Assembly: GCF_039645565.1 (NCBI RefSeq)
Contig: NZ_CP147914.1
Coordinates: 1,857,573-1,921,572 of the forward strand
Direction of reading: 5' to 3'
DNA length: 64,000 nucleotides
From: Sulfurimonas sp. HSL1-2
Lineage (GTDB): Bacteria; Campylobacterota; Campylobacteria; Campylobacterales; Sulfurimonadaceae
Shown here: positions 1 through 64,000 of the stretch, piece by piece
Numbering within the stretch: the stretch's first letter is position 1
Layout: each line of letters begins with the position of its first letter
Notes under the pieces: generated by a model
Database searches by the model: none
The model's input: the letters and a program-made list of their open reading frames with translations, nothing else
Told to the model about the DNA's origin: nothing
Made by a program: the position numbers and the translations under genes

Positions 1-1955
1 TCGATTCCATCGCGGATCTGCGCGACCGGCTCGAGACGCTGGAGCGCCAGGACCAGCCCCAGGAGCGCCGCCTCTCCTACTACGTCACGAGCAGCACCAT
101 CCCCCGGGAGCTGGTCGACGAGCTCGCCACCCGCGAGTGCGACGTCCTGCACTCCAACGAGATCTACCTGGACATCCTGCCAAAAGGCACCAGCAAAGGC
201 TCCACCCTCGAAGCGCTGGTGCAGCACCTGGGCGTCCCCAAAGAGCGCGTGATCGTCGCCGGGGATACCCTCAACGATCTGAGCATGTACCAGCACGGTT
301 TCAAAGGCGTCGTATTGAACAACGCCGAAACCCCGCTCAAAGAGGCGGCCAGCCAGATCGAACACGCCTACTTCTCCAAGGCCCCGGGCACCCACGGTAT
401 CCTCGAAGCGATGCAGCATTTCGGCATTGCCGAGGCGGAAGAGGTGCCCGAGGCCCCTGTCCCGGCATACGGTGACGCCGATCTCGTGATGGTCTACCAC
501 CGCCAGCCCTTCCTGGAAGTGGTAGAGAACGGGCGGGTCGTCCGCAAAAAACACACCAGCCCCAACGGTATTCTGCCGACCCTGCTGGGCTTCTTCGCCG
601 ACGGCGTCAAGGGCTCATGGGTCGCCTGGTCCAAAACGGAGAGCCGCACACCGGAGGGGTTTGAGAAGTATGTCGAGGTGGACAGGGAGCGGTACGCGCA
701 CCTTCGGGTCTGCCGCGTGCCGCTGACCGCGCACGACGTCAAGATTTTTTACGAGGTCTTCTCCAAGGAGGCCCTGTGGCTTCTATTACACTCGTTCCAT
801 GAAAAAGCGGTCTTCAACCACGCGCACTGGAAGCATTTTTGCGAAGTGAACCGTATCTTCGCGGAGAACACGGCAGCCGAAGCGGCCGAGGGGGCCGTCG
901 TCTGGATCCACGACTACAACCTCTGGATGGTGCCGGGCTACCTGCGGCAGCTCCGCCCCGATGTCAAAATCGCCTTTTACCACCACACCCCGTTCCCGGC
1001 GGCGGACATCTTTAACATGTTCCCCTGGCGTCGCGACATCATCAACTCGCTCCTGCAGTGCGACTATATCGGTTTCCACATCCCCCAGTACATCGACAAC
1101 TTCGTCAATACCGTCCGCTCCAACACCCAGATCGAAGTCAACTCCCGCAAAAGTGCCGCACCGCTGTTCAAAACCTACGGCTGTGCCATGGGAGTGGACG
1201 ACTACGCCGACTCCTTTACGACCGAGCTCAATACCGTCCGCCTCGGCGCGCACCCCGTCGGCATCAACTGCGACTATATCGAACAGCTCACGGCAAGCGA
1301 CGATGTCCACTCCCTCTACCGAAAGATCCGCGACGAGATCGGCGACAACAAACTCATCGTCTCCATCGAACGCACGGACTACACCAAGGGGCCTGTCGAC
1401 AAACTCAAGGCCTACGAACACTTCCTGGAAACCCACCCCGAAATGCGCGGGAAGATCAATCTCTTCATGGTCTGTACCCCGCCGGCGAAGGGAATGGCGA
1501 TCTACGACGAGATTACCCAGGATATCGCCTACCACGTCGGGCTCATCAACGGCCGTTTCGGCACCTACAAGTGGACCCCGATCAACTATGTCAGCCGGGT
1601 CATCCCCTTCGAGGACGTCGTCGCCTACAACTGTGCCGCGGATATCGGCTGGGTGACGCCGCTGCGCGACGGGCTGAACCTGGTCTCCAAAGAGTATGTG
1701 GCGGCCCAGCACGCCATCGGCGGCAAAGGGGCCCTGGTCCTCTCCGAGTTCGCCGGGGCGGCGGTGGAGCTGCACGGTGCCTTCCTGGCCAACCCCTACG
1801 ACCCCGTGGAGATGAGCGACACCCTCGCCCAGGCACTCCACGCCCCGGAAAACGAAAGGATCTCCCGCCTGCAGCGGATGTCAAACATCATCCACCGCTA
1901 CGACGTCAACGCCTGGGGGCAGGATTTCCTCTCCAGCGTCACGGAGACGGACTGA
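1..1955 (+). CDS. ggpPS: HAD phosphatase / GT20 glycosyltransferase fusion, glucosylglycerol-phosphate synthase-phosphatase type (5' end outside window)
   Basis: The reading frame is open from base 3, so the N-terminus lies upstream. The visible N-terminal part carries HAD motif III (LPKGTSKG) and motif IV (GDTLNDLSMY); the rest is a family-20 glycosyltransferase with IHDYNLWMVP, YHHTPFP, IERTDYTKGP and VTPLRDGLNLVSKEYVA. The order HAD first, GT20 second is the arrangement known for GgpPS of Azotobacter and halotolerant pseudomonads, which makes glucosylglycerol from ADP-glucose and glycerol-3-phosphate; trehalose synthase/phosphatase fusions usually have the reverse order. The inferred role is cytoplasmic compatible-solute synthesis under salt stress. 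The alternative is a trehalose-6-phosphate synthase; the acceptor cannot be decided from motifs alone. Confidence 0.72.
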   Translation, partial: DSIADLRDRLETLERQDQPQERRLSYYVTSSTIPRELVDELATRECDVLHSNEIYLDILPKGTSKGSTLEALVQHLGVPKERVIVAGDTLNDLSMYQHGFKGVVLNNAETPLKEAASQIEHAYFSKAPGTHGILEAMQHFGIAEAEEVPEAPVPAYGDADLVMVYHRQPFLEVVENGRVVRKKHTSPNGILPTLLGFFADGVKGSWVAWSKTESRTPEGFEKYVEVDRERYAHLRVCRVPLTAHDVKIFYEVFSKEALWLLLHSFHEKAVFNHAHWKHFCEVNRIFAENTAAEAAEGAVVWIHDYNLWMVPGYLRQLRPDVKIAFYHHTPFPAADIFNMFPWRRDIINSLLQCDYIGFHIPQYIDNFVNTVRSNTQIEVNSRKSAAPLFKTYGCAMGVDDYADSFTTELNTVRLGAHPVGINCDYIEQLTASDDVHSLYRKIRDEIGDNKLIVSIERTDYTKGPVDKLKAYEHFLETHPEMRGKINLFMVCTPPAKGMAIYDEITQDIAYHVGLINGRFGTYKWTPINYVSRVIPFEDVVAYNCAADIGWVTPLRDGLNLVSKEYVAAQHAIGGKGALVLSEFAGAAVELHGAFLANPYDPVEMSDTLAQALHAPENERISRLQRMSNIIHRYDVNAWGQDFLSSVTETD

Positions 1956-1969
1956 GCCTTCCGGACGAC

Positions 1970-1995
1970 GGCCCCCTGATCGTTTGCCGGGGGCC
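1970..1995 (+). terminator. GC-rich hairpin after the GT20 gene
   Basis: GGCCCCC (1970-1976) pairs with GGGGGCC (1989-1995) 15 bases after the stop codon of the fusion gene. No T-run follows, so intrinsic termination is uncertain. Confidence 0.35.
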
Positions 1996-2089
1996 GGCCG
2001 ACGGGTATCGGGGCAAAACATATTCGTAAGCTGGACAGAAAGATGCAATCTTTTTTGGCATATAGCATAAGCGGAAATGGGTGAGTGTA

Positions 2090-2422
2090 ATGAAAAGATA
2101 TCTCGGCTCCTTCACCATCGACGTCTACGATCTCGGCGGAATTATGGAGACTCGTATCAATGGTGAGGCCCGGTGGGTCGTCGAACAGTATATCCGTACT
2201 ATCAGCGATATTGCGGATGTGGAACCTCTTAGTATCGAGCAGCGCGTCTCCGACGAACACATCGACGAAGAGCTGGACCGGTACCGGAATCTGCAGTTTT
2301 CGTTCGTGATGTCCTCCGGCGAAGAGCACCATGTACTGTTTCGGGAGCTGTTCAGGCGTTTAAGGGACATCGACACCGGTTGCATGGCCAATGTCGAACT
2401 CGAAACCTATTTTGACGTATAA
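2090..2422 (+). CDS. Hypothetical protein, 110 aa
   Basis: A small acidic soluble protein starting MKRYLGSFTIDVYDLGG, with no signal peptide or membrane segment. The second half is rich in charged residues (DEELDRYRNLQF) and probably mixed alpha/beta. I do not recognise the family. The ATG at 2090 is chosen because GGGTGAG lies just upstream; a GTG at 2081 in the same frame would add three residues. A TATAGC-like box occurs about 25 bases upstream. It stands alone between a plus-strand and a minus-strand unit and has codon use like its neighbours. Confidence 0.6.
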   Translation: MKRYLGSFTIDVYDLGGIMETRINGEARWVVEQYIRTISDIADVEPLSIEQRVSDEHIDEELDRYRNLQFSFVMSSGEEHHVLFRELFRRLRDIDTGCMANVELETYFDV

Positions 2423-2455
2423 GCGGATAGGCAGGGCATTTCGGAAAAGGCCGCC

Positions 2456-3103
2456 TTACGGCGTACCGAACTCTTTGATGACGAGGTGATCCGCACTGCT
2501 GTCGGCAGGGTTGTAAAGTGCATTCGTCGATCCGACGGCCATCCCGGATGACTCGGCCCTGACCCACATACTGACGGTATGGTTGCCGGCCGAGAGTCCG
2601 TCGAAGATCCCCGTGATCGTCGCCGGATGCGAGGGAAGACACCCCTCTTCACCGTACTGCAGCATCGTACGGGCAGGTCCTCCCGACGAAGGCGTGTCGT
2701 CGACCCTCAGTTCGAAAACAACCTGATCATCGGCAATGACCCCGACGCAGATACGGCCGTTGTACTGAATCTCCAACACCGAGGCGTCCTGCTGTTTGAC
2801 ATAGCTTCCCATATCGCCTATTTTGACGAACTCCCCGACAAACGTCCCCGTCAGAGGCGATGTCGTCCGGGGAACGGCCAGGGTGCTCCATCCCAGCAGG
2901 CCGGTCGCCGCGATGGCGGCGCTGTTCACCGAGATGCGGCCGTTGTTGTCGTTGATCTGCGTCGTATGCTCGCTGAAATTGGCATTGACCTCATCGGCAA
3001 CGGCCGGGGTATTGGCGACAAAGGTGTTCATGGCACCGACCTCCCCCGCCTGGAGCAAAACACTTGACAAGAGCAGCGCTGCCGTATGCATGACAACTTT
3101 CAT
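2456..3103 (-). CDS. Secreted hypothetical protein, 215 aa
   Basis: The N-terminus (MKVVMHTAALLLSSVLLQAG) looks like a signal peptide. It is followed by NTFVANTPAVADEVNANF, a segment of a kind often found at the start of coiled trimeric surface or tail-fibre-like proteins (an F-x-x-x-TPAxAxEVNxNF pattern), then a short helical stretch with repeated N residues. The remainder is a beta-rich domain of about 140 residues with two cysteines (NGRICVGV, EEGCLPSH) that could form a disulfide. A strong AAGGAG precedes the ATG. The likely location is the periplasm or cell surface; function unknown. It is a single-gene unit. Confidence 0.65.
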   Translation of the reverse strand: MKVVMHTAALLLSSVLLQAGEVGAMNTFVANTPAVADEVNANFSEHTTQINDNNGRISVNSAAIAATGLLGWSTLAVPRTTSPLTGTFVGEFVKIGDMGSYVKQQDASVLEIQYNGRICVGVIADDQVVFELRVDDTPSSGGPARTMLQYGEEGCLPSHPATITGIFDGLSAGNHTVSMWVRAESSGMAVGSTNALYNPADSSADHLVIKEFGTP

Positions 3104-3132
3104 GGAAGCTCCTTCTTCTTTACCCGACGGCG

Positions 3133-3987
3133 CTATTTGAATACGCTGCCGAGCATCCCCTTGATCGCCTGCTGCACGTCCGCCGGGTAGACGACGAACT
3201 TGCCGTTTTCGCTTTCGCTCAGTTTCTCCAGCGCGGCGATGTAGCGGTCGCCGAGGAGGAACATGGCGGGCAGTTCGCGCTCCTGGATGGATTCGGAAAT
3301 ACGGGCGATCGCTTCGGCGGAAGCCGTGGCCAGCGCCACCTGGGCCTGTGCTTCGAGCTTGGCGGCCTCGAGTTTCCCTTCGGCTTCCAGGATGGCCGCA
3401 TTCTTGTTCCCATCCGCCATCGTCACGACGGCACGGCGTTCGCGTTCGGCAGCGGCCTGCTGTTCCATCGCTTTTTGCATGGAGGGGCTTGGGCTGATAT
3501 CCTGGATCTCGACGGACTTGACCGTCACGCCCCAGTCCGCGACGTCGTCGATGATCTGCTCTTTAAGACGCGCCTTGATCATGTCGCGGTTGGAGAGCGC
3601 TTCGTCCAGCTTCATCTCCCCGATAATGGAACGAAGCGTCGTCATGACGAGGTTGATGATGGCCATACGGAAGTCCTCGACCCCGTAAACGGCATCAGAA
3701 GGGCGCGTGACACGGATAAAGGCGATGGCGTTGGTGAGGATGACGGCGTTGTCCATCGTGATGACTTCCTGCTGAGGCACATCAAGGATGATATCCCGCG
3801 TCGTCATCCGCTCACGCACGCTGTCGATGTAGGGGATGATGAGATTGAGCCCCGGGGAAAGGGTCCGGTAGAACTTGCCCAGCCGCTCGATGACCCACTC
3901 CTCGCCCTGCGGGACGACCTTTATCCCTTTGTAAAGGGTAACGATGATGACGACGGCGAAGACGCCGATAATGTAGAGTGATACCAT
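3133..3987 (-). CDS. SPFH/band-7 membrane protein, slipin/paraslipin (QmcA-like), 284 aa
   Basis: One N-terminal membrane segment (residues 3-18) is followed by a band-7 domain with VVPQGEEWVIERLGKFYRTL and TRDIILDVPQQEVITMDN. A long helix rich in Glu and Ala (AAAERERRAVVTMADGNKNA) then drives oligomerisation. Length fits stomatin/paraslipin proteins. Such proteins form oligomeric belts in the cytoplasmic membrane and organise membrane microdomains or proteases. The gene directly follows NfeD, the usual partner: the NfeD stop codon and this ATG abut. Confidence 0.93.
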   Translation of the reverse strand: MVSLYIIGVFAVVIIVTLYKGIKVVPQGEEWVIERLGKFYRTLSPGLNLIIPYIDSVRERMTTRDIILDVPQQEVITMDNAVILTNAIAFIRVTRPSDAVYGVEDFRMAIINLVMTTLRSIIGEMKLDEALSNRDMIKARLKEQIIDDVADWGVTVKSVEIQDISPSPSMQKAMEQQAAAERERRAVVTMADGNKNAAILEAEGKLEAAKLEAQAQVALATASAEAIARISESIQERELPAMFLLGDRYIAALEKLSESENGKFVVYPADVQQAIKGMLGSVFK

Positions 3988-4449
3988 TCAATCCTCCTTC
4001 AGGGGGGTCACTTTGATCAGCTGGCCGCTGACGTCGACAATCTGCACCTTCGTCCCGACGCTAAGCGGTTCGTCGGCGAAGGCAGGCCATTCGCGGTTGC
4101 CCAGTACGGGAATGTCGAAGAGCACTTTACCCCTCTGGGGCGGTTCGATCCCCTCGGTGACGGTCCCCTTCGTGTCGACCCTGTAGGAGGCCTGTCCGCT
4201 CTGCGTCACGGTCTTCTGGCGGATAAAACGCCACCACCCCACGATAAAAAGTGTCGAAAGGATCGACCAGATCAGCAGCTCGGCAGAGAAGGAGAGATCA
4301 AAGAGATAGGCCAGCGTCCCCGTCAGGATCGCGGCGACGCCTATTCCCAGCAGCAGGAAAGTGAGGGCCATCGTTTCCAGGCCTATCAGCACCATCCCCA
4401 GGATAACCCAGTGCCACCACAGTACATTTGCATTCAACCAGTCAAGCAT
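3988..4449 (-). CDS. NfeD family membrane protein, 153 aa
   Basis: Short-form NfeD: hydrophobic segments in the first 80 residues (VLWWHWVILGMVLIGLETMA and further) and a C-terminal OB-fold (VGTKVQIVDVSGQLIKVTPL). NfeD proteins partner slipins, the product of the next gene, and the two genes abut. A GGAGGAG sequence lies upstream of the ATG and a GCTATACT box is seen near 4477, so this two-gene operon probably starts here. The N-terminal serine protease domain of long NfeD proteins is absent. Confidence 0.92.
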   Translation of the reverse strand: MLDWLNANVLWWHWVILGMVLIGLETMALTFLLLGIGVAAILTGTLAYLFDLSFSAELLIWSILSTLFIVGWWRFIRQKTVTQSGQASYRVDTKGTVTEGIEPPQRGKVLFDIPVLGNREWPAFADEPLSVGTKVQIVDVSGQLIKVTPLKED

Positions 4450-4505
4450 ACGTCACTCCTCCGTCTTCACACAAGTATAGCGAATAAACCCGTAGGGCGC
4501 TGTCA

Positions 4506-5600
4506 TCAATGTGCTCTCTGTTCCCCCCGCTTTAACCGGCCGAGCAGCGTGGCGATTTCTTTATCGTCGGGCGCATCCGCCCCTTCGTAGAGATGCTTTT
4601 CCACCGCTTCCGCGCTCTTTTTCGCCTCGGGATCGTCCAGATGCCCGAAAAGTGCGACCAGCGCCGCGCGAAGCGAATCGACTCGGACCCGCGTCTCTTT
4701 CTCTTTTCGCCGCATCAAAAGCAGTGTCGCTGCGACGCCGAGCACGAAACCGGCGGCGACCCCCGCCGCCAGACTCCAGATCGTCATCGTCTCCTCCTTC
4801 GTGTTTGTCCGCTTCACTTTGGGTTCAGTCTCGGCGCGGACATGGACCGGGATCGGCAGTGACGACGCCGTGACGACGCGCTGCGTCGCCGGGTCGAAGC
4901 TGCGGAAGCTCACCGAGGGGACCGTAAAATCCCGCTCGCCGACCAGGGCAAAGGTCCGGTTCACCTCATTGCTGTAGCAGCCGTCCCGCCATGCGGCGTT
5001 CTCCGTATGCCCCTCGTCAAAAACGCTGACCCCGGCAATCGCCATCCGCAGCGGTTCCGCCGTTTCCAGATTGCCGCACCCTGAGAGCGACAGGGTCAGG
5101 TGCACGGGTTGACCGCGCTCTGTGGCATTGCGGTCAATGACGGCCTCCAGCCGGAAGGCGCCGACTGCCTGAACCCCGCCCGGGACGGGGTGGGCAAAAA
5201 GCGTTATGGGTTCGAAAAGGTGCTGCTGCCATGCCACCGAGGGCATCCACTGCCCCCACGCATCCTTCGTGTAGGTGCGTTCGGCGACGTTCATCGCCGC
5301 CGTGCCGGTCGAGAGCTCCCCGCCCTGCATCGGGACGATGATGTAGCTCTTCTCCCACACCTCCGCCCCCGCTTCGTGCCGCTCTTCCGCGTGACTCTGC
5401 AGGACCTGGAAATGTGCCAGTTCCGGTGCCGCGAAACGGAAATCGATCCCCTTGTCCGACGCGGCGTGCGCAAAACGGTAGACGAGCCGAAGCGGTTCAC
5501 CCTGGAAGACTTGGCGTGAAGAGCTCTCGACCGTCAGCTCATAACCCGAGAGCGTACTGACGGCCACCAGTAGACAAAGCGCCTTACCACGGAACGACAT
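4506..5600 (-). CDS. BatD-like membrane protein, 364 aa
   Basis: Last gene of the MoxR/Bat operon. It begins MSFRGKALCLLVAVSTLSGY (signal peptide), continues as an extracytoplasmic beta-rich region starting ELTVESSSRQVFQGEPLRL, and has one membrane segment (TIWSLAAGVAAGFVLGVAAT) followed by a short helical cytoplasmic tail. BatD proteins have this layout of repeated beta domains and a C-terminal anchor. The ATG at 5600 is inside the end of the preceding gene (17-nt overlap); an upstream in-frame start at 5696 gives an Arg-rich non-native leader. Similarity to BatD is by layout and context more than by motif. Confidence 0.75.
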   Translation of the reverse strand: MSFRGKALCLLVAVSTLSGYELTVESSSRQVFQGEPLRLVYRFAHAASDKGIDFRFAAPELAHFQVLQSHAEERHEAGAEVWEKSYIIVPMQGGELSTGTAAMNVAERTYTKDAWGQWMPSVAWQQHLFEPITLFAHPVPGGVQAVGAFRLEAVIDRNATERGQPVHLTLSLSGCGNLETAEPLRMAIAGVSVFDEGHTENAAWRDGCYSNEVNRTFALVGERDFTVPSVSFRSFDPATQRVVTASSLPIPVHVRAETEPKVKRTNTKEETMTIWSLAAGVAAGFVLGVAATLLLMRRKEKETRVRVDSLRAALVALFGHLDDPEAKKSAEAVEKHLYEGADAPDDKEIATLLGRLKRGEQRAH

Positions 5601-7278
5601 GGTCGCCTCCCCCGGCGCGCTCCGGCGTGATCTTGTAGAGGTGCGTCCGGCTCTGCCGCTGCAGCGACTGCCGCCACATCGCCGCCTCGTAATCACTCAG
5701 CGCGGCCGTTTTCGCTTTGCCGGAGGCTTCCGAAGGCCTCGCCTCATTCCCTTCGGGCGTCTCCGTCTGCGCGGAAGCGTTCTGCGCACCGTTCGTCGGC
5801 GACGGTGCCCCCGAAGCGTTGTGGTCCCCGCCCGTGCCCGTCGCCGCCGCTGCCGTACGATGGCGCTCCGCCTGCACCAGCCGCATCAGACGTCCGCGGA
5901 CAATGGCCATGTTTTCCCGCGTCTGCGAGTCATTTTGGAGGTAGAGCGCCTTCTGGTACACCTTGATGGCGGCTTCGAGATTTTCCCTGCCCCCCAGCAT
6001 CGCCCGGGCATTTCCCAGGTTATGCAGCGTCGAAAACTGCAGCATCCGCTCCTTGCTGCGGATCCGTTCCCACAGCGCGGCCGCCGCGTCGTATTTTCCG
6101 GCACGGTAAAGGGCGTGTGCGCTGTCGTACATCGCCGCCGGGTCGTTGCCGTTATGCACCCCGTAGCGGTAAAAGGCGCGGGCGGCCCGTGTATAGTCCC
6201 CCTGTTCATAATACCCTTTCGCGGATTCAAGCAGTTCGTAATCAAAAGGCTCCGCCCGCAGCACAGCGGCATTTCCGGACAGCAGCACGCCCAGCAGCAG
6301 TGCGGGGGGGACGGCCACCCGTTCGCGGCGGCTCATGGAGGCGTTGGCCAACAGCAGCAAAAAGAGTGCCGCTCCCAGCGGCAGGATGTAGAGCTGGCCG
6401 TATAGGCGGATCTCCTTGACACCCCTCTCGCCCCCTCCGGCATGGCGGCGGAGCTCGGAAAGCAGTGCCGTGACGTCACGGGAACCCACCGTCATGTCAA
6501 CATAGAGGCCGCCCGTGGATTCGGCCAGGGTGCGCAATGAAGGGTTCAGCACCGTCCGGACCGGTTTCTCCCCCTGCATGACGGGTTTGCCATCCTGTTT
6601 CAGTACGCCCCCTTCGACCGTGCCGATCCCGAGGATATAAATGTGGAGCTTCTGCGCTTGGGCGTAAGAGACCGCCTCGGAGAAATCGCCCCTGTCGCCC
6701 CCGTCGGTCAGCAGCAGCAGATTTTTGCGGCCCGGCTCCCCCATCACCCCGTTCGCCGCGGCCAGCAGCGCCATGATATCCGTTCCCTTCTCGGCATAGG
6801 CATCAGGCGTAAAATCATTCAAGAGCTCTGTCAGCGCCGTCCTGTCCGCCGTAGGCGGCACCACGGCATAAACATCGCGTCCGAAGGCGAGTACCCCGAT
6901 GCGTTCCCGCTTCGCCCGCGCGACCAGCGCAAGCAGTTTCGCTTTCGCGACGGCGGCGCGGGAGGGGTAGACATCCTCCGTCTGCATCGAGGCCGAGATG
7001 TCGACGGCAACCGTCAGCGCCTCGTCCGGGGCCTTGACGACGGCCGTCGCCTCGGTAATGACGGGCTGGGACATCGCCGCGATCAGCAGGATGAAAATGA
7101 GCAGGTAGATCAGGTTGCGCTGCCGGAGGCTGAGGCGCTTTTCGTTCACCCGCAGCCGTTCGAAAACGGGGCCGGAAAAGAGCTCCGCCGCCGGCTCCTT
7201 CTGGGTCAGAATAAAGTAGAAGAGCACCAGAACCGGCGGCAGCATCAGGTAGAAAAACTCGGGGTGGAGAAAGGTCAT
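5584..7278 (-). CDS. BatB/BatC fusion: VWA domain plus TPR membrane protein, 564 aa
   Basis: Two N-terminal membrane segments flank a short loop, then a von Willebrand A domain with an intact MIDAS start (DISASMQTED, DxSxS) and LLLTDGGDRGDF. A membrane segment near residues 290-310 and another near 325-345 precede about three TPR units (KGYYEQGDYTRAARAFYRYG, LHNLGNARAMLG) and an Ala/Thr-rich low-complexity tail. In Bacteroides, BatB (VWA) and BatC (TPR) are separate; here they are one polypeptide. The start overlaps the BatA stop by 4 nt. Probable role: envelope stress or aerotolerance complex assembled with the MoxR ATPase. Confidence 0.88.
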   Translation of the reverse strand: MTFLHPEFFYLMLPPVLVLFYFILTQKEPAAELFSGPVFERLRVNEKRLSLRQRNLIYLLIFILLIAAMSQPVITEATAVVKAPDEALTVAVDISASMQTEDVYPSRAAVAKAKLLALVARAKRERIGVLAFGRDVYAVVPPTADRTALTELLNDFTPDAYAEKGTDIMALLAAANGVMGEPGRKNLLLLTDGGDRGDFSEAVSYAQAQKLHIYILGIGTVEGGVLKQDGKPVMQGEKPVRTVLNPSLRTLAESTGGLYVDMTVGSRDVTALLSELRRHAGGGERGVKEIRLYGQLYILPLGAALFLLLLANASMSRRERVAVPPALLLGVLLSGNAAVLRAEPFDYELLESAKGYYEQGDYTRAARAFYRYGVHNGNDPAAMYDSAHALYRAGKYDAAAALWERIRSKERMLQFSTLHNLGNARAMLGGRENLEAAIKVYQKALYLQNDSQTRENMAIVRGRLMRLVQAERHRTAAAATGTGGDHNASGAPSPTNGAQNASAQTETPEGNEARPSEASGKAKTAALSDYEAAMWRQSLQRQSRTHLYKITPERAGGGDHVVPW

Positions 7279-8210
7279 CCCAGCCTCCGGTTGCGCAGGT
7301 AGACGTAGAGCAGCAGCGTCATAAAGCCGGCAAAGAGCGGGTAAACGTAGTAGTACTCCTTGACGATCAGAACCGGCGGGCGCTGGGGCGACTTCTCCAG
7401 GGCGTCGATCTGTGCGTAGACGTCAGCCAGGGATGTAGTGTTCCGGGCCGTGAAATAGGCGCCGCCGCTCTCTGCTGTCAGCGTTTTCAGCACTGACTCC
7501 TGGGCGGCGGGCGCGTCCTCGGGCGCGTCCCCGACAACGACGGCATAGAGGCGTACACCGTCTTTGAGTGCCACCCCCCCGACGACGTCGCTTCCCACCG
7601 GGGCCCCCGGCGTGTTCCGGCCGTCGGTCAGGACGACGACGATCTTTTCAGTGCTCTGCACGTCATGCAGCGAAACGATCCCCCTGGCCATCGCCTCATA
7701 AAGGGCCGTGTATTTGCCGGCAATGCCGACATAAAGCTGCCCGATGATCTTCGAGAGCATCCCCATGTCGGAGGTGGGCGGTGCGGCTGTGAACGTGTGG
7801 GTGCCGAAGACGACGAGGCCGACGCTGTCGCTGCTGCGCTGCGCCACAAACGCCTGCAGGATCTCCTGGACCGCCTCGAACCGGCTGCGCGTCCGGTCAT
7901 CCGGGTCGAAATCGCCGTTGCGCATGGAGGCACTGGCATCCACCACGAGGCTGATCGCGTACCCCGGGGCGCTGACGGGCTGGTAGACCTGCTCTTTCAC
8001 CGGCGACATCAACGCGACGAGCAGCAACAGGATCGAAGCCCACTTGAGCAGCCAGAGCCAGAAAGAGGGTTTGAGCGTGACCGCGGCGAAAGCGGCGAGG
8101 TGCGGGAAGTAGAAACCCTGGTGGCGCAGGCGGCAGAGCGCCTCGCAGGCCAGAAAGATGAAGAGGAAAGAGATGACTTTCGGGAACTCGAAGAAGATCC
8201 CCTCAAACAT
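7275..8210 (-). CDS. BatA-like VWA-domain membrane protein, 311 aa
   Basis: Membrane segments at residues 5-25, about 50-70 and near the C-terminus bracket a VWA domain. The MIDAS motif is visible as VVDASASMRNGDFDP, with a threonine MIDAS residue probably in SDSVGLVVFGTHTFTAAPPT and the acidic residue in VVLTDGRNTPGAP. It overlaps the preceding small gene by 8 nt and the following gene by 4 nt, so translation is probably coupled. VWA proteins of this family bind partners through a divalent cation and act with MoxR AAA+ ATPases. Confidence 0.9.
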   Translation of the reverse strand: MFEGIFFEFPKVISFLFIFLACEALCRLRHQGFYFPHLAAFAAVTLKPSFWLWLLKWASILLLLVALMSPVKEQVYQPVSAPGYAISLVVDASASMRNGDFDPDDRTRSRFEAVQEILQAFVAQRSSDSVGLVVFGTHTFTAAPPTSDMGMLSKIIGQLYVGIAGKYTALYEAMARGIVSLHDVQSTEKIVVVLTDGRNTPGAPVGSDVVGGVALKDGVRLYAVVVGDAPEDAPAAQESVLKTLTAESGGAYFTARNTTSLADVYAQIDALEKSPQRPPVLIVKEYYYVYPLFAGFMTLLLYVYLRNRRLG

Positions 8211-8601
8211 CGATCATCCCGAGATAGATCCTGAAATACGCTCGGGTCTCCTCGTCGATGGGCGGCACCGTTTTGCGGAACTTGTAGGGCTCAAGGCGAC
8301 GTTCGAGATTTTCGAAAGCCTCCTGCAGACGCGGGGAGTCCGCTGCGAAACGGCGGCCGAGGCGGGAAATAGCATACGCAGCCTGCTTCGCGTCATCCAG
8401 ATCGACCGCCTCGAGGGCTTTGCGGCTGGCGCGCCGGGTATTTTCCCTTCGCTCCTCGCAGTAGCGGCGGATCAGCAGGTAGAGGACGAGCAGCAAAAAA
8501 AAGAGCACAACGGCTGCCGCGGCCGCCAGGTAGTAGGGCGTATAGTCATGGATCTCGACCAGGGGTTTGATGTCATGCAGCGGGATATCGTCTGAACGCA
8601 T
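8203..8601 (-). CDS. DUF4381-like single-pass membrane protein, 132 aa
   Basis: A short N-terminal stretch (DDIPLHDIKPLVEI) precedes one strong membrane segment (YLAAAAAVVLFFLLLVLYLL) and a charged helical cytoplasmic region. Small proteins of this kind sit between the DUF58 and VWA genes in MoxR/Bat operons, as here. The start overlaps the DUF58 stop by one base (TAATG). No catalytic motif is visible. Confidence 0.8.
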   Translation of the reverse strand: MRSDDIPLHDIKPLVEIHDYTPYYLAAAAAVVLFFLLLVLYLLIRRYCEERRENTRRASRKALEAVDLDDAKQAAYAISRLGRRFAADSPRLQEAFENLERRLEPYKFRKTVPPIDEETRAYFRIYLGMIDV

Positions 8602-9431
8602 TATCTCCCCTCGAAAAGGCGCCGGAGTTTGACGCCGATATGATCATCCGTATAGATCTTCGTAAAGCGGATGCCGTCTTTGCGAAGCTGCTCGTACAGG
8701 GCATGGTCGTGTGCGCGGACCTTCGTTTCGTAATCATGGACGGTCCGGGTATTGAAATCCCCCTCGAGCAGCATCCCGCTCTCGGGGTCGCGCAGTGAGG
8801 CGAAACCGAACGGCGGCGGATGTTCCTCGAGACGGTCGCGGACGATGATGCAGACGACCTCATGCTTCTTCGCCAGCAGCCGCAGCTGGGGAAGATCGAA
8901 GAAGTCCCCGACGACAATGAGCAGCGAACGGCGGCGGATACGCTGGTAGAGCGTCTTCGCCATCGCGTCGTAATCGCTCTTTTTCCCGACCGCCTCGAAG
9001 GCGTCCACCTTCTGCGTCAGCTCGGAGACGGCGTAGCGGTTCTTCGTCGGGCGCCCTTCCTCGTAGAGGCGGTCCGCAAAGAGCATGTAGCCCAGCGCGT
9101 CGCTGTTGTACTGCACGGCATATCCCACCGTCGCGGCGATCTCGGCCATCACCTCCTGCTTGAAACGGTGCTGCCCGAAATGGACGCTGCCGCCGAGCAT
9201 CATCGCGACGACGACGCTGAGCTCCCGCTCTTCGCGGAAGATCTTGATGAAGGGGGTGCGCATCTTCGCCGTGATATTCCAGTCGATATGGCGGATGTCG
9301 TCGCCGGGCATGTACTCGCGCAGCTCGATAAAGTCATACCCCTCCCCGTGGAAGATGGAGGGGTTGTTGCCGATCAGCTCGCTGAAGACCTGGCGCCGGG
9401 CCTTGACGAGGATACGCTGGACCGTTCCCAT
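8601..9431 (-). CDS. DUF58 domain protein, 276 aa
   Basis: It contains the DUF58 signature GDDIRHIDWNITAKM with IFREERE, and a C-terminal VWA-like fold (LLIVVGDFFDLPQL). No membrane segment. DUF58 proteins are the conserved cytoplasmic partner encoded after moxR. Only 7 bases separate it from the MoxR gene upstream and it overlaps the next gene by one base, so it belongs to the same operon. Confidence 0.92.
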   Translation of the reverse strand: MGTVQRILVKARRQVFSELIGNNPSIFHGEGYDFIELREYMPGDDIRHIDWNITAKMRTPFIKIFREERELSVVVAMMLGGSVHFGQHRFKQEVMAEIAATVGYAVQYNSDALGYMLFADRLYEEGRPTKNRYAVSELTQKVDAFEAVGKKSDYDAMAKTLYQRIRRRSLLIVVGDFFDLPQLRLLAKKHEVVCIIVRDRLEEHPPPFGFASLRDPESGMLLEGDFNTRTVHDYETKVRAHDHALYEQLRKDGIRFTKIYTDDHIGVKLRRLFEGR

Positions 9432-9438
9432 AAGACTC

Positions 9439-10386
<948 letters not shown>

Positions 10387-10416
10387 CAATCACCTTCATT
10401 AAGGATAATAGCGGCC

Positions 10417-10422
10417 ATTATA
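10417..10422 (-). promoter_or_regulatory. -10 box of the moxR/bat operon
   Basis: TATAAT on the minus strand, about 30 bases before the moxR ATG. No convincing -35 hexamer is visible. Confidence 0.6.
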
Positions 10423-10559
10423 ACGTTTTGAAGGTATAGATTGCCCTGCCCCGATGCCGAAGCCGCCGGGATGGCGGATGAAAAAAGGAACGATTACGGC
10501 GCCGAGAATGCAGCGGCACACTTTTTTTCGGTTTTTTTGCATTTTCTTCCGAAAAAGTA

Positions 10560-10588
10560 TTGACTTTAAAAACTGTTTTTCGTATAAT
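10560..10588 (+). promoter_or_regulatory. sigma-70 promoter of the tRNA-Lys/tRNA-Glu operon
   Basis: TTGACT at 10560-10565, a 17-base spacer, and TATAAT at 10583-10588, placing the start of transcription about 35 bases before tRNA-Lys. One of the few promoters in the window with a clear -35 box. Confidence 0.85.
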
Positions 10589-10629
10589 TCCCGTCCACAA
10601 ACGATGAGAGCTTATCTTAACGTTTGAAT

Positions 10630-10705
10630 GTCTCGTTAGCTCAGCTGGTAGAGCACGTCACTTTTAATGATGTGGCCGTTGGTTCGAATCCAACACGGGA
10701 CACCA
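10630..10705 (+). tRNA. tRNA-Lys (TTT)
   Basis: Full cloverleaf of 76 bases. The acceptor GTCTCGT pairs with ACGGGAC, the D-loop has TTAGCTCAGCTGG, the anticodon loop CTTTTAA gives TTT, and the T-arm is GTTGG-TTCGAAT-CCAAC. The CCA end is encoded. Confidence 0.97.
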
Positions 10706-10720
10706 TTGTTACTCCTTAGT

Positions 10721-10795
10721 GGCCCCATCGTCTAGCGGTTAGGATCCCAGATTTTCATTCTGGTTACCGGAGTTCGAGTCTCCGTGGGGTCACCA
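10721..10795 (+). tRNA. tRNA-Glu (TTC)
   Basis: 75 bases. The acceptor GGCCCCA pairs with TGGGGTC, the anticodon stem is CCAGA/TCTGG with loop TTTTCAT (anticodon TTC), and CCA is encoded. It lies 15 bases after tRNA-Lys and is probably co-transcribed with it. Confidence 0.97.
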
Positions 10796-10861
10796 CTTTC
10801 CCAAACAACATTTTCGATTCAAAAGCACTTCAATCCAAAGCACTTTAATTACCAATAATTT

Positions 10862-11389
10862 TTAGCGTAACGCGCCCGATGCCACGAGGCGTTTGACCAG
10901 TTTCATATGATTCATCACGCGTTCAAAATAGGGCCAGTTCACCATGCCGCCGTTGTAGCCGCTGACGCTTTTCATATAGTCGTGCCGGCGGTTCTTGAGG
11001 ATGACGAGGTAGTGCGCGGCGATGCCGGCGGAGAGTTTGAGGTCGGTGAGCAGCAGGTTGGCGATCTGCATGTCGCTGCGCGCGTTCAGCCACGCCAGCT
11101 TTTCGACCCGTGCGGCGACATAGCGTGCCGTCGCCACCTGGACCTGCATCGGCCCCAGCGACGCCTTGGTGATATCGACCCCTTTATGGAAGTCGCCGAT
11201 GATGTTCCGCCCCGCACTGCTCTCGGTAAGGCAGATGGCGCTCAGGGTGTTCTCATACGTCTCGCCGCCGCGGTCGGGCACGCTGCGCGCGATGTCCCGG
11301 ACCGTCTGCAGCGTTGAGAGCTGCTCCGGCGTCAGCGCGGCGCGCAAAAGCGCCGATGTCGCATAAAGAAAAATCATCAGTCGTACCAA
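10862..11389 (-). CDS. SLT-type lytic transglycosylase, 175 aa
   Basis: Goose-lysozyme-like SLT fold: catalytic Glu in SAICLTESSAGRN, then SLGPMQVQVATAR and SGYNGGMVNWPYF, the standard three motifs. The hydrophobic N-terminus (LMIFLYATSALLRAA) is a probable signal sequence, so it acts on periplasmic peptidoglycan. The TTG at 11389 has GAGGA 6 nt upstream and is the best start. A TACAAT box lies about 45 bases upstream. Single gene. Confidence 0.88.
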   Translation of the reverse strand: MVRLMIFLYATSALLRAALTPEQLSTLQTVRDIARSVPDRGGETYENTLSAICLTESSAGRNIIGDFHKGVDITKASLGPMQVQVATARYVAARVEKLAWLNARSDMQIANLLLTDLKLSAGIAAHYLVILKNRRHDYMKSVSGYNGGMVNWPYFERVMNHMKLVKRLVASGALR

Positions 11390-11562
11390 AAGAGTTCCTC
11401 GTCAAAAAAATGCGTGGAATTGTACAGGAATAGTACGAAGAGGGTCGATAGATAATGTTTTTATATGAAATAATTAAGAACTGCTAATACATATCCCCTG
11501 CTACCGACGGTGACACAGGGTGTAGAGGGCTTAAGCTTAATGCGTAAAAATGACACAATTTG

Positions 11563-11594
11563 AAGAAAAAAGTACTAAAAATGGCTTTTTTCTT
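11563..11594 (-). terminator. AT-rich inverted repeat, possible terminator
   Basis: AAGAAAAAAG (11563-11572) and CTTTTTTCTT (11585-11594) are perfect inverted copies with a 12-base loop. It lies about 50 bases beyond the stop of the minus-strand gene at 11643. The remainder of this AT-rich 253-base gap shows no gene. Confidence 0.4.
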
Positions 11595-11642
11595 AAATGA
11601 ACTACTCTCAGAAATCTGAAGAAGGGAAAGAGGGCGCTACCG

Positions 11643-12017
11643 TTATTCCCAATCTTTGAATTTATCGGTGGTGTGTTTGTCTTTTTTATAGCGGCGGCGG
11701 TTCATCGATTTTTCGATCTGGTTGGCGGTATAGAGAATGTCCTCTTTGAGCGTTTCGATCGTGGCGTCGCTGTCGCGGTAGGCGAGGATCTTGGTGACGA
11801 GGGTTTCGAGGTCGTTGTAGTCCCCTTTGTAGAGCGGGACCTTTTCGGTACGGTCTAGGTATTTGCGGTTGTTGTCGACTTTCTTGTCGAACTGCTCGCG
11901 CGTCGCGTCCTCCGCCTTGAAAAGATACTTGGTGATACTGCTCGTAAAACGCTCGAGTACCCGGATGTAGCGGAGCCTTGCGGTATCTTCCACTTTTTTC
12001 GCCGAAACCTTTGCCAA
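11643..12017 (-). CDS. Helical hypothetical protein, 124 aa
   Basis: A charged, mostly helical soluble protein, rich in Lys, Asp and Glu (DATREQFDKKVDNNRKYLDR) with a very basic C-terminus (MNRRRYKKDKHTTDKF). No signal peptide or known motif. The TTG at 12017 is preceded by AAAGGTGA. It is divergent from the rhodanese gene. I do not recognise the family. Confidence 0.65.
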   Translation of the reverse strand: MAKVSAKKVEDTARLRYIRVLERFTSSITKYLFKAEDATREQFDKKVDNNRKYLDRTEKVPLYKGDYNDLETLVTKILAYRDSDATIETLKEDILYTANQIEKSMNRRRYKKDKHTTDKFKDWE

Positions 12018-12083
12018 TAGTTCACCTTTCTCGGAAGCTCAGTCGCTATAATTATACCTATTCTAAGAAGGTAGCAACTCTAT

Positions 12084-12479
12084 ATGAAAAAACTGATTGT
12101 TTTATGGTTTATCGTCGTCGCCAGTCTCCTGCATGCCGAAGTCATCAACGAGCCGGCAAGCAAGGCGCTGCTGGCCAAACAGATCCCCGTCGTCGACATC
12201 CGTACCCCGGGCGAATGGAAAGAGACCGGCCTGCTCAAAGGGAGTATCCCCATCATGTTCTTCGATGAAAAAGGGGGCTATAACGTCGACCACTTTATGC
12301 TGGAGCTCAAGGCAAAAGTCGATACGACCAAACCCTTCGCGCTGATCTGCCGCACGGGCAGCCGCACCTCGATGCTGGCCCCCTTCCTGGCCCAGACCTA
12401 CGGCTATACCGTCTATAACCTGCAAGGCGGGATCATGACCGCCTACCGTGCCGGCCTTCCCATCGTCCCTTATCAGTGA
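12084..12479 (+). CDS. Periplasmic single-domain rhodanese, 131 aa
   Basis: A signal peptide (KKLIVLWFIVVASLLHAE) precedes one rhodanese domain with VVDIRTPGEWKETG and the active-site loop ICRTGSRTS, in which the Cys is the sulfur-carrying residue. Export to the periplasm suggests handling of sulfane sulfur there, which fits a sulfur-metabolising organism, but no substrate can be named. TATAAT at 12047-12052 and AGAAGG near 12066 form its promoter and ribosome site. Its stop codon overlaps the next small gene. Confidence 0.9.
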   Translation: MKKLIVLWFIVVASLLHAEVINEPASKALLAKQIPVVDIRTPGEWKETGLLKGSIPIMFFDEKGGYNVDHFMLELKAKVDTTKPFALICRTGSRTSMLAPFLAQTYGYTVYNLQGGIMTAYRAGLPIVPYQ

Positions 12480-12589
12480 AAGCGCTTAAAATCGCCCTGC
12501 TGATCCTGCTGCGGGCCGCCGCCGTTTTCAGCGTCATCGCGCTGATCGTCTTTCTCTTCTGGGGATTTTTGTACCTGCTGCTATATTGA
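12476..12589 (+). CDS. Small membrane protein, 37 aa, overlapping the rhodanese gene
   Basis: A GTG at 12476 overlaps the rhodanese stop codon in the arrangement GTGA, typical of translational coupling. The product starts MKALKIALLILLRAAA and is almost entirely one or two hydrophobic helices (VFSVIALIVFLFWGF). There is no separate ribosome site. It may anchor or assist the rhodanese at the membrane; that is inference. Confidence 0.55.
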   Translation: MKALKIALLILLRAAAVFSVIALIVFLFWGFLYLLLY

Positions 12590-12593
12590 GCGG

Positions 12594-12929
12594 TTACTTT
12601 TTGAAGCGGAAGGATTCGGCTTCGAGCAGGCTCCGCAGCTTCTCACTGCACTCTCCCTGGAACTCCATCCACGGCGCCTTGTAGCTGCCGCCGGAACCGA
12701 GCTTTTTCTTCACGCTTTTCAGCACTTCTTCCGCATCGCTCTTTTCCAGGGCGAACGGCCCGACGAGCGTGACGGTTTTTCCCCGCCGCTTTTCGCGTTT
12801 GAAGACGAGAAGGTGTTTTTCGGGTGCGAGCAGCTCCGCCGGCACTTCCGTCCGGTGCGCTTCCACTTCCGACCAGCCGCTGCCGAGGTCCCCGCCGATA
12901 AAGAGGTCGAGCTTCTTACCGCGGCTCAT
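12594..12929 (-). CDS. SUI1/eIF1-like protein (YciH family), 111 aa
   Basis: The C-terminal 70 residues have the SUI1 pattern: GKTVTLVGPF, VKKKLGSGGSYK and EFQGECSEKLRSLLE, as in bacterial YciH. The N-terminal part is a short charged extension (MSRGKKLDLFIGGDLG). YciH proteins resemble eukaryotic initiation factor 1 and affect start-site fidelity. The ATG at 12929 overlaps the end of the DUF1653 gene by 14 nt; a longer frame upstream reads Arg/Ser-rich and is spurious. Third gene of an overlapping set with DUF5718-like and DUF1653 genes. Confidence 0.8.
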   Translation of the reverse strand: MSRGKKLDLFIGGDLGSGWSEVEAHRTEVPAELLAPEKHLLVFKREKRRGKTVTLVGPFALEKSDAEEVLKSVKKKLGSGGSYKAPWMEFQGECSEKLRSLLEAESFRFKK

Positions 12930-13140
12930 CTGTATCTCCGATATATTCAAACCGTTTGATGCAGACGCCTTCGTGGGGGATGCATTCGGTAAACATGGAG
13001 AGCGGACGGACCCAGAGTCCGTGTTCGCCGTACAGCGCACGGTAGACGACGAGCTCCTCCTCCGTCTCGGAGTGCTTCGCCACGCCGAGCACCTCGTAGT
13101 GCTTCCCTTTGTAGTGCTGGTAGAGGCCCGGTTTAAGCAC
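12916..13140 (-). CDS. DUF1653 protein, 74 aa
   Basis: The sequence begins VLKPGLYQHYKGKHYEVLG and contains EELVVYRALYGEHGLWVRP and an F-T-E motif, the DUF1653 signature of small beta-barrel-like proteins. The GTG at 13140 is chosen because AAAAGG lies 8 nt upstream and it overlaps the previous gene by 8 nt. Cytoplasmic; biochemical role unknown. Confidence 0.85.
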   Translation of the reverse strand: MLKPGLYQHYKGKHYEVLGVAKHSETEEELVVYRALYGEHGLWVRPLSMFTECIPHEGVCIKRFEYIGDTDEPR

Positions 13141-13966
13141 CGACGACCTTTTGGGAGAGGACACACATCCCATTCGCTCTGTAGGCACCGGCGTCGATGC
13201 TTTCCATCACGGTATCGGCGTCGCAGCAGTTTGTATCATAGAGCACGACGATCACCTCGTCGCCCTCCTGAAGGAAGGTCGTCTCACCGTAAGCCGTATA
13301 GCGCGTCGCCCCGATGCTGATGATCATCTTCTCGGGGTATCCCGCCGCTGCCAGATAGGAGAGCACCGGTTCGAGCGGACCGGTATCGGTCTGCGTGTTG
13401 AGCTGGTTGACGATCCAATCCGTGAGCTTGCTGTGGAAATAGCTGTAGCCCGTCAATGCGGCATCTTCACCGTAACGGTGCAGTTCGCTGCCGCGGCGCA
13501 GGAAGGAGGCGATGTGCCAGCTGTCCATCACGCCGTCCGGCGCGAAGGTGTCAATCGGCGTCATCTCCGCTCCGAGCCCCTTGCTCATTTCACCCCAGTT
13601 CTTCTTCTGCGAGATCTTTTTCGCTCCCGGGCGGCGGATGGAGCAGTCGTTGTAGGGAGCGAAACGCTCCGGCACGACCGCAACGACTTGGCCGTCTTCA
13701 TAGCGCAGGCTGCACTCCAGTGCCACTTCCGGTTCCGCCTGGACATTCAGTGCTGCATCTTCGGGCAGTCTGATGGTGTCGGAAGAGAGGGGGTAGACGC
13801 CTATAGGCGCCTCAAAGCCCGGCATGTAGAAAGGGAAGATCCCCTTGGGACCGTTTTCGTCGGCGACTTCAAGGTCTTTGAAATCCTCGATTTCCCCGGC
13901 CTGCTCCAGGTGCAGGGCGAAGTTGCCGGCGATGCCGAACCCGGCGTAAGCTTTAAAGCTTTCCAT
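13133..13966 (-). CDS. DUF5718-like protein, 277 aa
   Basis: A soluble protein starting MESFKAYAGFGIAGNFALHLEQAGE, with FPFYMPGFEAPIGVYPLSSD and EPEVALECSLRYEDGQVV, which recall the beta-rich fold of fumarylacetoacetate-hydrolase-like proteins. I associate this sequence type with a conserved uncharacterised family in Campylobacterota. It overlaps the ABC-F gene by 14 nt and the DUF1653 gene by 8 nt. The ATG at 13966 is chosen over an upstream frame giving Ser-rich junk. No function is assigned. Confidence 0.7.
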   Translation of the reverse strand: MESFKAYAGFGIAGNFALHLEQAGEIEDFKDLEVADENGPKGIFPFYMPGFEAPIGVYPLSSDTIRLPEDAALNVQAEPEVALECSLRYEDGQVVAVVPERFAPYNDCSIRRPGAKKISQKKNWGEMSKGLGAEMTPIDTFAPDGVMDSWHIASFLRRGSELHRYGEDAALTGYSYFHSKLTDWIVNQLNTQTDTGPLEPVLSYLAAAGYPEKMIISIGATRYTAYGETTFLQEGDEVIVVLYDTNCCDADTVMESIDAGAYRANGMCVLSQKVVGA

Positions 13967-15557
13967 GCTCTTTCGCCTCGGCAAACTCTTCGTAGCTGCC
14001 TTTGAAGTCGATATAGCTGCCGTCGGGCTTGAGTTCGATAATACGTGAGGCGAACGCGTCAAGCAGTTCGCGGTCATGGGAGACACAGATGACGTTGCCG
14101 TCGAAATTGAAAAGCGCTTCACCGAGGGCAACGATCGCTTCGAGGTCGAGGTGGTTGGTCGGTTCGTCCATAACGAGGAAGTTCGGCCCTTCGAGCATCA
14201 GTTTGCTCAGCATCATCCGGTGCTTCTCGCCCCCGGAGATGTTCGTCGCCGCTTTCTCCTGCTGCTCACCGTTGAAGAGCATACGCCCCAGGCAGTTACG
14301 GATCTCGGAGATGTCCGCTTTCGGGTCGAAGGCGCGCAGCCAGTCATAAAGGGTGTCGTTGCTCTTGATACGGTCGGTCGTATCCTGCGGGAAGTAGCCC
14401 GGCTCTATGGTCGCGCCCCACTTCACCGTACCCTCTTTGGGCTTGAGCTCTTCCATGATGATCTGGCAGAGCGTCGTTTTACCGACACCGTTGGGACCGA
14501 TCAGCGCGATCTTCTCGCCCGGCTCGATGTGGAGGCTGATGTTGTTCAGGACCGGGCCCTCGCCGTAGTCGTGGCTGACGTTGATGACGTCCAGGGCTTC
14601 GTCGCCCATCTGGCGCTTGGCCTTGAAGACGATACTCGGGTCACGGCGGCTTGATGGCTTGATATCCTCGATCTCCAGTTTTTCCAGCTGTTTCTGGCGG
14701 GACGTCGCCTGCTTCGCTTTGGAGGCGTTGGCGGAGAAGCGGCGTACGAAGGCTTCGAGCTGCTCTTTTTCCTTGAGCTTCTTATCGCGCTCCATCTCCA
14801 TCTGCTTCGCCATGACGTTCGCGGCGATGTACCAGTCGTCGTAGTTGCCGGTAAATTCGCGGATCTTCTGGAAGTCGACGTCGAGGATGTTCGTGACGAC
14901 GGCGTTGAGGAAGTGGCGGTCGTGGGAGATGACGACCATCGTCCCCTCATGGCGCTGCAGTTCGTTCTCCAGCCAGCTGATCGTCTCGATGTCGAGGTTG
15001 TTGGTCGGTTCGTCGAGGAAAAGGACTTCCGGTTTCGGGAAGAGCACCTGGGCCAGCAGGACCTTGAACTTGTCGCTGGAAGGCAGCGAAGACATCAGGT
15101 CATGGTGCTGCTCCGCCGGAATGCCGACGTTCTCGAGGATCTTCGTGATGTTGACGTCATACTCGTACGTCGGGTCCTCCTCGACGCTGATCACTTCCAG
15201 CTCCGCCAGGCGGTTGTTGACGGCGTCGTCTTCGAAGTCGCCGTTGGCATAGAGCTCCTCTTTTTCCTTGATGGCATCATAGAGGCGCTTGTTGCCGTAC
15301 AGTACCGCGTCGGCGATGGTGTAATCTTCGAAGGCGAACTGGTTCTGCCCGAGGACGCCGACCTTCAGGCCCGATTCGATGGAGATCTCCCCTTCGTACT
15401 CTTTGTCCTGTCCGCTGAGGATCTTGAGGAATGTCGTCTTCCCGGCGCCGTTCGCACCGATGAGACCGTAGCGCTTGTGCGGGTCGAGTTTGAGGTTGAT
15501 GCCTTCGAACAGCACGCGGCTGCCGAAGCGTTTTGTCAGGTTTGTAACTTGTACCAT
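13953..15557 (-). CDS. ABC-F family ATPase (YbiT-like), 534 aa
   Basis: Two ABC cassettes without membrane domains. Walker A motifs are GANGAGKTTFLKI and GPNGVGKTTLCQI; the second signature is ISGGEKHRMMLSKLML with Walker B FLVMDEPTNHLDLEA. A charged linker (ERDKKLKEKEQLEAFVRRFS) between cassettes is the P-site tRNA interaction motif typical of ABC-F. Such proteins act on the ribosome as translation or rescue factors. Probably the first gene of the operon continuing to 12594. Confidence 0.93.
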   Translation of the reverse strand: MVQVTNLTKRFGSRVLFEGINLKLDPHKRYGLIGANGAGKTTFLKILSGQDKEYEGEISIESGLKVGVLGQNQFAFEDYTIADAVLYGNKRLYDAIKEKEELYANGDFEDDAVNNRLAELEVISVEEDPTYEYDVNITKILENVGIPAEQHHDLMSSLPSSDKFKVLLAQVLFPKPEVLFLDEPTNNLDIETISWLENELQRHEGTMVVISHDRHFLNAVVTNILDVDFQKIREFTGNYDDWYIAANVMAKQMEMERDKKLKEKEQLEAFVRRFSANASKAKQATSRQKQLEKLEIEDIKPSSRRDPSIVFKAKRQMGDEALDVINVSHDYGEGPVLNNISLHIEPGEKIALIGPNGVGKTTLCQIIMEELKPKEGTVKWGATIEPGYFPQDTTDRIKSNDTLYDWLRAFDPKADISEIRNCLGRMLFNGEQQEKAATNISGGEKHRMMLSKLMLEGPNFLVMDEPTNHLDLEAIVALGEALFNFDGNVICVSHDRELLDAFASRIIELKPDGSYIDFKGSYEEFAEAKEHGKL

Positions 15558-15587
15558 TATGTCATCGCTTCTGTAATTTTTTCGCGA

Positions 15588-16043
15588 TTATACCATACAG
15601 CACTTTTTGAATTTTTTTCCGCTGCCGCAGGGACAGGGATCGTTCCGCCCGACGGAGGCTTCATAGAGGGTGCCTTCGTCATAGTACCAGCGGCCGTCCA
15701 TGCGGCGGAAGGTGCTCTTTTCGTGGTGCACCCTGATGGGACCGTCGCCTTCGCGGTAGTAGGCTTTGAAGCTCACCGTTGCCGCACTGTCGGCCTCTTT
15801 TGCCTCGAGCACGTCCAGTTTAAGCCACCTCGTCGCCTCCGCATGCTGCCGGATCAGTTCGGCATCGTCTGGCACCTGTTTTTCGGGAACGGTTGTCGCG
15901 ACGAGGTACTCACCCGCACCGAGCACATAGGCACTGTAACGCGAGCGCATAAGCGCCTCCGCCCCGGACACCGGGGCACTCCCGTCGATCAACGGTGCGC
16001 AGCACGTCTCGAACGTTTTTCCGCTGCCGCAATAACACTGCAT
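15588..16043 (-). CDS. YchJ/UPF0225 family SEC-C protein, 151 aa
   Basis: Two SEC-C zinc motifs bracket the protein: [13 protein letters not shown] at the N-terminus and [13 protein letters not shown] at the C-terminus. Between them is an NTF2-like domain starting [15 protein letters not shown], the YchJ pattern. The ATG at 16043 has GGAGAGG just upstream; a longer in-frame start exists at 16088 but lacks such a site. Cytoplasmic, function unknown. It is 30 bases upstream of the ABC-F gene. Confidence 0.9.
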
Positions 16044-16094
16044 ATCCTCTCCTTCAAATGGGGGACGCATCATACCATGCAGCGCCAAAAGGGG

Positions 16095-16538
16095 TTATGC
16101 GGCGGAAAGGTAGCGGCTCATCAGGGCACAGTGGCGCGCCCGTTCGTAGTGGGAAGGGGTCAGGGCGACACCCTCGAGACGATGCAGCATCCCGATAAGC
16201 TGGTCATAGTCGTTGAAAGCGAGCCCTTCGCCATGAAGGACACGCCGCGCCATCTCAGCGAGGACGGCGTCACTCGCATATTCGGGGAAGAGCATCCGGA
16301 AGTGGGCGTACGATACCGCAAGGCCGCTGCCCTGCGGTGCGAAGTATTCCGCGACGATCTGCTGGGCGCTGCCTGCTTCGAGCCCTCTGGCGACGAGCGC
16401 TTCGGCGACGGCCTTGCGCACTTCGTGTTCGGACTGCTCGGCGCTGCGGACAGTCACCGCGCTCGGACGCAGCGGGACGGCAAGCAGCAGATTACCCGCC
16501 AGAATCAAAGAACCCATAACTGTCATGACCGGTCGCAT
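16095..16538 (-). CDS. Hypothetical exported or anchored protein, 147 aa
   Basis: An N-terminal hydrophobic segment (VMTVMGSLILAGNLLLAVPL) is a signal peptide or anchor. The rest is a soluble helical domain (EVRKAVAEALVARGLEAG, HYERARHCALMSRYLSAA). No known motif. It precedes the YchJ gene by about 50 bases in the same direction. Confidence 0.65.
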   Translation of the reverse strand: MRPVMTVMGSLILAGNLLLAVPLRPSAVTVRSAEQSEHEVRKAVAEALVARGLEAGSAQQIVAEYFAPQGSGLAVSYAHFRMLFPEYASDAVLAEMARRVLHGEGLAFNDYDQLIGMLHRLEGVALTPSHYERARHCALMSRYLSAA

Positions 16539-16629
16539 TCACTCTCCTCGCCGTTTATTTTGATATCCGATCAGTTTACCGTCAAAGAGTAAACAGTGTG
16601 CATGCCTCGCGAAAACCCCGGATTCAGGC

Positions 16630-16641
16630 TATAATTACGCA
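16630..16641 (+). promoter_or_regulatory. Extended -10 box immediately before the S4-protein start (leaderless)
   Basis: GGCTATAAT ends at 16635 and the ATG begins at 16641, so transcription should start at or next to the A of the start codon. No Shine-Dalgarno sequence is present. Confidence 0.6.
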
Positions 16642-16844
16642 TGACATACAAGATCGAAAACGAATTCATCGAACTCAACAAACTCATCAAGCTGCTCGAT
16701 CTCGTCGACAGCGGCGGGCAGGCCAAACAGCTGATCGAGAACGGCCTGGTCCTCCGCAACGGCGAGGTCGAAACCCGCAAACGGGCGAAGATCCGCCCCG
16801 GCGAAACCATCACCATCGGCGACGTCACCATTAAGACCGTCTGA
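16641..16844 (+). CDS. S4 RNA-binding domain protein (YbcJ/YaaA-like), 67 aa
   Basis: A single S4 domain: ELNKLIKLLDLVDSGGQAKQ followed by LIENGLVLRNGEVETRKRAK and the closing IRPGETITIGDVTI. Free-standing S4 proteins of this size (YbcJ, YaaA) bind structured RNA, for example in ribosome-associated roles. The -10 box is only five bases before the ATG, so the mRNA is probably leaderless. Confidence 0.9.
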   Translation: MTYKIENEFIELNKLIKLLDLVDSGGQAKQLIENGLVLRNGEVETRKRAKIRPGETITIGDVTIKTV

Positions 16845-16894
16845 GGCGCGTACGATTTTCGTACCGTTAATGCGCCTCTAAACACCCCCTTTGC

Positions 16895-16907
16895 TATAAT
16901 CGCGCCA
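16895..16907 (+). promoter_or_regulatory. Extended -10 box six bases before the next start (leaderless)
   Basis: TTGCTATAAT ends at 16900 and the ATG starts at 16907. There is no ribosome-binding site between them. Confidence 0.6.
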
Positions 16908-17383
16908 TGATTAAAACATTTGCACAACTCCTCGCGGAGGAGAAGATCGACACCATTGAAAGCGCACTGAAGGTGGCGCTGACAAACGCGAACGAATCCC
17001 CCTTCTGGTCCCAGAAGGTCATGCCCCTCGCCCAGGCCGTGCTTTCCGTCCTCGTACCGCTGCGTGACCAGGGACTGCTCTTTGACCCCGAAGGCAAGCC
17101 CCAGCCCCGTCTCACACCTGCACTGCTCCTGCGCTGGTGCGACCTTGTCAGCCTCAAGACCCTGGCGTTCACGCTGCAAAAAAGCAACGAGGCCGGCCGG
17201 CTGCTCCGCACCTCCCTCCCGGAAGAAGCCTGCGCAGCCTATGCGCCGGTCGACCTGACCCTGCTCGGCACCTACCTGAGCAGTTACATGGTCAACCTCG
17301 AAAACGAGGCGCTCGATTTTCCGATTGCACACTATAACCTGCACACGGGCATTGCCGGTGCGCTCGAACCCCTGATGAAATAA
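16907..17383 (+). CDS. Hypothetical protein, 158 aa
   Basis: A soluble, mostly helical protein (MIKTFAQLLAEEKIDTIESA) without signal peptide or membrane segment. Cysteines occur at RWCDLV and EEACAAY. I do not recognise it. It is followed after 12 bases by another unknown gene, probably in one operon. The start is placed by the -10 box just upstream rather than by a ribosome site. Confidence 0.65.
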   Translation: MIKTFAQLLAEEKIDTIESALKVALTNANESPFWSQKVMPLAQAVLSVLVPLRDQGLLFDPEGKPQPRLTPALLLRWCDLVSLKTLAFTLQKSNEAGRLLRTSLPEEACAAYAPVDLTLLGTYLSSYMVNLENEALDFPIAHYNLHTGIAGALEPLMK

Positions 17384-17395
17384 AGGCTAAACGTG

Positions 17396-17836
17396 ATGAC
17401 CCAGGAACACCAGGCCCTCAAGACCGAACAGTACCTCAACCCGGCGGAAATCACCGCACACCTCGAAGGCGTCGAGTATATCGTCATGGCAGCCCCCGCC
17501 GTGCGTGACACGGCCAAAGCACCGATCCACTTCACCCTTTTTCTCAATACGGCCGACAACCTGCCTGCCGATATCCAGCAGGCCGTGCTTGACAAATTCG
17601 CCGACCAGTACGGCTTCCGCAATATTGCCGACCTTTTCAGCCAACCCGACCGCGTCGCTTTCGCCGTGACCACGCAGGAGACGCCGATGCCCCTGCACCT
17701 CTTCAAGCCCGAAGACAAGATGCGTCTCCCCTCCACCGTAATGTTCGTCATGGATTTCGAGGCCGATTCCGACAACTTCCCCGAGGTCAAAGAGAAACAG
17801 CTGACCGGCTGGACCTACGCTTACGAAACGGAATAA
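17396..17836 (+). CDS. Hypothetical protein, 146 aa
   Basis: An acidic soluble alpha/beta protein with hydrophobic strands (VEYIVMAAPAV, STVMFVMDFEA). No cofactor or catalytic motif seen. The ATG at 17396 is 9 nt after AAAGG; a GTG at 17393 in the same frame (6 nt after AAAGG) is an equally good alternative. It follows the preceding gene by 12 bases. Confidence 0.65.
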   Translation: MTQEHQALKTEQYLNPAEITAHLEGVEYIVMAAPAVRDTAKAPIHFTLFLNTADNLPADIQQAVLDKFADQYGFRNIADLFSQPDRVAFAVTTQETPMPLHLFKPEDKMRLPSTVMFVMDFEADSDNFPEVKEKQLTGWTYAYETE

Positions 17837-17890
17837 ATACACCCTGCTCCACCCGCTGGCATCTACTGCATGCCGGTGTCGCTGTCATCA

Positions 17891-17899
17891 TGCTATAAT
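17891..17899 (+). promoter_or_regulatory. Extended -10 promoter of the small lipoprotein gene
   Basis: TGCTATAAT without a visible -35 box. Transcription would start near 17906, about 20 bases before the TTG start, leaving room for the AAAGGA ribosome site at 17916-17921. Confidence 0.65.
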
Positions 17900-17927
17900 T
17901 TTGCCACTACCATTCAAAGGAATCCTC

Positions 17928-18182
17928 TTGTATAAACGTATCATGCTCCCTGCCCTCCTCCTGCTCCTTCTTGGCGGCTGCAGCAAAGTCACCAAAGAGA
18001 ACTACGACAAAATCGAGTCAGGCATGTCCTATGACGAGGTCGTCAAACTGATCGGGAAACCCGAAGGGTGTTCGGAAACCCTCGGCATCAGCAGCTGCCA
18101 GTGGAAAAACGACGGTGCCGTGATCGATATCAAGTTTATCTCCGACCAGGTGACGTTCACCTCGGCCAAAGGGCTGAAGTAG
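17928..18182 (+). CDS. Small outer-membrane lipoprotein, DUF3862/SmpA-like, 84 aa
   Basis: A short lipoprotein signal (IMLPALLLLLLGGC, lipobox LGGC) is followed by TKENYDKIESGMSYDEVVKL and IGKPEGCSETLGISSCQW, the pattern of the small BamE/SmpA-like DUF3862 fold; two further cysteines could form a disulfide. The TTG at 17928 is chosen because AAAGG lies 7 nt upstream. Inferred to be membrane-attached in the periplasm; function unknown. Confidence 0.82.
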   Translation: MYKRIMLPALLLLLLGGCSKVTKENYDKIESGMSYDEVVKLIGKPEGCSETLGISSCQWKNDGAVIDIKFISDQVTFTSAKGLK

Positions 18183-18192
18183 ATCTTCCCCT

Positions 18193-18213
18193 TCTGCTTC
18201 CGGCGGGAGCAGA
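18193..18213 (+). terminator. Hairpin after the lipoprotein gene
   Basis: TCTGCTTCC pairs with GGGAGCAGA around a GGC loop, 10 bases after the stop codon. No T-run follows, so the call is tentative. The gap to groEL holds no other gene. Confidence 0.4.
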
Positions 18214-18356
18214 CCTCTCCTCATGCATTTAGCATCGTCTCTACAACCCCTTTTCATACCGCACGCCGAACAAAACTTCCGACACGACAAACGGTGCCGG
18301 TCTGATCACTGGGAGAAAAAGTGGAATAAAATAAGGGGAAAAAAGGTGTAGAAGAT

Positions 18357-18388
18357 GGCGGGAACCCGTCGTTAACGGGTCTCCCGCC
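18357..18388 (-). terminator. groESL operon terminator
   Basis: GGCGGGA (18357-18363) pairs with TCCCGCC (18382-18388), with an inner CCCGT/ACGGG stem. It lies 16 bases past the groEL stop; on the minus strand a TTTTTT stretch follows about 13 bases later. Confidence 0.65.
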
Positions 18389-18404
18389 GAGGGTGCGTGG
18401 GAAG

Positions 18405-20039
18405 TTACATCATCCCCGGCATGCCGCCCATGCCGCCCATGCCGCCCATATCCGGTGCAGGTTTCTCTTCCGGAATCTCGTGGATCGTCGCTTCCGTCGT
18501 CAGCAGGAGGCTGGAGACGGAGGTCGCGTTCGTCAGCGCGACGCGCTCGACCTTGAGCGGGTCGATAATACCGGCTTCAAACATGTCGACATATTCGCCT
18601 GTCGCCGCGTTGAACCCGACGTTCTCGTTCGTAGCCGTCTCGATACCGTTGACGACGACGCCCGTATCAAAGCCCGCATTGGCAGCGATCTGCTTGACCG
18701 GCGCCTTGACGGCGCGCAGGATGATCTCGTAGCCGATCTTCTGGTCGCCTTCGAGGTCAAGGCTGACTTTCGCCGCTGCACGGATCAGTGCGGCGCCGCC
18801 CCCGATAACGATCCCCTCTTCCACGGCGGCTTTCGTCGCGGAGAGTGCATCGTCGACGCGGTCTTTTTTCTCTTTCATTTCCGTTTCCGTCGCAGCACCG
18901 ACCTTGATGACCGCCACACCGCCGGAGAGCTTCGCCAGGCGCTCCTGGAGCTTCTCTTTGTCGTACTCGGATGTCGTCGCCTCGATCTGCGTCTTGATCT
19001 CGTTGATACGCGCCTGGACCGCCGCGCTGTCGCCGACACCGTCGACGATCGTCGTGTTGTCCTTGTCGATGACGACGCGGGACGCCTGGCCGAGGTCAGC
19101 AAGGTTCGCAGACTCGAGCGTACGGCCGATCTCCTCGGAGATCACCTGGCCGCCGGTAAGGATCGCGATATCCTGCAGCATCGCCTTGCGGCGGTCACCG
19201 AAGCCCGGCGCCTTGACCGCGGAGATGTTAAGGATACCGCGCAGTTTGTTGACGACCAGGGTCGCCAGCGCTTCGCCTTCGACATCCTCGGCGATGATAA
19301 GCAGCGGACGGTTCGTCTTCTGCACCTGCTCGAGGACCGGCAGCAGGTCTTTGAGGTTGCTGATCTTCTGGTCGAAGAGCAGGATGAACGGGTTTTCGAT
19401 CTCCGCGATCATCTTCTCGCTGTTGGTGATGAAGTAGGGGCTGAGATAGCCGCGGTCGAACTGCATCCCCTCGACGACGTCGAGTTCATCGCTGATCCCC
19501 TTGGCCTCTTCAACGGTGATAACGCCGTCCTGGCCGACTTTTTCCATCGCTTCGGCGATCATGTTGCCGATTTCGCTGTCGGAGTTCGCGGAAATCGTCG
19601 CGACCTGGGCAATCTCGGTTTTGTCCTTGATGGACTTGGAGATGGCTTTGAGCTCGGCAAGGATCGCTTCAGTCGCCTTGTCCATACCGCGCTTGACTTC
19701 GACCGGGTTCGCACCGGCCGTGATGTTGCGCAGACCTTCCTGGAAGATAGCATTGGCAAGGACCGTTGCGGTCGTCGTACCGTCACCCGCCTCGTCGGCC
19801 GTGTTGGATGCGACCTGCTTGACCAGCTGCGCGCCCATGTTTTCCAGCGGATCTTTCAGCTCGATTTCGCGGGCGACGGAGACGCCGTCTTTGGTGATGT
19901 TCGGAGAGCCGTAGCTCTTCTGGATCAGGACATTGCGTCCGCGCGGCCCCATCGTGACCTTGACGGCATCCGTCAGCTTCTGTACGCCTGCGGCGAGGGT
20001 ATTGCGTGCTTCATCCGAAAAGTGAATCTCTTTTGCCAT
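18405..20039 (-). CDS. groEL: Chaperonin GroEL, 544 aa
   Basis: Full-length 60-kDa chaperonin. It starts [20 protein letters not shown], has the ATP-binding [11 protein letters not shown] segment and ends in the usual Gly-Gly-Met repeat ([13 protein letters not shown]). It forms the double-ring folding chamber in the cytoplasm with GroES, encoded 18 bases upstream. Regulation probably occurs at the groES promoter. Confidence 0.99.
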
Positions 20040-20057
20040 ATCTGTCTCCTCTAAAAT

Positions 20058-20318
20058 TTATTTGATGATTCCAAAAATATCGTCGGCATCCATGATGAGA
20101 TACTCTTTGCCGTCGAGGGAAAGCTCGTTGCCGGAGTATTTACCGAATACGACGGTGTCGCCGACAGCGATAGTCTCGACGTCGCCGCCGATCGCAACGA
20201 TCTTGCCCTGGGAAGGCTTCTCTTTTGCATTATCCGGGATGATGATCCCTGAAGCGGTGGTCTGCGCGTCTTCGACACGCTCGACAAGCACACGGTTACC
20301 AAGTGGTTGAAAGTTCAT
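20058..20318 (-). CDS. groES: Co-chaperonin GroES, 86 aa
   Basis: A standard 10-kDa chaperonin: [20 protein letters not shown], the mobile loop [18 protein letters not shown], and the closing [14 protein letters not shown]. The ATG at 20318 has AAGGAGAA 5' of it; an upstream in-frame start would add seven residues and lacks a site. It lacks the metal-binding C-terminal extension of H. pylori GroES. Confidence 0.98.
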
Positions 20319-20369
20319 GTGTTCTCCTTTGCTTAACAAAGCACTATGTGCTAAAAATTTTACGCGCTA

Positions 20370-20398
20370 ATTTTACTTTATAGCCATTCAATTGTCAA
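20370..20398 (-). promoter_or_regulatory. sigma-70 promoter of groESL
   Basis: On the minus strand TTGACA (20398-20393), a 17-base spacer, then TAAAAT (20375-20370). Transcription would start about 45 bases before groES. A short inverted repeat GCAC-TAT-GTGC (20341-20351) lies just downstream of the expected start. Confidence 0.75.
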
Positions 20399-20414
20399 GA
20401 ACTTTAGTCAATTT

Positions 20415-20461
20415 GGCTAAAGAATAATTAGCCGATTAACATATAAACTGTTTAGCTAAAC
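20415..20461. promoter_or_regulatory. Two perfect palindromes upstream of the groESL promoter
   Basis: GGCTAA-N7-TTAGCC at 20415-20433 and GTTTAGCTAAAC at 20450-20461 share the core TTAGC/GCTAA. They sit 20-60 bases upstream of the groESL -35 box and also lie upstream of tRNA-Met. They resemble repressor operators but match neither the canonical CIRCE element nor the HspR HAIR element. Confidence 0.5.
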
Positions 20462-20538
20462 TATTGCGAAAAAGAAGGCGATCACTTTTAGGAAAATCTA
20501 AGGACTCTGAAACTATAATTTCGGTCTTTCAAACGGAT

Positions 20539-20615
20539 GTCAAGGTAGCTCAGCTGGTTAGAGCGCTGGTCTCATAAGCCGGAGGTCGAGAGTTCAAGTC
20601 TCTCTCTTGACACCA
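20539..20615 (+). tRNA. tRNA-Met (CAT)
   Basis: 77 bases. The acceptor GTCAAGG pairs with TCTTGAC, the D-loop is TAGCTCAGCTGGTTAGAGC, the anticodon loop CTCATAA gives CAT, and CCA is encoded. The first pair is G-C, so it is not the initiator; elongator Met is more likely than Ile2 (lysidine-modified CAT). TATAAT at 20514-20519 is its -10 box. Confidence 0.93.
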
Positions 20616-20720
20616 TCCTTCAAAAAACTCCCTGTTTTCAGAACCTTCAAAATTAATGCATTTAAAGTGTGCCCGAATCGTGCCCTTTTGATACCTCAAC
20701 GGCGTTCTACCGGCATCTTC

Positions 20721-21374
20721 TCAGAACGTTTTCCTGATATAGAAAGCCGCATAGTTTTGTGCCGTCTGCTTCGGCGTCGTATGGACAAAATCTTCGGCAT
20801 CGGCGAGCTGCAGGCCTTCAGGCAATTCCGCCGCCATCTTCTTTTGGTCATACCGCATTGTCTGCAACCCTGCACACGCGCTTTCGCCGTCAACGGCAAA
20901 GGTGTTGATGATAGCGGTTCCGCCCGGAAGCAGGGAGGCGTACATCACCTCGAAATACTTCCGGCGCTCCGTTGCGTCCAGCAGAAAATGGAACATCGCC
21001 CTGTCATGCCATACGCGGAACTGCTTCGTCGGGTTGAAATTGACTATATCCGAACAGACGTATTCAGGGATGTCAGCATCCGATGCCAGGCGATCCCGCA
21101 CGATCTGCAGCGAGGCTTCAGACGCGTCCAGCAAACAGAGGTTGCGGTACCCCTTTGCGATCAGGTTATCAACCAGGAGTGAGGCACCACATCCCACATC
21201 GATGACACCGTCATCCGGTCGCGCGAAGGTTTCGATCTGTGCAAGCGATTTTACAGGAGTAGTTTGATGCCACAGGACGTCGGTATATGTTTTGGATCTG
21301 AAAAGGCTGTCCCAGTGTTCCCGGCGGAACGCATCCGGTAGAACGTTTTTCATATTTTCTGTCGTGTCGCTCAT
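20721..21374 (-). CDS. Class I SAM-dependent methyltransferase, 217 aa
   Basis: Motif I is visible as GVIDVGCGASLLVDNLIAKG, motif II acidic residue in LCLLDASEASLQIV, and a post-I D-I region SDIVNFNP. The N-terminal segment HWDSLFRSKTYTDVLWHQTT resembles small-molecule methyltransferases of the thiopurine/tellurite-resistance type. Cytoplasmic; substrate unknown. It lies 8 bases after the glutaredoxin-like gene and is probably the last gene of that operon. Confidence 0.88.
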   Translation of the reverse strand: MSDTTENMKNVLPDAFRREHWDSLFRSKTYTDVLWHQTTPVKSLAQIETFARPDDGVIDVGCGASLLVDNLIAKGYRNLCLLDASEASLQIVRDRLASDADIPEYVCSDIVNFNPTKQFRVWHDRAMFHFLLDATERRKYFEVMYASLLPGGTAIINTFAVDGESACAGLQTMRYDQKKMAAELPEGLQLADAEDFVHTTPKQTAQNYAAFYIRKTF

Positions 21375-21382
21375 CCGGACGA

Positions 21383-21712
21383 TTACGAAAGCCCCAGCTC
21401 TTTGTCGATCGTCTTCTGGTCGAAGCCGCAGATCCAGCGGTTGCCGATGAGCACGACCGGGACGCCGCGGCAGCCGTGTTTGAGACAGTCCTTCGCCGCC
21501 TGATTATTTGTGGAGATGTCGATGGTACGGAAGCGGATCCCTTTGTCCTTGAGGTACTTCTTGGCCGTCGCGCACCATTTGCACCCAGGTGCTGTGAAGA
21601 GTGCGACAGGTTTCTGGCTTTTGGGCTTGGGTTTGCCGCCGCTCTTTGATGCAGCGGGCTTCGCGCCACCGGGCTTCTGCCCCTGAGGTTTGCTTTTTGG
21701 TTTCTCTGCCAT
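21383..21712 (-). CDS. Glutaredoxin-like protein with basic N-terminal extension, 109 aa
   Basis: The first 35 residues are a Lys/Pro/Gly/Ser-rich extension (AEKPKSKPQGQKPGGAKPAA). The remainder is a thioredoxin-fold glutaredoxin domain with the dithiol motif PGCKWCATAKKYL, the cis-proline GVPVVLIG and GFDQKTI. No signal peptide. The extension is not usual for glutaredoxins and may bind acidic partners or nucleic acid. Located between exbD and a methyltransferase gene, same strand. Confidence 0.85.
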   Translation of the reverse strand: MAEKPKSKPQGQKPGGAKPAASKSGGKPKPKSQKPVALFTAPGCKWCATAKKYLKDKGIRFRTIDISTNNQAAKDCLKHGCRGVPVVLIGNRWICGFDQKTIDKELGLS

Positions 21713-21724
21713 CGCTTTGCCGTC

Positions 21725-22102
21725 CTACTCTTTCGTCACGATATAGAGCTGCTCGTGGTTGTACTTCTTGAGCAGGTCCATCACCGTCACAAAGTTCTGG
21801 AAGGTCGCATCTTTGTCACTGCGCAGCACCACCGTCTGGTCCTTGGGAATCTCGGAAATGCGTTTTTCCAATTCCGCGACGCTGATCGGCGTCTTGTCCA
21901 GGTGGTACTTCCCGTCCTTGGTCACGTAGACGTCGATCTCTTTACGATCCTCTTTCTTGTCCGCGGACTTTGCATCGGGCAATTCCACGGGAAGGATCCC
22001 CTGCTTGATGAATGTAGCGGTCGTGACAACCATGACAAGCAGGACAAGCAGGATGTCGATCAGCGGGATGACATTGATCTGGTCAAAGCGTTTACGCTGC
22101 AT
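21725..22102 (-). CDS. ExbD/TolR biopolymer transport protein, 125 aa
   Basis: One membrane segment near the N-terminus with the essential Asp (INVIPLIDILLVLLVMVV), followed by a periplasmic domain (VTKDGKYHLDKTPISVAEL). With ExbB it uses the proton motive force to energise TonB. It overlaps exbB by 11 nt. A TonB-like protein is encoded 3 kb away at 25133. Confidence 0.94.
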   Translation of the reverse strand: MQRKRFDQINVIPLIDILLVLLVMVVTTATFIKQGILPVELPDAKSADKKEDRKEIDVYVTKDGKYHLDKTPISVAELEKRISEIPKDQTVVLRSDKDATFQNFVTVMDLLKKYNHEQLYIVTKE

Positions 22103-22553
22103 CCTGCTGGTTCCCTTTTTGCGTGTTGACGTCCCAGTAGGTGAGCAGCCGCTCCATCTTGCGCAGCAGTGCCGTGTAGAAGACGATGGAAGGAATCGCG
22201 ACGAGGATACCGAAACCGGTCGCCTTCAGCGCCAGTGCCAGCCCCGTCATGACTTTTTTCGTATCGACCGTACCGATCTCGCCAAGACCGTAGAAGGTGA
22301 TCATAATCCCCAGGATCGTCCCCAGCAGACCGACATAGGGCGCGTTGGCCCCGATGGCAGAAATCGTCGAGAGGTTGTCGCTGAGATCAAGCTCCAGCAG
22401 CTCTTTGCTGTCATAGGCGTTGACATCGACGCCTCTGTAGTACATCAGCCGTTCAATAAAGAGCCACAGGGCAATCACACTCATTACCAGCAATGTGCCC
22501 ATCACTCCGTAATCCAACAACCGTTCTGCCAACTCCAACCAATTACCCTGCAT
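22092..22553 (-). CDS. ExbB/TolQ proton channel protein, 153 aa
   Basis: Short-form ExbB with three membrane segments: LLDYGVMGTLLVMSVIALWL, IGANAPYVGLLGTILGIMIT and a third ending in VAIPSIVFYT. The conserved GLLGTILGI and GLALALKATGFGI motifs are intact. It overlaps the histidine-kinase gene by 11 nt and exbD by 11 nt, so this operon mixes sensing and transport genes. Confidence 0.94.
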   Translation of the reverse strand: MQGNWLELAERLLDYGVMGTLLVMSVIALWLFIERLMYYRGVDVNAYDSKELLELDLSDNLSTISAIGANAPYVGLLGTILGIMITFYGLGEIGTVDTKKVMTGLALALKATGFGILVAIPSIVFYTALLRKMERLLTYWDVNTQKGNQQDAA

Positions 22554-23406
22554 CTTCTGCTACCTCCGCTAAATTAAGTGTTACCGTCGTCCCCTGCCCG
22601 GGCGCCGAATCGATACTGAGCCCGATCCTGTGCCGGTCGCAGTAGCGTTTGACGAGATCGAGCCCGATCCCGTATCCCGGAAGAGAGTCGTCGCTCTGAT
22701 AGTAACGGTCGAACACCTTGAAGAGCTCGACCTCATCCATGCCGCGCCCCTCGTCCCGGATCTCAAGACGTTTGGCTTTCAGGTTCATGCTGATTGTCGT
22801 CCCTTTGGGCGAGTTTTTGACCGCATTGTCGATCAGGTTGTCCACGACTTTGATGAAGCCCATTCTATCGAGTTTCAGACTAACGGGCTCTAAATCGCAT
22901 GCCAGCGTTATACCGGGATAGATCTCCTGCAGCGCCTCACAGCGCTCCTGCAAAAGAGGAGCGATCGCAACGGTGTCGATCCGCTCACGCTGCATCTGGC
23001 TTTTGATCAGGTAGTCCAGTTCATCGTAACGGGCTTCCAGGAGTTCGCAGGCCGAGGCGATCCGGCCGATCCGTTTGCGCGACTTTTCATCCGTGCACCC
23101 CTTCTCGAGCATCTGCGCGTTCGTCTTGATCGTACTGACGGGGATGTTGAGCTCGTGCAGCGTCTCCTTGGAGAAACGTTCCAGGGTCTCGAAGTGGCTG
23201 ATCAGCGGTTCGATCGCGATCTTTGAGAACATCCATCCCAGCAGCAGCGCGAACGGCAATGCGATGAAGAGCAGCGAAACGATGGAGAAGATCTGGAACT
23301 GCAGCTGGAGCACATAGACCCCGGCGACTATCGTCAGCACCGAAACCACGTAGAAGAAGGCGATCGCCAGGAAAAAGTTACGAAACAAGGCGGTACCCCA
23401 CCCCAC
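22543..23406 (-). CDS. Sensor histidine kinase, 287 aa
   Basis: Two N-terminal membrane segments (FFLAIAFFYVVSVLTIVAGV; IVSLLFIALPFALLLGWMFS) with almost no periplasmic loop. An H-box follows (TLHELNIPVSTIKTNA), then N-box VVDNLIDNAVKNSPKG, G1 DEGRGMDE and G2 GYGIGLDLVKRYC. There is no HAMP or PAS domain, so the signal may be sensed within the membrane. It overlaps its response-regulator gene by 29 nt; the GTG at 23406 is tentative because no clear ribosome site is seen. Confidence 0.88.
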   Translation of the reverse strand: MGWGTALFRNFFLAIAFFYVVSVLTIVAGVYVLQLQFQIFSIVSLLFIALPFALLLGWMFSKIAIEPLISHFETLERFSKETLHELNIPVSTIKTNAQMLEKGCTDEKSRKRIGRIASACELLEARYDELDYLIKSQMQRERIDTVAIAPLLQERCEALQEIYPGITLACDLEPVSLKLDRMGFIKVVDNLIDNAVKNSPKGTTISMNLKAKRLEIRDEGRGMDEVELFKVFDRYYQSDDSLPGYGIGLDLVKRYCDRHRIGLSIDSAPGQGTTVTLNLAEVAEDAG

Positions 23407-24037
23407 GGATATTTTCGATCATCTCCGCACCGATGAGCTGTTTGATGCGGTTGATGTAGACGCGTACGGCTCCTTCGCTCCCCGATTCGCCGGCGCTCCA
23501 GAGCACCTCCTCGATCATCGCTTTCGTGACGGTCTTGTTGCAGTGGCGCATCAGCAGGGTCAGCAGGTCATACTCTTTGCGCGTCAGTTCCAGGGCGTTG
23601 CCGTCGAAGAGGACCGTATGGTGTTCCGGGTCATGGCAGAGGCGCCCGTTGCAAAGGCCGTCGAGACGCCCGCTTCGGCGCAGCAGCGCCGTGATCCGCC
23701 AGAGCAGCTCGTCGTTGTCAAAAGGTTTTGTCAGGTAGTCGTCCGCCCCCGCGGTGAAGCCCTCTTTACGCTTCTCTTTTTCCTTGTGCGACGTCAGGAA
23801 AATCGTCGGTGTCGTATCGGCCGCAGAGCGCAGTTCGGAGAGCAGGGTCAGCCCGTCGACCTGCGGGACGTTGATGTCAAGGAGGTAGAGGTCGAAACTC
23901 TCTTCAAACGTAACATCGAGCGCTTCCTGACCGTTGCGGCACCAGCGTACAGTATAGCCCTCATCCTCCAGCAGATCGCCGAGCGTCTCGCCCAGCAGAA
24001 GGTCGTCTTCAAGCAGGAGGATGCTGGCCGTCGTCAT
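23378..24037 (-). CDS. OmpR-family response regulator, 219 aa
   Basis: A receiver domain ([20 protein letters not shown]; phospho-acceptor Asp in [12 protein letters not shown]; Lys in [12 protein letters not shown]) is joined to a winged-helix DNA-binding domain ([30 protein letters not shown]). It pairs with the overlapping histidine kinase. The start codon overlaps the pyrC stop (ATGA). Confidence 0.93.
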
Positions 24038-25083
24038 AGCACGTCTTCGATACTCCAGCCAATCGTTTCGCCGGCGAACATCGGAACGACGTCACCGTAT
24101 TTGGCCGGAACGGTAAAGGGAGTGTCGGAAAGAGTAACCTCTTTGAACTCGGGGCAGATGCCGTAGATACTCTGGGCATTGTCGCTGATGAAGGCCTGCA
24201 GGTTATCGAGCTTGCCGTAGTGGTCAAAAAGCTCGCACAGTGCCTGCAGCGCGATGGGGGCCGTAAAGACACCGGCGGCACAGCCACAGGCCTCTTTTTT
24301 ATGCTGAGGATGCGGCGCGGAGTCCGAGCCGAACATCACCTTCGGATGGGCTTCAAGCGCGACGCTCAGCAGCGCTTCGCGGTCCTCGGGACGTTTCGCG
24401 ATCGGTTTGCAGAAAAGATGCGGCCGCATCAGCCCGCCCGCTACGTCGTCGAGGGTGATGAGGAGGTGGTGCAGCGTGACCGTCGCGTAGAGGTTGGGGT
24501 ATTTGTCCAGCATATCGACTGCCGCTTTTGTCGTAATATGCTCCATGACGATTTTGAGGTCGGGGAAGTTGGAAGCGAGCATCTCGTAGATGCTCATGAA
24601 TTCCGCTTCGCGGTCCATAACGAAACCGTCGGTCTCGCCGTGGATCAGCAGCGGGATGCCCAACGCACACATCGCCTCGAGGGTCGGACGCATGGCATCG
24701 AGATCAAAACGGCTCACACCGCCTTCGGAGTTCGTCGTGATCCCTGCGGGGTAGAGCTTGATGGCAAAGATGTCATCGCGTACCTCTTCGAGGAATTCGC
24801 GCTCATAATGCTGGTAGAAGAGGGTCATCAACGGCTCGAAATAGTCGGCATTGGTCGTTTCGAACATGTCGTCCTCATCGGTGAGGGGAGTACCGAGGGC
24901 TGAAAAAATACGCTCTTTATAGGACTGAACATCCTCTTTGGAGGTAACCGGCGGGACCAGGTTCGGCATCACGACGGCGCCGCTGAAGCTGTAGGCGCTA
25001 AGCGGGGCGACCGTCTCGAGCATCACCCCGTCGCGGAGGTGGAGGTGCATATCCAAAGGCATTAAAAGCGTATGGGTTTTCAT
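24034..25083 (-). CDS. pyrC: Dihydroorotase, 349 aa
   Basis: Matches the E. coli PyrC type along its length: DMHLHLRDG metal ligands, [12 protein letters not shown], the carboxylated lysine in [27 protein letters not shown] and [17 protein letters not shown]. It makes dihydroorotate in pyrimidine synthesis. The ATG at 25083 has AAGGA upstream. The downstream response regulator overlaps by 4 nt, an unusual partner for a biosynthetic gene. Confidence 0.96.
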
Positions 25084-25132
25084 TGAAATCCTTGAATTCT
25101 TAATCAATACTTTATTCTAACATTTCGCGGAT

Positions 25133-25888
25133 TTATTTGAGCACAAAGCGGATCGGGACGTTCAATGTCAAAGCGTGCCGGGGGTGCGGCAGACGGCCCG
25201 AAAGCGACGTGATCGTTCGGATGGCCGCCCGGTCAAGGATCTCCCGTGCGTGTTTCTGAATCGTGACGTCGTGGACGCTACCGTCCGGCTCCACACGGAA
25301 ACTGGCCACTACTTCTCCCTCAATGTGGCGTTTGCGTGCCATACGCGGGTAGTAGAGGTGGCGCTGCAGCAGCTGCGCAATAATGGCCAGGTGCTCATTC
25401 ATATAACTCTCGCTGCTCTGCACTGAGGCGCTCTCATCCGCGCCGGTCTGTTCGGCAGAGGATGCTTCGGCTGTGCTTTCCCCCTCGGCCGCCGCTACCG
25501 GTTCCGTTTCAGTCATCACTTCCATCGCTGTCTCGGGCTGCGTCTCTTCGATGAACGGTGCCGGTTCCTCTTTGACAACCGGCAGCGGTTTGACCGCGGG
25601 GGTCTTCAGGACGACCGCCGGTCTGACGATTTCCGGGCGCTTTACGACCTTCTCGGGCGCTTTTTCCTTAACTGGGACAGGCTTGACCGCGGCAGGTGCC
25701 GGGGCCACAGCCTGTTCGCTCTTTTTCGGCGGCAGTTTCGGGGCCACCCGTGATAATGAAAGGCAGTAATGCGGCGCTTCCGCCGAGACCGACATCGGAA
25801 TCTTCGGCAGAACGACGATGAGCAATACAATCCCTATCGTCAGGTGCAGCGACAATGAAACCAGAAATGCCTGCGGGGAACGTGCCAT
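25133..25888 (-). CDS. TonB-like energy transducer, 251 aa
   Basis: One N-terminal membrane anchor (SLSLHLTIGIVLLIVVLPKI), a Pro/Lys/Val-rich periplasmic spacer (PVPVKEKAPEKVVKRPEI) and a C-terminal TonB fold (YYPRMARKRHIEGEVVASFR, VEPDGSVHDVTIQKHA). It links the ExbBD complex encoded at 21.7-22.6 kb to outer-membrane receptors. AGGA precedes the ATG by 7 nt. It is divergent from the phosphatase gene across a 60-base intergenic region containing an 11-bp tandem repeat. Confidence 0.92.
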   Translation of the reverse strand: MARSPQAFLVSLSLHLTIGIVLLIVVLPKIPMSVSAEAPHYCLSLSRVAPKLPPKKSEQAVAPAPAAVKPVPVKEKAPEKVVKRPEIVRPAVVLKTPAVKPLPVVKEEPAPFIEETQPETAMEVMTETEPVAAAEGESTAEASSAEQTGADESASVQSSESYMNEHLAIIAQLLQRHLYYPRMARKRHIEGEVVASFRVEPDGSVHDVTIQKHAREILDRAAIRTITSLSGRLPHPRHALTLNVPIRFVLK

Positions 25889-25902
25889 ACCGAATCCTAA
25901 CT

Positions 25903-25924
25903 GAAAAGTATTACAAAAGTATTA
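25903..25924. repeat. Tandem 11-bp direct repeat between divergent promoters
   Basis: GAAAAGTATTA at 25903-25913 and CAAAAGTATTA at 25914-25924. The second copy ends 12 bases before the -10 box of the plus-strand gene. Eleven-base phasing is what a dimeric winged-helix regulator would need, so it is an operator candidate. Confidence 0.55.
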
Positions 25925-25936
25925 ATCTGCTTCTGC

Positions 25937-25949
25937 TATGATTGCGCGA
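25937..25949 (+). promoter_or_regulatory. -10 box six bases before the phosphatase start (leaderless)
   Basis: CTGCTATGAT ends at 25942 and the ATG begins at 25949, with no ribosome-binding site. Confidence 0.55.
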
Positions 25950-26686
25950 TGTACGCGAGATTAAAACGCCTGTTACGGCCCGAAAAACACAGCTCCGAAC
26001 CGCTGACGACCGACCTGCATTCACATCTCGTCCCCGGGATCGACGACGGGGCCAAAGACTTAGAGACGTCACTGAACCTCGTGCGCTCACTCTACGATCT
26101 TGGATACCGCCGCCTCATCACGACACCGCATATTATGATGCACCGCTTTCCCAACTCCCGCGACACGATCCTGCGGGGGCTCGACACCCTTCGCACTGCG
26201 ATCGACACCGAAGGGATTCCCGTGACGATCGACGCAGCCTCCGAGTACTACGTCGACGAGCACTTCCGCGAACTGATCGACAAGGGAGAGCTGCTCACCT
26301 TCGGCGAAAATGAAGTGCTTTTCGAGCTCTCCTACGTCATTCCCCCCGTCGACCTCGACACCATCATTTTCGAGCTCCAAAGTAGCGGCTACCAGCCGGT
26401 ACTCGCCCACCCCGAGCGCTATCTCTATATGCACAAGGATGAAGAGGCCTATCCCCGGCTCAGGGAGAAAGGGGTCCGTTTTCAGGTCAACATCAACTCC
26501 CTGGGGGGCTACTACTCCAAACCGGTCCAAAAAGCCGCCCGTCGTCTCATGGATGAAGGGTGGATCAGCTACCTGGGATCCGACACGCATCACCGGCGCC
26601 ATATCGACGCCCTTACCAAAACGCTGCGCGCCGATATCGTCACCAAGGTGCAGCGAAACAACACCTTGCGCAATAACGTGCTTTAG
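25949..26686 (+). CDS. PHP-type protein-tyrosine phosphatase (CpsB/YwqE family), 245 aa
   Basis: Metal-binding PHP motifs are intact: DLHSHLVPGIDDGAKD, TTPHIMMHRFPNSRD, a conserved Glu in DAASEYYVDEHF, PVLAHPERYLYM and YLGSDTHHRR. Family members use divalent metals to dephosphorylate the tyrosine tail of bacterial tyrosine kinases such as the one encoded convergently next door, and thereby control polysaccharide chain length. Cytoplasmic. No Shine-Dalgarno sequence is seen. Confidence 0.93.
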   Translation: MYARLKRLLRPEKHSSEPLTTDLHSHLVPGIDDGAKDLETSLNLVRSLYDLGYRRLITTPHIMMHRFPNSRDTILRGLDTLRTAIDTEGIPVTIDAASEYYVDEHFRELIDKGELLTFGENEVLFELSYVIPPVDLDTIIFELQSSGYQPVLAHPERYLYMHKDEEAYPRLREKGVRFQVNINSLGGYYSKPVQKAARRLMDEGWISYLGSDTHHRRHIDALTKTLRADIVTKVQRNNTLRNNVL

Positions 26687-26695
26687 GCGCGGCGC

Positions 26696-29035
26696 TTACG
26701 TATAATACTTGTCTCCGCCGTACTTGTAACCATAGCCGTAGCCGTAGCCGTAATTCTTCTGCAGATCCACACCGTTAAAGACGAGACCGACATGCTCGAT
26801 CTTATGGTCCTGGATCAGCGTATCAAGCCCGCGGATAAACTCTTTTTTCGAATAGCCGCAGCGTGCCACGAGCAGGGATGCATCCGCACGGTGCATCAGA
26901 ATCGCCGCATCGGTCACCAGACCGACCGGCGGGGTATCGAGGATGACGTAGTCATAGCGCTCGCGCAGCTCCGCAATGATCTCCTTGGCATAATCGGACA
27001 TAATCAGTTCTGATGGGTTAGGCGGGACCGGTCCGGCAGCGATAATATCAACCCCATCCTCTTCGGAGTGTTGTACGACCTCTTCCAGCATATGGCGGTG
27101 GCTCAGCAGTGTACTGACACCCTTGTCGTTCTGGAGCCCGAAATGGTCGCTCAGCTTTGCCCGCCGCATATCAAGGTCAAGCGTAATGACGCGTTTGCCA
27201 CTCTTGGCCATGATTGCCGCCAGGTTGGCTGCAATCGTCGTCTTCCCTTCTCCCGAAACGGTCGAGGTGACGACGATCGTTTTATACGCCGTATCGCTTC
27301 GCATGAATTCCAGGTTCGTACGCAGCGCCCGGAGCGCTTCGAAGAAGATCGAGTCAGACTTCTTGCCTTTGGCCATAGGAATGACACCGTATACCGGGAT
27401 ATGTGTCAATTGTTCGACATCTTCCTTGCTTCTGACCGTATCGTTAAAGAATTCCCGCAAAAGCACCAGTCCAAGTCCTAGCACCAATCCAAGTAATATT
27501 CCCACAGCCACAATCATTTTGCGTTTAGGTTTCACTGCTCCCGTTGGTAACAGCGCGGTGTCTACAACTGTGACGCTGGAAACCGTAGAGGCCTTCAGGA
27601 CAGCGGTTTCCGCACGGCGCTCGAGCAGAAATGAATACACTTTTTCATTGACCATAAAACTGCGCTGTAAATTAGCAAGCTCTAACTCTTTTTGCGGAAG
27701 GGCCTTCATCGATTTAGTGTATTTTTGGATAACTTTCTCAATGCGTTTCTTTTGTGCCAGAAGGTTTTGCTGAATGGCATCTATCGAACTGTCAATACGG
27801 TTTTTCAAAATATTGATCTGTTCCGTTATTTTGACGACTTCCGGGTGGAACTCCGTATATTCGACCAGCAGTGCCGACTCCTGTGCCTGTTTTTCCTGCA
27901 GTTGTGCAACCATTTCTCCCAAAGCGGGTGTATCAAGTTGCAGACTGTCAAAAGAGATATTTGTCACATCCTGCCCTGAAACGATATATTGTTCCAGACT
28001 GGAAACAATATTCAATTGAAAATCCAGTTGTGTCAATTTTGTTTCATAATCTGCCAACGTCGTCATCGTCGCTTGAGCCTGCGAACTGACATCGATCAGT
28101 ACATTCTTCTTTTTGAATTTTTCCAGACTGCTCTCGGAACGCTTTAGTTTCTCGCTGATGACCTCGAGCTGCTCATCCAAAAACTGTAAAGACTTTTCTG
28201 CCTCGGATGTTTGCCGTTCCAGACCTTCATCAATATAGGCATCGCATAAAGCGTTGACAACCTCTTGTGCCCGTAAAGGAACCGTGTCTGAATAGGAAAT
28301 CCGCAATACAGAAGAGTATCGTCCGACGATATCCACTTTAACCCTGCTTTGAATCGACAATGCTTGGGCGATCTTGTCGTCGTATATTCTAAAAGAGTAG
28401 GTTTGATTTTTTGCAGGTTCGTACACCTTGTCAATGACGAAAGTGAACCATTTGGTGCTGATTCTCTCGCCATAGGCGTGAATCGAGGAATCAATGGGTT
28501 CCATTTTTGGTTCTTCGATCCCCAGTAACAGCCTTCGAATCGACTCAACCAGGTTAAAGGACTCTTCATCCTTGAGCAGGCCCAAACGGAACTGCTGATC
28601 GTTGAGAGGGGTTAGCACGAATGTGCGCCCTTTGACCCTGGGATTAAGATAGGAGTGTGTCACAATAAATGGAACGTTCTTATAAAGTTCCCGCTGCTTC
28701 CATCCGCTCTTTACAAAGTAGCGTGTCGTGAAATCGACGGATTCGAGTACGCGCGACGCCATATAGCGGGATTGCAGAATCTGCATTTCACTCATGAGGT
28801 CATCCTGACTCCCGCTGATGGCCTGCATCAGCGGACTGCCACTGTCGCGGTTTTTGACCCCACCAAGCCTGATCGTTCCGTTTGCGCTGTAGACAGATGG
28901 CTGTAAATAAGCATAAACAGCCGCCCCCGCTCCAAACAGGATTGCAAGTAAAACGATGAACCACCAGGCACTTTTGAGCGCCTTTAGCATTGCCTGAATA
29001 TTAATCTGTGCATTCGAATCGTTCAATGTCGACAA
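26696..29035 (-). CDS. Wzc-like chain-length determinant / BY-tyrosine kinase, 779 aa
   Basis: An N-terminal Wzz segment with a membrane helix (AWWFIVLLAILFGAGAAVYA), a long periplasmic coiled-coil region (residues about 270-450), a second membrane helix (KMIVAVGILLGLVLGLGLVL) and a cytoplasmic BY-kinase with Walker A (VSGEGKTTIAANLA), A' (VITLDLDMRRAKLSDHFG) and B (YVILDTPPVGLV). The tail NYGYGYGYGYKYGGDKYYT is the autophosphorylated Tyr cluster. The TTG at 29035 has AAAAGG 6 nt upstream; a TTG at 29071 would overlap the wza gene. It works with Wza in exopolysaccharide export. Confidence 0.93.
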   Translation of the reverse strand: MSTLNDSNAQINIQAMLKALKSAWWFIVLLAILFGAGAAVYAYLQPSVYSANGTIRLGGVKNRDSGSPLMQAISGSQDDLMSEMQILQSRYMASRVLESVDFTTRYFVKSGWKQRELYKNVPFIVTHSYLNPRVKGRTFVLTPLNDQQFRLGLLKDEESFNLVESIRRLLLGIEEPKMEPIDSSIHAYGERISTKWFTFVIDKVYEPAKNQTYSFRIYDDKIAQALSIQSRVKVDIVGRYSSVLRISYSDTVPLRAQEVVNALCDAYIDEGLERQTSEAEKSLQFLDEQLEVISEKLKRSESSLEKFKKKNVLIDVSSQAQATMTTLADYETKLTQLDFQLNIVSSLEQYIVSGQDVTNISFDSLQLDTPALGEMVAQLQEKQAQESALLVEYTEFHPEVVKITEQINILKNRIDSSIDAIQQNLLAQKKRIEKVIQKYTKSMKALPQKELELANLQRSFMVNEKVYSFLLERRAETAVLKASTVSSVTVVDTALLPTGAVKPKRKMIVAVGILLGLVLGLGLVLLREFFNDTVRSKEDVEQLTHIPVYGVIPMAKGKKSDSIFFEALRALRTNLEFMRSDTAYKTIVVTSTVSGEGKTTIAANLAAIMAKSGKRVITLDLDMRRAKLSDHFGLQNDKGVSTLLSHRHMLEEVVQHSEEDGVDIIAAGPVPPNPSELIMSDYAKEIIAELRERYDYVILDTPPVGLVTDAAILMHRADASLLVARCGYSKKEFIRGLDTLIQDHKIEHVGLVFNGVDLQKNYGYGYGYGYKYGGDKYYT

Positions 29036-29051
29036 AGTATCCCTTTTATCC

Positions 29052-29861
29052 CTATTTTGTAAAGTAGTCAAGTGCTACCCAGGTCGTCAATGTTTGTGAG
29101 ATCAAACTGAGAATAGGCGTGATCTCGCGGATCGCAATGTTGGTTGCTTTCATATCTCTCGGCTGGACATAAACGATGTCGTTCGGCCGCAACACAAGAT
29201 CTGATACATGCAACGACGCCATATGCGACATATCGATCAGACGGATTTCCGGATTGTTATTAAGATTCCCGCGAATGATCATGACATCGTTGCGTTTTCC
29301 GTAATCACCAAAATCTCCGCATCGCGCAATGGCTTCAAAAATCGTCATTGTTTCATTCAGAACCGGGATCATCCCCGGTGATTTCACTTCCCCAAGCACG
29401 TATACTCTCTGGTTTAAAATCTTGACGGTAACAAAAGGGTGACGAAGATATTTGGCATACTTCTCAGTGAGGCTCTTGCTCGCTTCAGCTGTTGTCATCC
29501 CTTGAAGAGAAACCTCTCCGATCAATGGAACATATACATTCCCATCCTGTGAAACAAGGTAGCCGTCTTGATTGTTCAAGAGTGTCCCGGCACTTGATGA
29601 CGTGGACGTCGCCGACGTGGCCTGCAGCTGCTCTGTTCCTGCAGCCGATTGCCGGTAAACGTTAAAAACATTGATGGAGACACGGTCACCCGGTGAAATC
29701 TTATTTTCATACCGGACACTCTCTTCAAGCTTTTCCGGCGTGGCACGGTATTCGATCGTTTGGTTCTCTTCTGCCTGAAACAGTTTGTACTGTTTGATAC
29801 TGCATCCGCTGAATAGAATAAGCGAAAAGGTCATGACAGTCGTCAGCAATCGCACGGGCAT
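29052..29861 (-). CDS. Polysaccharide export outer-membrane lipoprotein (Wza family), 269 aa
   Basis: The lipoprotein signal TVMTFSLILFSGC is followed by a Poly_export domain (NKISPGDRVSINVFNVYRQS) and SLBB domain (VYVLGEVKSPGMIPVLNETM), ending in a possible C-terminal helix (LSLISQTLTTWVALDYFTK). It should form the outer-membrane export channel for the polysaccharide made with the adjacent kinase. GGAG precedes the ATG, and a TATAAT box lies about 35 bases upstream. No glycosyltransferases are encoded nearby, so the sugar genes lie elsewhere. Confidence 0.93.
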   Translation of the reverse strand: MPVRLLTTVMTFSLILFSGCSIKQYKLFQAEENQTIEYRATPEKLEESVRYENKISPGDRVSINVFNVYRQSAAGTEQLQATSATSTSSSAGTLLNNQDGYLVSQDGNVYVPLIGEVSLQGMTTAEASKSLTEKYAKYLRHPFVTVKILNQRVYVLGEVKSPGMIPVLNETMTIFEAIARCGDFGDYGKRNDVMIIRGNLNNNPEIRLIDMSHMASLHVSDLVLRPNDIVYVQPRDMKATNIAIREITPILSLISQTLTTWVALDYFTK

Positions 29862-29894
29862 AGGTACTCCAATGTCAGTCTGATATTGTGTTGG

Positions 29895-29900
29895 ATTATA
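29895..29900 (-). promoter_or_regulatory. -10 box of the wza-wzc operon
   Basis: TATAAT on the minus strand inside AGTCTATAATCC, about 35 bases before the wza ATG. No -35 box is obvious. Confidence 0.6.
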
Positions 29901-29961
29901 GACTATGGCGTGTAAAAAGAAGCTAAGCCGGGGAAAAACGTTATGAAGCGTGAAGGAGACT

Positions 29962-29978
29962 GGTGCCGCGAGGGCACC
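29962..29978. terminator. Hairpin after the mrp gene
   Basis: GGTGCC-GCGAG-GGCACC begins 3 bases beyond the mrp stop codon; GTTTTAG follows on the plus strand. Weak evidence for termination in the mrp direction. Confidence 0.4.
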
Positions 29979-29981
29979 GTT

Positions 29982-31154
29982 TTAGTGGCAGCCGCAGCCT
30001 GTGCCGCAGCTTTCGCCGCTGCTCTGTGTGCTCTGCTGCGGGGCCGCTGCCGTGGAGCAGGCGGAAACGCCCGGAGGGGTGTTTGGCTGGATCGCCATGT
30101 TGTCGACGCCGCCCTCTTCGTTGATCTTTTCGATCTGCGCCCAGATGTCCTCGGCCGCTTTCATATAGCGCTTGGCCGTTTCGGATTCCGGCTTGGCGTA
30201 GGTGACAGGTTTGCCTTCGTCACCGCCGATGCGGACCGCCGGCTCGATCGGGATCTCGGCGAGGATATGTGTTCCGAACTCCTTCGCGAGAGGTGCTGTC
30301 GTACCTTTGCCGAAGATGTCGTATTCGACACCCGTATCCGGCGCGATGAAGCCGCTCATGTTCTCGACGATACCGCCGATCGGGATGTGCAGTTTCTTGA
30401 ACATGTCGAGTGAACGGCGGGAGTCGTCCAGGGAGACCGTCTGCGGTGTCGTGACCGTGACGCCGAGGGTGACGGGGACACTCTGTGCCAGGGTCAGCTG
30501 CGCGTCACCCGTGCCCGGAGGCATGTCGATGACGAGACAGTCCAGCTCGGACCAGAGGATGTCGCGCAGGAACTGCTCAATCGCCTTCATGATCATCGCG
30601 CCGCGCCAGATGAGCGACTGCCCCTCTTCCATCAGGGAGCCCATGGACATCATTTCGATCCCATACGCTTTGAGCGGCAGGACCTTGTTGCCCTGGATCT
30701 CCGGCTTGACCTCTTCGACACCGAGCATCCGCGGGATGTTCGGACCGTAGATGTCCGCATCGAGCAGACCGACTTTCTTGCCCTGCATCGCCAGCGCGAT
30801 CGCCAGGTTGACGGAGCTGGTCGATTTGCCGACACCGCCCTTACCGGAGCTGACCATGATGAAGTTCTTCACCTGCGGCGCGATATTCTTGCCCTTGGAG
30901 GAGCTTTCGCGCGGCATTTTCGGTGCCGTGATGTTGATGCTGACGTTGGCCGCGCCGGCACGCTTGAGCTCCGCGGTCGCCTCGTCCGTGATCTGCTGCG
31001 CCACTTCCGGTGCGCTGGAAGTGATATCGACCGTAACGCTGACGTCGCTGCCGTTGACACTGATCTCTTTGACGAATCCGAAGGTTACGATATCTTTCGT
31101 AAAGCCCGGGTACGTCACGTTAGACAATGCCGATTTAACAATTTCTTCTGTCAT
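29982..31154 (-). CDS. mrp: Mrp/NBP35-type Fe-S carrier ATPase, 390 aa
   Basis: An N-terminal MIP18/DUF59 domain (residues 1-85) is followed by a ParA-like ATPase with deviant Walker A (SSGKGGVGKSTSSVNLA), LLDADIYGPNIPRML and DMPPGTGDAQLTL. The C-terminus ends in a Cys-rich tail (SCGTGCGCH), a possible extra cluster site. Family members assemble and hand over Fe-S clusters. AAAGGAAA precedes the ATG. It is 19 bases downstream of thiC, whose product needs a 4Fe-4S cluster, in the same direction. Confidence 0.93.
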   Translation of the reverse strand: MTEEIVKSALSNVTYPGFTKDIVTFGFVKEISVNGSDVSVTVDITSSAPEVAQQITDEATAELKRAGAANVSINITAPKMPRESSSKGKNIAPQVKNFIMVSSGKGGVGKSTSSVNLAIALAMQGKKVGLLDADIYGPNIPRMLGVEEVKPEIQGNKVLPLKAYGIEMMSMGSLMEEGQSLIWRGAMIMKAIEQFLRDILWSELDCLVIDMPPGTGDAQLTLAQSVPVTLGVTVTTPQTVSLDDSRRSLDMFKKLHIPIGGIVENMSGFIAPDTGVEYDIFGKGTTAPLAKEFGTHILAEIPIEPAVRIGGDEGKPVTYAKPESETAKRYMKAAEDIWAQIEKINEEGGVDNMAIQPNTPPGVSACSTAAAPQQSTQSSGESCGTGCGCH

Positions 31155-31173
31155 AACTGTTTCCTTTTAAAAT

Positions 31174-32547
31174 TTAGTGCTGTGCCGCCGCCGCTTCTCT
31201 GGCGATGGCTTCGATAGCTTCTGGGTTTTCCATAATGTTCTGCGTGATCTTGTACGAGCAGAACTTCGGTCCGCACATGGAGCAGAACTCCGCCTCTTTG
31301 AAGACGTCCTGCGGCAGGGTCTCATCGTGGTACTCACGTGCCCGTTCGGAGTCGAGGGCAAGTTCGAACTGCTTCTCCCAGTCGAAAGTGTAGCGCGCGT
31401 CGCTCATCTCATCATCGATATCGCGCGCCCCTTTACGGCCGCGGGCGATGTCCGCCGCATGCGCCGCGATCTTGTAGGCAATGATCCCTTCGCGGACATC
31501 TTCCGCGTTCGGCAGTCCCAGGTGCTCTTTGGGTGTGACATAGCAGAGCATGGACGCCCCGTGCCAGCCGCCGACCGCCGCGCCGATCGCAGAGGAGATA
31601 TGGTCATATCCCGCCGCGATATCGGTAACAAGCGGCCCGAGAATATAGAAAGGTGCCTCGTGGCAGAGCTCACGCTGCAGCTTCATGTTGCGCTCGATCT
31701 GGTTGAGCGGCACGTGCCCCGGTCCCTCGATCATCACCTGGACATTCTTTTCCCAGGCGCGCAGGGTCAGCTCGCCCAGGACTTTCAGTTCGCCCAGCTG
31801 GGCGTCGTCGCTGGCGTCCGCCAGACAGCCCGGGCGCAGCGAGTCGCCCAGGGAGAGGGAGACGTCGTGGCGCGCACAGATATCCAGGATCTCGTCGAAC
31901 GCCGTGTAAAACGGGTTCTCGCGGTGGTAGTGCATCATCCATGCCGCCATCAGCGAACCGCCGCGGCTGACGATCCCCATCTTGCGTTTGGCGACCTTCG
32001 GCATCGTCTCGAGCAGGAAGCCCGCGTGGATGGTGAAATAGCTCACCCCCTGCTGGGCCTGGCGCTCGAGGACCTCGAGCATCTTCTCGATGGTAAGGTC
32101 CTCGATCTTGTTGTTGACGTCGTGCAGGATCTGGTAGATCGGCACTGTCCCGATGGGGATCTTGGAGTTGGCGATGACCGCTTTGCGGATCTCGTCGAGG
32201 TCGCCGCCGGTGGAGAGGTCCATCGCCGTATCCGCTTTATAATGTTGGGAAACCTGAACCTTCTCGATCTCGCCCTGGACATCCGAGGCGATCGCCGAAG
32301 AGCCGATGTTCGCGTTGATCTTGCAGGTCGCAGCGATCCCGATGGCCATCGGCTCAAGGTTGGTGTGGTTCACATTGGCCGGAATGATCATACGGCCGCG
32401 GGCGACCTCGGAGCGTACCAGCTCCGGCGACAGATCTTCGACTTTGGCGACGTACTCCATCTCTTCGGTAATGATGCCCTGCTTGGCATAATACATCTGC
32501 GTGCGGACTTTATCGTTCTTACGTTTCTCTACCCATGAGGTTCTCAT
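31174..32547 (-). CDS. thiC: Phosphomethylpyrimidine synthase ThiC, 457 aa
   Basis: Characteristic ThiC sequence: [53 protein letters not shown] and the C-terminal cluster motif [13 protein letters not shown] (CxxCxxxxC). It converts aminoimidazole ribotide to hydroxymethylpyrimidine phosphate for thiamine. The ATG at 32547 follows AGGAG; an upstream in-frame start at 32565 has none. The 271-base leader contains no recognisable TPP riboswitch. Confidence 0.98.
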
Positions 32548-32780
32548 AGCGAACTCCTGTAGCAATTCTTTGGCGTAATATAGTCACCGCCGATAAAAAG
32601 GCCTACGGCATATCGAACGAGCGACAATCTTTCAAAATAAATTAAGAGAAATTTACTCCGAATTGCAGCAATCTTATTTGTGGAATCATACATTATCCGC
32701 CGCAATTTTCCGCTGGCATCCCAGCCTGAAAAGAAAAAGTATTACGATTCTACACAAGCATCACAAAAGCTTTGCATCTG

Positions 32781-32786
32781 TATAAT
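32781..32786 (+). promoter_or_regulatory. -10 box of the ispDF operon
   Basis: CTGTATAAT followed about 32 bases later by the TTG start; AAAGAGG (32805-32811) is the ribosome site. The rest of the 271-base gap is AT-rich without genes. Confidence 0.6.
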
Positions 32787-32818
32787 TTCGTAACATTTTT
32801 CCGTAAAGAGGATAGTTT

Positions 32819-33940
32819 TTGTCTGATTTAACGCTTATCCTGCTAGCTGCCGGAGATTCAAGCCGGTTTCAATGCGGAGTGAAAAAACAGTGGCTTCGCA
32901 TCGGCGACGCACCGCTGTGGCAATTTGTTACCGATCGTTTCATCCGAAGCGAACAATTTGCAGAAGTGATCATCACCGCCCACCCCGAGGAAACCGCATA
33001 CATGCAACTTCACGGCGCGTACCGTGTCGTCAACGGCGGCAGCGACCGCCAGGCCTCCCTGCGCAATGCACTGGCCGAGGTCAAGACCCCCTACGTCATG
33101 GTCACCGACGTCGCCCGCGGCTGCATCGACAAGGCACTCATCTCACGCCTCATCGCGGCACGGGATAAAGCGGACTGCATCGTGCCGGCCCTCGGCGTGC
33201 ATGATACCGTCGCCTTCCACGGCGAGACGATCGACCGCGGCGCGCTGCTGCGCATCCAGACCCCGCAGCTCTCCAAGACGGACGTGCTCAAAGCGGCCCT
33301 GGCCACCGATGAAACCTATACGGACGAAAGCAGCGCCATCGTCGCCGCCGGCGGCAGCCGCCACTTCGTCGAGGGGGATGAAGCGGCCCGGAAACTGACG
33401 ACGCTGGCCGATCTGAAGGCAATGGCATGCTTCGAGGGACCGGCGGCAACAGTGCTTAGTGGCAACGGGTTCGATGTACACGCCTTCGATACCGAAGGGA
33501 GCATGGTTCTCGGCGGCGTCGCCATCGACCACCCCGTCGGCTTCAAAGCCCACAGCGACGGCGACGTCGCCATCCACGCCCTGATCGACGCCCTGCTCGG
33601 CGCCGCGGGCCTTGGGGACATCGGGATGCTTTTTCCCGATACGGACGACACCTACAAGGGGATCGACTCGGCCGAGCTGCTGGACACAGTCGTCACGCGC
33701 CTAAAACGCTACGGATTCGGCATCGTCAACGCCGACATCACGATCGCGGCGCAGGCCCCGCGCCTCTCGCCTTATAAAGAAGCGATGCGGCAGCGGCTCG
33801 GGACCATTCTCGGGCTCCCGCCCGTACGCGTCGGCGTCAAAGCGACAACGACGGAAAAACTCGGCTTCGTCGGCCGCAAAGAGGGGGTCGCCGTGATGGC
33901 CTCCGCAACCTTAAATTATATAAATTGGACACAGTTATGA
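32819..33940 (+). CDS. ispDF: Bifunctional IspD-IspF enzyme, 373 aa
   Basis: The N-terminal half is IspD (LILLAAGDSSRFQCGVKKQW, TDVARGCIDKALIS); the C-terminal half from about residue 215 is IspF (GNGFDVHAF, FKAHSDGDVAIHALIDALLG, GDIGMLFPDTDDTYKG). It performs two non-consecutive steps of the methylerythritol phosphate isoprenoid pathway. The fusion is standard in Campylobacterota and some Alphaproteobacteria. TTG start with AAAGAGG 7 nt upstream. It overlaps the next gene by 4 nt. Confidence 0.97.
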   Translation: MSDLTLILLAAGDSSRFQCGVKKQWLRIGDAPLWQFVTDRFIRSEQFAEVIITAHPEETAYMQLHGAYRVVNGGSDRQASLRNALAEVKTPYVMVTDVARGCIDKALISRLIAARDKADCIVPALGVHDTVAFHGETIDRGALLRIQTPQLSKTDVLKAALATDETYTDESSAIVAAGGSRHFVEGDEAARKLTTLADLKAMACFEGPAATVLSGNGFDVHAFDTEGSMVLGGVAIDHPVGFKAHSDGDVAIHALIDALLGAAGLGDIGMLFPDTDDTYKGIDSAELLDTVVTRLKRYGFGIVNADITIAAQAPRLSPYKEAMRQRLGTILGLPPVRVGVKATTTEKLGFVGRKEGVAVMASATLNYINWTQL

Positions 33941-34824
33941 GAGTATTGATTATTGAGAACGAGATCTATTTGGCACAGAGCATCGCCAGCAAACTGGGTG
34001 AACTGGGCTACCAGTGCGACATCAGCAGTTCCATCCAGGACGCTTTCAAAGGGGTCGCCTACGATGTCGTGCTGCTCTCGACCAACATCAGCGGCCAGGA
34101 CATCTACCCCGTCATCGAAGCGTTCCGGGACGCCGTCGTCATCCTGATGGTCTCCTATATCAGCAACGATACCGTGACCAAGCCGCTGGCCGCCGGGGCG
34201 AAAGACTACATTCTCAAGCCATTTATGATCGAGGAGCTCATTAGAAAGATCGAACATTTCCAGGAGTTCAACCGCCTCAAACTGGCCAACGAAACCTACA
34301 AGCGCTACCTCGACCAGCACTTCAAGGGGGTCAAGATCACGCAGGACCTCGACAATGTCACACCGCCGGTCTTCATCGCCTCGAACTTTCAGAAATACGC
34401 CGACCGTTTCGCCTTCGATTATGCGAAATCCAACGGCCGGGAGCTCGTCTACATCAGCCTCGACAACTCCAACGCCTTCAACGAAATCTCCAAAGCGCCG
34501 GCTTCCGCCCTGCTCTACATCACCGATTTCCAATCGTTGAAGAAGGCCGACCGCAAACCCTTCCTGGAGCTGATCAACGCGCGCAACGTCATCGTCTCCA
34601 GCACCGACTCCGTCGATGTCGAAGGCGTCCAGATAATTGAGATAAAAAGTGACAGCACGGTCTTCGAACAGGGTGATATCCTCCCGATCGAGGACTATGT
34701 TAAATATATCGTGTTAAATTATCAGCATAAATTCCCCGATACGGAACTCTCCAAAAAACTGGGAATCTCGCGTAAAAGCCTCTGGGAGAAGCGTAAAAAG
34801 TATGGCATCATCAAGAAAAAATAG
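33937..34824 (+). CDS. HP1021-type atypical orphan response regulator, 295 aa
   Basis: A receiver-like domain (MRVLIIENEIYLAQSIASKL) has Ser where the phospho-acceptor Asp should be (YDVVLLSTNISG), while the Lys is kept (DYILKPFMIEE). A middle domain of unknown type follows, and the C-terminus is a Fis-like helix-turn-helix (LSKKLGISRKSLWEKRKKYG). Position directly after ispDF and length match HP1021 of H. pylori and Cj1608, known as redox-responsive, phosphorylation-independent regulators that also bind oriC. The ATG overlaps the ispDF stop (ATGA). Confidence 0.93.
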   Translation: MRVLIIENEIYLAQSIASKLGELGYQCDISSSIQDAFKGVAYDVVLLSTNISGQDIYPVIEAFRDAVVILMVSYISNDTVTKPLAAGAKDYILKPFMIEELIRKIEHFQEFNRLKLANETYKRYLDQHFKGVKITQDLDNVTPPVFIASNFQKYADRFAFDYAKSNGRELVYISLDNSNAFNEISKAPASALLYITDFQSLKKADRKPFLELINARNVIVSSTDSVDVEGVQIIEIKSDSTVFEQGDILPIEDYVKYIVLNYQHKFPDTELSKKLGISRKSLWEKRKKYGIIKKK

Positions 34825-35992
34825 CGCCCTCTTCCTCGACCAGGAAGCGCTCTCGGCCCTCAGCATCCTCAAAGCCGGCATGCTCTCGCCGGTCACGGAG
34901 CTGATGAACGAAGCGCAGATGAAACAGGTCCTCTCGACAGGCCGCTTCAACGACACCACCTTCCCCTTTCCCTTCATTCTCGCCCCTGCGGGTAGCACTA
35001 ACGAGAAGATCCTCGCCGCCGCCAAGCCGGGAGAAACCCTCGATCTGATCGTCGACGGCGAACGCTCCGGGACCCTCGTTATCGGCGAAGTGTTTGAGAT
35101 CGATCCCAACGAGCGCGTCCGACATATCTACGGCACAGACAACCCCTCGCATCCCGGGGTCAGTTCCACCCTGAAACGCCTCGGCAGATTCGCCGTCAGC
35201 GGTACGCTGTCGCTGCTGAACGATCCCGTCGCGCCGATCCTGCAGAACATCGAAGAGGCCAAGCAGCGCATCAATGCCAAACATACGACGGCGATCATGA
35301 TGGCAGCCAACCCGCTGCACCGTGCCCATGAACGTCTCATCCGCCAGACCCTGGACAGCACCGACCTCGTCGTTATCTTCCTGCTCAAACCCTACAACCA
35401 GGCCGATCTCAGTTACGAGATCCGGGAACAGACGCTCACCTACTTCGTCGAGCACTACCTTCCCCGCAACCGGGTCGTCATCATCCCACTGGAGTACAGC
35501 TACATCTTCGCCGGCTACAACGAAGTGATCATCGACGCCATCGTCGCGAAGAACTTCGGCTGCGACCGGCTGATGATCGGGCAGAACCACGCCGGCGTCG
35601 GCATGTACTACGACCACAACAGCAACCAGTCCGTCAAGGACCGCATGCACGGCATCGATATCGAGGTCGCCATCGCCCGCGAGTACGTCTACTGCAACGA
35701 GTGCAAGACACTGGTGAGCACCCAGACCTGCCCGCACGGCAACCACCACCACATCTCCTACCACGCCGACTCCATTTTGGAGCTTGTCAAGACCGGTCTC
35801 ATGCCGCCGGCGGTGCTGATGCGCAAGGAGATCTCCGCCATCCTGCTCTGCCGCCTCTTCCCGGGCCGCATCAAGAACATCGAGAAGCTCTACTACGACA
35901 TCATGCCGGTCAACGGTCTGCTCGAGGAGCATACCGACCGCGACTTCTACATCAAACTGATGGAACTCTACCAGACGACATCGCTGACCTGA
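34802..35992 (+). CDS. sat: Sulfate adenylyltransferase (ATP sulfurylase), 396 aa
   Basis: PUA-like N-terminal domain (TTFPFPFILAPAGSTNEKIL) and catalytic domain with the HxGH-type motif in AANPLHRAHERLIRQ, PLEYSYIFAGYNEVI and GQNHAGVGMYYDHNSN. A zinc-binding segment is visible as YCNECKTLV with CPHGNHHHISYHA. The first motif reads NPLH rather than the common QxRNPxH. It makes APS from sulfate and ATP or, in sulfur oxidisers, runs in reverse. It overlaps the regulator gene by 23 nt, as in the Campylobacter gene order. Confidence 0.94.
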   Translation: MASSRKNSALFLDQEALSALSILKAGMLSPVTELMNEAQMKQVLSTGRFNDTTFPFPFILAPAGSTNEKILAAAKPGETLDLIVDGERSGTLVIGEVFEIDPNERVRHIYGTDNPSHPGVSSTLKRLGRFAVSGTLSLLNDPVAPILQNIEEAKQRINAKHTTAIMMAANPLHRAHERLIRQTLDSTDLVVIFLLKPYNQADLSYEIREQTLTYFVEHYLPRNRVVIIPLEYSYIFAGYNEVIIDAIVAKNFGCDRLMIGQNHAGVGMYYDHNSNQSVKDRMHGIDIEVAIAREYVYCNECKTLVSTQTCPHGNHHHISYHADSILELVKTGLMPPAVLMRKEISAILLCRLFPGRIKNIEKLYYDIMPVNGLLEEHTDRDFYIKLMELYQTTSLT

Positions 35993-36014
35993 GACGGTAT
36001 TGAAAGGACACTCT

Positions 36015-36533
36015 TTGAAACTCAACTGGATGTTTCTGACCGTAGGCTACAGCGGTCTCTCCCCCAAAGCCCCCGGCACAGTAGGTACCCTGGTCTCTTT
36101 GCCTGCAGGGATGGCCATTCTGCTCTTCCTCGGTCCGCAGACCCTCTTCCTGGCCACGATCCTCATTACGCTGATCGCCGTCAAAACGATTGACGCCCAC
36201 GAACAGGCCGGCAACCCCCATGACGACCAGCGCATCGTTATCGACGAACTGGCCGGAATGTGGCTGGCACTCGCCATTGCACCGGGGATGATGATCGCGC
36301 CGGAAGCCTTGACGCAGTGGGAAAACGGTTTTGCCATCCAGAGCCTGCTCGGCTTTGCCTTTTTCCGTCTCTATGACATTAAAAAACCGTCGATGATCGG
36401 CCGGATTGACCGTGAAGCAAAAGGGGGAATAGGGGTGATGGGCGACGACCTGCTCGCCGGCGTGCTCGCGGGGATCTCCGCGGCGATCGCCTGGCAGGTC
36501 ATCCTCAAAGCCATGGCGGCTTTTTCCGCTTAG
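36015..36533 (+). CDS. pgpA: Phosphatidylglycerophosphatase A, 172 aa
   Basis: Membrane protein with the PgpA motifs GYSGLSPKAPGTVGTLVSLP, RIVIDELAGMWLAL and FRLYDIKKPSMIGRIDR. It dephosphorylates phosphatidylglycerol phosphate in phospholipid synthesis. The TTG at 36015 is chosen because AAAGGA lies 6 nt upstream. Fourth gene of the ispDF-HP1021-sat-pgpA block. Its last codon overlaps the stop codon of the convergent small gene. Confidence 0.95.
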   Translation: MKLNWMFLTVGYSGLSPKAPGTVGTLVSLPAGMAILLFLGPQTLFLATILITLIAVKTIDAHEQAGNPHDDQRIVIDELAGMWLALAIAPGMMIAPEALTQWENGFAIQSLLGFAFFRLYDIKKPSMIGRIDREAKGGIGVMGDDLLAGVLAGISAAIAWQVILKAMAAFSA

Positions 36534-36667
36534 AAGAACTCCATCAGCAGGTGGGGTGACCACTCCGGGATATAGATCCCCGCATCTTCATAATAGGCCA
36601 TGTGGTGCGCAAAGGCGCTTGAGGCCAGCGCACCGGCGATACCGAATGCAATAATCAACTTTTTCAT
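36530..36667 (-). CDS. Small secreted protein, 45 aa
   Basis: MKKLIIAFGIAGALASSAFA is a clear signal peptide, leaving a mature peptide of about 25 residues (HHMAYYEDAGIYIPEWSPHL) rich in His, Tyr and acidic residues. AAAGGAA precedes the ATG. The stop codon overlaps the pgpA stop on the other strand. I do not recognise a family; a metal-binding periplasmic peptide is possible but unproven. Confidence 0.65.
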   Translation of the reverse strand: MKKLIIAFGIAGALASSAFAHHMAYYEDAGIYIPEWSPHLLMEFF

Positions 36668-36741
36668 GCTGTTTCCTTTGAATGAAATCAGCGAAATGAT
36701 ACGGGAAGTGTGTGAGCAGAGTGCGAGCGGCCGGAGGCCGT

Positions 36742-38037
36742 TCAGGAAGGATTCGGCGCCAGGGCTTCGGCAATAAGTTCGATGGGGTTTTTAAAGATCG
36801 TGTCGACGTCGGCCTGGTGCATGGAATTGTTGATCTGCATCCGGCAGGCCGAACACTCCGCGGAGACGACCTGCGCCCCGCTCGCCTTGATCATCGCGGC
36901 TTTGGGCTTGCCCGCCGCTTCGGCGAAGTGGTACTTCTCCGTCTGCATGGTCACCCCGCCGAAGCCGCAACAGGCATTGGGGTCGCTCATCTCTTTGATG
37001 GCGTAGCTCTGGCCGATCAGTTTGCGCGGCTCCTGGTAGACCCCCTGCATTTTGCGGGCATGGCAGGGGTCGTGGTAGGTGACGGTGAGGTCGCGGCGCC
37101 CCCTGGAAGCAAGCAGTTCCGAGAGGTGCGTCTTCTGCTCCAGCCACTCCGTCGCCATGTAGACCTTGTTTTTCAGCTTCTGCGCCCGCGCTTTCCACTC
37201 CGGCTGGTCGTGGAAAAAGTGCTCGTAGTCGATCTTGATCATCGCCGAACAGGTCGCTTCGGGGATGATGATCGCCTCGACCTCGTCGATGAAGCTCTCG
37301 AAGTACTCGATGTTCTTCTTCGCGTTGTGGTCTACCGTCGCGAAATCCCCCGTGAAATAGGCCGGGGCCCCGCAGCAGAGCTGCTTTTTGGGGATGAAGG
37401 CGTCGATCTCCAGCACTTCCAGGATCTCCATCAGCGATTTGCCGATGCCGGTGTAGTTGTAGTTGGCCAGACAGCCGATAAAGATGGCGACTTTGCGCTT
37501 ACCGCCGTTGTTTGTCATCTCCGGATAGCTGTTGAGGAAGGACTTTTTGCCCATGGAGGGCAGCAGGCGCTCTTTCTTGATCAGCGGCAGGGAGAAGCGC
37601 GGCTGCATGGAGGAGGTCTGCTCCTTGATCTTGAAGCCGCAGGTCTGGAAGGCGTACCCGGACTTCATGAAAAAGTCCATCAGGCGGCGGTGGCGCAGCA
37701 GGAAGAAGAAGGCCTTCTTGAACCAGGCGATGCCGAACTTGTCGGCGATATCGGCGCGCACCTGCTCGATGACCATGTCGGTGGGCAGGGATTTGGGGCA
37801 GACGTCGGTACAGTTCGTACAGAGGAAGCAGCTCTCGAAGATATCCTTGGCCGTCTTGTCCAGCTCCAGCTGGCCGCGCTCGTAGGCGCCGAGCAGGTCG
37901 ATGAAACCGCGGGGGCTCGTGACCTCGTCCGCATTGACGTTGTGGATCGTACAGACGGGGATACACTTCCCGCACTTGATGCACGCATCCGACGTGGCCG
38001 TAAAATTGAAAATCTCTTCCGAATACCGTTTAGTCAT
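36742..38037 (-). CDS. Fe-S oxidoreductase with two CCG domains (GlpC-like), 431 aa
   Basis: Two 4Fe-4S motifs at the N-terminus (CIKCGKCIPVC, CFLCTNCTDVCPK) and two CCG domains (LCCGAPAYFTGDFAT; CCGFGGVTM preceded by YHDPCHARKMQG), as in GlpC, LutA and heterodisulfide-reductase subunit B. It should pass electrons from a flavoprotein dehydrogenase to quinones, but no dehydrogenase is adjacent. Its place next to hemN matches the pair annotated glpC-hemN in H. pylori. The -10 box is six bases from the ATG, so the transcript may be leaderless. Confidence 0.88.
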   Translation of the reverse strand: MTKRYSEEIFNFTATSDACIKCGKCIPVCTIHNVNADEVTSPRGFIDLLGAYERGQLELDKTAKDIFESCFLCTNCTDVCPKSLPTDMVIEQVRADIADKFGIAWFKKAFFFLLRHRRLMDFFMKSGYAFQTCGFKIKEQTSSMQPRFSLPLIKKERLLPSMGKKSFLNSYPEMTNNGGKRKVAIFIGCLANYNYTGIGKSLMEILEVLEIDAFIPKKQLCCGAPAYFTGDFATVDHNAKKNIEYFESFIDEVEAIIIPEATCSAMIKIDYEHFFHDQPEWKARAQKLKNKVYMATEWLEQKTHLSELLASRGRRDLTVTYHDPCHARKMQGVYQEPRKLIGQSYAIKEMSDPNACCGFGGVTMQTEKYHFAEAAGKPKAAMIKASGAQVVSAECSACRMQINNSMHQADVDTIFKNPIELIAEALAPNPS

Positions 38038-38043
38038 GGCGCA

Positions 38044-38049
38044 ATTTTA
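38044..38049 (-). promoter_or_regulatory. -10 box six bases before the Fe-S protein start (leaderless)
   Basis: On the minus strand GCTAAAAT is followed by TGCGCC and then the ATG at 38037. There is no ribosome-binding site. Confidence 0.5.
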
Positions 38050-38094
38050 GCGAATGTTTTTCAATTCGTTTATATTTTTGATCATTAATACAAA

Positions 38095-39462
38095 TCAGAC
38101 AGTTTTCGAAAATGTCTTCTTGCTGCCGGCGTGTTTTTTCATATAGGCATCGAAAGCCATCGCGATATTGCGGATGAGCAGCGTGCCCGTCGGGGAGCAC
38201 TCGATCTTCTCCGGCGCGATCTCGAGCAGCTCCTCGTGGACCATCGGCTGCAACTCTTCGAGCGCATCGGCGAAATACTCGTCGAACTTCACGCCGAACT
38301 TCGCTTCAAAACGGGTGATGTCGAGTTTGAAGTTGCTCATCAGCTCCATGATGACGTGCTGGCGGATCAGGTCGTCAGCGCTGTGCGTAACCCCGCGCTC
38401 GAACGGCAGACGCCCCGCGTCGATGGCCGCTTCGTATGCCGCCATCTCCTTGAAATTCTGCGCGTAGTAGTCGACGCCCTCGCCGATGGAGGTGAGCCCG
38501 ACACCGACGAGGTCCGCACCGCCCTTGGTCGTATACCCCTGGAAGTTGCGGTGCAGCTCCCCCTTCTCTATCGCCTTGAAGAGCTCGTCCTCGGGCTTGG
38601 CGAAGTGGTCCATCCCGATCATCCGGTAGCCGTTGCTTTCCATAAAATCGATCGTCTGCTGCATGATGGAGAGCTTTTCCTCCGGTTTGGGCAGGGTCGT
38701 CTCGTCGATCTTGCGCATCGTCTTCTTGAGCCACGGTACATGGGCGTAGTTGAAGACCGCAAAGCGGTCCGGGTTCAGCGTCACGGCGAGTTTCAGCGTT
38801 TCCATGAAGGTCGCCAGCGTCTGGTGCGGCAGGCCGTAAATGAGGTCGACGTTGACGCTGACCATGTTGTATTTGCGCGCCAGGTCCATCGCCTTCTTTG
38901 TGATGTCGTAGGGCTGGACCCGGTGCACCGCTTCCTGGACCTTCTCGTTGAAGTCCTGGATGCCGAAACTCACCCGGTTGAACCCGGCATCGCTCATCAC
39001 CTTCATCTGCGCCTCGTCGATGTGGCGCGGGTCGATCTCGCAGCTCACCTCCGCGTCCGCGGCGAAGTTCGGGAAGTGGGCCTTGATGGCCGTAATGATC
39101 TCGTCGAGCTGTGCGGCGCTGAAGAAGGTCGGCGTCCCGCCCCCGAAGTGCAGCTGGATCACCTCCCGCGACGTATCGAGGTGCTGTGCGAGGATATCCA
39201 TCTCCCGCTTCAGGTAGTCGATATAGCGGATCTTTTTATCCTCCTTCGAGGTAAAGACGACGTTACAGCCGCAGAAGTAGCATGCGTTGCGGCAGAAAGG
39301 GAGATGGAAATAGAGCGAAAGGGGACGCTTCTTGTCCTGCCCTTTCAGCTTTTCGAGGTAGGTGTCGTAAGCAAAGTCGGTGCTGAATTCCAGTGCCGTC
39401 GGGTAGCTCGTATAGCGCGGCCCCGGTCTGGAATATTTGGTGAATTTTGCGAAATCAAGCAT
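38095..39462 (-). CDS. hemN: Oxygen-independent coproporphyrinogen III dehydrogenase, 455 aa
   Basis: Radical-SAM enzyme with the cluster motif CRNACYFCGCNVVF (CxxxCxxC plus the extra Cys typical of true HemN), N-terminal YSRPGPRYTSYPTALEF and GGGTPTFFSAAQLDEI. It converts coproporphyrinogen III to protoporphyrinogen IX in haem synthesis without oxygen. The ATG at 39462 has GGGA upstream; in-frame starts at 39474-39477 are also possible. A GGGCATAAT box is seen near 39495. Confidence 0.96.
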   Translation of the reverse strand: MLDFAKFTKYSRPGPRYTSYPTALEFSTDFAYDTYLEKLKGQDKKRPLSLYFHLPFCRNACYFCGCNVVFTSKEDKKIRYIDYLKREMDILAQHLDTSREVIQLHFGGGTPTFFSAAQLDEIITAIKAHFPNFAADAEVSCEIDPRHIDEAQMKVMSDAGFNRVSFGIQDFNEKVQEAVHRVQPYDITKKAMDLARKYNMVSVNVDLIYGLPHQTLATFMETLKLAVTLNPDRFAVFNYAHVPWLKKTMRKIDETTLPKPEEKLSIMQQTIDFMESNGYRMIGMDHFAKPEDELFKAIEKGELHRNFQGYTTKGGADLVGVGLTSIGEGVDYYAQNFKEMAAYEAAIDAGRLPFERGVTHSADDLIRQHVIMELMSNFKLDITRFEAKFGVKFDEYFADALEELQPMVHEELLEIAPEKIECSPTGTLLIRNIAMAFDAYMKKHAGSKKTFSKTV

Positions 39463-39499
39463 GCTCTGTCCCATCAAGGAAAATTAAGATGCTATTATG

Positions 39500-39518
39500 C
39501 CCGCAAGGGGCTTGCGGG
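39500..39518 (-). terminator. Hairpin downstream of the TonB-receptor operon
   Basis: CCCGCAAG-GGG-CTTGCGGG, a perfect 8-bp stem, 30 bases after the receptor stop codon. A second small stem GCGGC/GCCGC lies closer to the stop. Neither has a strong T-run. Confidence 0.45.
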
Positions 39519-39548
39519 GGGATAAAGCAGCGGCTTTTGCCGCCGCCA

Positions 39549-42500
39549 TCAGAAGGTTGCGCGTACCGAGAGGGAGTAGGAGCGGCCTGTTTTATACTTG
39601 AAGGTCGTCTGGCTTCCCTGCTCCCAGACCGTTTCGTCGTCGAGGAGGTTCTTGACCTTGAAGGTCAGGTCCAGCGTCGTATTGAGCGCATCGACCTCGA
39701 ACTTCTCGATCCAGGTGAAATCGAGCAGGTGCGGCGGGATCTCGTAATCGTCCAGCCCGAGGATAACGTCGCCGTTTTTCAGCGCGACGCGCATCAGACG
39801 GCGGGCCATCTTGTTGTACGAGAGGTTGACCGAACGCGTGTTCGGGTCGTCGTAGGTCAGCGAGAGGTTGAGCACCTGCGGTGAAAGCCCCTGCAGACCG
39901 CGGTCCTGGGTCACGAATTTCGCTTGCTGCTCCGGCGTCAGCTCCACCTTGGAGTAGATATAGGTGTAGTTCCCGCCGAAACTGACGTTCTCCAGCGACG
40001 AATCGATAAAATCGAGGTGCTTGTTCCAGCTCAGCTCGATCCCCGCCAGCTCCGCCGCCTTGGAGTTGTCGAAGGAGAAGCGCGGCAGGGTACCCGTCGT
40101 GAAGGCGCGGGTATCCTCGATCGGGTTGTCCATGTGCTTGTAGAACAGCGCCGCCGTCAGGGCGTCCGTCTCGTTCATATAGTATTCGTAGCGCGCATCG
40201 ATGCTCTGGATATCCGTCTCGATCAGGTCCGGGTTCCCCGCGACTTTCGCCAGGTAGAGCGGGTGCATGAACTCGGCATTGACGAACTCACGGAAGTCCG
40301 GGTAGATGAAGGTCTCCGAATAGGCCAGACGGAACTGGTTGCTGTCGTCGAGGCGGTAGGTCATCCCGAGGCTCGGGAGGACTTTGTTGAACTTCAGCGT
40401 ATTCGGCGTCAGTACGATGATGTTGTTATCGACCTGATACTGCTCCACCGTCTGGCGCAGATCCACGTAGCGTCCGCCGAAGGTGATATCCATCGCCTCC
40501 GTCGGTTTGATCATCCCTTTGACATAGTAGGCGTTGCGGTCGAGCTCCGCATTGTACTGGTCTCTGGGCAGTGAGGTCAGCGAGAAGTCCAGGTCCGAAC
40601 CGTCGCCGTAGTTGATAATGCCGTTGATCGGACCGGAGCTGACACCGAGGTCTTTGATGTTACTCTGCATCTGCAGGTCGACCCGGCGCCCTTCACGCTC
40701 TTTATGCTCGGTGACGATCCCGGCTTCGAGGTAGTCCTCGTCGCTGAGCATCGGCACCTGGGTGCGGTTCTTCGCATAGACGTTGTAAAGCTTATCGTCC
40801 GTCGTACGGTGGCTGTAGCTCAGCATGCTGTCCGGACGCGCAAAGACGTACGGCTGCGTCGAGAAGTACTGCTTGTAGTTGTAATAGACATCGTTGGGAA
40901 CGTATTCGCTCGCCTGGGCAAGCTCCGCACCGAAATCGAAGCGGTTGTCGACCCACAGCTTGTAGTCAAGGCCGCCGCTGAGCTGATCGATGTTGAGCTC
41001 GCGCTCCTGCCATTCGAAATAGTACTGGTGCTCTTTGGAGTTGTTCTCGCCGAACGTCCCGTTGACGTCACGGGTCTGGTCGAGCGTATTGAGCACGAAG
41101 AGTTTCGTATACTGCAGGTCCAGGTTGCGGAACTGGTACCCCAGGCTGATAATCCCGCCGTGCTGGATCGTCGTCTGCAGCATGTCGTTCGTCGCGGTGT
41201 TGTCCGGCGTCGGCGTCTGTACCCCGTCACGGGAGACGAGGTAGTCGTAGGACGTGTAGGTACGCAGGCTGGATTCGCCTTTGTAGCCGTAGGAGGCCAG
41301 CAGGCTCAGCTCGTGCTCATCGGCGATCGTATACTGTTTGCCGAACTCGACCTGCACTTCGCCGCCGTAAGGCACGGTCGTCGACTGTGCATTGACGTCA
41401 CGGCGCTGCAGCATGGAGCGCAACTCCGCGTCCGTATAGTTGAGTGTCGGCGGTGTCGATCCTACCGTCGGCAGGGATGCACTGTTAAAGGAGCCAGGGA
41501 AGGGGCGGAAACTGTGGTCATAGCCCGTCCAGTCCGAGGAAGCACCCTCATACGTGGTCGCATCCTTCCCGGCGCTGTCATGGGCATTGATCCCCAGCTT
41601 GATGCTGGCATGGTCCTCATCGACGTTCGACTTGGTCCGCACGTTGACGTAGCCGCCGCCGAACGCACCGGTGATGTCCGGGGTGAAGGTCTTCTGTACC
41701 TGCAGGCTCCCGATAACCATGCTGGGGAACATGTCCAGCGGGACCGTCCGTTTGATCGGGTTCGGTGAGGGCAGCGACATCCCGTTGAGCTCGGTGTTCG
41801 AGTAACGGTCACCCAGACCGCGGACATAGATGTACTTGCCGCCGATGATCGTAATCCCCGGGACACGTTTCAGGGCGCTCGCCGCGTTGGAGTCCCCCTG
41901 CTTCGACATCTGCGCCGAACCGATCACGTTCGCGATCGTTTCGCTGTTGCGGACCTCCGCCATGACGGCCGCGATACTCCCCTCGACCTGCGGCGCCAGG
42001 ACGACGAACTCTTCGAGTTCCATCGCCGCCGGGCTCAGCTCGACCGTGCGGCTGACCATCTCTTTGGGCAGGACCGTCACTTTGATGTTCTGCGAAGAGT
42101 AGCTGGTGTGGATGATCGAGAGCGTCTGGTTCCCCTCCGGCAGGTCGATCACGATATGACCGGCCGCATCCGAAACGGCGTTGACCTTCACGCCCGGCAC
42201 GAAGACACGGGCACCCGCAACCGGTTTCTCATCCTCGCCGGAGAGCAGTGTCAGCGCCACCGTACCGTTGACGCGCGCGACACTCTTCTTGGTGTCCGCT
42301 TCCGTGGCCAGGTCGGCCGGGGCTTCGACGTCCGCGAAGGAGAGCGTATTGTCCGTCTTGAGCGACAGGATGATCTGGGTCTGTTTGCCCGGCGCGATCA
42401 CGAAGTTCTTTTTGACGAAGGCCTGGGGCGTCCCGTTGTCCGTCGCCAGCAGCTGGAGCTGGTAGCGCCCTTCGGGCATTGCCGTGGTCAGGTAACCCTG

Positions 42501-42695
42501 CGCATCCGTCATCCATTCGGCGCCGAACATCTCCGACGCCGCAGCCTCGTTCTCCGTGTCGGAGAGCAGTTTGACGATGACGACCTGCTGCTCCGGAAGC
42601 GGTTTGCCGTCTTTGAGCACGTAGAGTGAAAGTTCCCCGCCCGCGGCGAAGAGGCTCATGGTCAGCCAGGTTACCAAAAAAAGTATACGCATCAT
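39549..42695 (-). CDS. Large TonB-dependent outer-membrane receptor, 1048 aa
   Basis: After the signal peptide (MMRILFLVTWLTMSLFAAGG) come two carboxypeptidase-regulatory-like beta domains (about residues 20-115 and 140-220), then a TonB plug (ALKRVPGITIIGGKYIYVRG, RYSNTELNGMSLPSPNPIKR, GGGYVNVRTKS) and a long beta-barrel ending in aromatic SLSVRATF. The first residues overlap the TPR gene stop. The last gene of an operon encoding its own energising complex. By promoter evidence it is probably induced by phosphate starvation, so a phosphorus-containing ligand is the leading guess; the ligand is not shown by sequence. Confidence 0.92.
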   Translation of the reverse strand: MMRILFLVTWLTMSLFAAGGELSLYVLKDGKPLPEQQVVIVKLLSDTENEAAASEMFGAEWMTDAQGYLTTAMPEGRYQLQLLATDNGTPQAFVKKNFVIAPGKQTQIILSLKTDNTLSFADVEAPADLATEADTKKSVARVNGTVALTLLSGEDEKPVAGARVFVPGVKVNAVSDAAGHIVIDLPEGNQTLSIIHTSYSSQNIKVTVLPKEMVSRTVELSPAAMELEEFVVLAPQVEGSIAAVMAEVRNSETIANVIGSAQMSKQGDSNAASALKRVPGITIIGGKYIYVRGLGDRYSNTELNGMSLPSPNPIKRTVPLDMFPSMVIGSLQVQKTFTPDITGAFGGGYVNVRTKSNVDEDHASIKLGINAHDSAGKDATTYEGASSDWTGYDHSFRPFPGSFNSASLPTVGSTPPTLNYTDAELRSMLQRRDVNAQSTTVPYGGEVQVEFGKQYTIADEHELSLLASYGYKGESSLRTYTSYDYLVSRDGVQTPTPDNTATNDMLQTTIQHGGIISLGYQFRNLDLQYTKLFVLNTLDQTRDVNGTFGENNSKEHQYYFEWQERELNIDQLSGGLDYKLWVDNRFDFGAELAQASEYVPNDVYYNYKQYFSTQPYVFARPDSMLSYSHRTTDDKLYNVYAKNRTQVPMLSDEDYLEAGIVTEHKEREGRRVDLQMQSNIKDLGVSSGPINGIINYGDGSDLDFSLTSLPRDQYNAELDRNAYYVKGMIKPTEAMDITFGGRYVDLRQTVEQYQVDNNIIVLTPNTLKFNKVLPSLGMTYRLDDSNQFRLAYSETFIYPDFREFVNAEFMHPLYLAKVAGNPDLIETDIQSIDARYEYYMNETDALTAALFYKHMDNPIEDTRAFTTGTLPRFSFDNSKAAELAGIELSWNKHLDFIDSSLENVSFGGNYTYIYSKVELTPEQQAKFVTQDRGLQGLSPQVLNLSLTYDDPNTRSVNLSYNKMARRLMRVALKNGDVILGLDDYEIPPHLLDFTWIEKFEVDALNTTLDLTFKVKNLLDDETVWEQGSQTTFKYKTGRSYSLSVRATF

Positions 42696-43843
42696 TGCTG
42701 GCACTCCCAAATATTATTTTTGCATTTTTCCATTTTCTTACGCAGTTCGACCGCCTTGGAAAAGAGGTCCGGCTGCGTCAGGGTCTCGAGCAGCGCTTCG
42801 GTCTGTTCGAACTCGCCTTCCATATAGTAGGCGTAGGCGAGGGCGTAACGCATGCTCTCCTCGTCCATCAGGCCGCTGCGCGCCATGGCCTGGCGGGTCG
42901 CGATGATACGCTCGAAATCCCCGTACTCCAGGAAGATCGCGATACGCTGCTTGTACTTCTCTTTCGTATCGAGCATCTGCGTGTTCTTGAGCAGCGCCAT
43001 GACGTAATCACGGGCGCGGCGGTACATCTCCGCCGATTCGTTGGTGTACTTCCCGTCCTCGATGGAGGCTTCGTTGAAGAGCTCCGCCGCGGCACCGATC
43101 ATCTCTTTGTCAAGGTAGAGGTGCGCGAGCATCACCGTCACCTTGGCGCTGCTCGGGTAGCGGAGGTTCGCCGTTTCACCCAGTTCGATCGCCTTGTCCG
43201 TCTGGCCGCTCTGGCGCAGGGCGTTGATGAAGTTGATCAGGATCGTCTCGTTCGCCTGCGCGTTTTTCAGATAAACCTGCGCATCTTCAAGCGCCGCCTG
43301 GTAAAGCCCCAGGGAGACAAGGTAGTAGAAGCGCTGTTTGTAGGCGTCCCAGTACTCAGGGAAACGGTTGTTCACATCGCGAAGCACGGCCATTGCCGCG
43401 TCCTGATCGCCTTCACGCCAGTAACACTCCGCCTTGAGACCGAAGAGTTTCGGGTTCTGGGCCATGAGGTCGGGTACCTTATCCAGCGCCGCGATACACC
43501 CTTTGTACTCTTTGAGCTTGAAGCTGTTCTGGGCGATATAGAGGTAGAGCGGTTTGGAAGCGTTCGTATCCTCATTCAGCTCGATGGACTTGTAGAAATC
43601 CGCATTGGCCTCTTTATAGAGGCTCTGCTTCGTTTCCACCAGACCCTTGAGCATGTAGTAGCGCGGCAGGTCGGTCTCGGTATCGTTGAGATCGACCATG
43701 TTGAGGGCATCGCTGGCGCGTTCGACGTGACCGTCGCGCAGCATCATCGCCCCCAGTTCGACATAATCGACATCATCGGTTTTGGCAGCCAGTGAGACGG
43801 AGAGAGCCCCGACCAATGCCATAACAATCAGTATCTGTTTCAT
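42692..43843 (-). CDS. TPR-repeat periplasmic protein of the TonB2-type cluster, 383 aa
   Basis: A signal peptide (KQILIVMALVGALSVSLAA) is followed by many helical TPR-like units (LPRYYMLKGLVETKQSLYKE; ECYWREGDQDAAMAVLRDV). In Vibrio a TPR protein follows tonB2 and helps the TonB2 system. GGAGGAG precedes the ATG. Genes on both sides are adjacent or overlapping, so it belongs to the same transcript as the receptor. It probably contacts TonB or the receptor in the periplasm. Confidence 0.87.
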   Translation of the reverse strand: MKQILIVMALVGALSVSLAAKTDDVDYVELGAMMLRDGHVERASDALNMVDLNDTETDLPRYYMLKGLVETKQSLYKEANADFYKSIELNEDTNASKPLYLYIAQNSFKLKEYKGCIAALDKVPDLMAQNPKLFGLKAECYWREGDQDAAMAVLRDVNNRFPEYWDAYKQRFYYLVSLGLYQAALEDAQVYLKNAQANETILINFINALRQSGQTDKAIELGETANLRYPSSAKVTVMLAHLYLDKEMIGAAAELFNEASIEDGKYTNESAEMYRRARDYVMALLKNTQMLDTKEKYKQRIAIFLEYGDFERIIATRQAMARSGLMDEESMRYALAYAYYMEGEFEQTEALLETLTQPDLFSKAVELRKKMEKCKNNIWECQQ

Positions 43844-43855
43844 CGGTTCTCCTCC

Positions 43856-44494
43856 TTAATTGAGGTCGAAGCGGATCTTCTGCTTCGCCCATACTTTGAC
43901 CGGTTCGCCCTGGTACTGCGCCGGCTTGAACTCCCACGTTTTGACGGCCGCCACGGCGACATCCTCGAAGGTGCCTTCCGGGGTACTCTCAAGCACCTTG
44001 ACCTTTTCGACATGCCCCTGCTTGTTGATCAGCAGGTTCATCAGTACATAACCCGTAACACCCATCTTGCGGGCCTTTTTCGGATACTCGATCGGCGTGC
44101 GGCGTGAAGGCTGCGGCGCCTGGTCGACCGTATCGTCGGTCATGACCATATCCTTACCGACATCACCGAGCAGCGCATCGTCGCTGAGCAGATCGTCGGA
44201 CTGGAAGGCTTCAAGACCCGTATCGATCCCCGAGAGCTGCGAACTGAGGTTCGGCGTCGGTGCCGCACGCTTGGGCTTCACCTTTTTCGGCTTCGGTTTC
44301 GGTTTGGGCTTCGGTTTCGGTTTGGGCTGGGCAACCTGCTGGATATCAAACTGTGCCGTCGCCTCTTTCTTCTTGGTAGGTTCATCCCACCCTTCCTTGT
44401 TCATCTCGATGACGACGATGAACACGAAAAAGAGACCGAAAACGCTCCACAGGAGTGCCAGCGCGTGTTTTTTCAGCGGGGAAGCGGTGCGCAC
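43856..44494 (-). CDS. TonB energy transducer (TonB2 type), 212 aa
   Basis: A membrane anchor (ALALLWSVFGLFFVFIVVIE), a striking run of seven consecutive Lys-Pro dipeptides (QPKPKPKPKPKPKPKKVKPK), and a C-terminal TonB fold with RRTPIEYPKKARKMGVTGYV and KTWEFKPAQYQGEPVKVWAK. The GTG at 44494 is chosen: it lies one base after the exbD stop with GAGG 9 nt upstream, whereas a longer frame would lie inside exbD. Confidence 0.92.
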   Translation of the reverse strand: MRTASPLKKHALALLWSVFGLFFVFIVVIEMNKEGWDEPTKKKEATAQFDIQQVAQPKPKPKPKPKPKPKKVKPKRAAPTPNLSSQLSGIDTGLEAFQSDDLLSDDALLGDVGKDMVMTDDTVDQAPQPSRRTPIEYPKKARKMGVTGYVLMNLLINKQGHVEKVKVLESTPEGTFEDVAVAAVKTWEFKPAQYQGEPVKVWAKQKIRFDLN

Positions 44495-44495
44495 C

Positions 44496-44900
44496 TTACC
44501 CGACCTCTTTCTTCGTGGCGACGGCGACATCCTTGGCACCCGACATGCGGCACTGGTCGACGACTTCGATCAGTTTCTCCACCGGGATGGTATCGTCCGT
44601 CACGACCAGAACCGACTTCTCCGTCGAGGTGCGCAGCAGATCGCGCAGTTTGCTCTGGAGCGCCCAGACCTTGATGGGCTGGTTGTCGACGTAGGCCTGT
44701 GCCTGGTTGTCGAGGTAGACCTTGATCACCTTGCTCGATGCCCGTGACGCCGAAGAGGCCCCCGGACGTTCCAGGTCGAGCTTCATGTCCTTGACAAAGG
44801 TCGTACTGACCATGAAAAAGATCAGCAGAATAAATACCATATCGATCAGCGGCGAAATATCGACGGCCTGATCCAGCTCTTTTTTCTGTCTAAAACGCAT
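44496..44900 (-). CDS. ExbD of the TonB2-type system, 134 aa
   Basis: N-terminal membrane segment with the proton-coupling Asp (DISPLIDMVFILLIFFMVST) and a periplasmic domain (VLVVTDDTIPVEKLIEVVDQ). It abuts exbB upstream and is one base from tonB downstream. Distinct from the second ExbD at 21725. Confidence 0.94.
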   Translation of the reverse strand: MRFRQKKELDQAVDISPLIDMVFILLIFFMVSTTFVKDMKLDLERPGASSASRASSKVIKVYLDNQAQAYVDNQPIKVWALQSKLRDLLRTSTEKSVLVVTDDTIPVEKLIEVVDQCRMSGAKDVAVATKKEVG

Positions 44901-45515
44901 TTACTTTCCTTCTTCTTCCGAACAGACGATATCCTTGATCTGTTCCAGTTCGAGTTCCATGATCTTCGAATGGCGGTCGATCAGACGACCGACGACCAGG
45001 CCCGGTACGGCAACAACGAGCCCGAGCTGCGTCGTAAAGAGCGCCTGCGAGATCCCCGCAGCGATCCCCCCGCCCTGGCTGTAGAGCGTCATGCTCCCGA
45101 GCGAATCGAAGGTTTCGATCATCCCGGCAACCGTTCCCAGCAGACCGATCAACGGTGAAACCATGACGATGGTGTTGACGGTTTTACGGTACTTTTTGAG
45201 TTCCTGACGGTATTCATAGAACGCATCCTCGATCAGTTCGCGCCCGACCGTGCCGCGGTAGCCCGCGTTGACGATTTTCAGGGCATCGACGACCGCGCCG
45301 TCAATGAGTCCCCGGGGCACTTCACGCTTCCCGGAGTCAAACTTGCGGATCAGTACCCGCACGCTCTTTTGCGACCCGCGCTTGATGGCGTGGAAGCGGT
45401 AACCCAGTGCGTACCACAAAACAATGACCAGAACGAACAGCGGCCACATGACAAAGCCGCCGCTCTGCATGTAGATCAGAAACTGATCGAAAAGGTTTTG
45501 GAGTCCCGGTTGCAT
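44901..45515 (-). CDS. ExbB of the TonB2-type system, 204 aa
   Basis: MotA/TolQ/ExbB proton-channel protein with a first membrane helix (FVMWPLFVLVIVLWYALGYR), then VSPLIGLLGTVAGMIETFDS and GISQALFTTQLGLVVAVPGL. It overlaps the TtpC-like gene by one base (TAATG) and abuts exbD. With ExbD it converts proton flow into TonB movement. Confidence 0.94.
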   Translation of the reverse strand: MQPGLQNLFDQFLIYMQSGGFVMWPLFVLVIVLWYALGYRFHAIKRGSQKSVRVLIRKFDSGKREVPRGLIDGAVVDALKIVNAGYRGTVGRELIEDAFYEYRQELKKYRKTVNTIVMVSPLIGLLGTVAGMIETFDSLGSMTLYSQGGGIAAGISQALFTTQLGLVVAVPGLVVGRLIDRHSKIMELELEQIKDIVCSEEEGK

Positions 45516-46828
45516 TATTTCAGCTTGTTATACTCGTTGATCAGGTGCAGCGCGGACTGCTCCATACCGTCTTTGATACGTTCCGCCCAGCCGTTGAGCA
45601 TGTTGCCCAGCAGCAGCAGCGGGATCGCAACGATCAGACCCAGTTCCGTCGTAACAAGCGCAATCGAGATACCGCCGGAGAGCAGCTTCGGATCACCCGT
45701 ACCGAACTCGGTGATGATGTCGAAGGTCGCGATCATACCGGTGACGGTACCCAGAAGCCCCAGCAGCGGTGCGACGGCAGCGACGACCATGATGGCAGAA
45801 CCGTAACGGTCGAGGCGCTCGCTCTCGTGCATGATCGCTTCGGCAACGATATCTTCAACGTGTTCACGGTCGCGGTCAAGGTTACGGACCGTCGCCTTCA
45901 TAACACGGGCTGCAGCCCCTTTTTTCATTTTGAGGAATTCCAGCGTCGCTTCAACCCCTTTGGATTTGAGTTCGTTCAGGGTCTCTTTCGCCACCGGCAA
46001 TGTTCTGGAGCCGGCTCCGCTGAGGAAGAAGGCGCGCAGTACGACGAGCAGCAGTGCGAAGAGGCCGAGGACGATGATGACCCAGCCGATCATACCGCCG
46101 GATTCGATGACGTCCATTACGCTCTTTTCCGTTTTGTCCTCGATCTCTTTGGAGACATTCTCATACACGAAAATCTCGAGCGAAGCAGGTGTCTGCCCCT
46201 GTGCCAGTGCCGCCGCCGTCGCTGCGGATTCCGGAGCATCCCACAGTTTCAGCTTGTCGCCGCCCGCCGGGACCAGGACGCCGGATGCGCCTTCGGCAAC
46301 GCCGTAGGTCGCGATGTTTCCGACCTTGACGAGTTTGCCTTTCTGCTCGCTGCCGTCTTTGAGGTAGAAACTCCCCTCGGTGACGCGGACAGATGAGAGT
46401 TCACGGCCGAGTGTCAGCGTCGACGCAAACAGCTGCTGCAGTGTCGCCGGGTAGTCCTCTTTGTTGATGGCCAGCTTGATGCCGTACGGTGCGAGGGAGG
46501 ATTGTCCCTGCAGGGCGACGGATTCAAGCAGCGCCGTGTCATCATTGATATTTTCCGCGTTCTGCTGGGAGCGGAAAAGCTGCTCGCCGAGGCGGTCGGA
46601 TGTCTGCGTCTTTACCAGAACATCATTCTGCAGAGACGCGATCTCTTTTTTCGCGGTTGCGATGCGGGCCGCATCCTCTTTTTTTACCTGTGAGAGACGT
46701 TTTTCGAGCATCTCTTTCTGGGCTTTGAGGAACGCGAACTCTTTGGCATAGGCGCGCTGCAGTTCTGTTTCCGTTGCAGCGGAGAGGGAGAGTACCGCCA
46801 TCATCAGGATAAGGACAATACGTTTCAT
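45515..46828 (-). CDS. TtpC-like large ExbB-family protein, 437 aa
   Basis: A signal peptide (RIVLILMMAVLSLSAATE), then a coiled-coil periplasmic region (EFAFLKAQKEMLEKRLSQ; about residues 20-110), a beta-rich periplasmic domain, a membrane helix (GWVIIVLGLFALLLVVLRAF) and a MotA/TolQ/ExbB domain with APLLGLLGTVTGMIATFDI. This is the architecture of TtpC, needed by Vibrio TonB2 systems but absent from ordinary TonB systems. It overlaps the DUF3450 stop (TAATG). Confidence 0.91.
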   Translation of the reverse strand: MKRIVLILMMAVLSLSAATETELQRAYAKEFAFLKAQKEMLEKRLSQVKKEDAARIATAKKEIASLQNDVLVKTQTSDRLGEQLFRSQQNAENINDDTALLESVALQGQSSLAPYGIKLAINKEDYPATLQQLFASTLTLGRELSSVRVTEGSFYLKDGSEQKGKLVKVGNIATYGVAEGASGVLVPAGGDKLKLWDAPESAATAAALAQGQTPASLEIFVYENVSKEIEDKTEKSVMDVIESGGMIGWVIIVLGLFALLLVVLRAFFLSGAGSRTLPVAKETLNELKSKGVEATLEFLKMKKGAAARVMKATVRNLDRDREHVEDIVAEAIMHESERLDRYGSAIMVVAAVAPLLGLLGTVTGMIATFDIITEFGTGDPKLLSGGISIALVTTELGLIVAIPLLLLGNMLNGWAERIKDGMEQSALHLINEYNKLK

Positions 46829-47592
46829 TATTTCACCTCCGTCGTCGCAATGGCATTCGGCAGGGTAAAGTAGCCGGTGCGGATCTGTTTCTGCATCGCA
46901 TCAAAAAGTGCGAGGATCTGTTCTTGTTCCGTCTTGTTCACGGACTCTTTGTAGTACCAGCCGTTGGCGTCTTTGGCCGCATAGCCGACACGGTCATCCG
47001 GGGTTTTGAAGAACATCATCACGGAACCGAGACGGGCGATCTCAGCCAGGCGGTCTTCACCGTCAAGCTTGATCGTCTGTTTGAACAGGCCGTTCTCCTT
47101 CGTCATGCGCACTTCGTCGGCATAACTGTTCCAGACCTGGGCCAGCGCTTTCTGCGGTGTGATAAGCCCTTCGTTCATCTGGCTCTCGATACGTTCGACA
47201 TCTTCCAGGCGTTCTGCCGTTTTAAAAGGAAGTTCGGAAGCGATCTGTGCTTTGAGATCGGCGATGGCGGCAACGACAACGGGCTTGATGCCTTCGCTGT
47301 TCTTGCTCGCCGCTGCGATCTGCTGACGGACTTTGGCGATCTCCTGCTCGATCTGCTTGATCTTCAGGTTTTCACGTCCGATCGTCGCATCGAGCTCGTT
47401 CTTTTCCAGAACAAGCGAGCGCATTGCCGCTTTCGTGTCGTCTTTCTCTTCCTGAATCTGCGTATTCAGTTTTTCGACTTCGGCACGCAGCTTCATCAGT
47501 GATGCCGCCATATTTTCTTCGGTACTTGCTGTCAGTGTCGATGCTGCGATCAACGAACCGGCCAGCCAGAGTTTTATCGTATTCGGTACCAT
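46828..47592 (-). CDS. DUF3450 periplasmic coiled-coil protein, 254 aa
   Basis: A signal peptide (TIKLWLAGSLIAASTLTAST), a long coiled coil (LRAEVEKLNTQIQEEKDDTK; about residues 25-100) and a C-terminal domain with DRLAEIARLGSVMMFFKTPD. DUF3450 proteins precede ttpC in TonB2 clusters, as here. First gene of a seven-gene operon ending with the receptor. Three Pho-box-like repeats lie upstream of its -10 region. It may span periplasmic distance together with TtpC. Confidence 0.88.
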   Translation of the reverse strand: MVPNTIKLWLAGSLIAASTLTASTEENMAASLMKLRAEVEKLNTQIQEEKDDTKAAMRSLVLEKNELDATIGRENLKIKQIEQEIAKVRQQIAAASKNSEGIKPVVVAAIADLKAQIASELPFKTAERLEDVERIESQMNEGLITPQKALAQVWNSYADEVRMTKENGLFKQTIKLDGEDRLAEIARLGSVMMFFKTPDDRVGYAAKDANGWYYKESVNKTEQEQILALFDAMQKQIRTGYFTLPNAIATTEVK

Positions 47593-47620
47593 ACATACCC
47601 CACATAAAAAAGATAGGCGA

Positions 47621-47664
47621 AGGGTACAGAGTTTGCGTTACGTCATCGTCACCGTTAGGTAACA
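47621..47664 (-). promoter_or_regulatory. Triple Pho-box-like promoter of the DUF3450/TonB operon
   Basis: On the minus strand TGTTAC (47664-47659), GGTGAC (47653-47648) and CGTAAC (47642-47637) are spaced 11 bp apart; 10 bases later comes a TACCCT -10-like hexamer (47626-47621). The layout equals that at pstS, though hexamers are less perfect. Confidence 0.55.
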
Positions 47665-47712
47665 TTATGGAAACAATTTGAAATAATCGGGAGGGGTAAA
47701 AGGGGAGAAAAG

Positions 47713-47742
47713 CCCCGGAAAGGCCCCAGAGGGCCTCCCGGA
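47713..47742 (-). terminator. Terminator of the duplicated lipoprotein gene
   Basis: CCGG-AAAGGCCC-CAGA-GGGCCT-CCCGG forms a nested hairpin 12 bases after the stop codon; on the minus strand CTTTTC and CTTTTA follow. Confidence 0.6.
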
Positions 47743-47753
47743 GAGTTCAAAGG

Positions 47754-49955
47754 TTACTTTGCAGTAACATCTTTGAAGCTGATAGTCGCTTTTTGTAATG
47801 TTGAGAAGAGCTTCTTCGTATGGAAGGCTGCATCCGTGTCGGTGAGTCTGCTGATCAGACCGTTGACAAACGCCGGAGCCGTCGTATCGTCTTTGATGTA
47901 GATACCGCCCTCGTCGCTTCCGTTGACCTTGTTGATGGAGAAGTTGGAGATCTTCGCCATTGTCATCGGAGTGTCACCGCCGGAAGAGATTTCGAAACCT
48001 GCATGGGCAATCTCTTTCTGCTGGACAAAGATGTTCGTTGCATGACCGCTGTAACCATAGTCAAGGTCGAAGCTGTCATCCTGGCAGTTGATCATCGCCA
48101 GGTTGCTGACGTCTACCGTACCGCCCCAGATCTCGATACAGTCGTCAGAGGAGTTGATAACCGTAACATCGTCGATCAGTGTGCCTGCACCGACACCTGC
48201 CAGTGAAAGACCGTTGATCTCGAGGTCAGTTGCAACCGTGTAACCGGAGTTCATGATGTAAACGTTGCGCAGAATACCGCTGTTGTCGTTCGCATCACCT
48301 GCACCCATCGTCGCGTTACCGAATGCGAAATCCGGATCCGTCTCGTCAACCTCGTAGAACGGGCTGGCGTGGTTCGTCGGCGCTTTACCCAGGAGTGTCA
48401 GACCGCCCCACTGGCCAACGTCTGCCGCTGCCGGGTTCATCAGTGCCATCTTGGAAGTAAAGATGATCGGCGCATCTTTCGTACCGTCGGCAATGATCTT
48501 GGATCCCTGTGTAACAACGATGTAGTTCGCACCGGCGTCACCGAAGACAACCGTACCCGGCTCAACTGTCAGCGTCGCACCGTTTTTGACTTTGACCAGG
48601 CCCTGAACGTCCCATTGCTTGTCCGCAGTCAGCGTCGTGTCAACCGTGATGTCGCCTGTCAGAACGCTGATGTTCGCTGCATCGTATGCCGGAGCCGGTA
48701 CCGCTGTATATGTCGCATCGTTCGCTTCGTAACGTACCTGCACGTCCGCCGCACCCGCACCGTCATAGAGCGTTTCCGCACGGACGGTGACATCATTGAA
48801 GGCGATAACCGCTTTCTGCGTTGCAGAGAAGAGTTTCTTCGTATGGAACGCCGCGTCTGTTGCACCCATCGTGCTGATCAGGCCGTTAACGAATTCCGGA
48901 GCCGTCGTATCGTCTTTGATGTAGATACCGCCCTCGTCGCTTCCGTTGACCTTGTTGATGGAGAAGTTGGAGATCTTCGCCATTGTCATCGGAGTGTCAC
49001 CGCCACTGGAGATCTCGAAACCTGCATGGGCAATCTCTTTCTGCTGGACAAAGATGTTCGTTGCATGACCGCTGTAACCATAGTCAAGGTCGAAGCTGTC
49101 ATCCTGGCAGTTGATCATCGCCAGGTTGCTGACGTCTACCGTACCGCCCCAGATCTCGATACAGTCGTCAGAGGAGTTGATAACCGTAACATCGTCGATC
49201 AGTGTGCCTGCACCGACACCTGCCAGTGAAAGACCGTTGATCTCGAGGTCAGTTGCAACCGTGTAACCGGAGTTCATGATGTAAACGTTGCGCAGAATAC
49301 CGCTGTTGTCGTTCGCATCACCTGCACCCATCGTCGCGTTACCGAATGCGAAATCCGGATCCGTCTCGTCAACCTCGTAGAACGGGCTGGCGTGGTTCGT
49401 CGGCGCTTTACCCAGGAGTGTCAGACCGCCCCACTGGCCAACGTCTGCCGCTGCCGGGTTCATCAGTGCCATCTTGGAAGTAAAGATGATCGGCGCATCT
49501 TTCGTACCGTCGGCAATGATCTTGGATCCCTGTGTAACAACGATGTAGTTCGCACCGGCGTCACCGAAGACAACCGTACCCGGCTCAACTGTCAGCGTCG
49601 CACCGTTTTTGACTTTGACCAGGCCCTGAACGTCCCATTGCTTGTCCGCAGTCAGCGTCGTGTCAACCGTGATGTCGCCTGTCAGAACGCTGATGTTCGC
49701 TGCATCGTATGCCGGAGCCGGTACCGCTGTATATGTCGCATCGTTCGCTTCGTAACGTACCTGTACGTCCGCCGCACCCGCACCGTCATAAAGAAGTGTG
49801 CTCGTCGTTGTTGTATTGACATCTGTTGTCGTATTCGTATCCGTGTTGACAGTGGTACCTGTACCACCACCGCCGCCGCCGCAGCCTGAGAAAGTAAGAA
49901 GAATGGCTGTCGCAGCGCTCAGCGCGATTGCGGATGTGTTTTGTGAAAGGGCCAT
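47754..49955 (-). CDS. Surface lipoprotein with two near-identical 341-residue beta-helix units, 733 aa
   Basis: A signal sequence with lipobox (ILLTFSGC) precedes a Gly run and Thr/Asn/Asp-rich spacer. Two nearly identical units follow, each beginning YDGAGAADVQVRYEANDATY and containing LVKVKNGATLTVEPGTVVFG and DDCIEIWGGTVDVSNLAMIN, a right-handed parallel beta-helix pattern with acidic Ca-binding-like loops. No catalytic motif is recognised. GGAG precedes the ATG. The gene is monocistronic, lies next to the TonB operon, and its promoter resembles the Pho promoters, so a surface ligand-capture or hydrolysis role in phosphorus scavenging is suggested but unproven. Confidence 0.82.
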   Translation of the reverse strand: MALSQNTSAIALSAATAILLTFSGCGGGGGGTGTTVNTDTNTTTDVNTTTTSTLLYDGAGAADVQVRYEANDATYTAVPAPAYDAANISVLTGDITVDTTLTADKQWDVQGLVKVKNGATLTVEPGTVVFGDAGANYIVVTQGSKIIADGTKDAPIIFTSKMALMNPAAADVGQWGGLTLLGKAPTNHASPFYEVDETDPDFAFGNATMGAGDANDNSGILRNVYIMNSGYTVATDLEINGLSLAGVGAGTLIDDVTVINSSDDCIEIWGGTVDVSNLAMINCQDDSFDLDYGYSGHATNIFVQQKEIAHAGFEISSGGDTPMTMAKISNFSINKVNGSDEGGIYIKDDTTAPEFVNGLISTMGATDAAFHTKKLFSATQKAVIAFNDVTVRAETLYDGAGAADVQVRYEANDATYTAVPAPAYDAANISVLTGDITVDTTLTADKQWDVQGLVKVKNGATLTVEPGTVVFGDAGANYIVVTQGSKIIADGTKDAPIIFTSKMALMNPAAADVGQWGGLTLLGKAPTNHASPFYEVDETDPDFAFGNATMGAGDANDNSGILRNVYIMNSGYTVATDLEINGLSLAGVGAGTLIDDVTVINSSDDCIEIWGGTVDVSNLAMINCQDDSFDLDYGYSGHATNIFVQQKEIAHAGFEISSGGDTPMTMAKISNFSINKVNGSDEGGIYIKDDTTAPAFVNGLISRLTDTDAAFHTKKLFSTLQKATISFKDVTAK
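47860..49793 (-). repeat. Tandem in-frame duplication with period 1023 bp
   Basis: About 910 bases of 47860-48770 recur almost unchanged at 48883-49793. Differences seen are few, for example CCGGAAGAGATTTC versus CCACTGGAGATCTC near 47972/48995 and ACGCCG versus ATTCCG near 47870/48893. The flanking first and last ~110 bases of the unit differ more, so the central part looks recently duplicated or homogenised. Confidence 0.92.
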
Positions 49956-49985
49956 AAATGTTCTCCGTAAGTAAAAGATGGCGGA

Positions 49986-50018
49986 AGTGTAAAATTGTTT
50001 TGTTACAACGCCTGCACA
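49986..50018 (-). promoter_or_regulatory. Pho-box-like promoter of the duplicated lipoprotein gene
   Basis: On the minus strand TGTGCA (50018-50013) and TGTAAC (50007-50002) are 11 bp apart, followed after 10 bases by TACACT (49991-49986). The ATG is at 49955. Confidence 0.6.
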
Positions 50019-50066
50019 GCAAGATCACTGAATGATTACATTATTCTGCAGGCGGAGTATTCTTTA

Positions 50067-50083
50067 TGTAACCGAAACGTAAT
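50067..50083 (+). promoter_or_regulatory. Possible Pho box upstream of the first phoB paralogue
   Basis: TGTAAC (50067-50072) and CGTAAT (50078-50083), 11 bp apart, 55 bases before the ATG. The expected -10 position reads TAAGGT, a poor match; GCTATAAAC near 50105 is an alternative. Confidence 0.4.
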
Positions 50084-50137
50084 GTCCTTTTAATAAGGTT
50101 CCGTGCTATAAACATTAATTTGCACAAGGTACAAGCT

Positions 50138-50812
50138 ATGAAAGCTACGATTGCCATCGTTGAAGACGATACTGATCTTCTTGAGCTCTTGGAATACAGA
50201 CTGGGCAAAGAGGGCTTCGACGTTGTCGGTTTCACCAATACGAAAAATGTCAAGCAGGTCCTGACCGAAGAGCCGGTCGACCTGATCATCATGGACCGTA
50301 ACCTTCCCGATGTCGAGGGAAGCGAATATATCGCGATGCTACGCTACCAGGGCCTCAAAACCCCGGTCATCTTCCTGTCGGCCAAAGACAGCAGTGCCCA
50401 GGTGCAGGAGGGGTTCCTGCGCGGCGGTGACGACTACATCACCAAACCGTTCGAAATCGACGAACTGATCCTGCGGATCAAGGCCGTTCTGCGCCGTACG
50501 CGCGGTGAAGAGGAGGAGCAGATCGTCACCTACCGCGACATCGAGCTGCACCTGCATTCGCGCGAAGCTTTCATCGCCGGCATGCCCGTCGAACTGACCA
50601 AACTGGAATTCAACCTGCTGCGTACCTTTATCGAGAACCGCACCACCGTGCTGCGGCGCGACTACCTGCTCAAAAGTGTCTGGGGCAAAAGCGACAGCTA
50701 CCAGGGGCGCACGGTCAACGTCGCCATCAACCGCCTCAAAGAGAAGATCGACCCGGACAAGAGCAAAGACTATATCAAAACCGTCCGCGGCATCGGCTAC
50801 ATGATCCGCTAA
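50138..50812 (+). CDS. PhoB-like OmpR-family response regulator (paralogue 1), 224 aa
   Basis: Receiver (KATIAIVEDDTDLLELLEYR; phospho-Asp in LIIMDRNLPDVEG; Lys in DDYITKPFEIDE) plus winged helix (MPVELTKLEFNLLRTFIENR; recognition region TVNVAINRLKEKIDPDKSK). The C-terminal DNA-binding segment is almost the same as that of the second PhoB at 54935, so both should read the same sites. The ATG at 50138 follows AAGG; an in-frame start at 50120 is less likely. It has no histidine kinase next to it. Confidence 0.88.
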   Translation: MKATIAIVEDDTDLLELLEYRLGKEGFDVVGFTNTKNVKQVLTEEPVDLIIMDRNLPDVEGSEYIAMLRYQGLKTPVIFLSAKDSSAQVQEGFLRGGDDYITKPFEIDELILRIKAVLRRTRGEEEEQIVTYRDIELHLHSREAFIAGMPVELTKLEFNLLRTFIENRTTVLRRDYLLKSVWGKSDSYQGRTVNVAINRLKEKIDPDKSKDYIKTVRGIGYMIR

Positions 50813-50903
50813 CCGGTGCCCCCGCACCGTAGACTACAGCAATAAAACAATCAGATAAAACGTATAAGAAGAGAAAGAAGGAAGGGGCAGAAGCAGCCCG
50901 GCA

Positions 50904-51689
50904 TCAGCCGAATTTACCGCTGATGTACTCCTGGGTGAGTTTTTCCGCCGGGGTGACGAACATTTCGTCGGTCTTGTTCAGCTCGATGAGCTCGCCCAGG
51001 TACATGAAGCCCGTATAGTCGCTGACGCGGGCCGCCTGCTGCATGTTGTGCGTGACGATAATGATCGTAACGCGGTCGCGCAGCTCCATGACGAGCTTCT
51101 CGATCCCCTGGGTGGAGATGGGGTCGAGTGCCGAGGTCGGTTCGTCGAAGAGCAGGACATCCGGCTCGACGGCGATGGCGCGCGCAATACAGAGGCGCTG
51201 CTGCTGTCCGCCCGAGAGGCCGTTCGCATCGTGCTTGAGACGGTCTTTCACCTCGTCCCAGATCGCGGCGTCGCGCAGCGCCTTCTCAACGCGGTCCGCG
51301 AGCTCGGTTTTGTTTTTAAGTCCCTGCAGGCGCATGCCGTAGGCGATGTTGTCGAAGATGCTCATCGGGAACGCCGTCGGCTTCTGGAAGATCATCCCGA
51401 TCTTGATACGCAGGTTGATCAGGTCCTCTTTGCTCTCAACGATGTTGCGCCCTTCGAACATGATCTTGCCGTCATACGTGTTCCCCGGATAGAGGTCGTG
51501 CATGCGGTTGAACGAACGCAGCAGGGTCGTTTTCCCGCAGCCCGAAGGCCCGATCAGGGCCGTGACCGCGTTTTTGGCGATCGGCATGGAGATGTTCTTG
51601 AGGTTCGGCGACGAAGCACCGGCATAGGTGAAACTGAAATTGTTGACTTCGATCGCCTTTTCGGACGGAATGTCGATTACGGTCGCCAT
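50904..51689 (-). CDS. pstB: Phosphate ABC transporter ATP-binding protein PstB, 261 aa
   Basis: Walker A ([20 protein letters not shown]) with the Pst-specific [10 protein letters not shown], signature [20 protein letters not shown] and Walker [15 protein letters not shown]. It powers high-affinity phosphate import through PstA/PstC. It follows pstA by 3 bases. The operon order here is pstC-pstA-pstB, with pstS on its own beyond phoU. Confidence 0.98.
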
Positions 51690-51692
51690 AGG

Positions 51693-52535
51693 CTATCTCC
51701 CTTTTTTCTTGAGTAGAATCAGACGGCCCAGAATGTTGAGGCCAAGAATAAACATCGAGAGGATGAACGCCGCGGCCCATCCCATCTTCTGCCAGTCCTC
51801 ATAGGGGCTGGTCGCGTAGTTGAACATCGTGACCGTCAGCGACGCCATCGGCTCGCTGAGATCGTAGTTGAGGAAGTTGTCGTTGAACGAGGTGAACAGC
51901 AGCGGTGCCGTCTCCCCGCCCACGCGGGCGATCCCCAGCAGAACGCCGGTCAGTACCCCCGCTTTCGCACCGCGGTAGACGACCTGCATGATCACCTTGT
52001 ACTTCGGTGCGCCCAGGGCAAAAGCCGCCTCGCGCAGGGTCGAGGGGACCAGCTGCAGCATGTCGTCCGTCGTGCGCAGAATGATCGGGATCATGATGAT
52101 CGCCAGCGCCACGACCCCGGCCCAGCCGCTGAAATGGCCCATCGGCAGGACGATAATGGCGTAGACGAAGGAGCCGATAACGATACTCGGCGCACTCATC
52201 ATGATGTCGGAGATGTCGCGGATGATCTCAGCAAGCTTCGACTTCTGGCCGTACTCGCTGAGGTAGGTCCCGGCCAGGATACCCAGCGGCACGCCGACGG
52301 CGGTCGCCACACCGACCAGGATGAGCTGGCCGATCAGCGCCTGCCGCAGACCGCTCTCCTCGTAGCCCGGAGGCGCCCCTTCGAAGACGAAGATGTTCCA
52401 GTTGATGGCATCGATGCCGTTGGCGACGAGGACATAGAGGATCCAGAAGAGAAAGCCGATCCCGATCAGGGCCGAGAGGCTCGAAAGCCCGAGGACGATC
52501 TTGTTGACGAGCAGGCGTTTTTCAATCGCGGTCAT
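51693..52535 (-). CDS. pstA: Phosphate ABC transporter permease PstA, 280 aa
   Basis: Six membrane segments starting IVLGLSSLSALIGIGFLFWI, and the permease coupling loop EAAFALGAPKYKVIMQVVYR. VPLGILAGTYLSEYGQKSKL is typical of PstA. The start overlaps the pstC stop (ATGA). Confidence 0.97.
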   Translation of the reverse strand: MTAIEKRLLVNKIVLGLSSLSALIGIGFLFWILYVLVANGIDAINWNIFVFEGAPPGYEESGLRQALIGQLILVGVATAVGVPLGILAGTYLSEYGQKSKLAEIIRDISDIMMSAPSIVIGSFVYAIIVLPMGHFSGWAGVVALAIIMIPIILRTTDDMLQLVPSTLREAAFALGAPKYKVIMQVVYRGAKAGVLTGVLLGIARVGGETAPLLFTSFNDNFLNYDLSEPMASLTVTMFNYATSPYEDWQKMGWAAAFILSMFILGLNILGRLILLKKKGR

Positions 52536-53392
52536 TTCACTTTCCTTGTACGGCGCAGAAAATAGAACTTCGCCAGCGCGATGATGACGAAGCTCATCAC
52601 CATCAGGATCAGCGCCAGTTCGAAGAGGCTCGAGAAGTAGAGATCCGTATCGGCCTCCGTGAACTCATTGGCGAGGGTAACGGGAATCGACGTCGCCGGC
52701 GCGGTAATGTCCAGCGAGATCTTGTGCACGTTCCCCATGACGAAGGTGACGGCCATCGTCTCGCCGACGGCACGGCCCAGGGCCAGGATCAGCGAACCGA
52801 TGATCCCCGCCTTGGCGTAGGGGATGACGACGTCCTTGATGACGTCCCACTTCGTCGCCCCCAGCGCGTATGCCGACTCTTTGAGGATGTCCGGCGTCGT
52901 GTTCATCGCGTCGCGGGTGACCGCCGCCATGAAAGGCAGGATCATGATCGCGAGGATAATCCCCGCAGTAAGCATCCCGATCCCCAGACCGCCGAAAACG
53001 TCACGGATGATGGGCACGAAATAGAAAAGCCCCCACATCCCGTAGATGACCGAGGGGATCGCCGCCAGCAGCTCGATGGAGACCCCGACGGGTGATTTGA
53101 GCTTCGCCGGGGCGATCTCGCTCAGAAAGATCGCCACCCCTATCGCGACCGGAACGGCGAAGAGCATCGCCAGGAAGGTCGAGATCACCGAACCGGCAAT
53201 CGCGGCGAACCCGCCGAATTTTTCCAGGTTCGGCGCCCATTTGTCCTGGAGGATGAAATCAAACCCGAACGCGGCGATCGCCTCCGTGGAGTGCTGGAAA
53301 AGCACCGTAAAAATCCAGGCGACGAGCAGCAAAATAGCCACCGCGACAAAGCGGGTCGCGTTCGCAAACAGTTTGTCAATCAGTAGTGTCAA
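52532..53392 (-). CDS. pstC: Phosphate ABC transporter permease PstC, 286 aa
   Basis: Six membrane segments, the PstC-type periplasmic stretch FGFDFILQDKWAPNLEKFGG and coupling loop ESAYALGATKWDVIKDVVIP. Start TTG at 53392 with GAGAG upstream. A Pho-box promoter lies 50-80 bases upstream. Confidence 0.97.
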   Translation of the reverse strand: MTLLIDKLFANATRFVAVAILLLVAWIFTVLFQHSTEAIAAFGFDFILQDKWAPNLEKFGGFAAIAGSVISTFLAMLFAVPVAIGVAIFLSEIAPAKLKSPVGVSIELLAAIPSVIYGMWGLFYFVPIIRDVFGGLGIGMLTAGIILAIMILPFMAAVTRDAMNTTPDILKESAYALGATKWDVIKDVVIPYAKAGIIGSLILALGRAVGETMAVTFVMGNVHKISLDITAPATSIPVTLANEFTEADTDLYFSSLFELALILMVMSFVIIALAKFYFLRRTRKVK

Positions 53393-53440
53393 ACTTTTCT
53401 CTCTTCATCGGGCGTAGATGCCCTTGATATGGTGGGCGCA

Positions 53441-53473
53441 ATGGTAAGCTACAAAGGTTACAGAAACATTACA
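53441..53473 (-). promoter_or_regulatory. Pho-box promoter of pstCAB
   Basis: On the minus strand TGTAAT (53473-53468) and TGTAAC (53462-53457), 11 bp apart, then 10 bases and TACCAT (53446-53441). There is no -35 box; the repeats occupy its place. Confidence 0.8.
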
Positions 53474-53504
53474 TATAGGTGGTAAAGCCCGCAGGCAAGG
53501 GGCT

Positions 53505-54941
53505 TCAGAGCAGTGGGACGTCGGCTGTCGGCGCGGTATCCGAAGCGGCACCCGGCATGAGGGGGGCGAGGCTGAAACCGAACGAGGAGCCCTCCCCTTC
53601 CACGCTGCTGATCTGCAGCTTCGTGTTGTGCAGGGCCAGGATGTAGCTGACGATGGAGAGCCCCAGTCCCATCGAATTGTCCCAGGTGTTCTTGTCGACG
53701 CGGTAGAACTTGCTGCTGATACGGTCAAGCTCCTTTGCGGCGATGCCGATCCCCCGGTCATGGACCCAGAGCATCCCGTCCGCTATCTCCAGTGTCACCG
53801 CCCCTTCGGAGTATTTCATCGCGTTATCGAGCAGGTTCGTGACGACCAGGTCGATCATCGTGCGGTCCGCTTCGACACTGCTGGGGGGACAGGAGACGTC
53901 CAGGGTCCGGTCGGTGTACTTTTTCGTAATGTTGTTTGCACACTCGGTGGCCAGATCGCAGAGATCAAACCGGCTCTTCGCCGGGGCCAGGTCATTGTTC
54001 TCGAGCTTGACGGAGAGCGACAGGCGGTCGAGCATCGTCGAGATCTTCTGGGCGTTGGCCGTGATCTTCTGCAAGAAGCGCTGCCGGATCCGGCCGTCGA
54101 TTTCCGGATCGTCATGGAGCGTCTCCGCGTAGCCGACGATCGAGGCGATCGGGTTCTTGAACTCGTGGCTGATCGCCGAGAGGATATCATTGCGCTGCTT
54201 GTTGATGAGGCGCAGCCGCGCCGTGTACTTGCGCTTCTGGCGCTCCCGCTTGGCCAGCTTCTTGACGAGGTTCTTGAGCAGCAGCGAGATCTGCAGGAAC
54301 TCCGTGAAATAGCGCGGTTTCACGACCGCTTTGTAGTTCTTGTCGCTGATCTCTTCGAGGTAGGCCGAGAGCTGGGCGATGTCGTAGCGGATCTTGCGGC
54401 TCATCCGTACCGCGAGGTAGACCACGACGAGCAGCAGCAGGGCCAGGACGCCCGCCAGCCGGTAAAGCAGTTTGTAGAAGTCGTCAAGCACCTTCTGCAG
54501 ACTGACGGCGATGCGCAGCGTGTAAGAGCGCCCCTGCCAGACGATGCGTTTGGCCACATAGAGAAAATCGATGCCGATCGTATGGGAGAAGCGGACGGCC
54601 TGGCCGAACTCCCCTTTGGCGGCGGCCATGACCTCTTCGCGGTTGGCGTGGTTTTCCATCTCTTCGCGGTTGGCATCGCTCTCCGCGGCCACCGTGCCGT
54701 CGGCGGCAATGACGGTGATGCGTTTCCCGATCCGCGGCGCCGTATCCGCAATGTAAGCGTCAAGGCTGGGAACGTACTGCAGGGTGGACTCGATCAGCCC
54801 GATCTCCTGCTTGAGCCGCACCTCGTAGTCAGTGATGACGGACTCTTTAAGGGTAAAGTAGCCCACGAATGAAGCAATGATCCCCATCAGCGCGAAGATG
54901 CCGAGGAACTGGAGGACAAATGAGTGGTGGATCTTCAGCAA
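53505..54941 (-). CDS. phoR: PhoR-like sensor histidine kinase, 478 aa
   Basis: Two membrane helices (VLQFLGIFALMGIIASFVGY; LAGVLALLLLVVVYLAVRMS) flank a periplasmic domain of about 130 residues (TVAAESDANREEMENHANRE), followed by a HAMP-like linker, H-box (LSAISHEFKNPIASIVGYAE), N-box VTNLLDNAMKYSEGAV and G boxes (DRGIGIAAKE, SMGLGLSIVSYIL). Its TTG start overlaps the phoB stop. The large periplasmic domain is unlike E. coli PhoR and like C. jejuni PhosS. It partners the adjacent PhoB and perhaps the orphan paralogue. Confidence 0.92.
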   Translation of the reverse strand: MLKIHHSFVLQFLGIFALMGIIASFVGYFTLKESVITDYEVRLKQEIGLIESTLQYVPSLDAYIADTAPRIGKRITVIAADGTVAAESDANREEMENHANREEVMAAAKGEFGQAVRFSHTIGIDFLYVAKRIVWQGRSYTLRIAVSLQKVLDDFYKLLYRLAGVLALLLLVVVYLAVRMSRKIRYDIAQLSAYLEEISDKNYKAVVKPRYFTEFLQISLLLKNLVKKLAKRERQKRKYTARLRLINKQRNDILSAISHEFKNPIASIVGYAETLHDDPEIDGRIRQRFLQKITANAQKISTMLDRLSLSVKLENNDLAPAKSRFDLCDLATECANNITKKYTDRTLDVSCPPSSVEADRTMIDLVVTNLLDNAMKYSEGAVTLEIADGMLWVHDRGIGIAAKELDRISSKFYRVDKNTWDNSMGLGLSIVSYILALHNTKLQISSVEGEGSSFGFSLAPLMPGAASDTAPTADVPLL

Positions 54942-55609
54942 AGTGTGTACCCTACTCCGCGTACCGTTTTGATGTACTCTTTGCTCTTGTCCGGGTCGAT
55001 CTTCTCTTTGAGGCGGTTGATGGCGACGTTGACGGTGCGGTCCTGGTAGACCTCATCGCCTCCCCAGACATGTTCAAGCAGGTAGTCCCGGTCAAGGACG
55101 ACGTTCTGGTTGGAGATCAGCGTATGCAGCAGGTCGAATTCGAGTTTGGTGAGCGTGATGGGGCTTCCCTCGATGGTCACCTCCCGCGAGGCGAGGTTGA
55201 GCAGGATGTCCCGGTAGGCAACGACACCCTCGGAGGGCGTACCCTTGGTCCGGCGGAGCACGGCGTTGATGCGCAGCAGCAGCTCTTTCATATTGAAAGG
55301 CTTGGTCATATAGTCGTCCCCGCCGCGCATGAACCCCTCTTCGATATCGCTCTCTTTGTTCTTGGCGCTGAGGTAGATGACCGGGGTCTGGATCCCCTCC
55401 TTGCGCAGCAAAGCGACGAATTCGCTCCCCTCCGCACCGGGAAGGTTCCGGTCCATGATCATCAGGTCGACCGACTCCTCCTCGAGCACGCGGCGGACGT
55501 TTTTCGTGTTCAGGAATCCGATCGTCTCAAACCCCTCTTTTTCCAGGTTGTACTCGATGAGTTCAAGAAGGTCCTCTTCATCCTCAACAATGACTATCGT
55601 CGTTTGCAT
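54935..55609 (-). CDS. phoB: PhoB-like phosphate response regulator (paralogue 2), 224 aa
   Basis: Receiver (MQTTIVIVEDEEDLLELIEY; Asp in LMIMDRNLPGAEG; Lys in DDYMTKPFNMKE) and winged helix (ITLTKLEFDLLHTLISNQNV; TVNVAINRLKEKIDPDKSK). It overlaps phoR and follows phoU by 20 bases, so phoU-phoB-phoR form one operon. The ATG at 55609 is used instead of an in-frame codon at 55621. Confidence 0.93.
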   Translation of the reverse strand: MQTTIVIVEDEEDLLELIEYNLEKEGFETIGFLNTKNVRRVLEEESVDLMIMDRNLPGAEGSEFVALLRKEGIQTPVIYLSAKNKESDIEEGFMRGGDDYMTKPFNMKELLLRINAVLRRTKGTPSEGVVAYRDILLNLASREVTIEGSPITLTKLEFDLLHTLISNQNVVLDRDYLLEHVWGGDEVYQDRTVNVAINRLKEKIDPDKSKEYIKTVRGVGYTLC

Positions 55610-55629
55610 CGCGTTTCCCACTCCCTTAT

Positions 55630-56298
55630 TTAGTAGCTCTGAAGTTTCCCGCCTTTGTGTTCGAACATCAGCAGGTTGGCAACGTTGACGGCACGGTCGC
55701 AGACCCGTTCGAGCTTGCGCAGCGTCCCCAGCATCCGGACATACGATGCGGAGAGCTCATGCTCGGAGATGATCATGGACATGATATCTTTTTCGAGGAT
55801 CGCGAAGAGGTCGTCGTTTTTGCTCTCTTCAACCATTACTTTCCGGTAGGTCTCCTCAACATCGCAGGAGTCGATCTTTGAAACGCACTCATAGATGCTG
55901 GTCAGCGCATTGACGACGCTCTTGTGCAGCTGGACGATGGCATTGTCGAAAGGTTCAAGGTTGCAATCGCTCTGCATCAGTTCACGGATGCGGCGGGCAT
56001 ATTTTTTCGTCCCTTCGGCGATGCGGACCAGTTCGTTGGTCATCTTGAGGTAGGCCACCAGCCCGCGGAGTTCCTGGGCTTCCGGTCCGAACAGCGCAAA
56101 GGTCTTCACGATCTCGTTGTCGACGGTGTTGCCGTCGTTTTCGATCATCTTCAAGGTTTCCGTCGCTGCTTCGAAACCGTCCGCATTCTTGGCGCTGTAC
56201 GCCTCGAGAGCCATACGGTTTGCTGTAACCTCTTTATGAATGATCTCGGCGACCATCCCCTGTATCTCGCGCAACTTTGTTTCGTAGCGTGGAAGCAT
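55630..56298 (-). CDS. phoU: Phosphate signalling protein PhoU, 222 aa
   Basis: All-helical PhoU: two repeats of the three-helix bundle, with ENDGNTVDNEIVKTFALFGP and SKIDSCDVEETYRKVMVEES carrying acidic metal-binding residues, and an ending LERVCDRAVNVANLLMFEHK. It represses PhoR signalling when phosphate is sufficient. The ATG at 56298 has AAGGA at good spacing. First gene of phoU-phoB-phoR, led by a Pho-box promoter with a perfect TATAAT. Confidence 0.95.
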   Translation of the reverse strand: MLPRYETKLREIQGMVAEIIHKEVTANRMALEAYSAKNADGFEAATETLKMIENDGNTVDNEIVKTFALFGPEAQELRGLVAYLKMTNELVRIAEGTKKYARRIRELMQSDCNLEPFDNAIVQLHKSVVNALTSIYECVSKIDSCDVEETYRKVMVEESKNDDLFAILEKDIMSMIISEHELSASYVRMLGTLRKLERVCDRAVNVANLLMFEHKGGKLQSY

Positions 56299-56399
56299 GC
56301 TCATCCTTACTTTATTTCAGATAGTGTAACACAACTCCCATAGGCGGCGGTATACCCGGGCCGCGGCAGCCGTGTTTTAGTTGATAATTGATGGCCGGG

Positions 56400-56432
56400 A
56401 TTATACGGGGGCTTGGTAACATAAAGGTTACA
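56400..56432 (-). promoter_or_regulatory. Pho-box promoter of phoU-phoB-phoR
   Basis: On the minus strand TGTAAC (56432-56427), TGTTAC (56421-56416), 10 bases, then a perfect TATAAT (56405-56400). It diverges from the pstS promoter only 25 bases away. Confidence 0.82.
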
Positions 56433-56456
56433 ATCACACCCGCCCGAAAAATGAAG

Positions 56457-56489
56457 TGTAATCATTTTGTAACCGTGCGATCCTACAAT
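56457..56489 (+). promoter_or_regulatory. Pho-box promoter of pstS
   Basis: TGTAAT (56457-56462) and TGTAAC (56468-56473), 11 bp apart, 10 bases, then TACAAT (56484-56489). The ATG is at 56518. Confidence 0.85.
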
Positions 56490-56517
56490 TCGGCCATCAC
56501 AACACGAAGGATCGTTT

Positions 56518-57522
56518 ATGTTCAAACGCATCGCAACTGCCCTTACGCTTGCATCACTTGCACTGGCCTCTGCATCTGCAGCCGACAAGATCAGCGGCGC
56601 GGGCGCTTCATTCCCCGCCCCGCTCTATTATGACTGGGCTTTCAACTACGGCAAAGAGACCCGTAGCCGTGTCAACTACCAGTCCATCGGTTCCGGCGGC
56701 GGGATCAAGCAGATCACGAACCGTATCGTCGACTTCGGTGCCTCCGACAAGCCGCTCACGACCAAGGAGCTGACCAAGGCGAAACTGCTCCAGTTCCCGG
56801 CTGTCATCGGTGCAATCGTCGTCGCGTATAACCTCCCGGGCATCGCCGACGAGCAGCTCAAACTCTCTAACACTCTCGTCGCCGACATCTTCGCCGGCAA
56901 AATCACGATGTGGAACGACCCGGCGATCGCCGCGGAGAACAAAGGGCTGGCGCTCCCGAACGAAAAGATCATCGTCGTACACCGTTCCGACGGGTCAGGC
57001 ACGACATACAACTTTACCTATTACCTGACAAAGAGCTCCGAGAACTGGGCCAACACGTACGGTGCCGGCAAGGCGATCGACTGGGCCGTCGGTATGGGCG
57101 GCAAAGGCAACGAAGGGGTTTCCAACCTCCTCAAACAGACGCCTTTCACCATCGGTTACATCGAAAGCGCCTACAAAGAGAAGAACCACCTCGCCGCCGC
57201 GACGCTGCAGACGGCGAACGGCAAGTGGGTCACGGCCCGCGAGGAGAACTTCAAGGCGGCGGCACAGTACGCCAGCTGGACGAAAGAGGACAACTTCTAC
57301 GCACTGCTGGCACTCCAGCCGGGCGACACCTCCTACCCGATCGTCGCGGCCACTTTCATCCTCCTGCCCAAAGAGAAAGCGGGCATGAACAAGAAGGTAA
57401 CCGCCTTCTATGACTACGCCTTCAAGCAGGGCGACGAGAGTGCCAAGAAGCTCGGTTACATCCCGCTGCCCGAAAGCACGAAACAGATGATCCGCGAATA
57501 CTGGACAACGAACATCAAATAA
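56518..57522 (+). CDS. pstS: Phosphate-binding protein PstS, 334 aa
   Basis: A signal peptide (FKRIATALTLASLALASASA) is followed by the binding-protein start DKISGAGASFPAPLYYDWAF and ligand residues in SIGSGGGIKQITNRIVDFGA and HRSDGSGTTYNFTYYL. The periplasmic receptor delivers phosphate to PstCA. Monocistronic, separated from pstCAB by phoU-phoB-phoR on the other strand. Confidence 0.98.
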   Translation: MFKRIATALTLASLALASASAADKISGAGASFPAPLYYDWAFNYGKETRSRVNYQSIGSGGGIKQITNRIVDFGASDKPLTTKELTKAKLLQFPAVIGAIVVAYNLPGIADEQLKLSNTLVADIFAGKITMWNDPAIAAENKGLALPNEKIIVVHRSDGSGTTYNFTYYLTKSSENWANTYGAGKAIDWAVGMGGKGNEGVSNLLKQTPFTIGYIESAYKEKNHLAAATLQTANGKWVTAREENFKAAAQYASWTKEDNFYALLALQPGDTSYPIVAATFILLPKEKAGMNKKVTAFYDYAFKQGDESAKKLGYIPLPESTKQMIREYWTTNIK

Positions 57523-57548
57523 TCCGGGCGGTCACACCCACCCTTTTC

Positions 57549-57567
57549 CGGCGGCCCCTCGCCGCCG
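57549..57567 (+). terminator. pstS terminator
   Basis: CGGCGGC-CCCTC-GCCGCCG, a perfect 7-bp stem 26 bases after the pstS stop, followed by TTTCCCCTTTC. Confidence 0.7.
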
Positions 57568-57740
57568 TTTCCCCTTTCATCCACTCCTAATTACCCTTTT
57601 TCTCATTCTCATTCAACAACCGTCCCCTGTCGTATCCGGTATTCTCCGTGTGCTATACTGGACCCGATACGGTTCATCCCATCAGACGCCGCATCATGGT
57701 TACGCTACAGTTGCTCTTTGGTTACAGTGGGATACATCTT

Positions 57741-57773
57741 TGTAATCTTTATGTAACCAAGCTGCTTTACAAT
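57741..57773 (+). promoter_or_regulatory. Pho-box promoter of the porin gene
   Basis: TGTAAT (57741-57746) and TGTAAC (57752-57757), 11 bp apart, 10 bases, then TACAAT (57768-57773). The ATG is at 57806 after GAGGAA. More GTTAC half-sites occur upstream at about 57700 and 57720. The rest of this 283-base gap has no gene. Confidence 0.85.
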
Positions 57774-57805
57774 TCACACAACTTAATGAATGAGGAAGCA
57801 CAACA

Positions 57806-59146
57806 ATGAAACAGATCGTTCTCTCAACGATTGCCGCACTGACACTGAGTACGGTCGCATCTGCCGACGCCACCACGCTTTACAGTGATCCGACAACGGG
57901 ACAGGTCTTTACTCAGCCGGGCGAGAACCGTGTCAAGATGGGTGAGTTCGTCGATGCGAACACCCTTGAAACGTCCGGAGAGAAGACGACGGTTATTGCA
58001 AAGGATTCCCCGGAATTCCTGCTGGGCCAGGAGACCGCGCCGAACATGAAGTTCACGGCATCGGACAACCCGGACATGTGGCTCAAACTCGGAGTCCGCA
58101 TCCAGGGAACGTTCGAGAACTACCAGCGTGATTATGAAGACGCGGCAAAGAGCGACACCAACAACTGGGACGCCTACCTCCGCCGGACGCGTTTCGAAGC
58201 CGCTGCCGGTTTCAGCAAAAACGTCTCATTCACAATGGATATCCGCAACGACAAGGCCAACTACCAGGACGACGGCGAGCAGAAGTTCAATGTCGGCGAT
58301 GCCTACCTCAAGATCAGCAAACCCTTCGGGACATCCCTTGTGAACTTCCGCCTCTACCGCGGCAAGATTGACGTGTCCCGTACCGAGACCGTCAAATCCG
58401 CCTATGTCCTGCACTATGACCGCCCGCACGTCGCGGATGAAGCGGCGCAGTACATCACCCACAACCGCCGCGGGACCAATGCGAAAATGTACGGGGACTG
58501 GAAGAAGAAAATCTATTACGAGGTCGCGTTCGGGGACGGTGTCTACTCCGGCAAGTTCAAAGACGCGGGCGGCAGCAGCTTCGACGGGGACGATTTCAAC
58601 CAGAAAAGCTTCTTCTACGGCGGGAAGGTCGTCCTCTCTCCGTTTGACGGCTGGGAAGAGACGAAGCGGACCGAAACCTACTTCGGCAAAGGCAAGCACT
58701 TTGAAATCGGCGCCTCCTACTGGAACAGCCCCGGGATCGAGTATGCCGACAGCAATGTCTCACAGACCATCGACCACGAGCTGATCAACCTCGAGATGTC
58801 GGCACACTACAAAGGCGCCTTTGTGCAGGCGGAGTGGTTTCAGTTCGACGGCGTCGTCAAGAACTGGGGCGAGGCCGAAACCGGCAAATCCACCGGCTGG
58901 TACGTCACCGGGGAGTACGTCATCGAGGCACTGGAATACCTCGCACCGTTCGTGCGCTACGAAAACTGGGATAAATACGACGGGAAAGGGGACTGGGGAC
59001 TCGAGTCGAAAATGGCAGGGGTGAACTGGTACCTCAGAGGCAACTCGACCAAAGTCGGTCTCGTCTTCCAGGAAGACACCTACGGGAAAGATCTCGGCGA
59101 CTACACCGATACTCGCTTCAAAGTCACGACACAGTGGTTCTTCTAA
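57806..59146 (+). CDS. Phosphate-selective porin (OprP/OprO family), 446 aa
   Basis: A signal peptide (KQIVLSTIAALTLSTVASA), a short N-terminal extension, and a beta-barrel with OprP-type features: WLKLGVRIQGTFENYQRDYE, AYLRRTRFEAAAGFSKNVSF, and the C-terminal TDTRFKVTTQWFF with a terminal Phe needed for insertion. Many Arg/Lys residues are present in the early strands, consistent with anion selectivity. It provides passive outer-membrane phosphate entry under starvation, next to pstS and behind the same promoter type. Confidence 0.9.
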   Translation: MKQIVLSTIAALTLSTVASADATTLYSDPTTGQVFTQPGENRVKMGEFVDANTLETSGEKTTVIAKDSPEFLLGQETAPNMKFTASDNPDMWLKLGVRIQGTFENYQRDYEDAAKSDTNNWDAYLRRTRFEAAAGFSKNVSFTMDIRNDKANYQDDGEQKFNVGDAYLKISKPFGTSLVNFRLYRGKIDVSRTETVKSAYVLHYDRPHVADEAAQYITHNRRGTNAKMYGDWKKKIYYEVAFGDGVYSGKFKDAGGSSFDGDDFNQKSFFYGGKVVLSPFDGWEETKRTETYFGKGKHFEIGASYWNSPGIEYADSNVSQTIDHELINLEMSAHYKGAFVQAEWFQFDGVVKNWGEAETGKSTGWYVTGEYVIEALEYLAPFVRYENWDKYDGKGDWGLESKMAGVNWYLRGNSTKVGLVFQEDTYGKDLGDYTDTRFKVTTQWFF

Positions 59147-59171
59147 AGAACCGCTGCCCCGCTTCTAGACC

Positions 59172-59921
59172 TCAATCCTCGATATAGTAACCGATCCCCG
59201 AAGCGTTCTGGATGATGTCTGTGGGCAGTTTGTTGCGCAGGCGCCACACAAGGGTGCGCACGCTGTTCTCCGTCGCCCCCTTCTCCTCCCAGACGTAGTT
59301 GATCGCCTGGTCGAAACTGACCACGAGGCCCAGCTGGGCGACCAGCAGGCGCATGAAAGCGTTCTCTTTCTTCGTCAGCTTGATCTTCTTGCCCTGGTAG
59401 AACGTTTCGCAGACGCTGATGTCGAGATAGTAGTCGTCACCGAACGGGACGATCGGCTTGTCGGAGAGCTTCTTGTTATAGAGCAGCTTTTCGAGGTTGA
59501 GCTTATCGTTTTTAAGCCCCTCCATATTCTCTTCACGCTCTTTTTCGACATGGTATTTGTACATCGCCATCTGGATCGTCGCATGCAGCGACTCCGGGTC
59601 GAAAGGTTTGACGATGTAGCCGTAGGGTTCGGTCTGTTTCGCTTCGTCAATGATGTTCGCATCGGAGTGAGCCGTGAGATAGATGAACGGAAGGGCGTGC
59701 TTCTCACGGATATACTTCGCCAGTTCGATCCCGTCCGCATCTTCCTGCAGACTGATATCAACCAGGACGATATCGGGTTCATACACCTTGATCTTGTTGG
59801 GTGCCTGGATCGATGAATCGACCGTCGCGGCAACCTCATACCCCTGGTTTTCCAAAGCGATCTGAAGGTTCATCGCTGTAACGGGATCGTCCTCGACGAT
59901 CATGACTTTGTAACTTTCCAT
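59172..59921 (-). CDS. Response regulator with coiled linker and winged-helix domain, 249 aa
   Basis: Receiver domain (YKVMIVEDDPVTAMNLQIAL; Asp in IVLVDISLQEDADGIEL; Lys in PYGYIVKPFDPESL), a helical linker (residues about 125-150) and a C-terminal transcriptional regulatory domain (KIKLTKKENAFMRLLVAQLG; SVRTLVWRLRNKLPT). ATG at 59921 after AAGGGTG; TATAAT on the minus strand at 59977-59972. It lies downstream of the hybrid kinase and is a plausible partner of it. Confidence 0.9.
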   Translation of the reverse strand: MESYKVMIVEDDPVTAMNLQIALENQGYEVAATVDSSIQAPNKIKVYEPDIVLVDISLQEDADGIELAKYIREKHALPFIYLTAHSDANIIDEAKQTEPYGYIVKPFDPESLHATIQMAMYKYHVEKEREENMEGLKNDKLNLEKLLYNKKLSDKPIVPFGDDYYLDISVCETFYQGKKIKLTKKENAFMRLLVAQLGLVVSFDQAINYVWEEKGATENSVRTLVWRLRNKLPTDIIQNASGIGYYIED

Positions 59922-60061
59922 CCCCACCCTTATACAAGCTCGATCAGTGCATCAAAAGTGCATTAAAAATAATTATAGTGAAAAAGGACTTTATTACAAA
60001 GTTATCATAGAGATGTCACATAAAACAAAATTCACCAAATAATGAAATGTTTCAAAACGAA

Positions 60062-62701
60062 TCAGCTTTTTCCCGCAACGAAGGTATTGAAACAGTTCCG
60101 CATCTCCGAAAGCACGCCGGCGTAATCCAGCGCGCTGTTGCCCCCGCGGGCTTCCAACTCCATCGATTCGGCCAGCCGGGTCATCGCCTCGAAGCGGAAA
60201 TTGCTGCTGGAACCCTTAATAGAGTGTGCCAGCAGGGCGACCTGCTTGAGGTCCCCCGCGGCGATCGCCTCTTCCAGCGCACCGAAACTCTGCATCATCT
60301 TCTCCCGGTAGACGCCCAGCAGCATCTGAAGCTGCGCCTCGGTGACCTGCAGAATCTCGCACAGCTCTTTGTGTTCCGGAACCGTCACTTCGGGCGTCAC
60401 CTCCGCTTCGTCTACCCTTTCGGCGCGGGGAAGATAGCGTTCGAGCGAAGCAACCAGGGTCTCCATACGGATCGGCTTTCCGAGGAAGTCGTCATAGATG
60501 CGCCGCTGTTCGATCCCGCCCAGTACGTTGGCCGTCAGGGCGATCACCGGCAGGTGCGGCCGCCGCTCCCGGCTCTCGATATGCCGGATCGCCTGCAGGG
60601 CGTCACGCCCGTTCATGACCGGCATCTGCTCGTCCATCAACACGAGGTCAAACGCCTCAGAGCGGAACCGTTTGAGCGCCTCGGCCCCGTTGCCGACGAT
60701 CGTATAGGTCACCCCGAGGTTCCCCAGCAGCGTGCCGATCAGCTCCTGGTTCGCTTCGTTATCCTCGGCGACCAGGACGTGGCCGTCAAAACGCACCCCT
60801 GCCGTATCCCTTTTGGGCTCCGGTTCGACGTCACCTGTCAGGGCCGTTTCGATCACCTCCTGCAGTTTGGCGCAGTACAGCGGCATCACGAGCGGGGTCA
60901 CCCCGCTGACACTCTCATAGGTGTCATAGGGGGCATCCATCAGCACGACTTTTGGGCGCTCGGCTGCCAGAAGCGCATCCCGTTCCGGCGCTCCGATGCA
61001 GTGTTCGGAGAAAAAGAGGAGGTCGTAATCGCCGTCAAGCTGCTCCACCGCCGTGATCTCCACGCCGAAGCTCTGGAGATAGCGAACGAGCGACGCCGCC
61101 ATCGGGTCGAATTTCTGCTCGGGGCAGTAGAGTGCGAGCCGCTTGGTGCGGATGCACTCCAGGTCCGTCAGCAGCGGGCGCGTTTCATCCCCAACGCGGA
61201 CGGGAAGCGTGATGGTGAAGGTACTCCCGATCCCGGGGTGCGAGTGCACCGTGATCTCCCCCTCCATGTGCCGCACCAGCTGGGCACTGATGGAGAGTCC
61301 CAGCCCCGTACCGCCTGCGGCCGGATGGTCCGCGTTCCTCGCCTGGGAAAAGGGGTCGAAGATGTGACGCTGGTCTTTGGCCGCGATCCCGATCCCGGTG
61401 TCGATGACGCTGATGCTGATCCGCCCGTCGGTGTAGTATGCCTCGACCGTGATCTCCCCGCCCGGCGGGGTGAACTTGATCGCGTTTCCGAGCAGGTTGG
61501 AAATGACCTGCTGAATGCGCAGCGGATCGGCGATCAGCTCGTAGGGGATGCGCGGATCGATGAAGCTTGTCAGGGTGAGATGCTGCTGGTTGACGCTGGG
61601 GACGAAGAGTTCCAGGGTATGGGTGATGGTACGGTGCAGGTTGAAGGCTACGGGGTCGACGGTGAACTCGCCGCTGCGCAGTTTGGAGAAGTCGAGGATA
61701 TCGTTGATGATGCTCAGCAGGTTCTCGCCGCTGCTGTAGATGATATCGAGGTAACGGCGGTCTTTGGCCGTCTGCGCTTCATCCTTGAGCAGGGCCACAA
61801 ACCCCAGGATGGCATTGAGCGGCGTACGGATCTCGTGCGACATGTTGGAGAGGAAGTACTCCTTCGCCTCCCCCGCCGCGATCGCCTCCTCTTTGGCCAC
61901 GACAAGGTCGGTGACCTCGTAACTGATCGCCATGTACTCCGTCACCCCGCTTTGCGTATCGGTGATCGGGACGACCGTCGTGTCGATGTAGAAGGTCCGT
62001 CCCTCTTTCGCCCTCCCCTTGATGGTCCCTTTGAAGACCCCCTCTTCGCTGATGGCCGCCGCCAGGTGATTGAAAAAGCTCCCCGGCATTTCAGGGTCGT
62101 AAAGCATGGTATGGGAGCTGCCGACAAGCTCTTCCTGGCTGTAGCCGCAGACGCGTGTCAGTTTCTCATTGGCATAGGTAATGATGCCCTGCGCATCCGT
62201 TTTGGCGACGATGGCGCTTTCGTCGATGGCCCGGCGATACTCTTCAAGCAGTTTGACGTTGCGCTCGATCTCCCGCTCTTTCTGGTAGATCGTCTCGGTA
62301 TAGCGTTTGAGCACCCCGGAGAAGTTGAGGTCGAAGACGTAGCTGATCTCGTCGTAGACCTCCTGCGAATTGACGCCGATCTCGTAGGAGACATCCACCA
62401 TTGCACGGCGGAAGTGGCTGCAGAGCATAAAAAGTTCGTCGGAGGTGACTTCGTGGTCTTTGAGGTATTCGAGCAGTTCCGCCATGACCGGGCAGTCGCC
62501 GATCTGCATCTCACCGCGGATGACCATCTCGAAATAGTCGTAGACCCCCGAGGCGTACTGGCGGATAAAAAAGTCGGTTTCGATCCCGTGGCGCCGCAGC
62601 ACCGACCCGGCCGCCTCGTAGGAGACCCAGCGCTGCAGAATGGTCGCCTTGGCCTCCTTGAAACGGTCAATAACCCGTTGAAGCTGCGGAACGGACGGCA
62701 T
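60062..62701 (-). CDS. Hybrid sensor histidine kinase (PAS, HK, receivers, HPt), 879 aa
   Basis: No membrane segments. An N-terminal helical sensor region (about 1-150, resembling RsbR-type globin-like domains) leads to a PAS domain (AIDESAIVAKTDAQGIITYA; ANEKLTRVCGYSQEELVG), kinase core (NMSHEIRTPLNAILGFVALL; GNAIKFTPPG; DTGIGIAAKD; GGTGLGLSISAQL), a degenerate receiver-like stretch, an intact receiver (VLVAEDNEANQELI; LVLMDEQMPVMNG; FLGKPIRME) and an HPt domain (LLAHSIKGSSSNFRFEAM). A full cytoplasmic phosphorelay. AGGAGAAG precedes the ATG. Confidence 0.93.
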   Translation of the reverse strand: MPSVPQLQRVIDRFKEAKATILQRWVSYEAAGSVLRRHGIETDFFIRQYASGVYDYFEMVIRGEMQIGDCPVMAELLEYLKDHEVTSDELFMLCSHFRRAMVDVSYEIGVNSQEVYDEISYVFDLNFSGVLKRYTETIYQKEREIERNVKLLEEYRRAIDESAIVAKTDAQGIITYANEKLTRVCGYSQEELVGSSHTMLYDPEMPGSFFNHLAAAISEEGVFKGTIKGRAKEGRTFYIDTTVVPITDTQSGVTEYMAISYEVTDLVVAKEEAIAAGEAKEYFLSNMSHEIRTPLNAILGFVALLKDEAQTAKDRRYLDIIYSSGENLLSIINDILDFSKLRSGEFTVDPVAFNLHRTITHTLELFVPSVNQQHLTLTSFIDPRIPYELIADPLRIQQVISNLLGNAIKFTPPGGEITVEAYYTDGRISISVIDTGIGIAAKDQRHIFDPFSQARNADHPAAGGTGLGLSISAQLVRHMEGEITVHSHPGIGSTFTITLPVRVGDETRPLLTDLECIRTKRLALYCPEQKFDPMAASLVRYLQSFGVEITAVEQLDGDYDLLFFSEHCIGAPERDALLAAERPKVVLMDAPYDTYESVSGVTPLVMPLYCAKLQEVIETALTGDVEPEPKRDTAGVRFDGHVLVAEDNEANQELIGTLLGNLGVTYTIVGNGAEALKRFRSEAFDLVLMDEQMPVMNGRDALQAIRHIESRERRPHLPVIALTANVLGGIEQRRIYDDFLGKPIRMETLVASLERYLPRAERVDEAEVTPEVTVPEHKELCEILQVTEAQLQMLLGVYREKMMQSFGALEEAIAAGDLKQVALLAHSIKGSSSNFRFEAMTRLAESMELEARGGNSALDYAGVLSEMRNCFNTFVAGKS

Positions 62702-62765
62702 GCGCTTCTCCTGCGATATTCAAATTAAAAAAATTGATTTTAGCACATCGTGGGAAACGGTTGGA

Positions 62766-63590
62766 TCAGGGGGCCACCCAGGCAACGACGCCGAGGCCGA
62801 GCAGCGCCAGCTGCCCCAGGGCGATCGCGGAGGTCCCGATGATGTTGCCCGTCTGGCAGCTGGTACACTGCTTGTACTTTTTCGCCTCGTACTCGGCATA
62901 GAAAAAGTAGGCGATGATCAGCACGAAAATGAGGGCCAGAGCCCCAAGGTCCGCGAGGGCAACGCTCCGCACTGTCGTTTCTTCGAGCATGAAAGGTGCA
63001 AGGAAACTGAGCAGGACGCCCAGCATCACCAGACGGTAGGCCTTCTTGATATAGTCGCGTACGAAGACCGTCGGACAGCTGCCGCTCTTTTCGCCGGGCA
63101 TCCGGCTCTCTTTGACGAGGCCGTGTTCGAGGTAGGCGTCGATCTGCGCCTTGACCGCGCGCGGGACCCGGTCGACGAAAGTACTGCCGAAAGCGTAGTC
63201 GAGCTGGTGCTGGAAGGTGCGCGCCAGCGCCCCCTCCACGTCGCGCGAATGCATCTGCCCCGTTTCATCTTCGTAGATGACCGTCAGGGAGGTGTAGCGC
63301 TCCACTTCCGCCGTAAAGTCGTAATAGGTCGAACGTTCCACCGCAGCCGCCCTGCCCTGCTCTTTGAGGAAGCGGGCGTTGATGTAGGGGGTGTATTTCC
63401 CCTCCTCTTTAAGGACGATGACGTTGTACTGGATGCCGATCTGGATCGCAGAGAGCGCGTCGAGGCCGTTGGCCTCCATCGTGTCGGTCATATCTGCGAT
63501 AATGTCTTTGAGGGTCTCATTGAAAAAACGGACATTACCGGAAATAAGACGTATGCGCGGGTCGGGGTATTTAAGCAGTGGCTGGATCAT
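62766..63590 (-). CDS. Membrane-anchored, catalytically degenerate peptide-deformylase-like protein, 274 aa
   Basis: The first 165 residues align in pattern with peptide deformylase (PLLKYPDPRIRLISGNVRFF; GLDALSAIQIG; TAEVERYTSLTVIYEDETGQ) but the catalytic motifs are altered: the EGCLS motif reads ERSTY (Cys lost) and HEIDH reads HQLDY. The C-terminal third has three membrane segments (LVMLGVLLSFLAPFML and others) and a CTSCQTG pair. Deformylase activity is therefore unlikely. It may be a non-enzymatic membrane protein that binds peptides or metal. Confidence 0.78.
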   Translation of the reverse strand: MIQPLLKYPDPRIRLISGNVRFFNETLKDIIADMTDTMEANGLDALSAIQIGIQYNVIVLKEEGKYTPYINARFLKEQGRAAAVERSTYYDFTAEVERYTSLTVIYEDETGQMHSRDVEGALARTFQHQLDYAFGSTFVDRVPRAVKAQIDAYLEHGLVKESRMPGEKSGSCPTVFVRDYIKKAYRLVMLGVLLSFLAPFMLEETTVRSVALADLGALALIFVLIIAYFFYAEYEAKKYKQCTSCQTGNIIGTSAIALGQLALLGLGVVAWVAP

Positions 63591-63642
63591 TGATGGATTC
63601 TTTAAAGGAGGTCAATTCGTAACGGCCCGGAGGCCGTGAAGG

Positions 63643-63807
63643 TTATCCGTGGCTTTTACGGACGACGATGATCATCTTGATGTTGATGATCACAAAACGG
63701 ATGAACTGCCAGATTTTACACGTACGCATCATCCGGGCAAAACGGCCCGGGATCATCGAGGTGTTAAACTTGTCATTCAGTGCGAAATTCACTTCTTCTT
63801 GTCTCAT
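63643..63807 (-). CDS. Small basic protein, 54 aa
   Basis: MRQEEVNFALNDKFNTSMIP followed by GRFARMMRTCKIWQFI and a hydrophobic basic tail (FVIINIKMIIVVRKSHG) that could be an amphipathic or membrane-associated helix. GGAGGAG sits 5 nt before the ATG. It is 17 bases downstream of the cut-off gene, so both are probably in one operon. I do not recognise a function. Confidence 0.65.
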   Translation of the reverse strand: MRQEEVNFALNDKFNTSMIPGRFARMMRTCKIWQFIRFVIINIKMIIVVRKSHG

Positions 63808-63824
63808 ATTTATCTCCTCCTTTC

Positions 63825-64000
63825 TTATTCCGGAATCAGCGTCCAGCCCGGCTTGAGCTTCGCTTTGTAGATAAAGAGGTAGTGCAGGATGTGCTTGATC
63901 CAGTGTCCTGCCAGACCGATCTCACCGAAGGTGTAGTCCGTATCGCGGCCCGTACCCGGGTATTTGTCGAAGTCCGGAACAACCGGGTAAACCGTCATCG
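63825..64000 (-). CDS. C-terminal end of an unidentified gene, at least 57 aa (cut by window edge)
   Basis: The frame reads TVYPVVPDFDKYPGTGRDTD, then FGEIGLAGHWIKHILHYLFI and ends KPGWTLIPE. An ATG at 63998 could be its start or an internal Met; only two bases remain upstream, so this cannot be decided. Several His and Tyr residues and an amphipathic helix are visible. Product unknown. Confidence 0.5.
   Translation of the reverse strand, partial: MTVYPVVPDFDKYPGTGRDTDYTFGEIGLAGHWIKHILHYLFIYKAKLKPGWTLIPE

Follow-up and report, generated by a model that had tools for sequence, protein, structure and literature searches.

A predicted ElpS-type lipoprotein with two homogenized units and its candidate TonB-dependent receptor partner at a phosphate locus of Sulfurimonas

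The window analysed here, a stretch of 64,000 nucleotides from Sulfurimonas sp. HSL1-2, contains an open reading frame with an ATG start that encodes a protein of 733 amino acids, named BH throughout. According to the gene order, BH heads an operon in which it is followed by TtpB-, TtpC-, ExbB-, ExbD-, TonB- and TtpD-type genes and finally by the gene of a TonB-dependent receptor (TBDR). On its other side lie genes for phosphate uptake and its control (Table 1).

Table 1. Features of the BH locus, in positions of the window
Feature	Position	Strand	Basis
TBDR, proposed transport partner of BH	39549..42710	-	PF00593, PF07715, PF13715; paired replacement with BH
TtpD-like TPR protein	42692..43843	-	TPR models; position at the end of the energizer genes, as for tonB2 of V. 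vulnificus
TonB	43856..44539	-	PF03544
ExbD	44496..44900	-	PF02472
ExbB	44901..45515	-	PF01618
TtpC-like MotA/TolQ/ExbB protein	45515..46828	-	PF01618
TtpB-like DUF3450 protein	46828..47592	-	PF11932 (7.8e-31)
BH, gene of a 733-aa lipoprotein of the ElpS type with predicted double beta-helix and lipobox Cys25	47754..49955	-	ORF call, LTFSGC lipobox, predicted model
Unit 2 3' edge, the protein C terminus, unit-specific	47754..47873	-	113/114 bases match sister species
Unit 2 homogenized core	47874..48767	-	self-comparison with unit 1
3' edge of unit 1 with linker; unit-specific, common to sister species	48768..48896	-	site patterns, AU tests
Homogenized core of unit 1, at gene positions 166-1059	48897..49790	-	888/894 identical to unit 2
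Divergent BH/PhoB-like promoter region; at 50068-50083 a Pho-box-like repeat	49956..50119		repeat scan
PhoB-like response regulator	50120..50812	+	TIGR02154 PhoB best NCBIfam model, below cut-off; PF00072, PF00486
pstB, pstA, pstC; preceded by a Pho-box-like repeat at 53457-53472(-)	50904..53392	-	pstA PF00528; pstB and pstC named from translations
Sensor kinase, PhoB-like regulator, PhoU	53505..56304	-	family model matches
pstS; Pho-box-like repeat upstream at 56458-56473	56518..57522	+	TIGR00975 (2.6e-105), above cut-off

BH is predicted to be a lipoprotein. Like ElpS-type proteins it has a lipoprotein signal peptide, with an LTFSGC lipobox whose Cys25 is invariant among the aligned relatives. 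The lipobox, together with a relationship to ElpS-type proteins, supports the designation as a surface lipoprotein that the protein had been given in a preliminary description of this DNA. No Pfam or NCBIfam model matches BH above cut-off, a further sequence search gave chance-level matches to phage families only, and no solved relative was found by sequence; enzyme families were rejected on these results. An AlphaFold2 model with a mean pLDDT of 84.5, for which 14 sequences were aligned, is composed of two right-handed beta-helix lobes. Among solved structures, the best matches to lobe 1 are beta-helix proteins with Z of about 22; with a Z of 22.3 to the alginate epimerase AlgG (rmsd 2.8 over 253 residues), the predicted model falls within the right-handed parallel beta-helix class. 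This fold is common to alginate epimerases and lyases and to polygalacturonases, but in itself it gives no function, and families missing from the list of fold matches may apply as well. A set of invariant acidic residues in lobe 1 (D263, D264, E267, D285, D286, D289 and D291) recurs in each lobe, where it plausibly forms a binding or catalytic site.

Between BH and the receptor lie six adjacent genes on the same strand, which match PF11932, PF01618 (twice), PF02472, PF03544 and TPR models and as such make up an energizer of the TtpC-containing TonB2 type. Compared with a sister species, these genes (43856-47592(-)) are 85-92% identical at the DNA level in most 500-bp windows, versus about 95% for the flanks and 97-99% for the receptor gene. 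The lower identity of the energizer genes suggests recombination inside the operon.

The neighbourhood points to phosphate. The pattern GTAAY-N6-GTAAY, in which the repeats follow each other with an 11-base spacing that is also the spacing of the Pho box, is present at 4 places in the window, where 0.04 would be expected. The sites are found upstream of pstS, upstream of the gene at 57806, upstream of pstC and in the divergent promoter region between BH and the regulator gene. There are 13 such sites genome-wide, 4 of which are within 8 kb at this locus. Genome-wide, the reversed pattern used as a control is just as common; therefore it is the clustering of the repeats, and not their count, that constitutes evidence. 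Moreover, the exact repeat near BH reads toward the PhoB-like gene, which weighs against taking it by itself as a sign of BH control. Induction of the BH operon under phosphate limitation may be presumed, indirectly, from the pst/pho neighbours and the Pho-box-like sites. In four other loci (L062, L095, L097 and L099), pst genes also adjoin BH. The gene at 57806-59146(+), one of those preceded by a Pho-box-like repeat, encodes a 446-residue protein with NCBIfam porin_ExtI as its best match, below cut-off; possibly it is a phosphate-induced porin.

Within BH, comparison of the gene with itself at an offset reveals two units with a period of exactly 1023 bp. Their cores share 888 of 894 bases, including one uninterrupted run of 749 bp, and dS between the units is 0.019. 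The 5' edges are unrelated, one being the lipoprotein leader and the other the linker, and the 3' edges reach an identity of about 77% or lower. In these respects the preliminary description was accurate: it had recognized near-identical tandem units with this period, differing edges and conserved synonymous sites, and its estimate of about 910 near-identical bases is close to the measured 894. DNA and protein searches of the 2.52-Mb genome found no second copy of BH. Cassette-based antigenic variation, considered as a source of such a gene, was rejected since these searches gave no silent donor copies elsewhere in the genome.

Near-identical repeats can arise in assembly or polishing, and the identical run of 749 bp is indeed longer than short reads; moreover, in a draft genome of a relative (G002) the contig stops inside the BH gene. 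Nevertheless, an artefact seems unlikely because the separately assembled genome of the sister species (G006) has the same two-unit gene, in the same place and with the same unit-specific edges. Furthermore, BH lies on one complete contig, the six core differences between the units have been preserved, units truly diverged to the extent seen in G006 would have been resolved by the reads, and near-identical units are also seen in genomes that are complete in one contig, G031 and G137 among them. Taken together, these observations leave such an origin with hardly any probability.

The comparison of both units with orthologues, proposed earlier as a way to separate recent duplication from conversion, was made with the sister species, where the BH orthologue has 733 residues and two units at the same place, and where nucleotide identity to this genome around the locus is about 95%. 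The unit-to-unit identity of the cores is 99.3% here and 92.7% in G006, while between the species it is 90-91%. At 48 core sites the two units share a state within each species that differs between the species. Unit-specific states common to both species are found at a single core site versus 48 edge sites, half of these in the 3' edge and half where leader and linker meet. Accordingly, the core tree groups the units by species, with grouping by unit rejected (p-AU 7e-55), and the tree of the 3' edges groups them by unit position, with grouping by species rejected (p-AU 8e-7). Core dS is 0.019 between the units versus about 0.3 between the species. Cores that group by species, with flanks that group by repeat position, are what defines concerted evolution of an intragenic repeat.

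These opposite histories of core and edge imply an old duplication with homogenization of the core since then. As the unit-specific edges are common to the sister species, the duplication must be older than the species split. These sequence comparisons strongly support concerted evolution of the units after that split, through either gene conversion or unequal crossover. A recent tandem duplication confined to this lineage, with edges that diverged afterwards, would account for the low core dS between the units, but not for the presence in the sister species of the same two units with their unit-specific edges and linker, nor for a 3' edge tree in which species grouping is rejected; in addition, an edge divergence of more than 20% is impossible while the core stays 99.3% identical. 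We consider this origin extremely improbable and reject it on the grounds of the shared edges and the AU tests. Of the two options left in the preliminary description, recent duplication or ongoing gene conversion, the first thus falls; the second holds in the wider sense of homogenization, whether by conversion or by unequal crossover, which the AU tests support and which recurs in relatives.

Related BH proteins carry one, two or three units, so that the earlier suggestion of a variable copy number is borne out between species, although unit numbers taken from draft genomes are uncertain given that near-identical units can break short-read assemblies. In the same-genus draft mentioned above, the contig (G002:C21) ends inside the BH gene (L015, positions 1-268), and short-read drafts may undercount units. 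Several relatives have sibling units with 96-100% identity; at the DNA level this amounts to 100% in G011 and G084, 99.6% in G137, 99.0% in G031 and 97.3% in G029. In the three-unit pair G140 and G096, unit 1 keeps its identity across the species, whereas homogenization within each species has affected units 2 and 3, and AU tests on this pair repeat the pattern. Units have stayed diverged in G001 and G007, which belong to the same genus as the present strain (81-83%), and sibling units of the two-unit proteins in Gammaproteobacteria are mostly 63-82% identical. The apparent first unit of G193 and G180 is a different N-terminal domain and was therefore not taken for a diverged unit; G144, too, has a single detected unit. 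It is speculation that unit number would tune surface reach or ligand avidity.

As to how the cores are homogenized, unequal crossover from two to three and back to two units could do so in place of gene conversion. Relatives with three units exist (G140, G096, G177, G090 and L090), and an ancestral linker would survive repeated cycles. The G006 core, however, is patchy: it has 65 differences, between which the longest identical run measures 146 bp (permutation p 0.0004). This suits short conversion tracts better. The same applies to G177, in which the non-adjacent units 1 and 3 are 99.2% identical and unit 2 is at 77%. Unequal crossover as the sole route therefore seems somewhat unlikely, yet it deserves to be taken seriously next to conversion.

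BH genes are found beside a TBDR gene or in a TBDR operon in Campylobacterota, Gammaproteobacteria and Bacteroidota, and at the present locus the association is visible as a paired replacement. With respect to G001 and G007, BH is 34-36% and the receptor 42% identical, versus 90-96% for the six intervening genes; the genes neighbouring the locus are conserved as well (89-99%). In a nucleotide scan, the gaps in similarity coincide with the positions of BH and the receptor gene; these lie about 5 kb apart, and only these two have been replaced together. A second swapped pair is seen between L057 and L108, with distances of 0.16 for the energizer, 0.61 for BH and 0.58 for the receptor. Over 26 loci, BH and TBDR distances correlate with a coefficient of 0.89 (permutation p 0.0005 for a partial r of 0.88 with the energizer genes taken into account), compared to 0.30 for BH and the TPR protein. 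Allele types also recur as pairs, with the type of this genome in L047, L046 and L065, and the G001 type in L096 and L108. The best reading of this co-replacement and co-divergence is that it is the pattern expected of cognate partners. Co-transfer without direct contact could be part of the cause of the co-divergence, but the intervening genes did not follow.

Elsewhere in the window, a Wzz/Wzc-like chain-length/tyrosine-kinase gene and a polysaccharide export gene (26696-29861(-)) are 43-52% identical to the genes at the same place in all three same-genus relatives, with flanks at about 94-99%. They are another swapped pair, probably belonging to a surface polysaccharide locus. Two genes at 60047-63593(+), encoding proteins of 893 and 297 amino acids without Pfam match, are 62-68% identical in G001 and G007 and diverge faster than their neighbours.

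The explanation that in our opinion probably accounts best for all these observations is that of a two-lobed lipoprotein of the ElpS type, homogenized by recombination, which acts at the cell surface as the receptor's cognate partner, the two together scavenging phosphorus in a TonB-driven manner. An old duplication would have given rise to the two units, and homologous recombination between them, as conversion or as unequal crossover through a three-unit intermediate, would keep the cores near-identical while the edges retain their own histories. The protein would reside as a lipoprotein in the outer membrane, with two right-handed beta-helix lobes, and may form a complex with the receptor encoded at the end of the operon, as a substrate-capturing subunit or a lid. 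The TtpB-TtpC-ExbB-ExbD-TonB-TtpD complex, encoded between the two, would energize the pair, which may be induced when phosphate is limiting and feed the adjacent PstSCAB importer; the ligand is presumably phosphate or an organophosphate compound.

Alternatively, the lipoprotein might be an enzyme or a phosphatase activator that acts on extracellular organophosphate or polysaccharide, instead of a transporter subunit. Such a role agrees with the occurrence of the fold in the epimerases, lyases and polygalacturonases named above, with the acidic cluster in each lobe, and with the finding that overexpression of ElpS raises alkaline phosphatase activity (PMC2996285). Purified ElpS, on the other hand, lacks this activity (PMC2996285), and the joint replacement of BH and TBDR points to a partner role. 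Deletion of the receptor gene neighbouring elpS gave no measured phosphate phenotype (PMC2996285), and this result, together with the phosphatase effect, is as compatible with an accessory role as with a lid. We regard a purely enzymatic or activating function as rather improbable, but the two roles are not mutually exclusive.

It could tentatively be imagined, though we would not yet count on it, that ElpS-type beta-helix lipoproteins act across phyla as transporter lids for phosphorus compounds. Intragenic conversion would then maintain the match of the lobes, two or three in number, with a single receptor, and the lipoprotein-receptor allele pair would be swappable while the energizer genes between them stay. 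That matched lobes are functionally important is conceivable. A testable role emerges for widespread and poorly understood phosphate-starvation lipoproteins, namely that of a specificity partner of a TonB-dependent receptor. In addition, recurrent concerted evolution inside one bacterial gene has been documented; thanks to an outgroup and unit-specific edges, it can be clearly distinguished from recent duplication. The preliminary description had mentioned neither the fold nor the phosphate setting nor the link between BH and the receptor.

A literature search found no published work on this gene system in Campylobacterota. The closest known systems come from other groups. ElpS of Caulobacter crescentus is a surface lipoprotein made under phosphate starvation, and its gene neighbours those of a TBDR and of type II secretion (PMC2996285). 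In four Pseudomonadota loci, a BH gene (profile E-values 4e-56 to 1e-65) is directly followed by a TBDR gene, and GspF is encoded about 7-8 kb farther downstream; this is the layout of elpS as known here from its published description. The assignment of BH to the ElpS type is therefore indirect, through homology among BH genes and a gene order that matches the published locus. What BH has in common with ElpS (CC0170) and its receptor (CC0171) is a phosphate-linked lipoprotein gene associated with a TBDR gene, which is directly adjacent in the case of elpS. The differences are that relatives with the elpS layout have a single unit, whereas BH has two homogenized ones, and that the present locus combines the complete set of TtpB-TtpD energizer genes in an operon with neighbouring pst genes and lacks adjoining type II secretion genes.

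The lipoproteins FI, FII and FIII of Flavobacterium johnsoniae (PUSIII, PUSIV), compared here by description, are strongly induced by phosphate depletion, are related to ElpS and have been modelled on polygalacturonase; FI and FII are abundant under these conditions, and FI is encoded beside a TBDT (PMC8115612). Many Bacteroidota likewise have single-unit BH genes beside TBDR genes. As far as seen, the F. johnsoniae proteins differ from BH in having a single unit, although two-unit proteins exist in Bacteroidota (L121, L132).

In its proposed way of working, BH would be reminiscent of SusD with SusC and of BtuG with BtuB, in which a surface lipoprotein is paired with a cognate TonB-dependent transporter (BtuBG: PMC10404256). 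The Pfam scan gave no SusD family match in BH and so does not class it as SusD-like. The folds differ too, that of SusD being helical, that of BtuG a propeller and that predicted for BH a beta-helix.

Finally, the energizer resembles the Vibrio TonB2 system, encoded in the order TtpB2-TtpC2-ExbB2-ExbD2-TonB2-TtpD2 (PMC6957404). Both consist of the same six kinds of components, with the DUF3450 protein first and the TPR protein last. The Vibrio system is linked to iron, whereas phosphate genes and a lipoprotein-receptor pair accompany the one described here.

Follow-up and report, generated by a model that had tools for sequence, protein, structure and literature searches.

A membrane-fused peptide-deformylase fold without its catalytic residues: a probable and so far unrecognized helper in sulfide oxidation

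Canonical peptide deformylases (PDFs; PF01327, with solved structures such as PDB 2ew5 and 1bs4) are recognized by three motifs, here exemplified by LAAIQ (motif I), EGCLS with the catalytic Cys (motif II) and QHExDH with the catalytic Glu and the metal-binding His residues (motif III). The available portions of a survey of accessory PDFs (PMC12690207) describe type 3 PDFs as inactive accessory PDFs of S. aureus and S. pneumoniae with changes in motifs I and II. A second described system, sulfide:quinone oxidoreductase (SQR), concerns the same locus by way of a neighbouring gene. In the consulted text of a 2015 review on Sulfurimonas (PMC4584964), the high conservation of type IV SQR is taken as a sign that the enzyme is likely vital, and what the various SQRs do is described as enigmatic. 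Here, we describe a protein of Sulfurimonas sp. HSL1-2 that has the fold of the first system and is encoded beside the second. It lies near one end of the window, by which we mean the whole stretch of 64,000 nucleotides that was analysed. The features are as follows, with coordinates in the window:

62766..63590, minus strand: PDF-like membrane protein, 274 aa (open reading frame, PF01327 match, family of 103 loci)
63159..63584, minus strand: PDF-fold domain, residues 3-144 (Pfam match)
63324..63338, minus strand: motif II site, ERSTY for EGCLS, residues 85-89 (alignment with the genome's canonical PDF)
63195..63212, minus strand: motif III site, QHQLDY for QHExDH, residues 127-132 (alignment with the canonical PDF)
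63075..63077, minus strand: C172 of the CPT motif, in 96/103 (family alignment)
62985..63041, minus strand: hydrophobic segment 1, about residues 184-202, limits approximate (family-mean hydropathy)
62895..62957, minus strand: hydrophobic segment 2, about residues 212-232, limits approximate (family-mean hydropathy)
62853..62867, minus strand: CTSCQ, residues 242-246, with C242 and C245 in 102/102 (family alignment)
62781..62846, minus strand: hydrophobic segment 3, about residues 249-270, limits approximate (family-mean hydropathy)
63643..63807, minus strand: gene of a conserved 54-aa peptide between the SQR and PDF-like genes (open reading frame L003:5216-5380; alignment of 21 peptides)
63825..64000, minus strand: 3' end of the SQR gene, which continues past the window (L003:5398-6888; open reading frame, profile, alignment)
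60062..62701, minus strand: hybrid histidine kinase gene directly downstream (domain matches; adjoins 41/79 trios)

Compared with canonical PDFs, the whole domain aligns and the motif I Gln and the structural N, E, R, Q and D are shared, but the catalytic Cys, the catalytic Glu and the second His are missing, and a membrane part with a CxxC and a place in a trio with SQR are added. The likeness to type 3 PDFs, as the accessible text of PMC12690207 presents them, is that an accessory PDF with altered motifs stands beside a canonical one; in this comparison, made by description only, the PDF-like protein differs in that motif III is altered too and in its membrane fusion and respiratory context. 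That portion of the survey contains none of the words 'campylobacter', 'transmembrane' and 'sulfur'. The Aquifex SQR (3hyv) resembles the operon partner, not the PDF-like protein, which is no SQR.

The first-pass annotation, made from the sequence alone, had read a frame at 62766-63590 as a peptide-deformylase fold, and the frame was found exactly there. PF01327 (Pep_deformylase) matches the protein with an E-value of 4.3e-26, far above the cut-off and over the whole domain; solved PDFs are found from E 8.5e-13 with the protein as phmmer query, and a profile of its family matches the PDF structure 2ew5 with E 4.2e-35 (positions 4-165). Together, these matches make membership in the PDF fold family secure by sequence. 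Six NCBIfam PDF models also match, each under its curated cut-off (best 64.8 bits vs 190). An AlphaFold model built from an alignment of three sequences (the window protein and those of L035 and L036) has a mean pLDDT of 40.4. The nearest named records come from a Campylobacterales MAG (95% identity), followed by Sulfuricurvum MAGs (73% identity; 100% over 52 aa).

A separate, canonical PDF is encoded in the same genome (2.52 Mb, one contig) at C1:222134-222592, scoring 166.8 bits, and its intact LAAIQ, EGCLS and QHEMDH served as the reference for alignment. ERSTY and HQLDY do replace its catalytic Cys and metal motifs in the window protein, as first noticed. The accompanying claim that Cys, Glu and His were lost together was correct for the catalytic Cys, the catalytic Glu and the second metal His, but not for the first metal His, which is present as residue 128. 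To place these changes, we use the long, membrane-fused form of the family, fetched at 103 loci that leave out G003 and G007 (both with altered motifs) and the 52-aa ends in G021/L037; one locus (L069) has no PDF part, leaving 102 members for active-site counts. The altered motifs are family-wide, and none of the long-form relatives examined has the intact motifs that the first-pass annotation had named as the mark of a decayed local copy: Cys occurs at the catalytic position in 0/102 (T 73, S 18, D 10, N 1), Glu in 0/102 (K 81, Q 15, others 6) and the second metal His in 0/102 (Y 79, M 10, F 10, others 3). The first metal His is found in 7/102, the window protein included, with R in 84, Q in 10 and V in one of the others. 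N71, E85, R98 and D131, which are structural PDF residues, are present in 102/102, Q127 in 101/102 and the motif I Gln in 95/102. The long form has neither the EGCLS Cys nor an HExxH with Glu, and the window protein stays below the NCBIfam cut-offs for PDF enzymes.

Purifying selection acts on the gene: the two closest pairs have a dN far lower than dS in the PDF part (0.011 vs 0.225; 0.032 vs 0.400) as well as in the membrane part (0.012 vs 0.228; 0.102 vs 0.824). In three pairs of greater distance, dS approaches saturation. Together with the absent active sites and the separate normal PDF, this supports, at the level of sequence, the proposal that the fold was probably repurposed and is not a deformylase. 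The window protein is matched in 58/60 relatives and the family profile in 395/397 genomes of the phylum, tallies that take canonical PDFs and the long form together. The long form itself is found in 79/397 phylum genomes (a hand count of rows with best E <= 1e-68) and in none of the rows from the large family groups f11 and f14. G421 and G276 are the only two of the 397 genomes without any family-profile match, canonical PDF included, probably through assembly gaps or search sensitivity. Scans of viral contigs with the family alignment and with the canonical PDF gave no relatives. A phage origin is unsupported, with 0/14 phage records covering 80% of the query, and so is a plasmid origin, as the single plasmid record over 80% cover is a Sulfurovum plasmid with the same trio. 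A 395-kb plasmid of Sulfurovum mangrovi (NZ_CP087125.1) bears this trio; its annotation splits the PDF-like gene (L198:9001-9816) into two short 'peptide deformylase' genes, perhaps owing to a frameshift.

C-terminal to the PDF domain, family-mean hydropathy peaks at window centres 188-198, 218-225 and 256-265 and never exceeds 1.4 in the PDF part, which bears out the three fused membrane segments of the first reading. Its CTSCQTG cysteine pair corresponds to C242/C245, invariant in the 102 members counted (one row is gapped at the CxxC), and residues 226-252 around CTSCQ have the lowest mean entropy of five parts (1.18; PDF part 1.79). The third conserved cysteine, C172, was absent from that reading. 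Positive charges exceed negative ones (K+R vs D+E) before segment 1 (2.61 vs 1.70) and in the loop between segments 2 and 3 (2.24 vs 1.07), with no positive excess between segments 1 and 2 (0.80 vs 1.25). By the positive-inside rule, positively charged loops lie on the cytoplasmic side, so that the PDF domain and CTSCQ are both predicted to face the cytoplasm. Segment 2, together with the Cys pair, bears a weak and non-significant likeness to the FeoB-associated Cys-rich membrane protein family (PF12669; E 0.22, below cut-off), for which we claim no homology.

In 79/103 loci the gene stands third on one strand in a trio of SQR, a peptide of about 54 aa and the PDF-like protein. In Sulfurimonas sp. 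HSL1-2, most of this trio sits outside the window edge, and the first-pass annotation did not notice it. The trio is found in 47/67 loci of family-level group f1, 2/2 of f4, 18/20 of f6, 1/2 of f7, 1/1 of f9, 10/10 of f18 and 0/1 of f22. In f1 it is mostly preceded by a large conserved ORF (c5) and followed by the kinase; the outer neighbours are c9 and c14 in f18, and c11 or c25 with varied genes in f6. Exact starts of neighbours are uncertain, as these genes were called by greedy ORF choice. The occurrence in six family-level groups with changing flanks argues that the trio is a kept unit rather than general synteny. On a quick protein tree (26/100 inner branches weak), SQR linkage requires 5 changes vs a shuffle mean of 20.2. 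Rfam has no match between 62600 and 64000, and a promoter and terminator scan between the genes of the trio region gave no clear signal.

The SQR of the operon (489 aa) lies upstream on the same strand. The profile of this neighbour matches the Aquifex SQR 3hyv with E 3.6e-43, and cysteines align with those of 3hyv both in the CTA(D/E)H stretch and in the Cys stretch that follows it; match and conserved cysteines together identify it as an SQR. Among the 79 long SQR rows, CTCQG and an Ala before the third Cys are found in all and CTADH in 67, and none carries a Tat-like motif within its first 45 residues (the SQR tree holds 85 rows, 12 SQR rows having been dropped by a motif filter). The Ala before the third Cys is a described trait of type IV SQR (PMC9666304, in the part available), which makes type IV the likely class, an assignment based on this one residue. 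Another SQR-like protein, which has a Tat-like start, is encoded past the window edge at L003:9029-10708, and a 77-aa hydrophobic protein without family match starts 3 bases after its gene. Small membrane proteins thus accompany both SQRs.

The 54-aa peptide has no match in Pfam or NCBIfam, and an alignment of 21 sequences contains 13 invariant columns (WQFIRF..IN.KM..VV.KSH). Among 80 genomes, hand-picked rather than random, 53 have SQR and 52 have the peptide, both well beyond the range of the PDF-like gene, and in 20 SQR loci without a linked PDF-like gene the peptide follows SQR in 19. SQR and peptide without the PDF-like gene suggest that the PDF-like protein is accessory, lost or never gained in places, and a strict dependence of SQR on it is rejected. 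One locus fetched for this set, L179, contains a 46-aa PDF-like remnant. A C-terminal MTxLx motif is seen in 2/79 peptides with the PDF-like gene (all trio peptides) vs 8/15 without it, relatedness not being removed; the latter are 15 of the 20 fetched loci, and adding L187 and L192, of the VV kind, gives 8 MT of 17.

Outside the trio stand 24/103 copies, several of which are second copies in trio-bearing genomes (G008, G013, G019). In one of them (L136), SQR directly precedes the PDF-like gene with no peptide called. Neighbours of the 24 include a MerR gene in nine, an AhpD-like gene in eight and a DsrE-like gene in four, each family being tested on one example. The AhpD/DsrE label requires 6 changes on the PDF-like tree, and the association may thus have arisen more than once. 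Such neighbours suggest a link with the chemistry of thiols, peroxides or sulfur and not with translation. At L053:6983-7441, a DsrE-like protein with a signal-peptide-like start is encoded directly before an off-operon copy.

Considering its sequence context, we regard the PDF-like protein as probably a helper of sulfide oxidation. The specific role that we favour, and to which we give an even chance, is that of a catalytically dead, membrane-tethered PDF-fold protein dedicated to assisting the adjacent SQR, itself probably of type IV. The dead PDF domain would stay cytoplasmic and offer SQR or the small peptide a surface on which to dock at the membrane. C242 and C245, usually with C172, would then lie at the cytoplasmic membrane face, where they may accept sulfane sulfur from SQR or hold SQR thiols in the right redox state, and thereby aid turnover or product release. 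Consistent with this are the trio itself and its recurrence among differing outer neighbours, active-site residues lost and CxxC kept in the same 102 members with dN far below dS, the charge bias that puts the CxxC loop in the cytoplasm, the cysteines retained in SQR, the off-operon copies near AhpD-like and DsrE-like genes and the peptide C-terminus that varies with presence of the PDF-like gene. Against it count the copies outside the trio and the SQR-peptide pairs without a PDF-like gene; the protein is not needed for every such SQR. More tentatively, and less likely than not, type IV SQR, the 54-aa membrane peptide and the PDF-fold pseudoenzyme may form an unrecognized three-part sulfide-oxidation unit in Campylobacterota, in which the CxxC would relay sulfane sulfur from the flavoenzyme to the cytoplasm.

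The kinase next door suggests another role, that of a membrane redox or sulfide sensor whose dead PDF domain reads the state of the CxxC and signals to the histidine kinase, which would control the operon. This hybrid kinase has PAS, HisKA, HATPase, receiver and Hpt domains, and its N-terminal part contains CPVM and CSHF stretches that recur in several relatives. Its position in 41/79 trios and the MerR genes near 9/24 off-operon copies fit such signaling, but the kinase belongs to the unit solely in f1, with other genes following in f18, f6, f4, f7 and f9, and in five loci (L178, L180, L181, L187 and L194) it comes straight after the peptide with no PDF-like gene present, making a sensor unlikely. 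We consider it similarly improbable that the protein is an assembly or membrane-targeting factor, its PDF fold helping SQR or the peptide to reach the membrane with no role in turnover. According to the available text of PMC12690207, E. coli PDF docks at the ribosome via its C-terminal helix, and trio order and the invariant N71, E85, R98 and D131 in a membrane-fused protein would suit an assembly factor; however, it leaves the invariant CxxC unexplained, and many genomes make SQR without the PDF-like protein.

A CxxC at the start of segment 3, at the membrane edge, and a quinone reductase as operon partner could also suit a thiol:quinone oxidoreductase that passes electrons from thiols to quinone in the manner of DsbB or VKOR. 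The CxxC of DsbB works outside, not on the cytoplasmic side as predicted here, and the family has one invariant Cys pair only and no DsbB/VKOR Pfam match, so we hold this to be quite unlikely. Very improbable is a deformylase that uses a different active site or metal: the consulted portion of PMC12690207 discusses type 3 PDFs that are active and have altered motifs, but the family-wide loss of Cys, Glu and second His goes beyond type 3 as described there (motifs I and II), and a canonical PDF is present in the genome. That the gene is a decayed local copy of PDF, as lost motifs and the one true remnant elsewhere (46 aa at L179:5942-6082) might suggest, we reject in view of a reading frame open family-wide, the uniform replacement motif, the invariant CxxC and dN far below dS.

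Among the open-access matches listed, the PDF-like protein is undescribed, although a subscription paper could exist; no paper in the open-access literature joins peptide deformylase, quinone and Sulfurimonas, and none pairs pseudoenzyme with peptide deformylase. The 'deformylase' of PMC6548844 is the unrelated formyl-tetrahydrofolate deformylase. At least one family record (on the Sulfurovum mangrovi plasmid) is annotated as peptide deformylase, a label that conceals what is probably a gene for sulfide oxidation in bacteria from sulfidic habitats. The conserved trio offers a directly testable handle on the roles of SQRs. If true, an essential enzyme fold would have met with an unusual fate as a dead PDF in respiration, and if the cysteines do relay sulfur, a relay protein would have been made from a dead translation enzyme.
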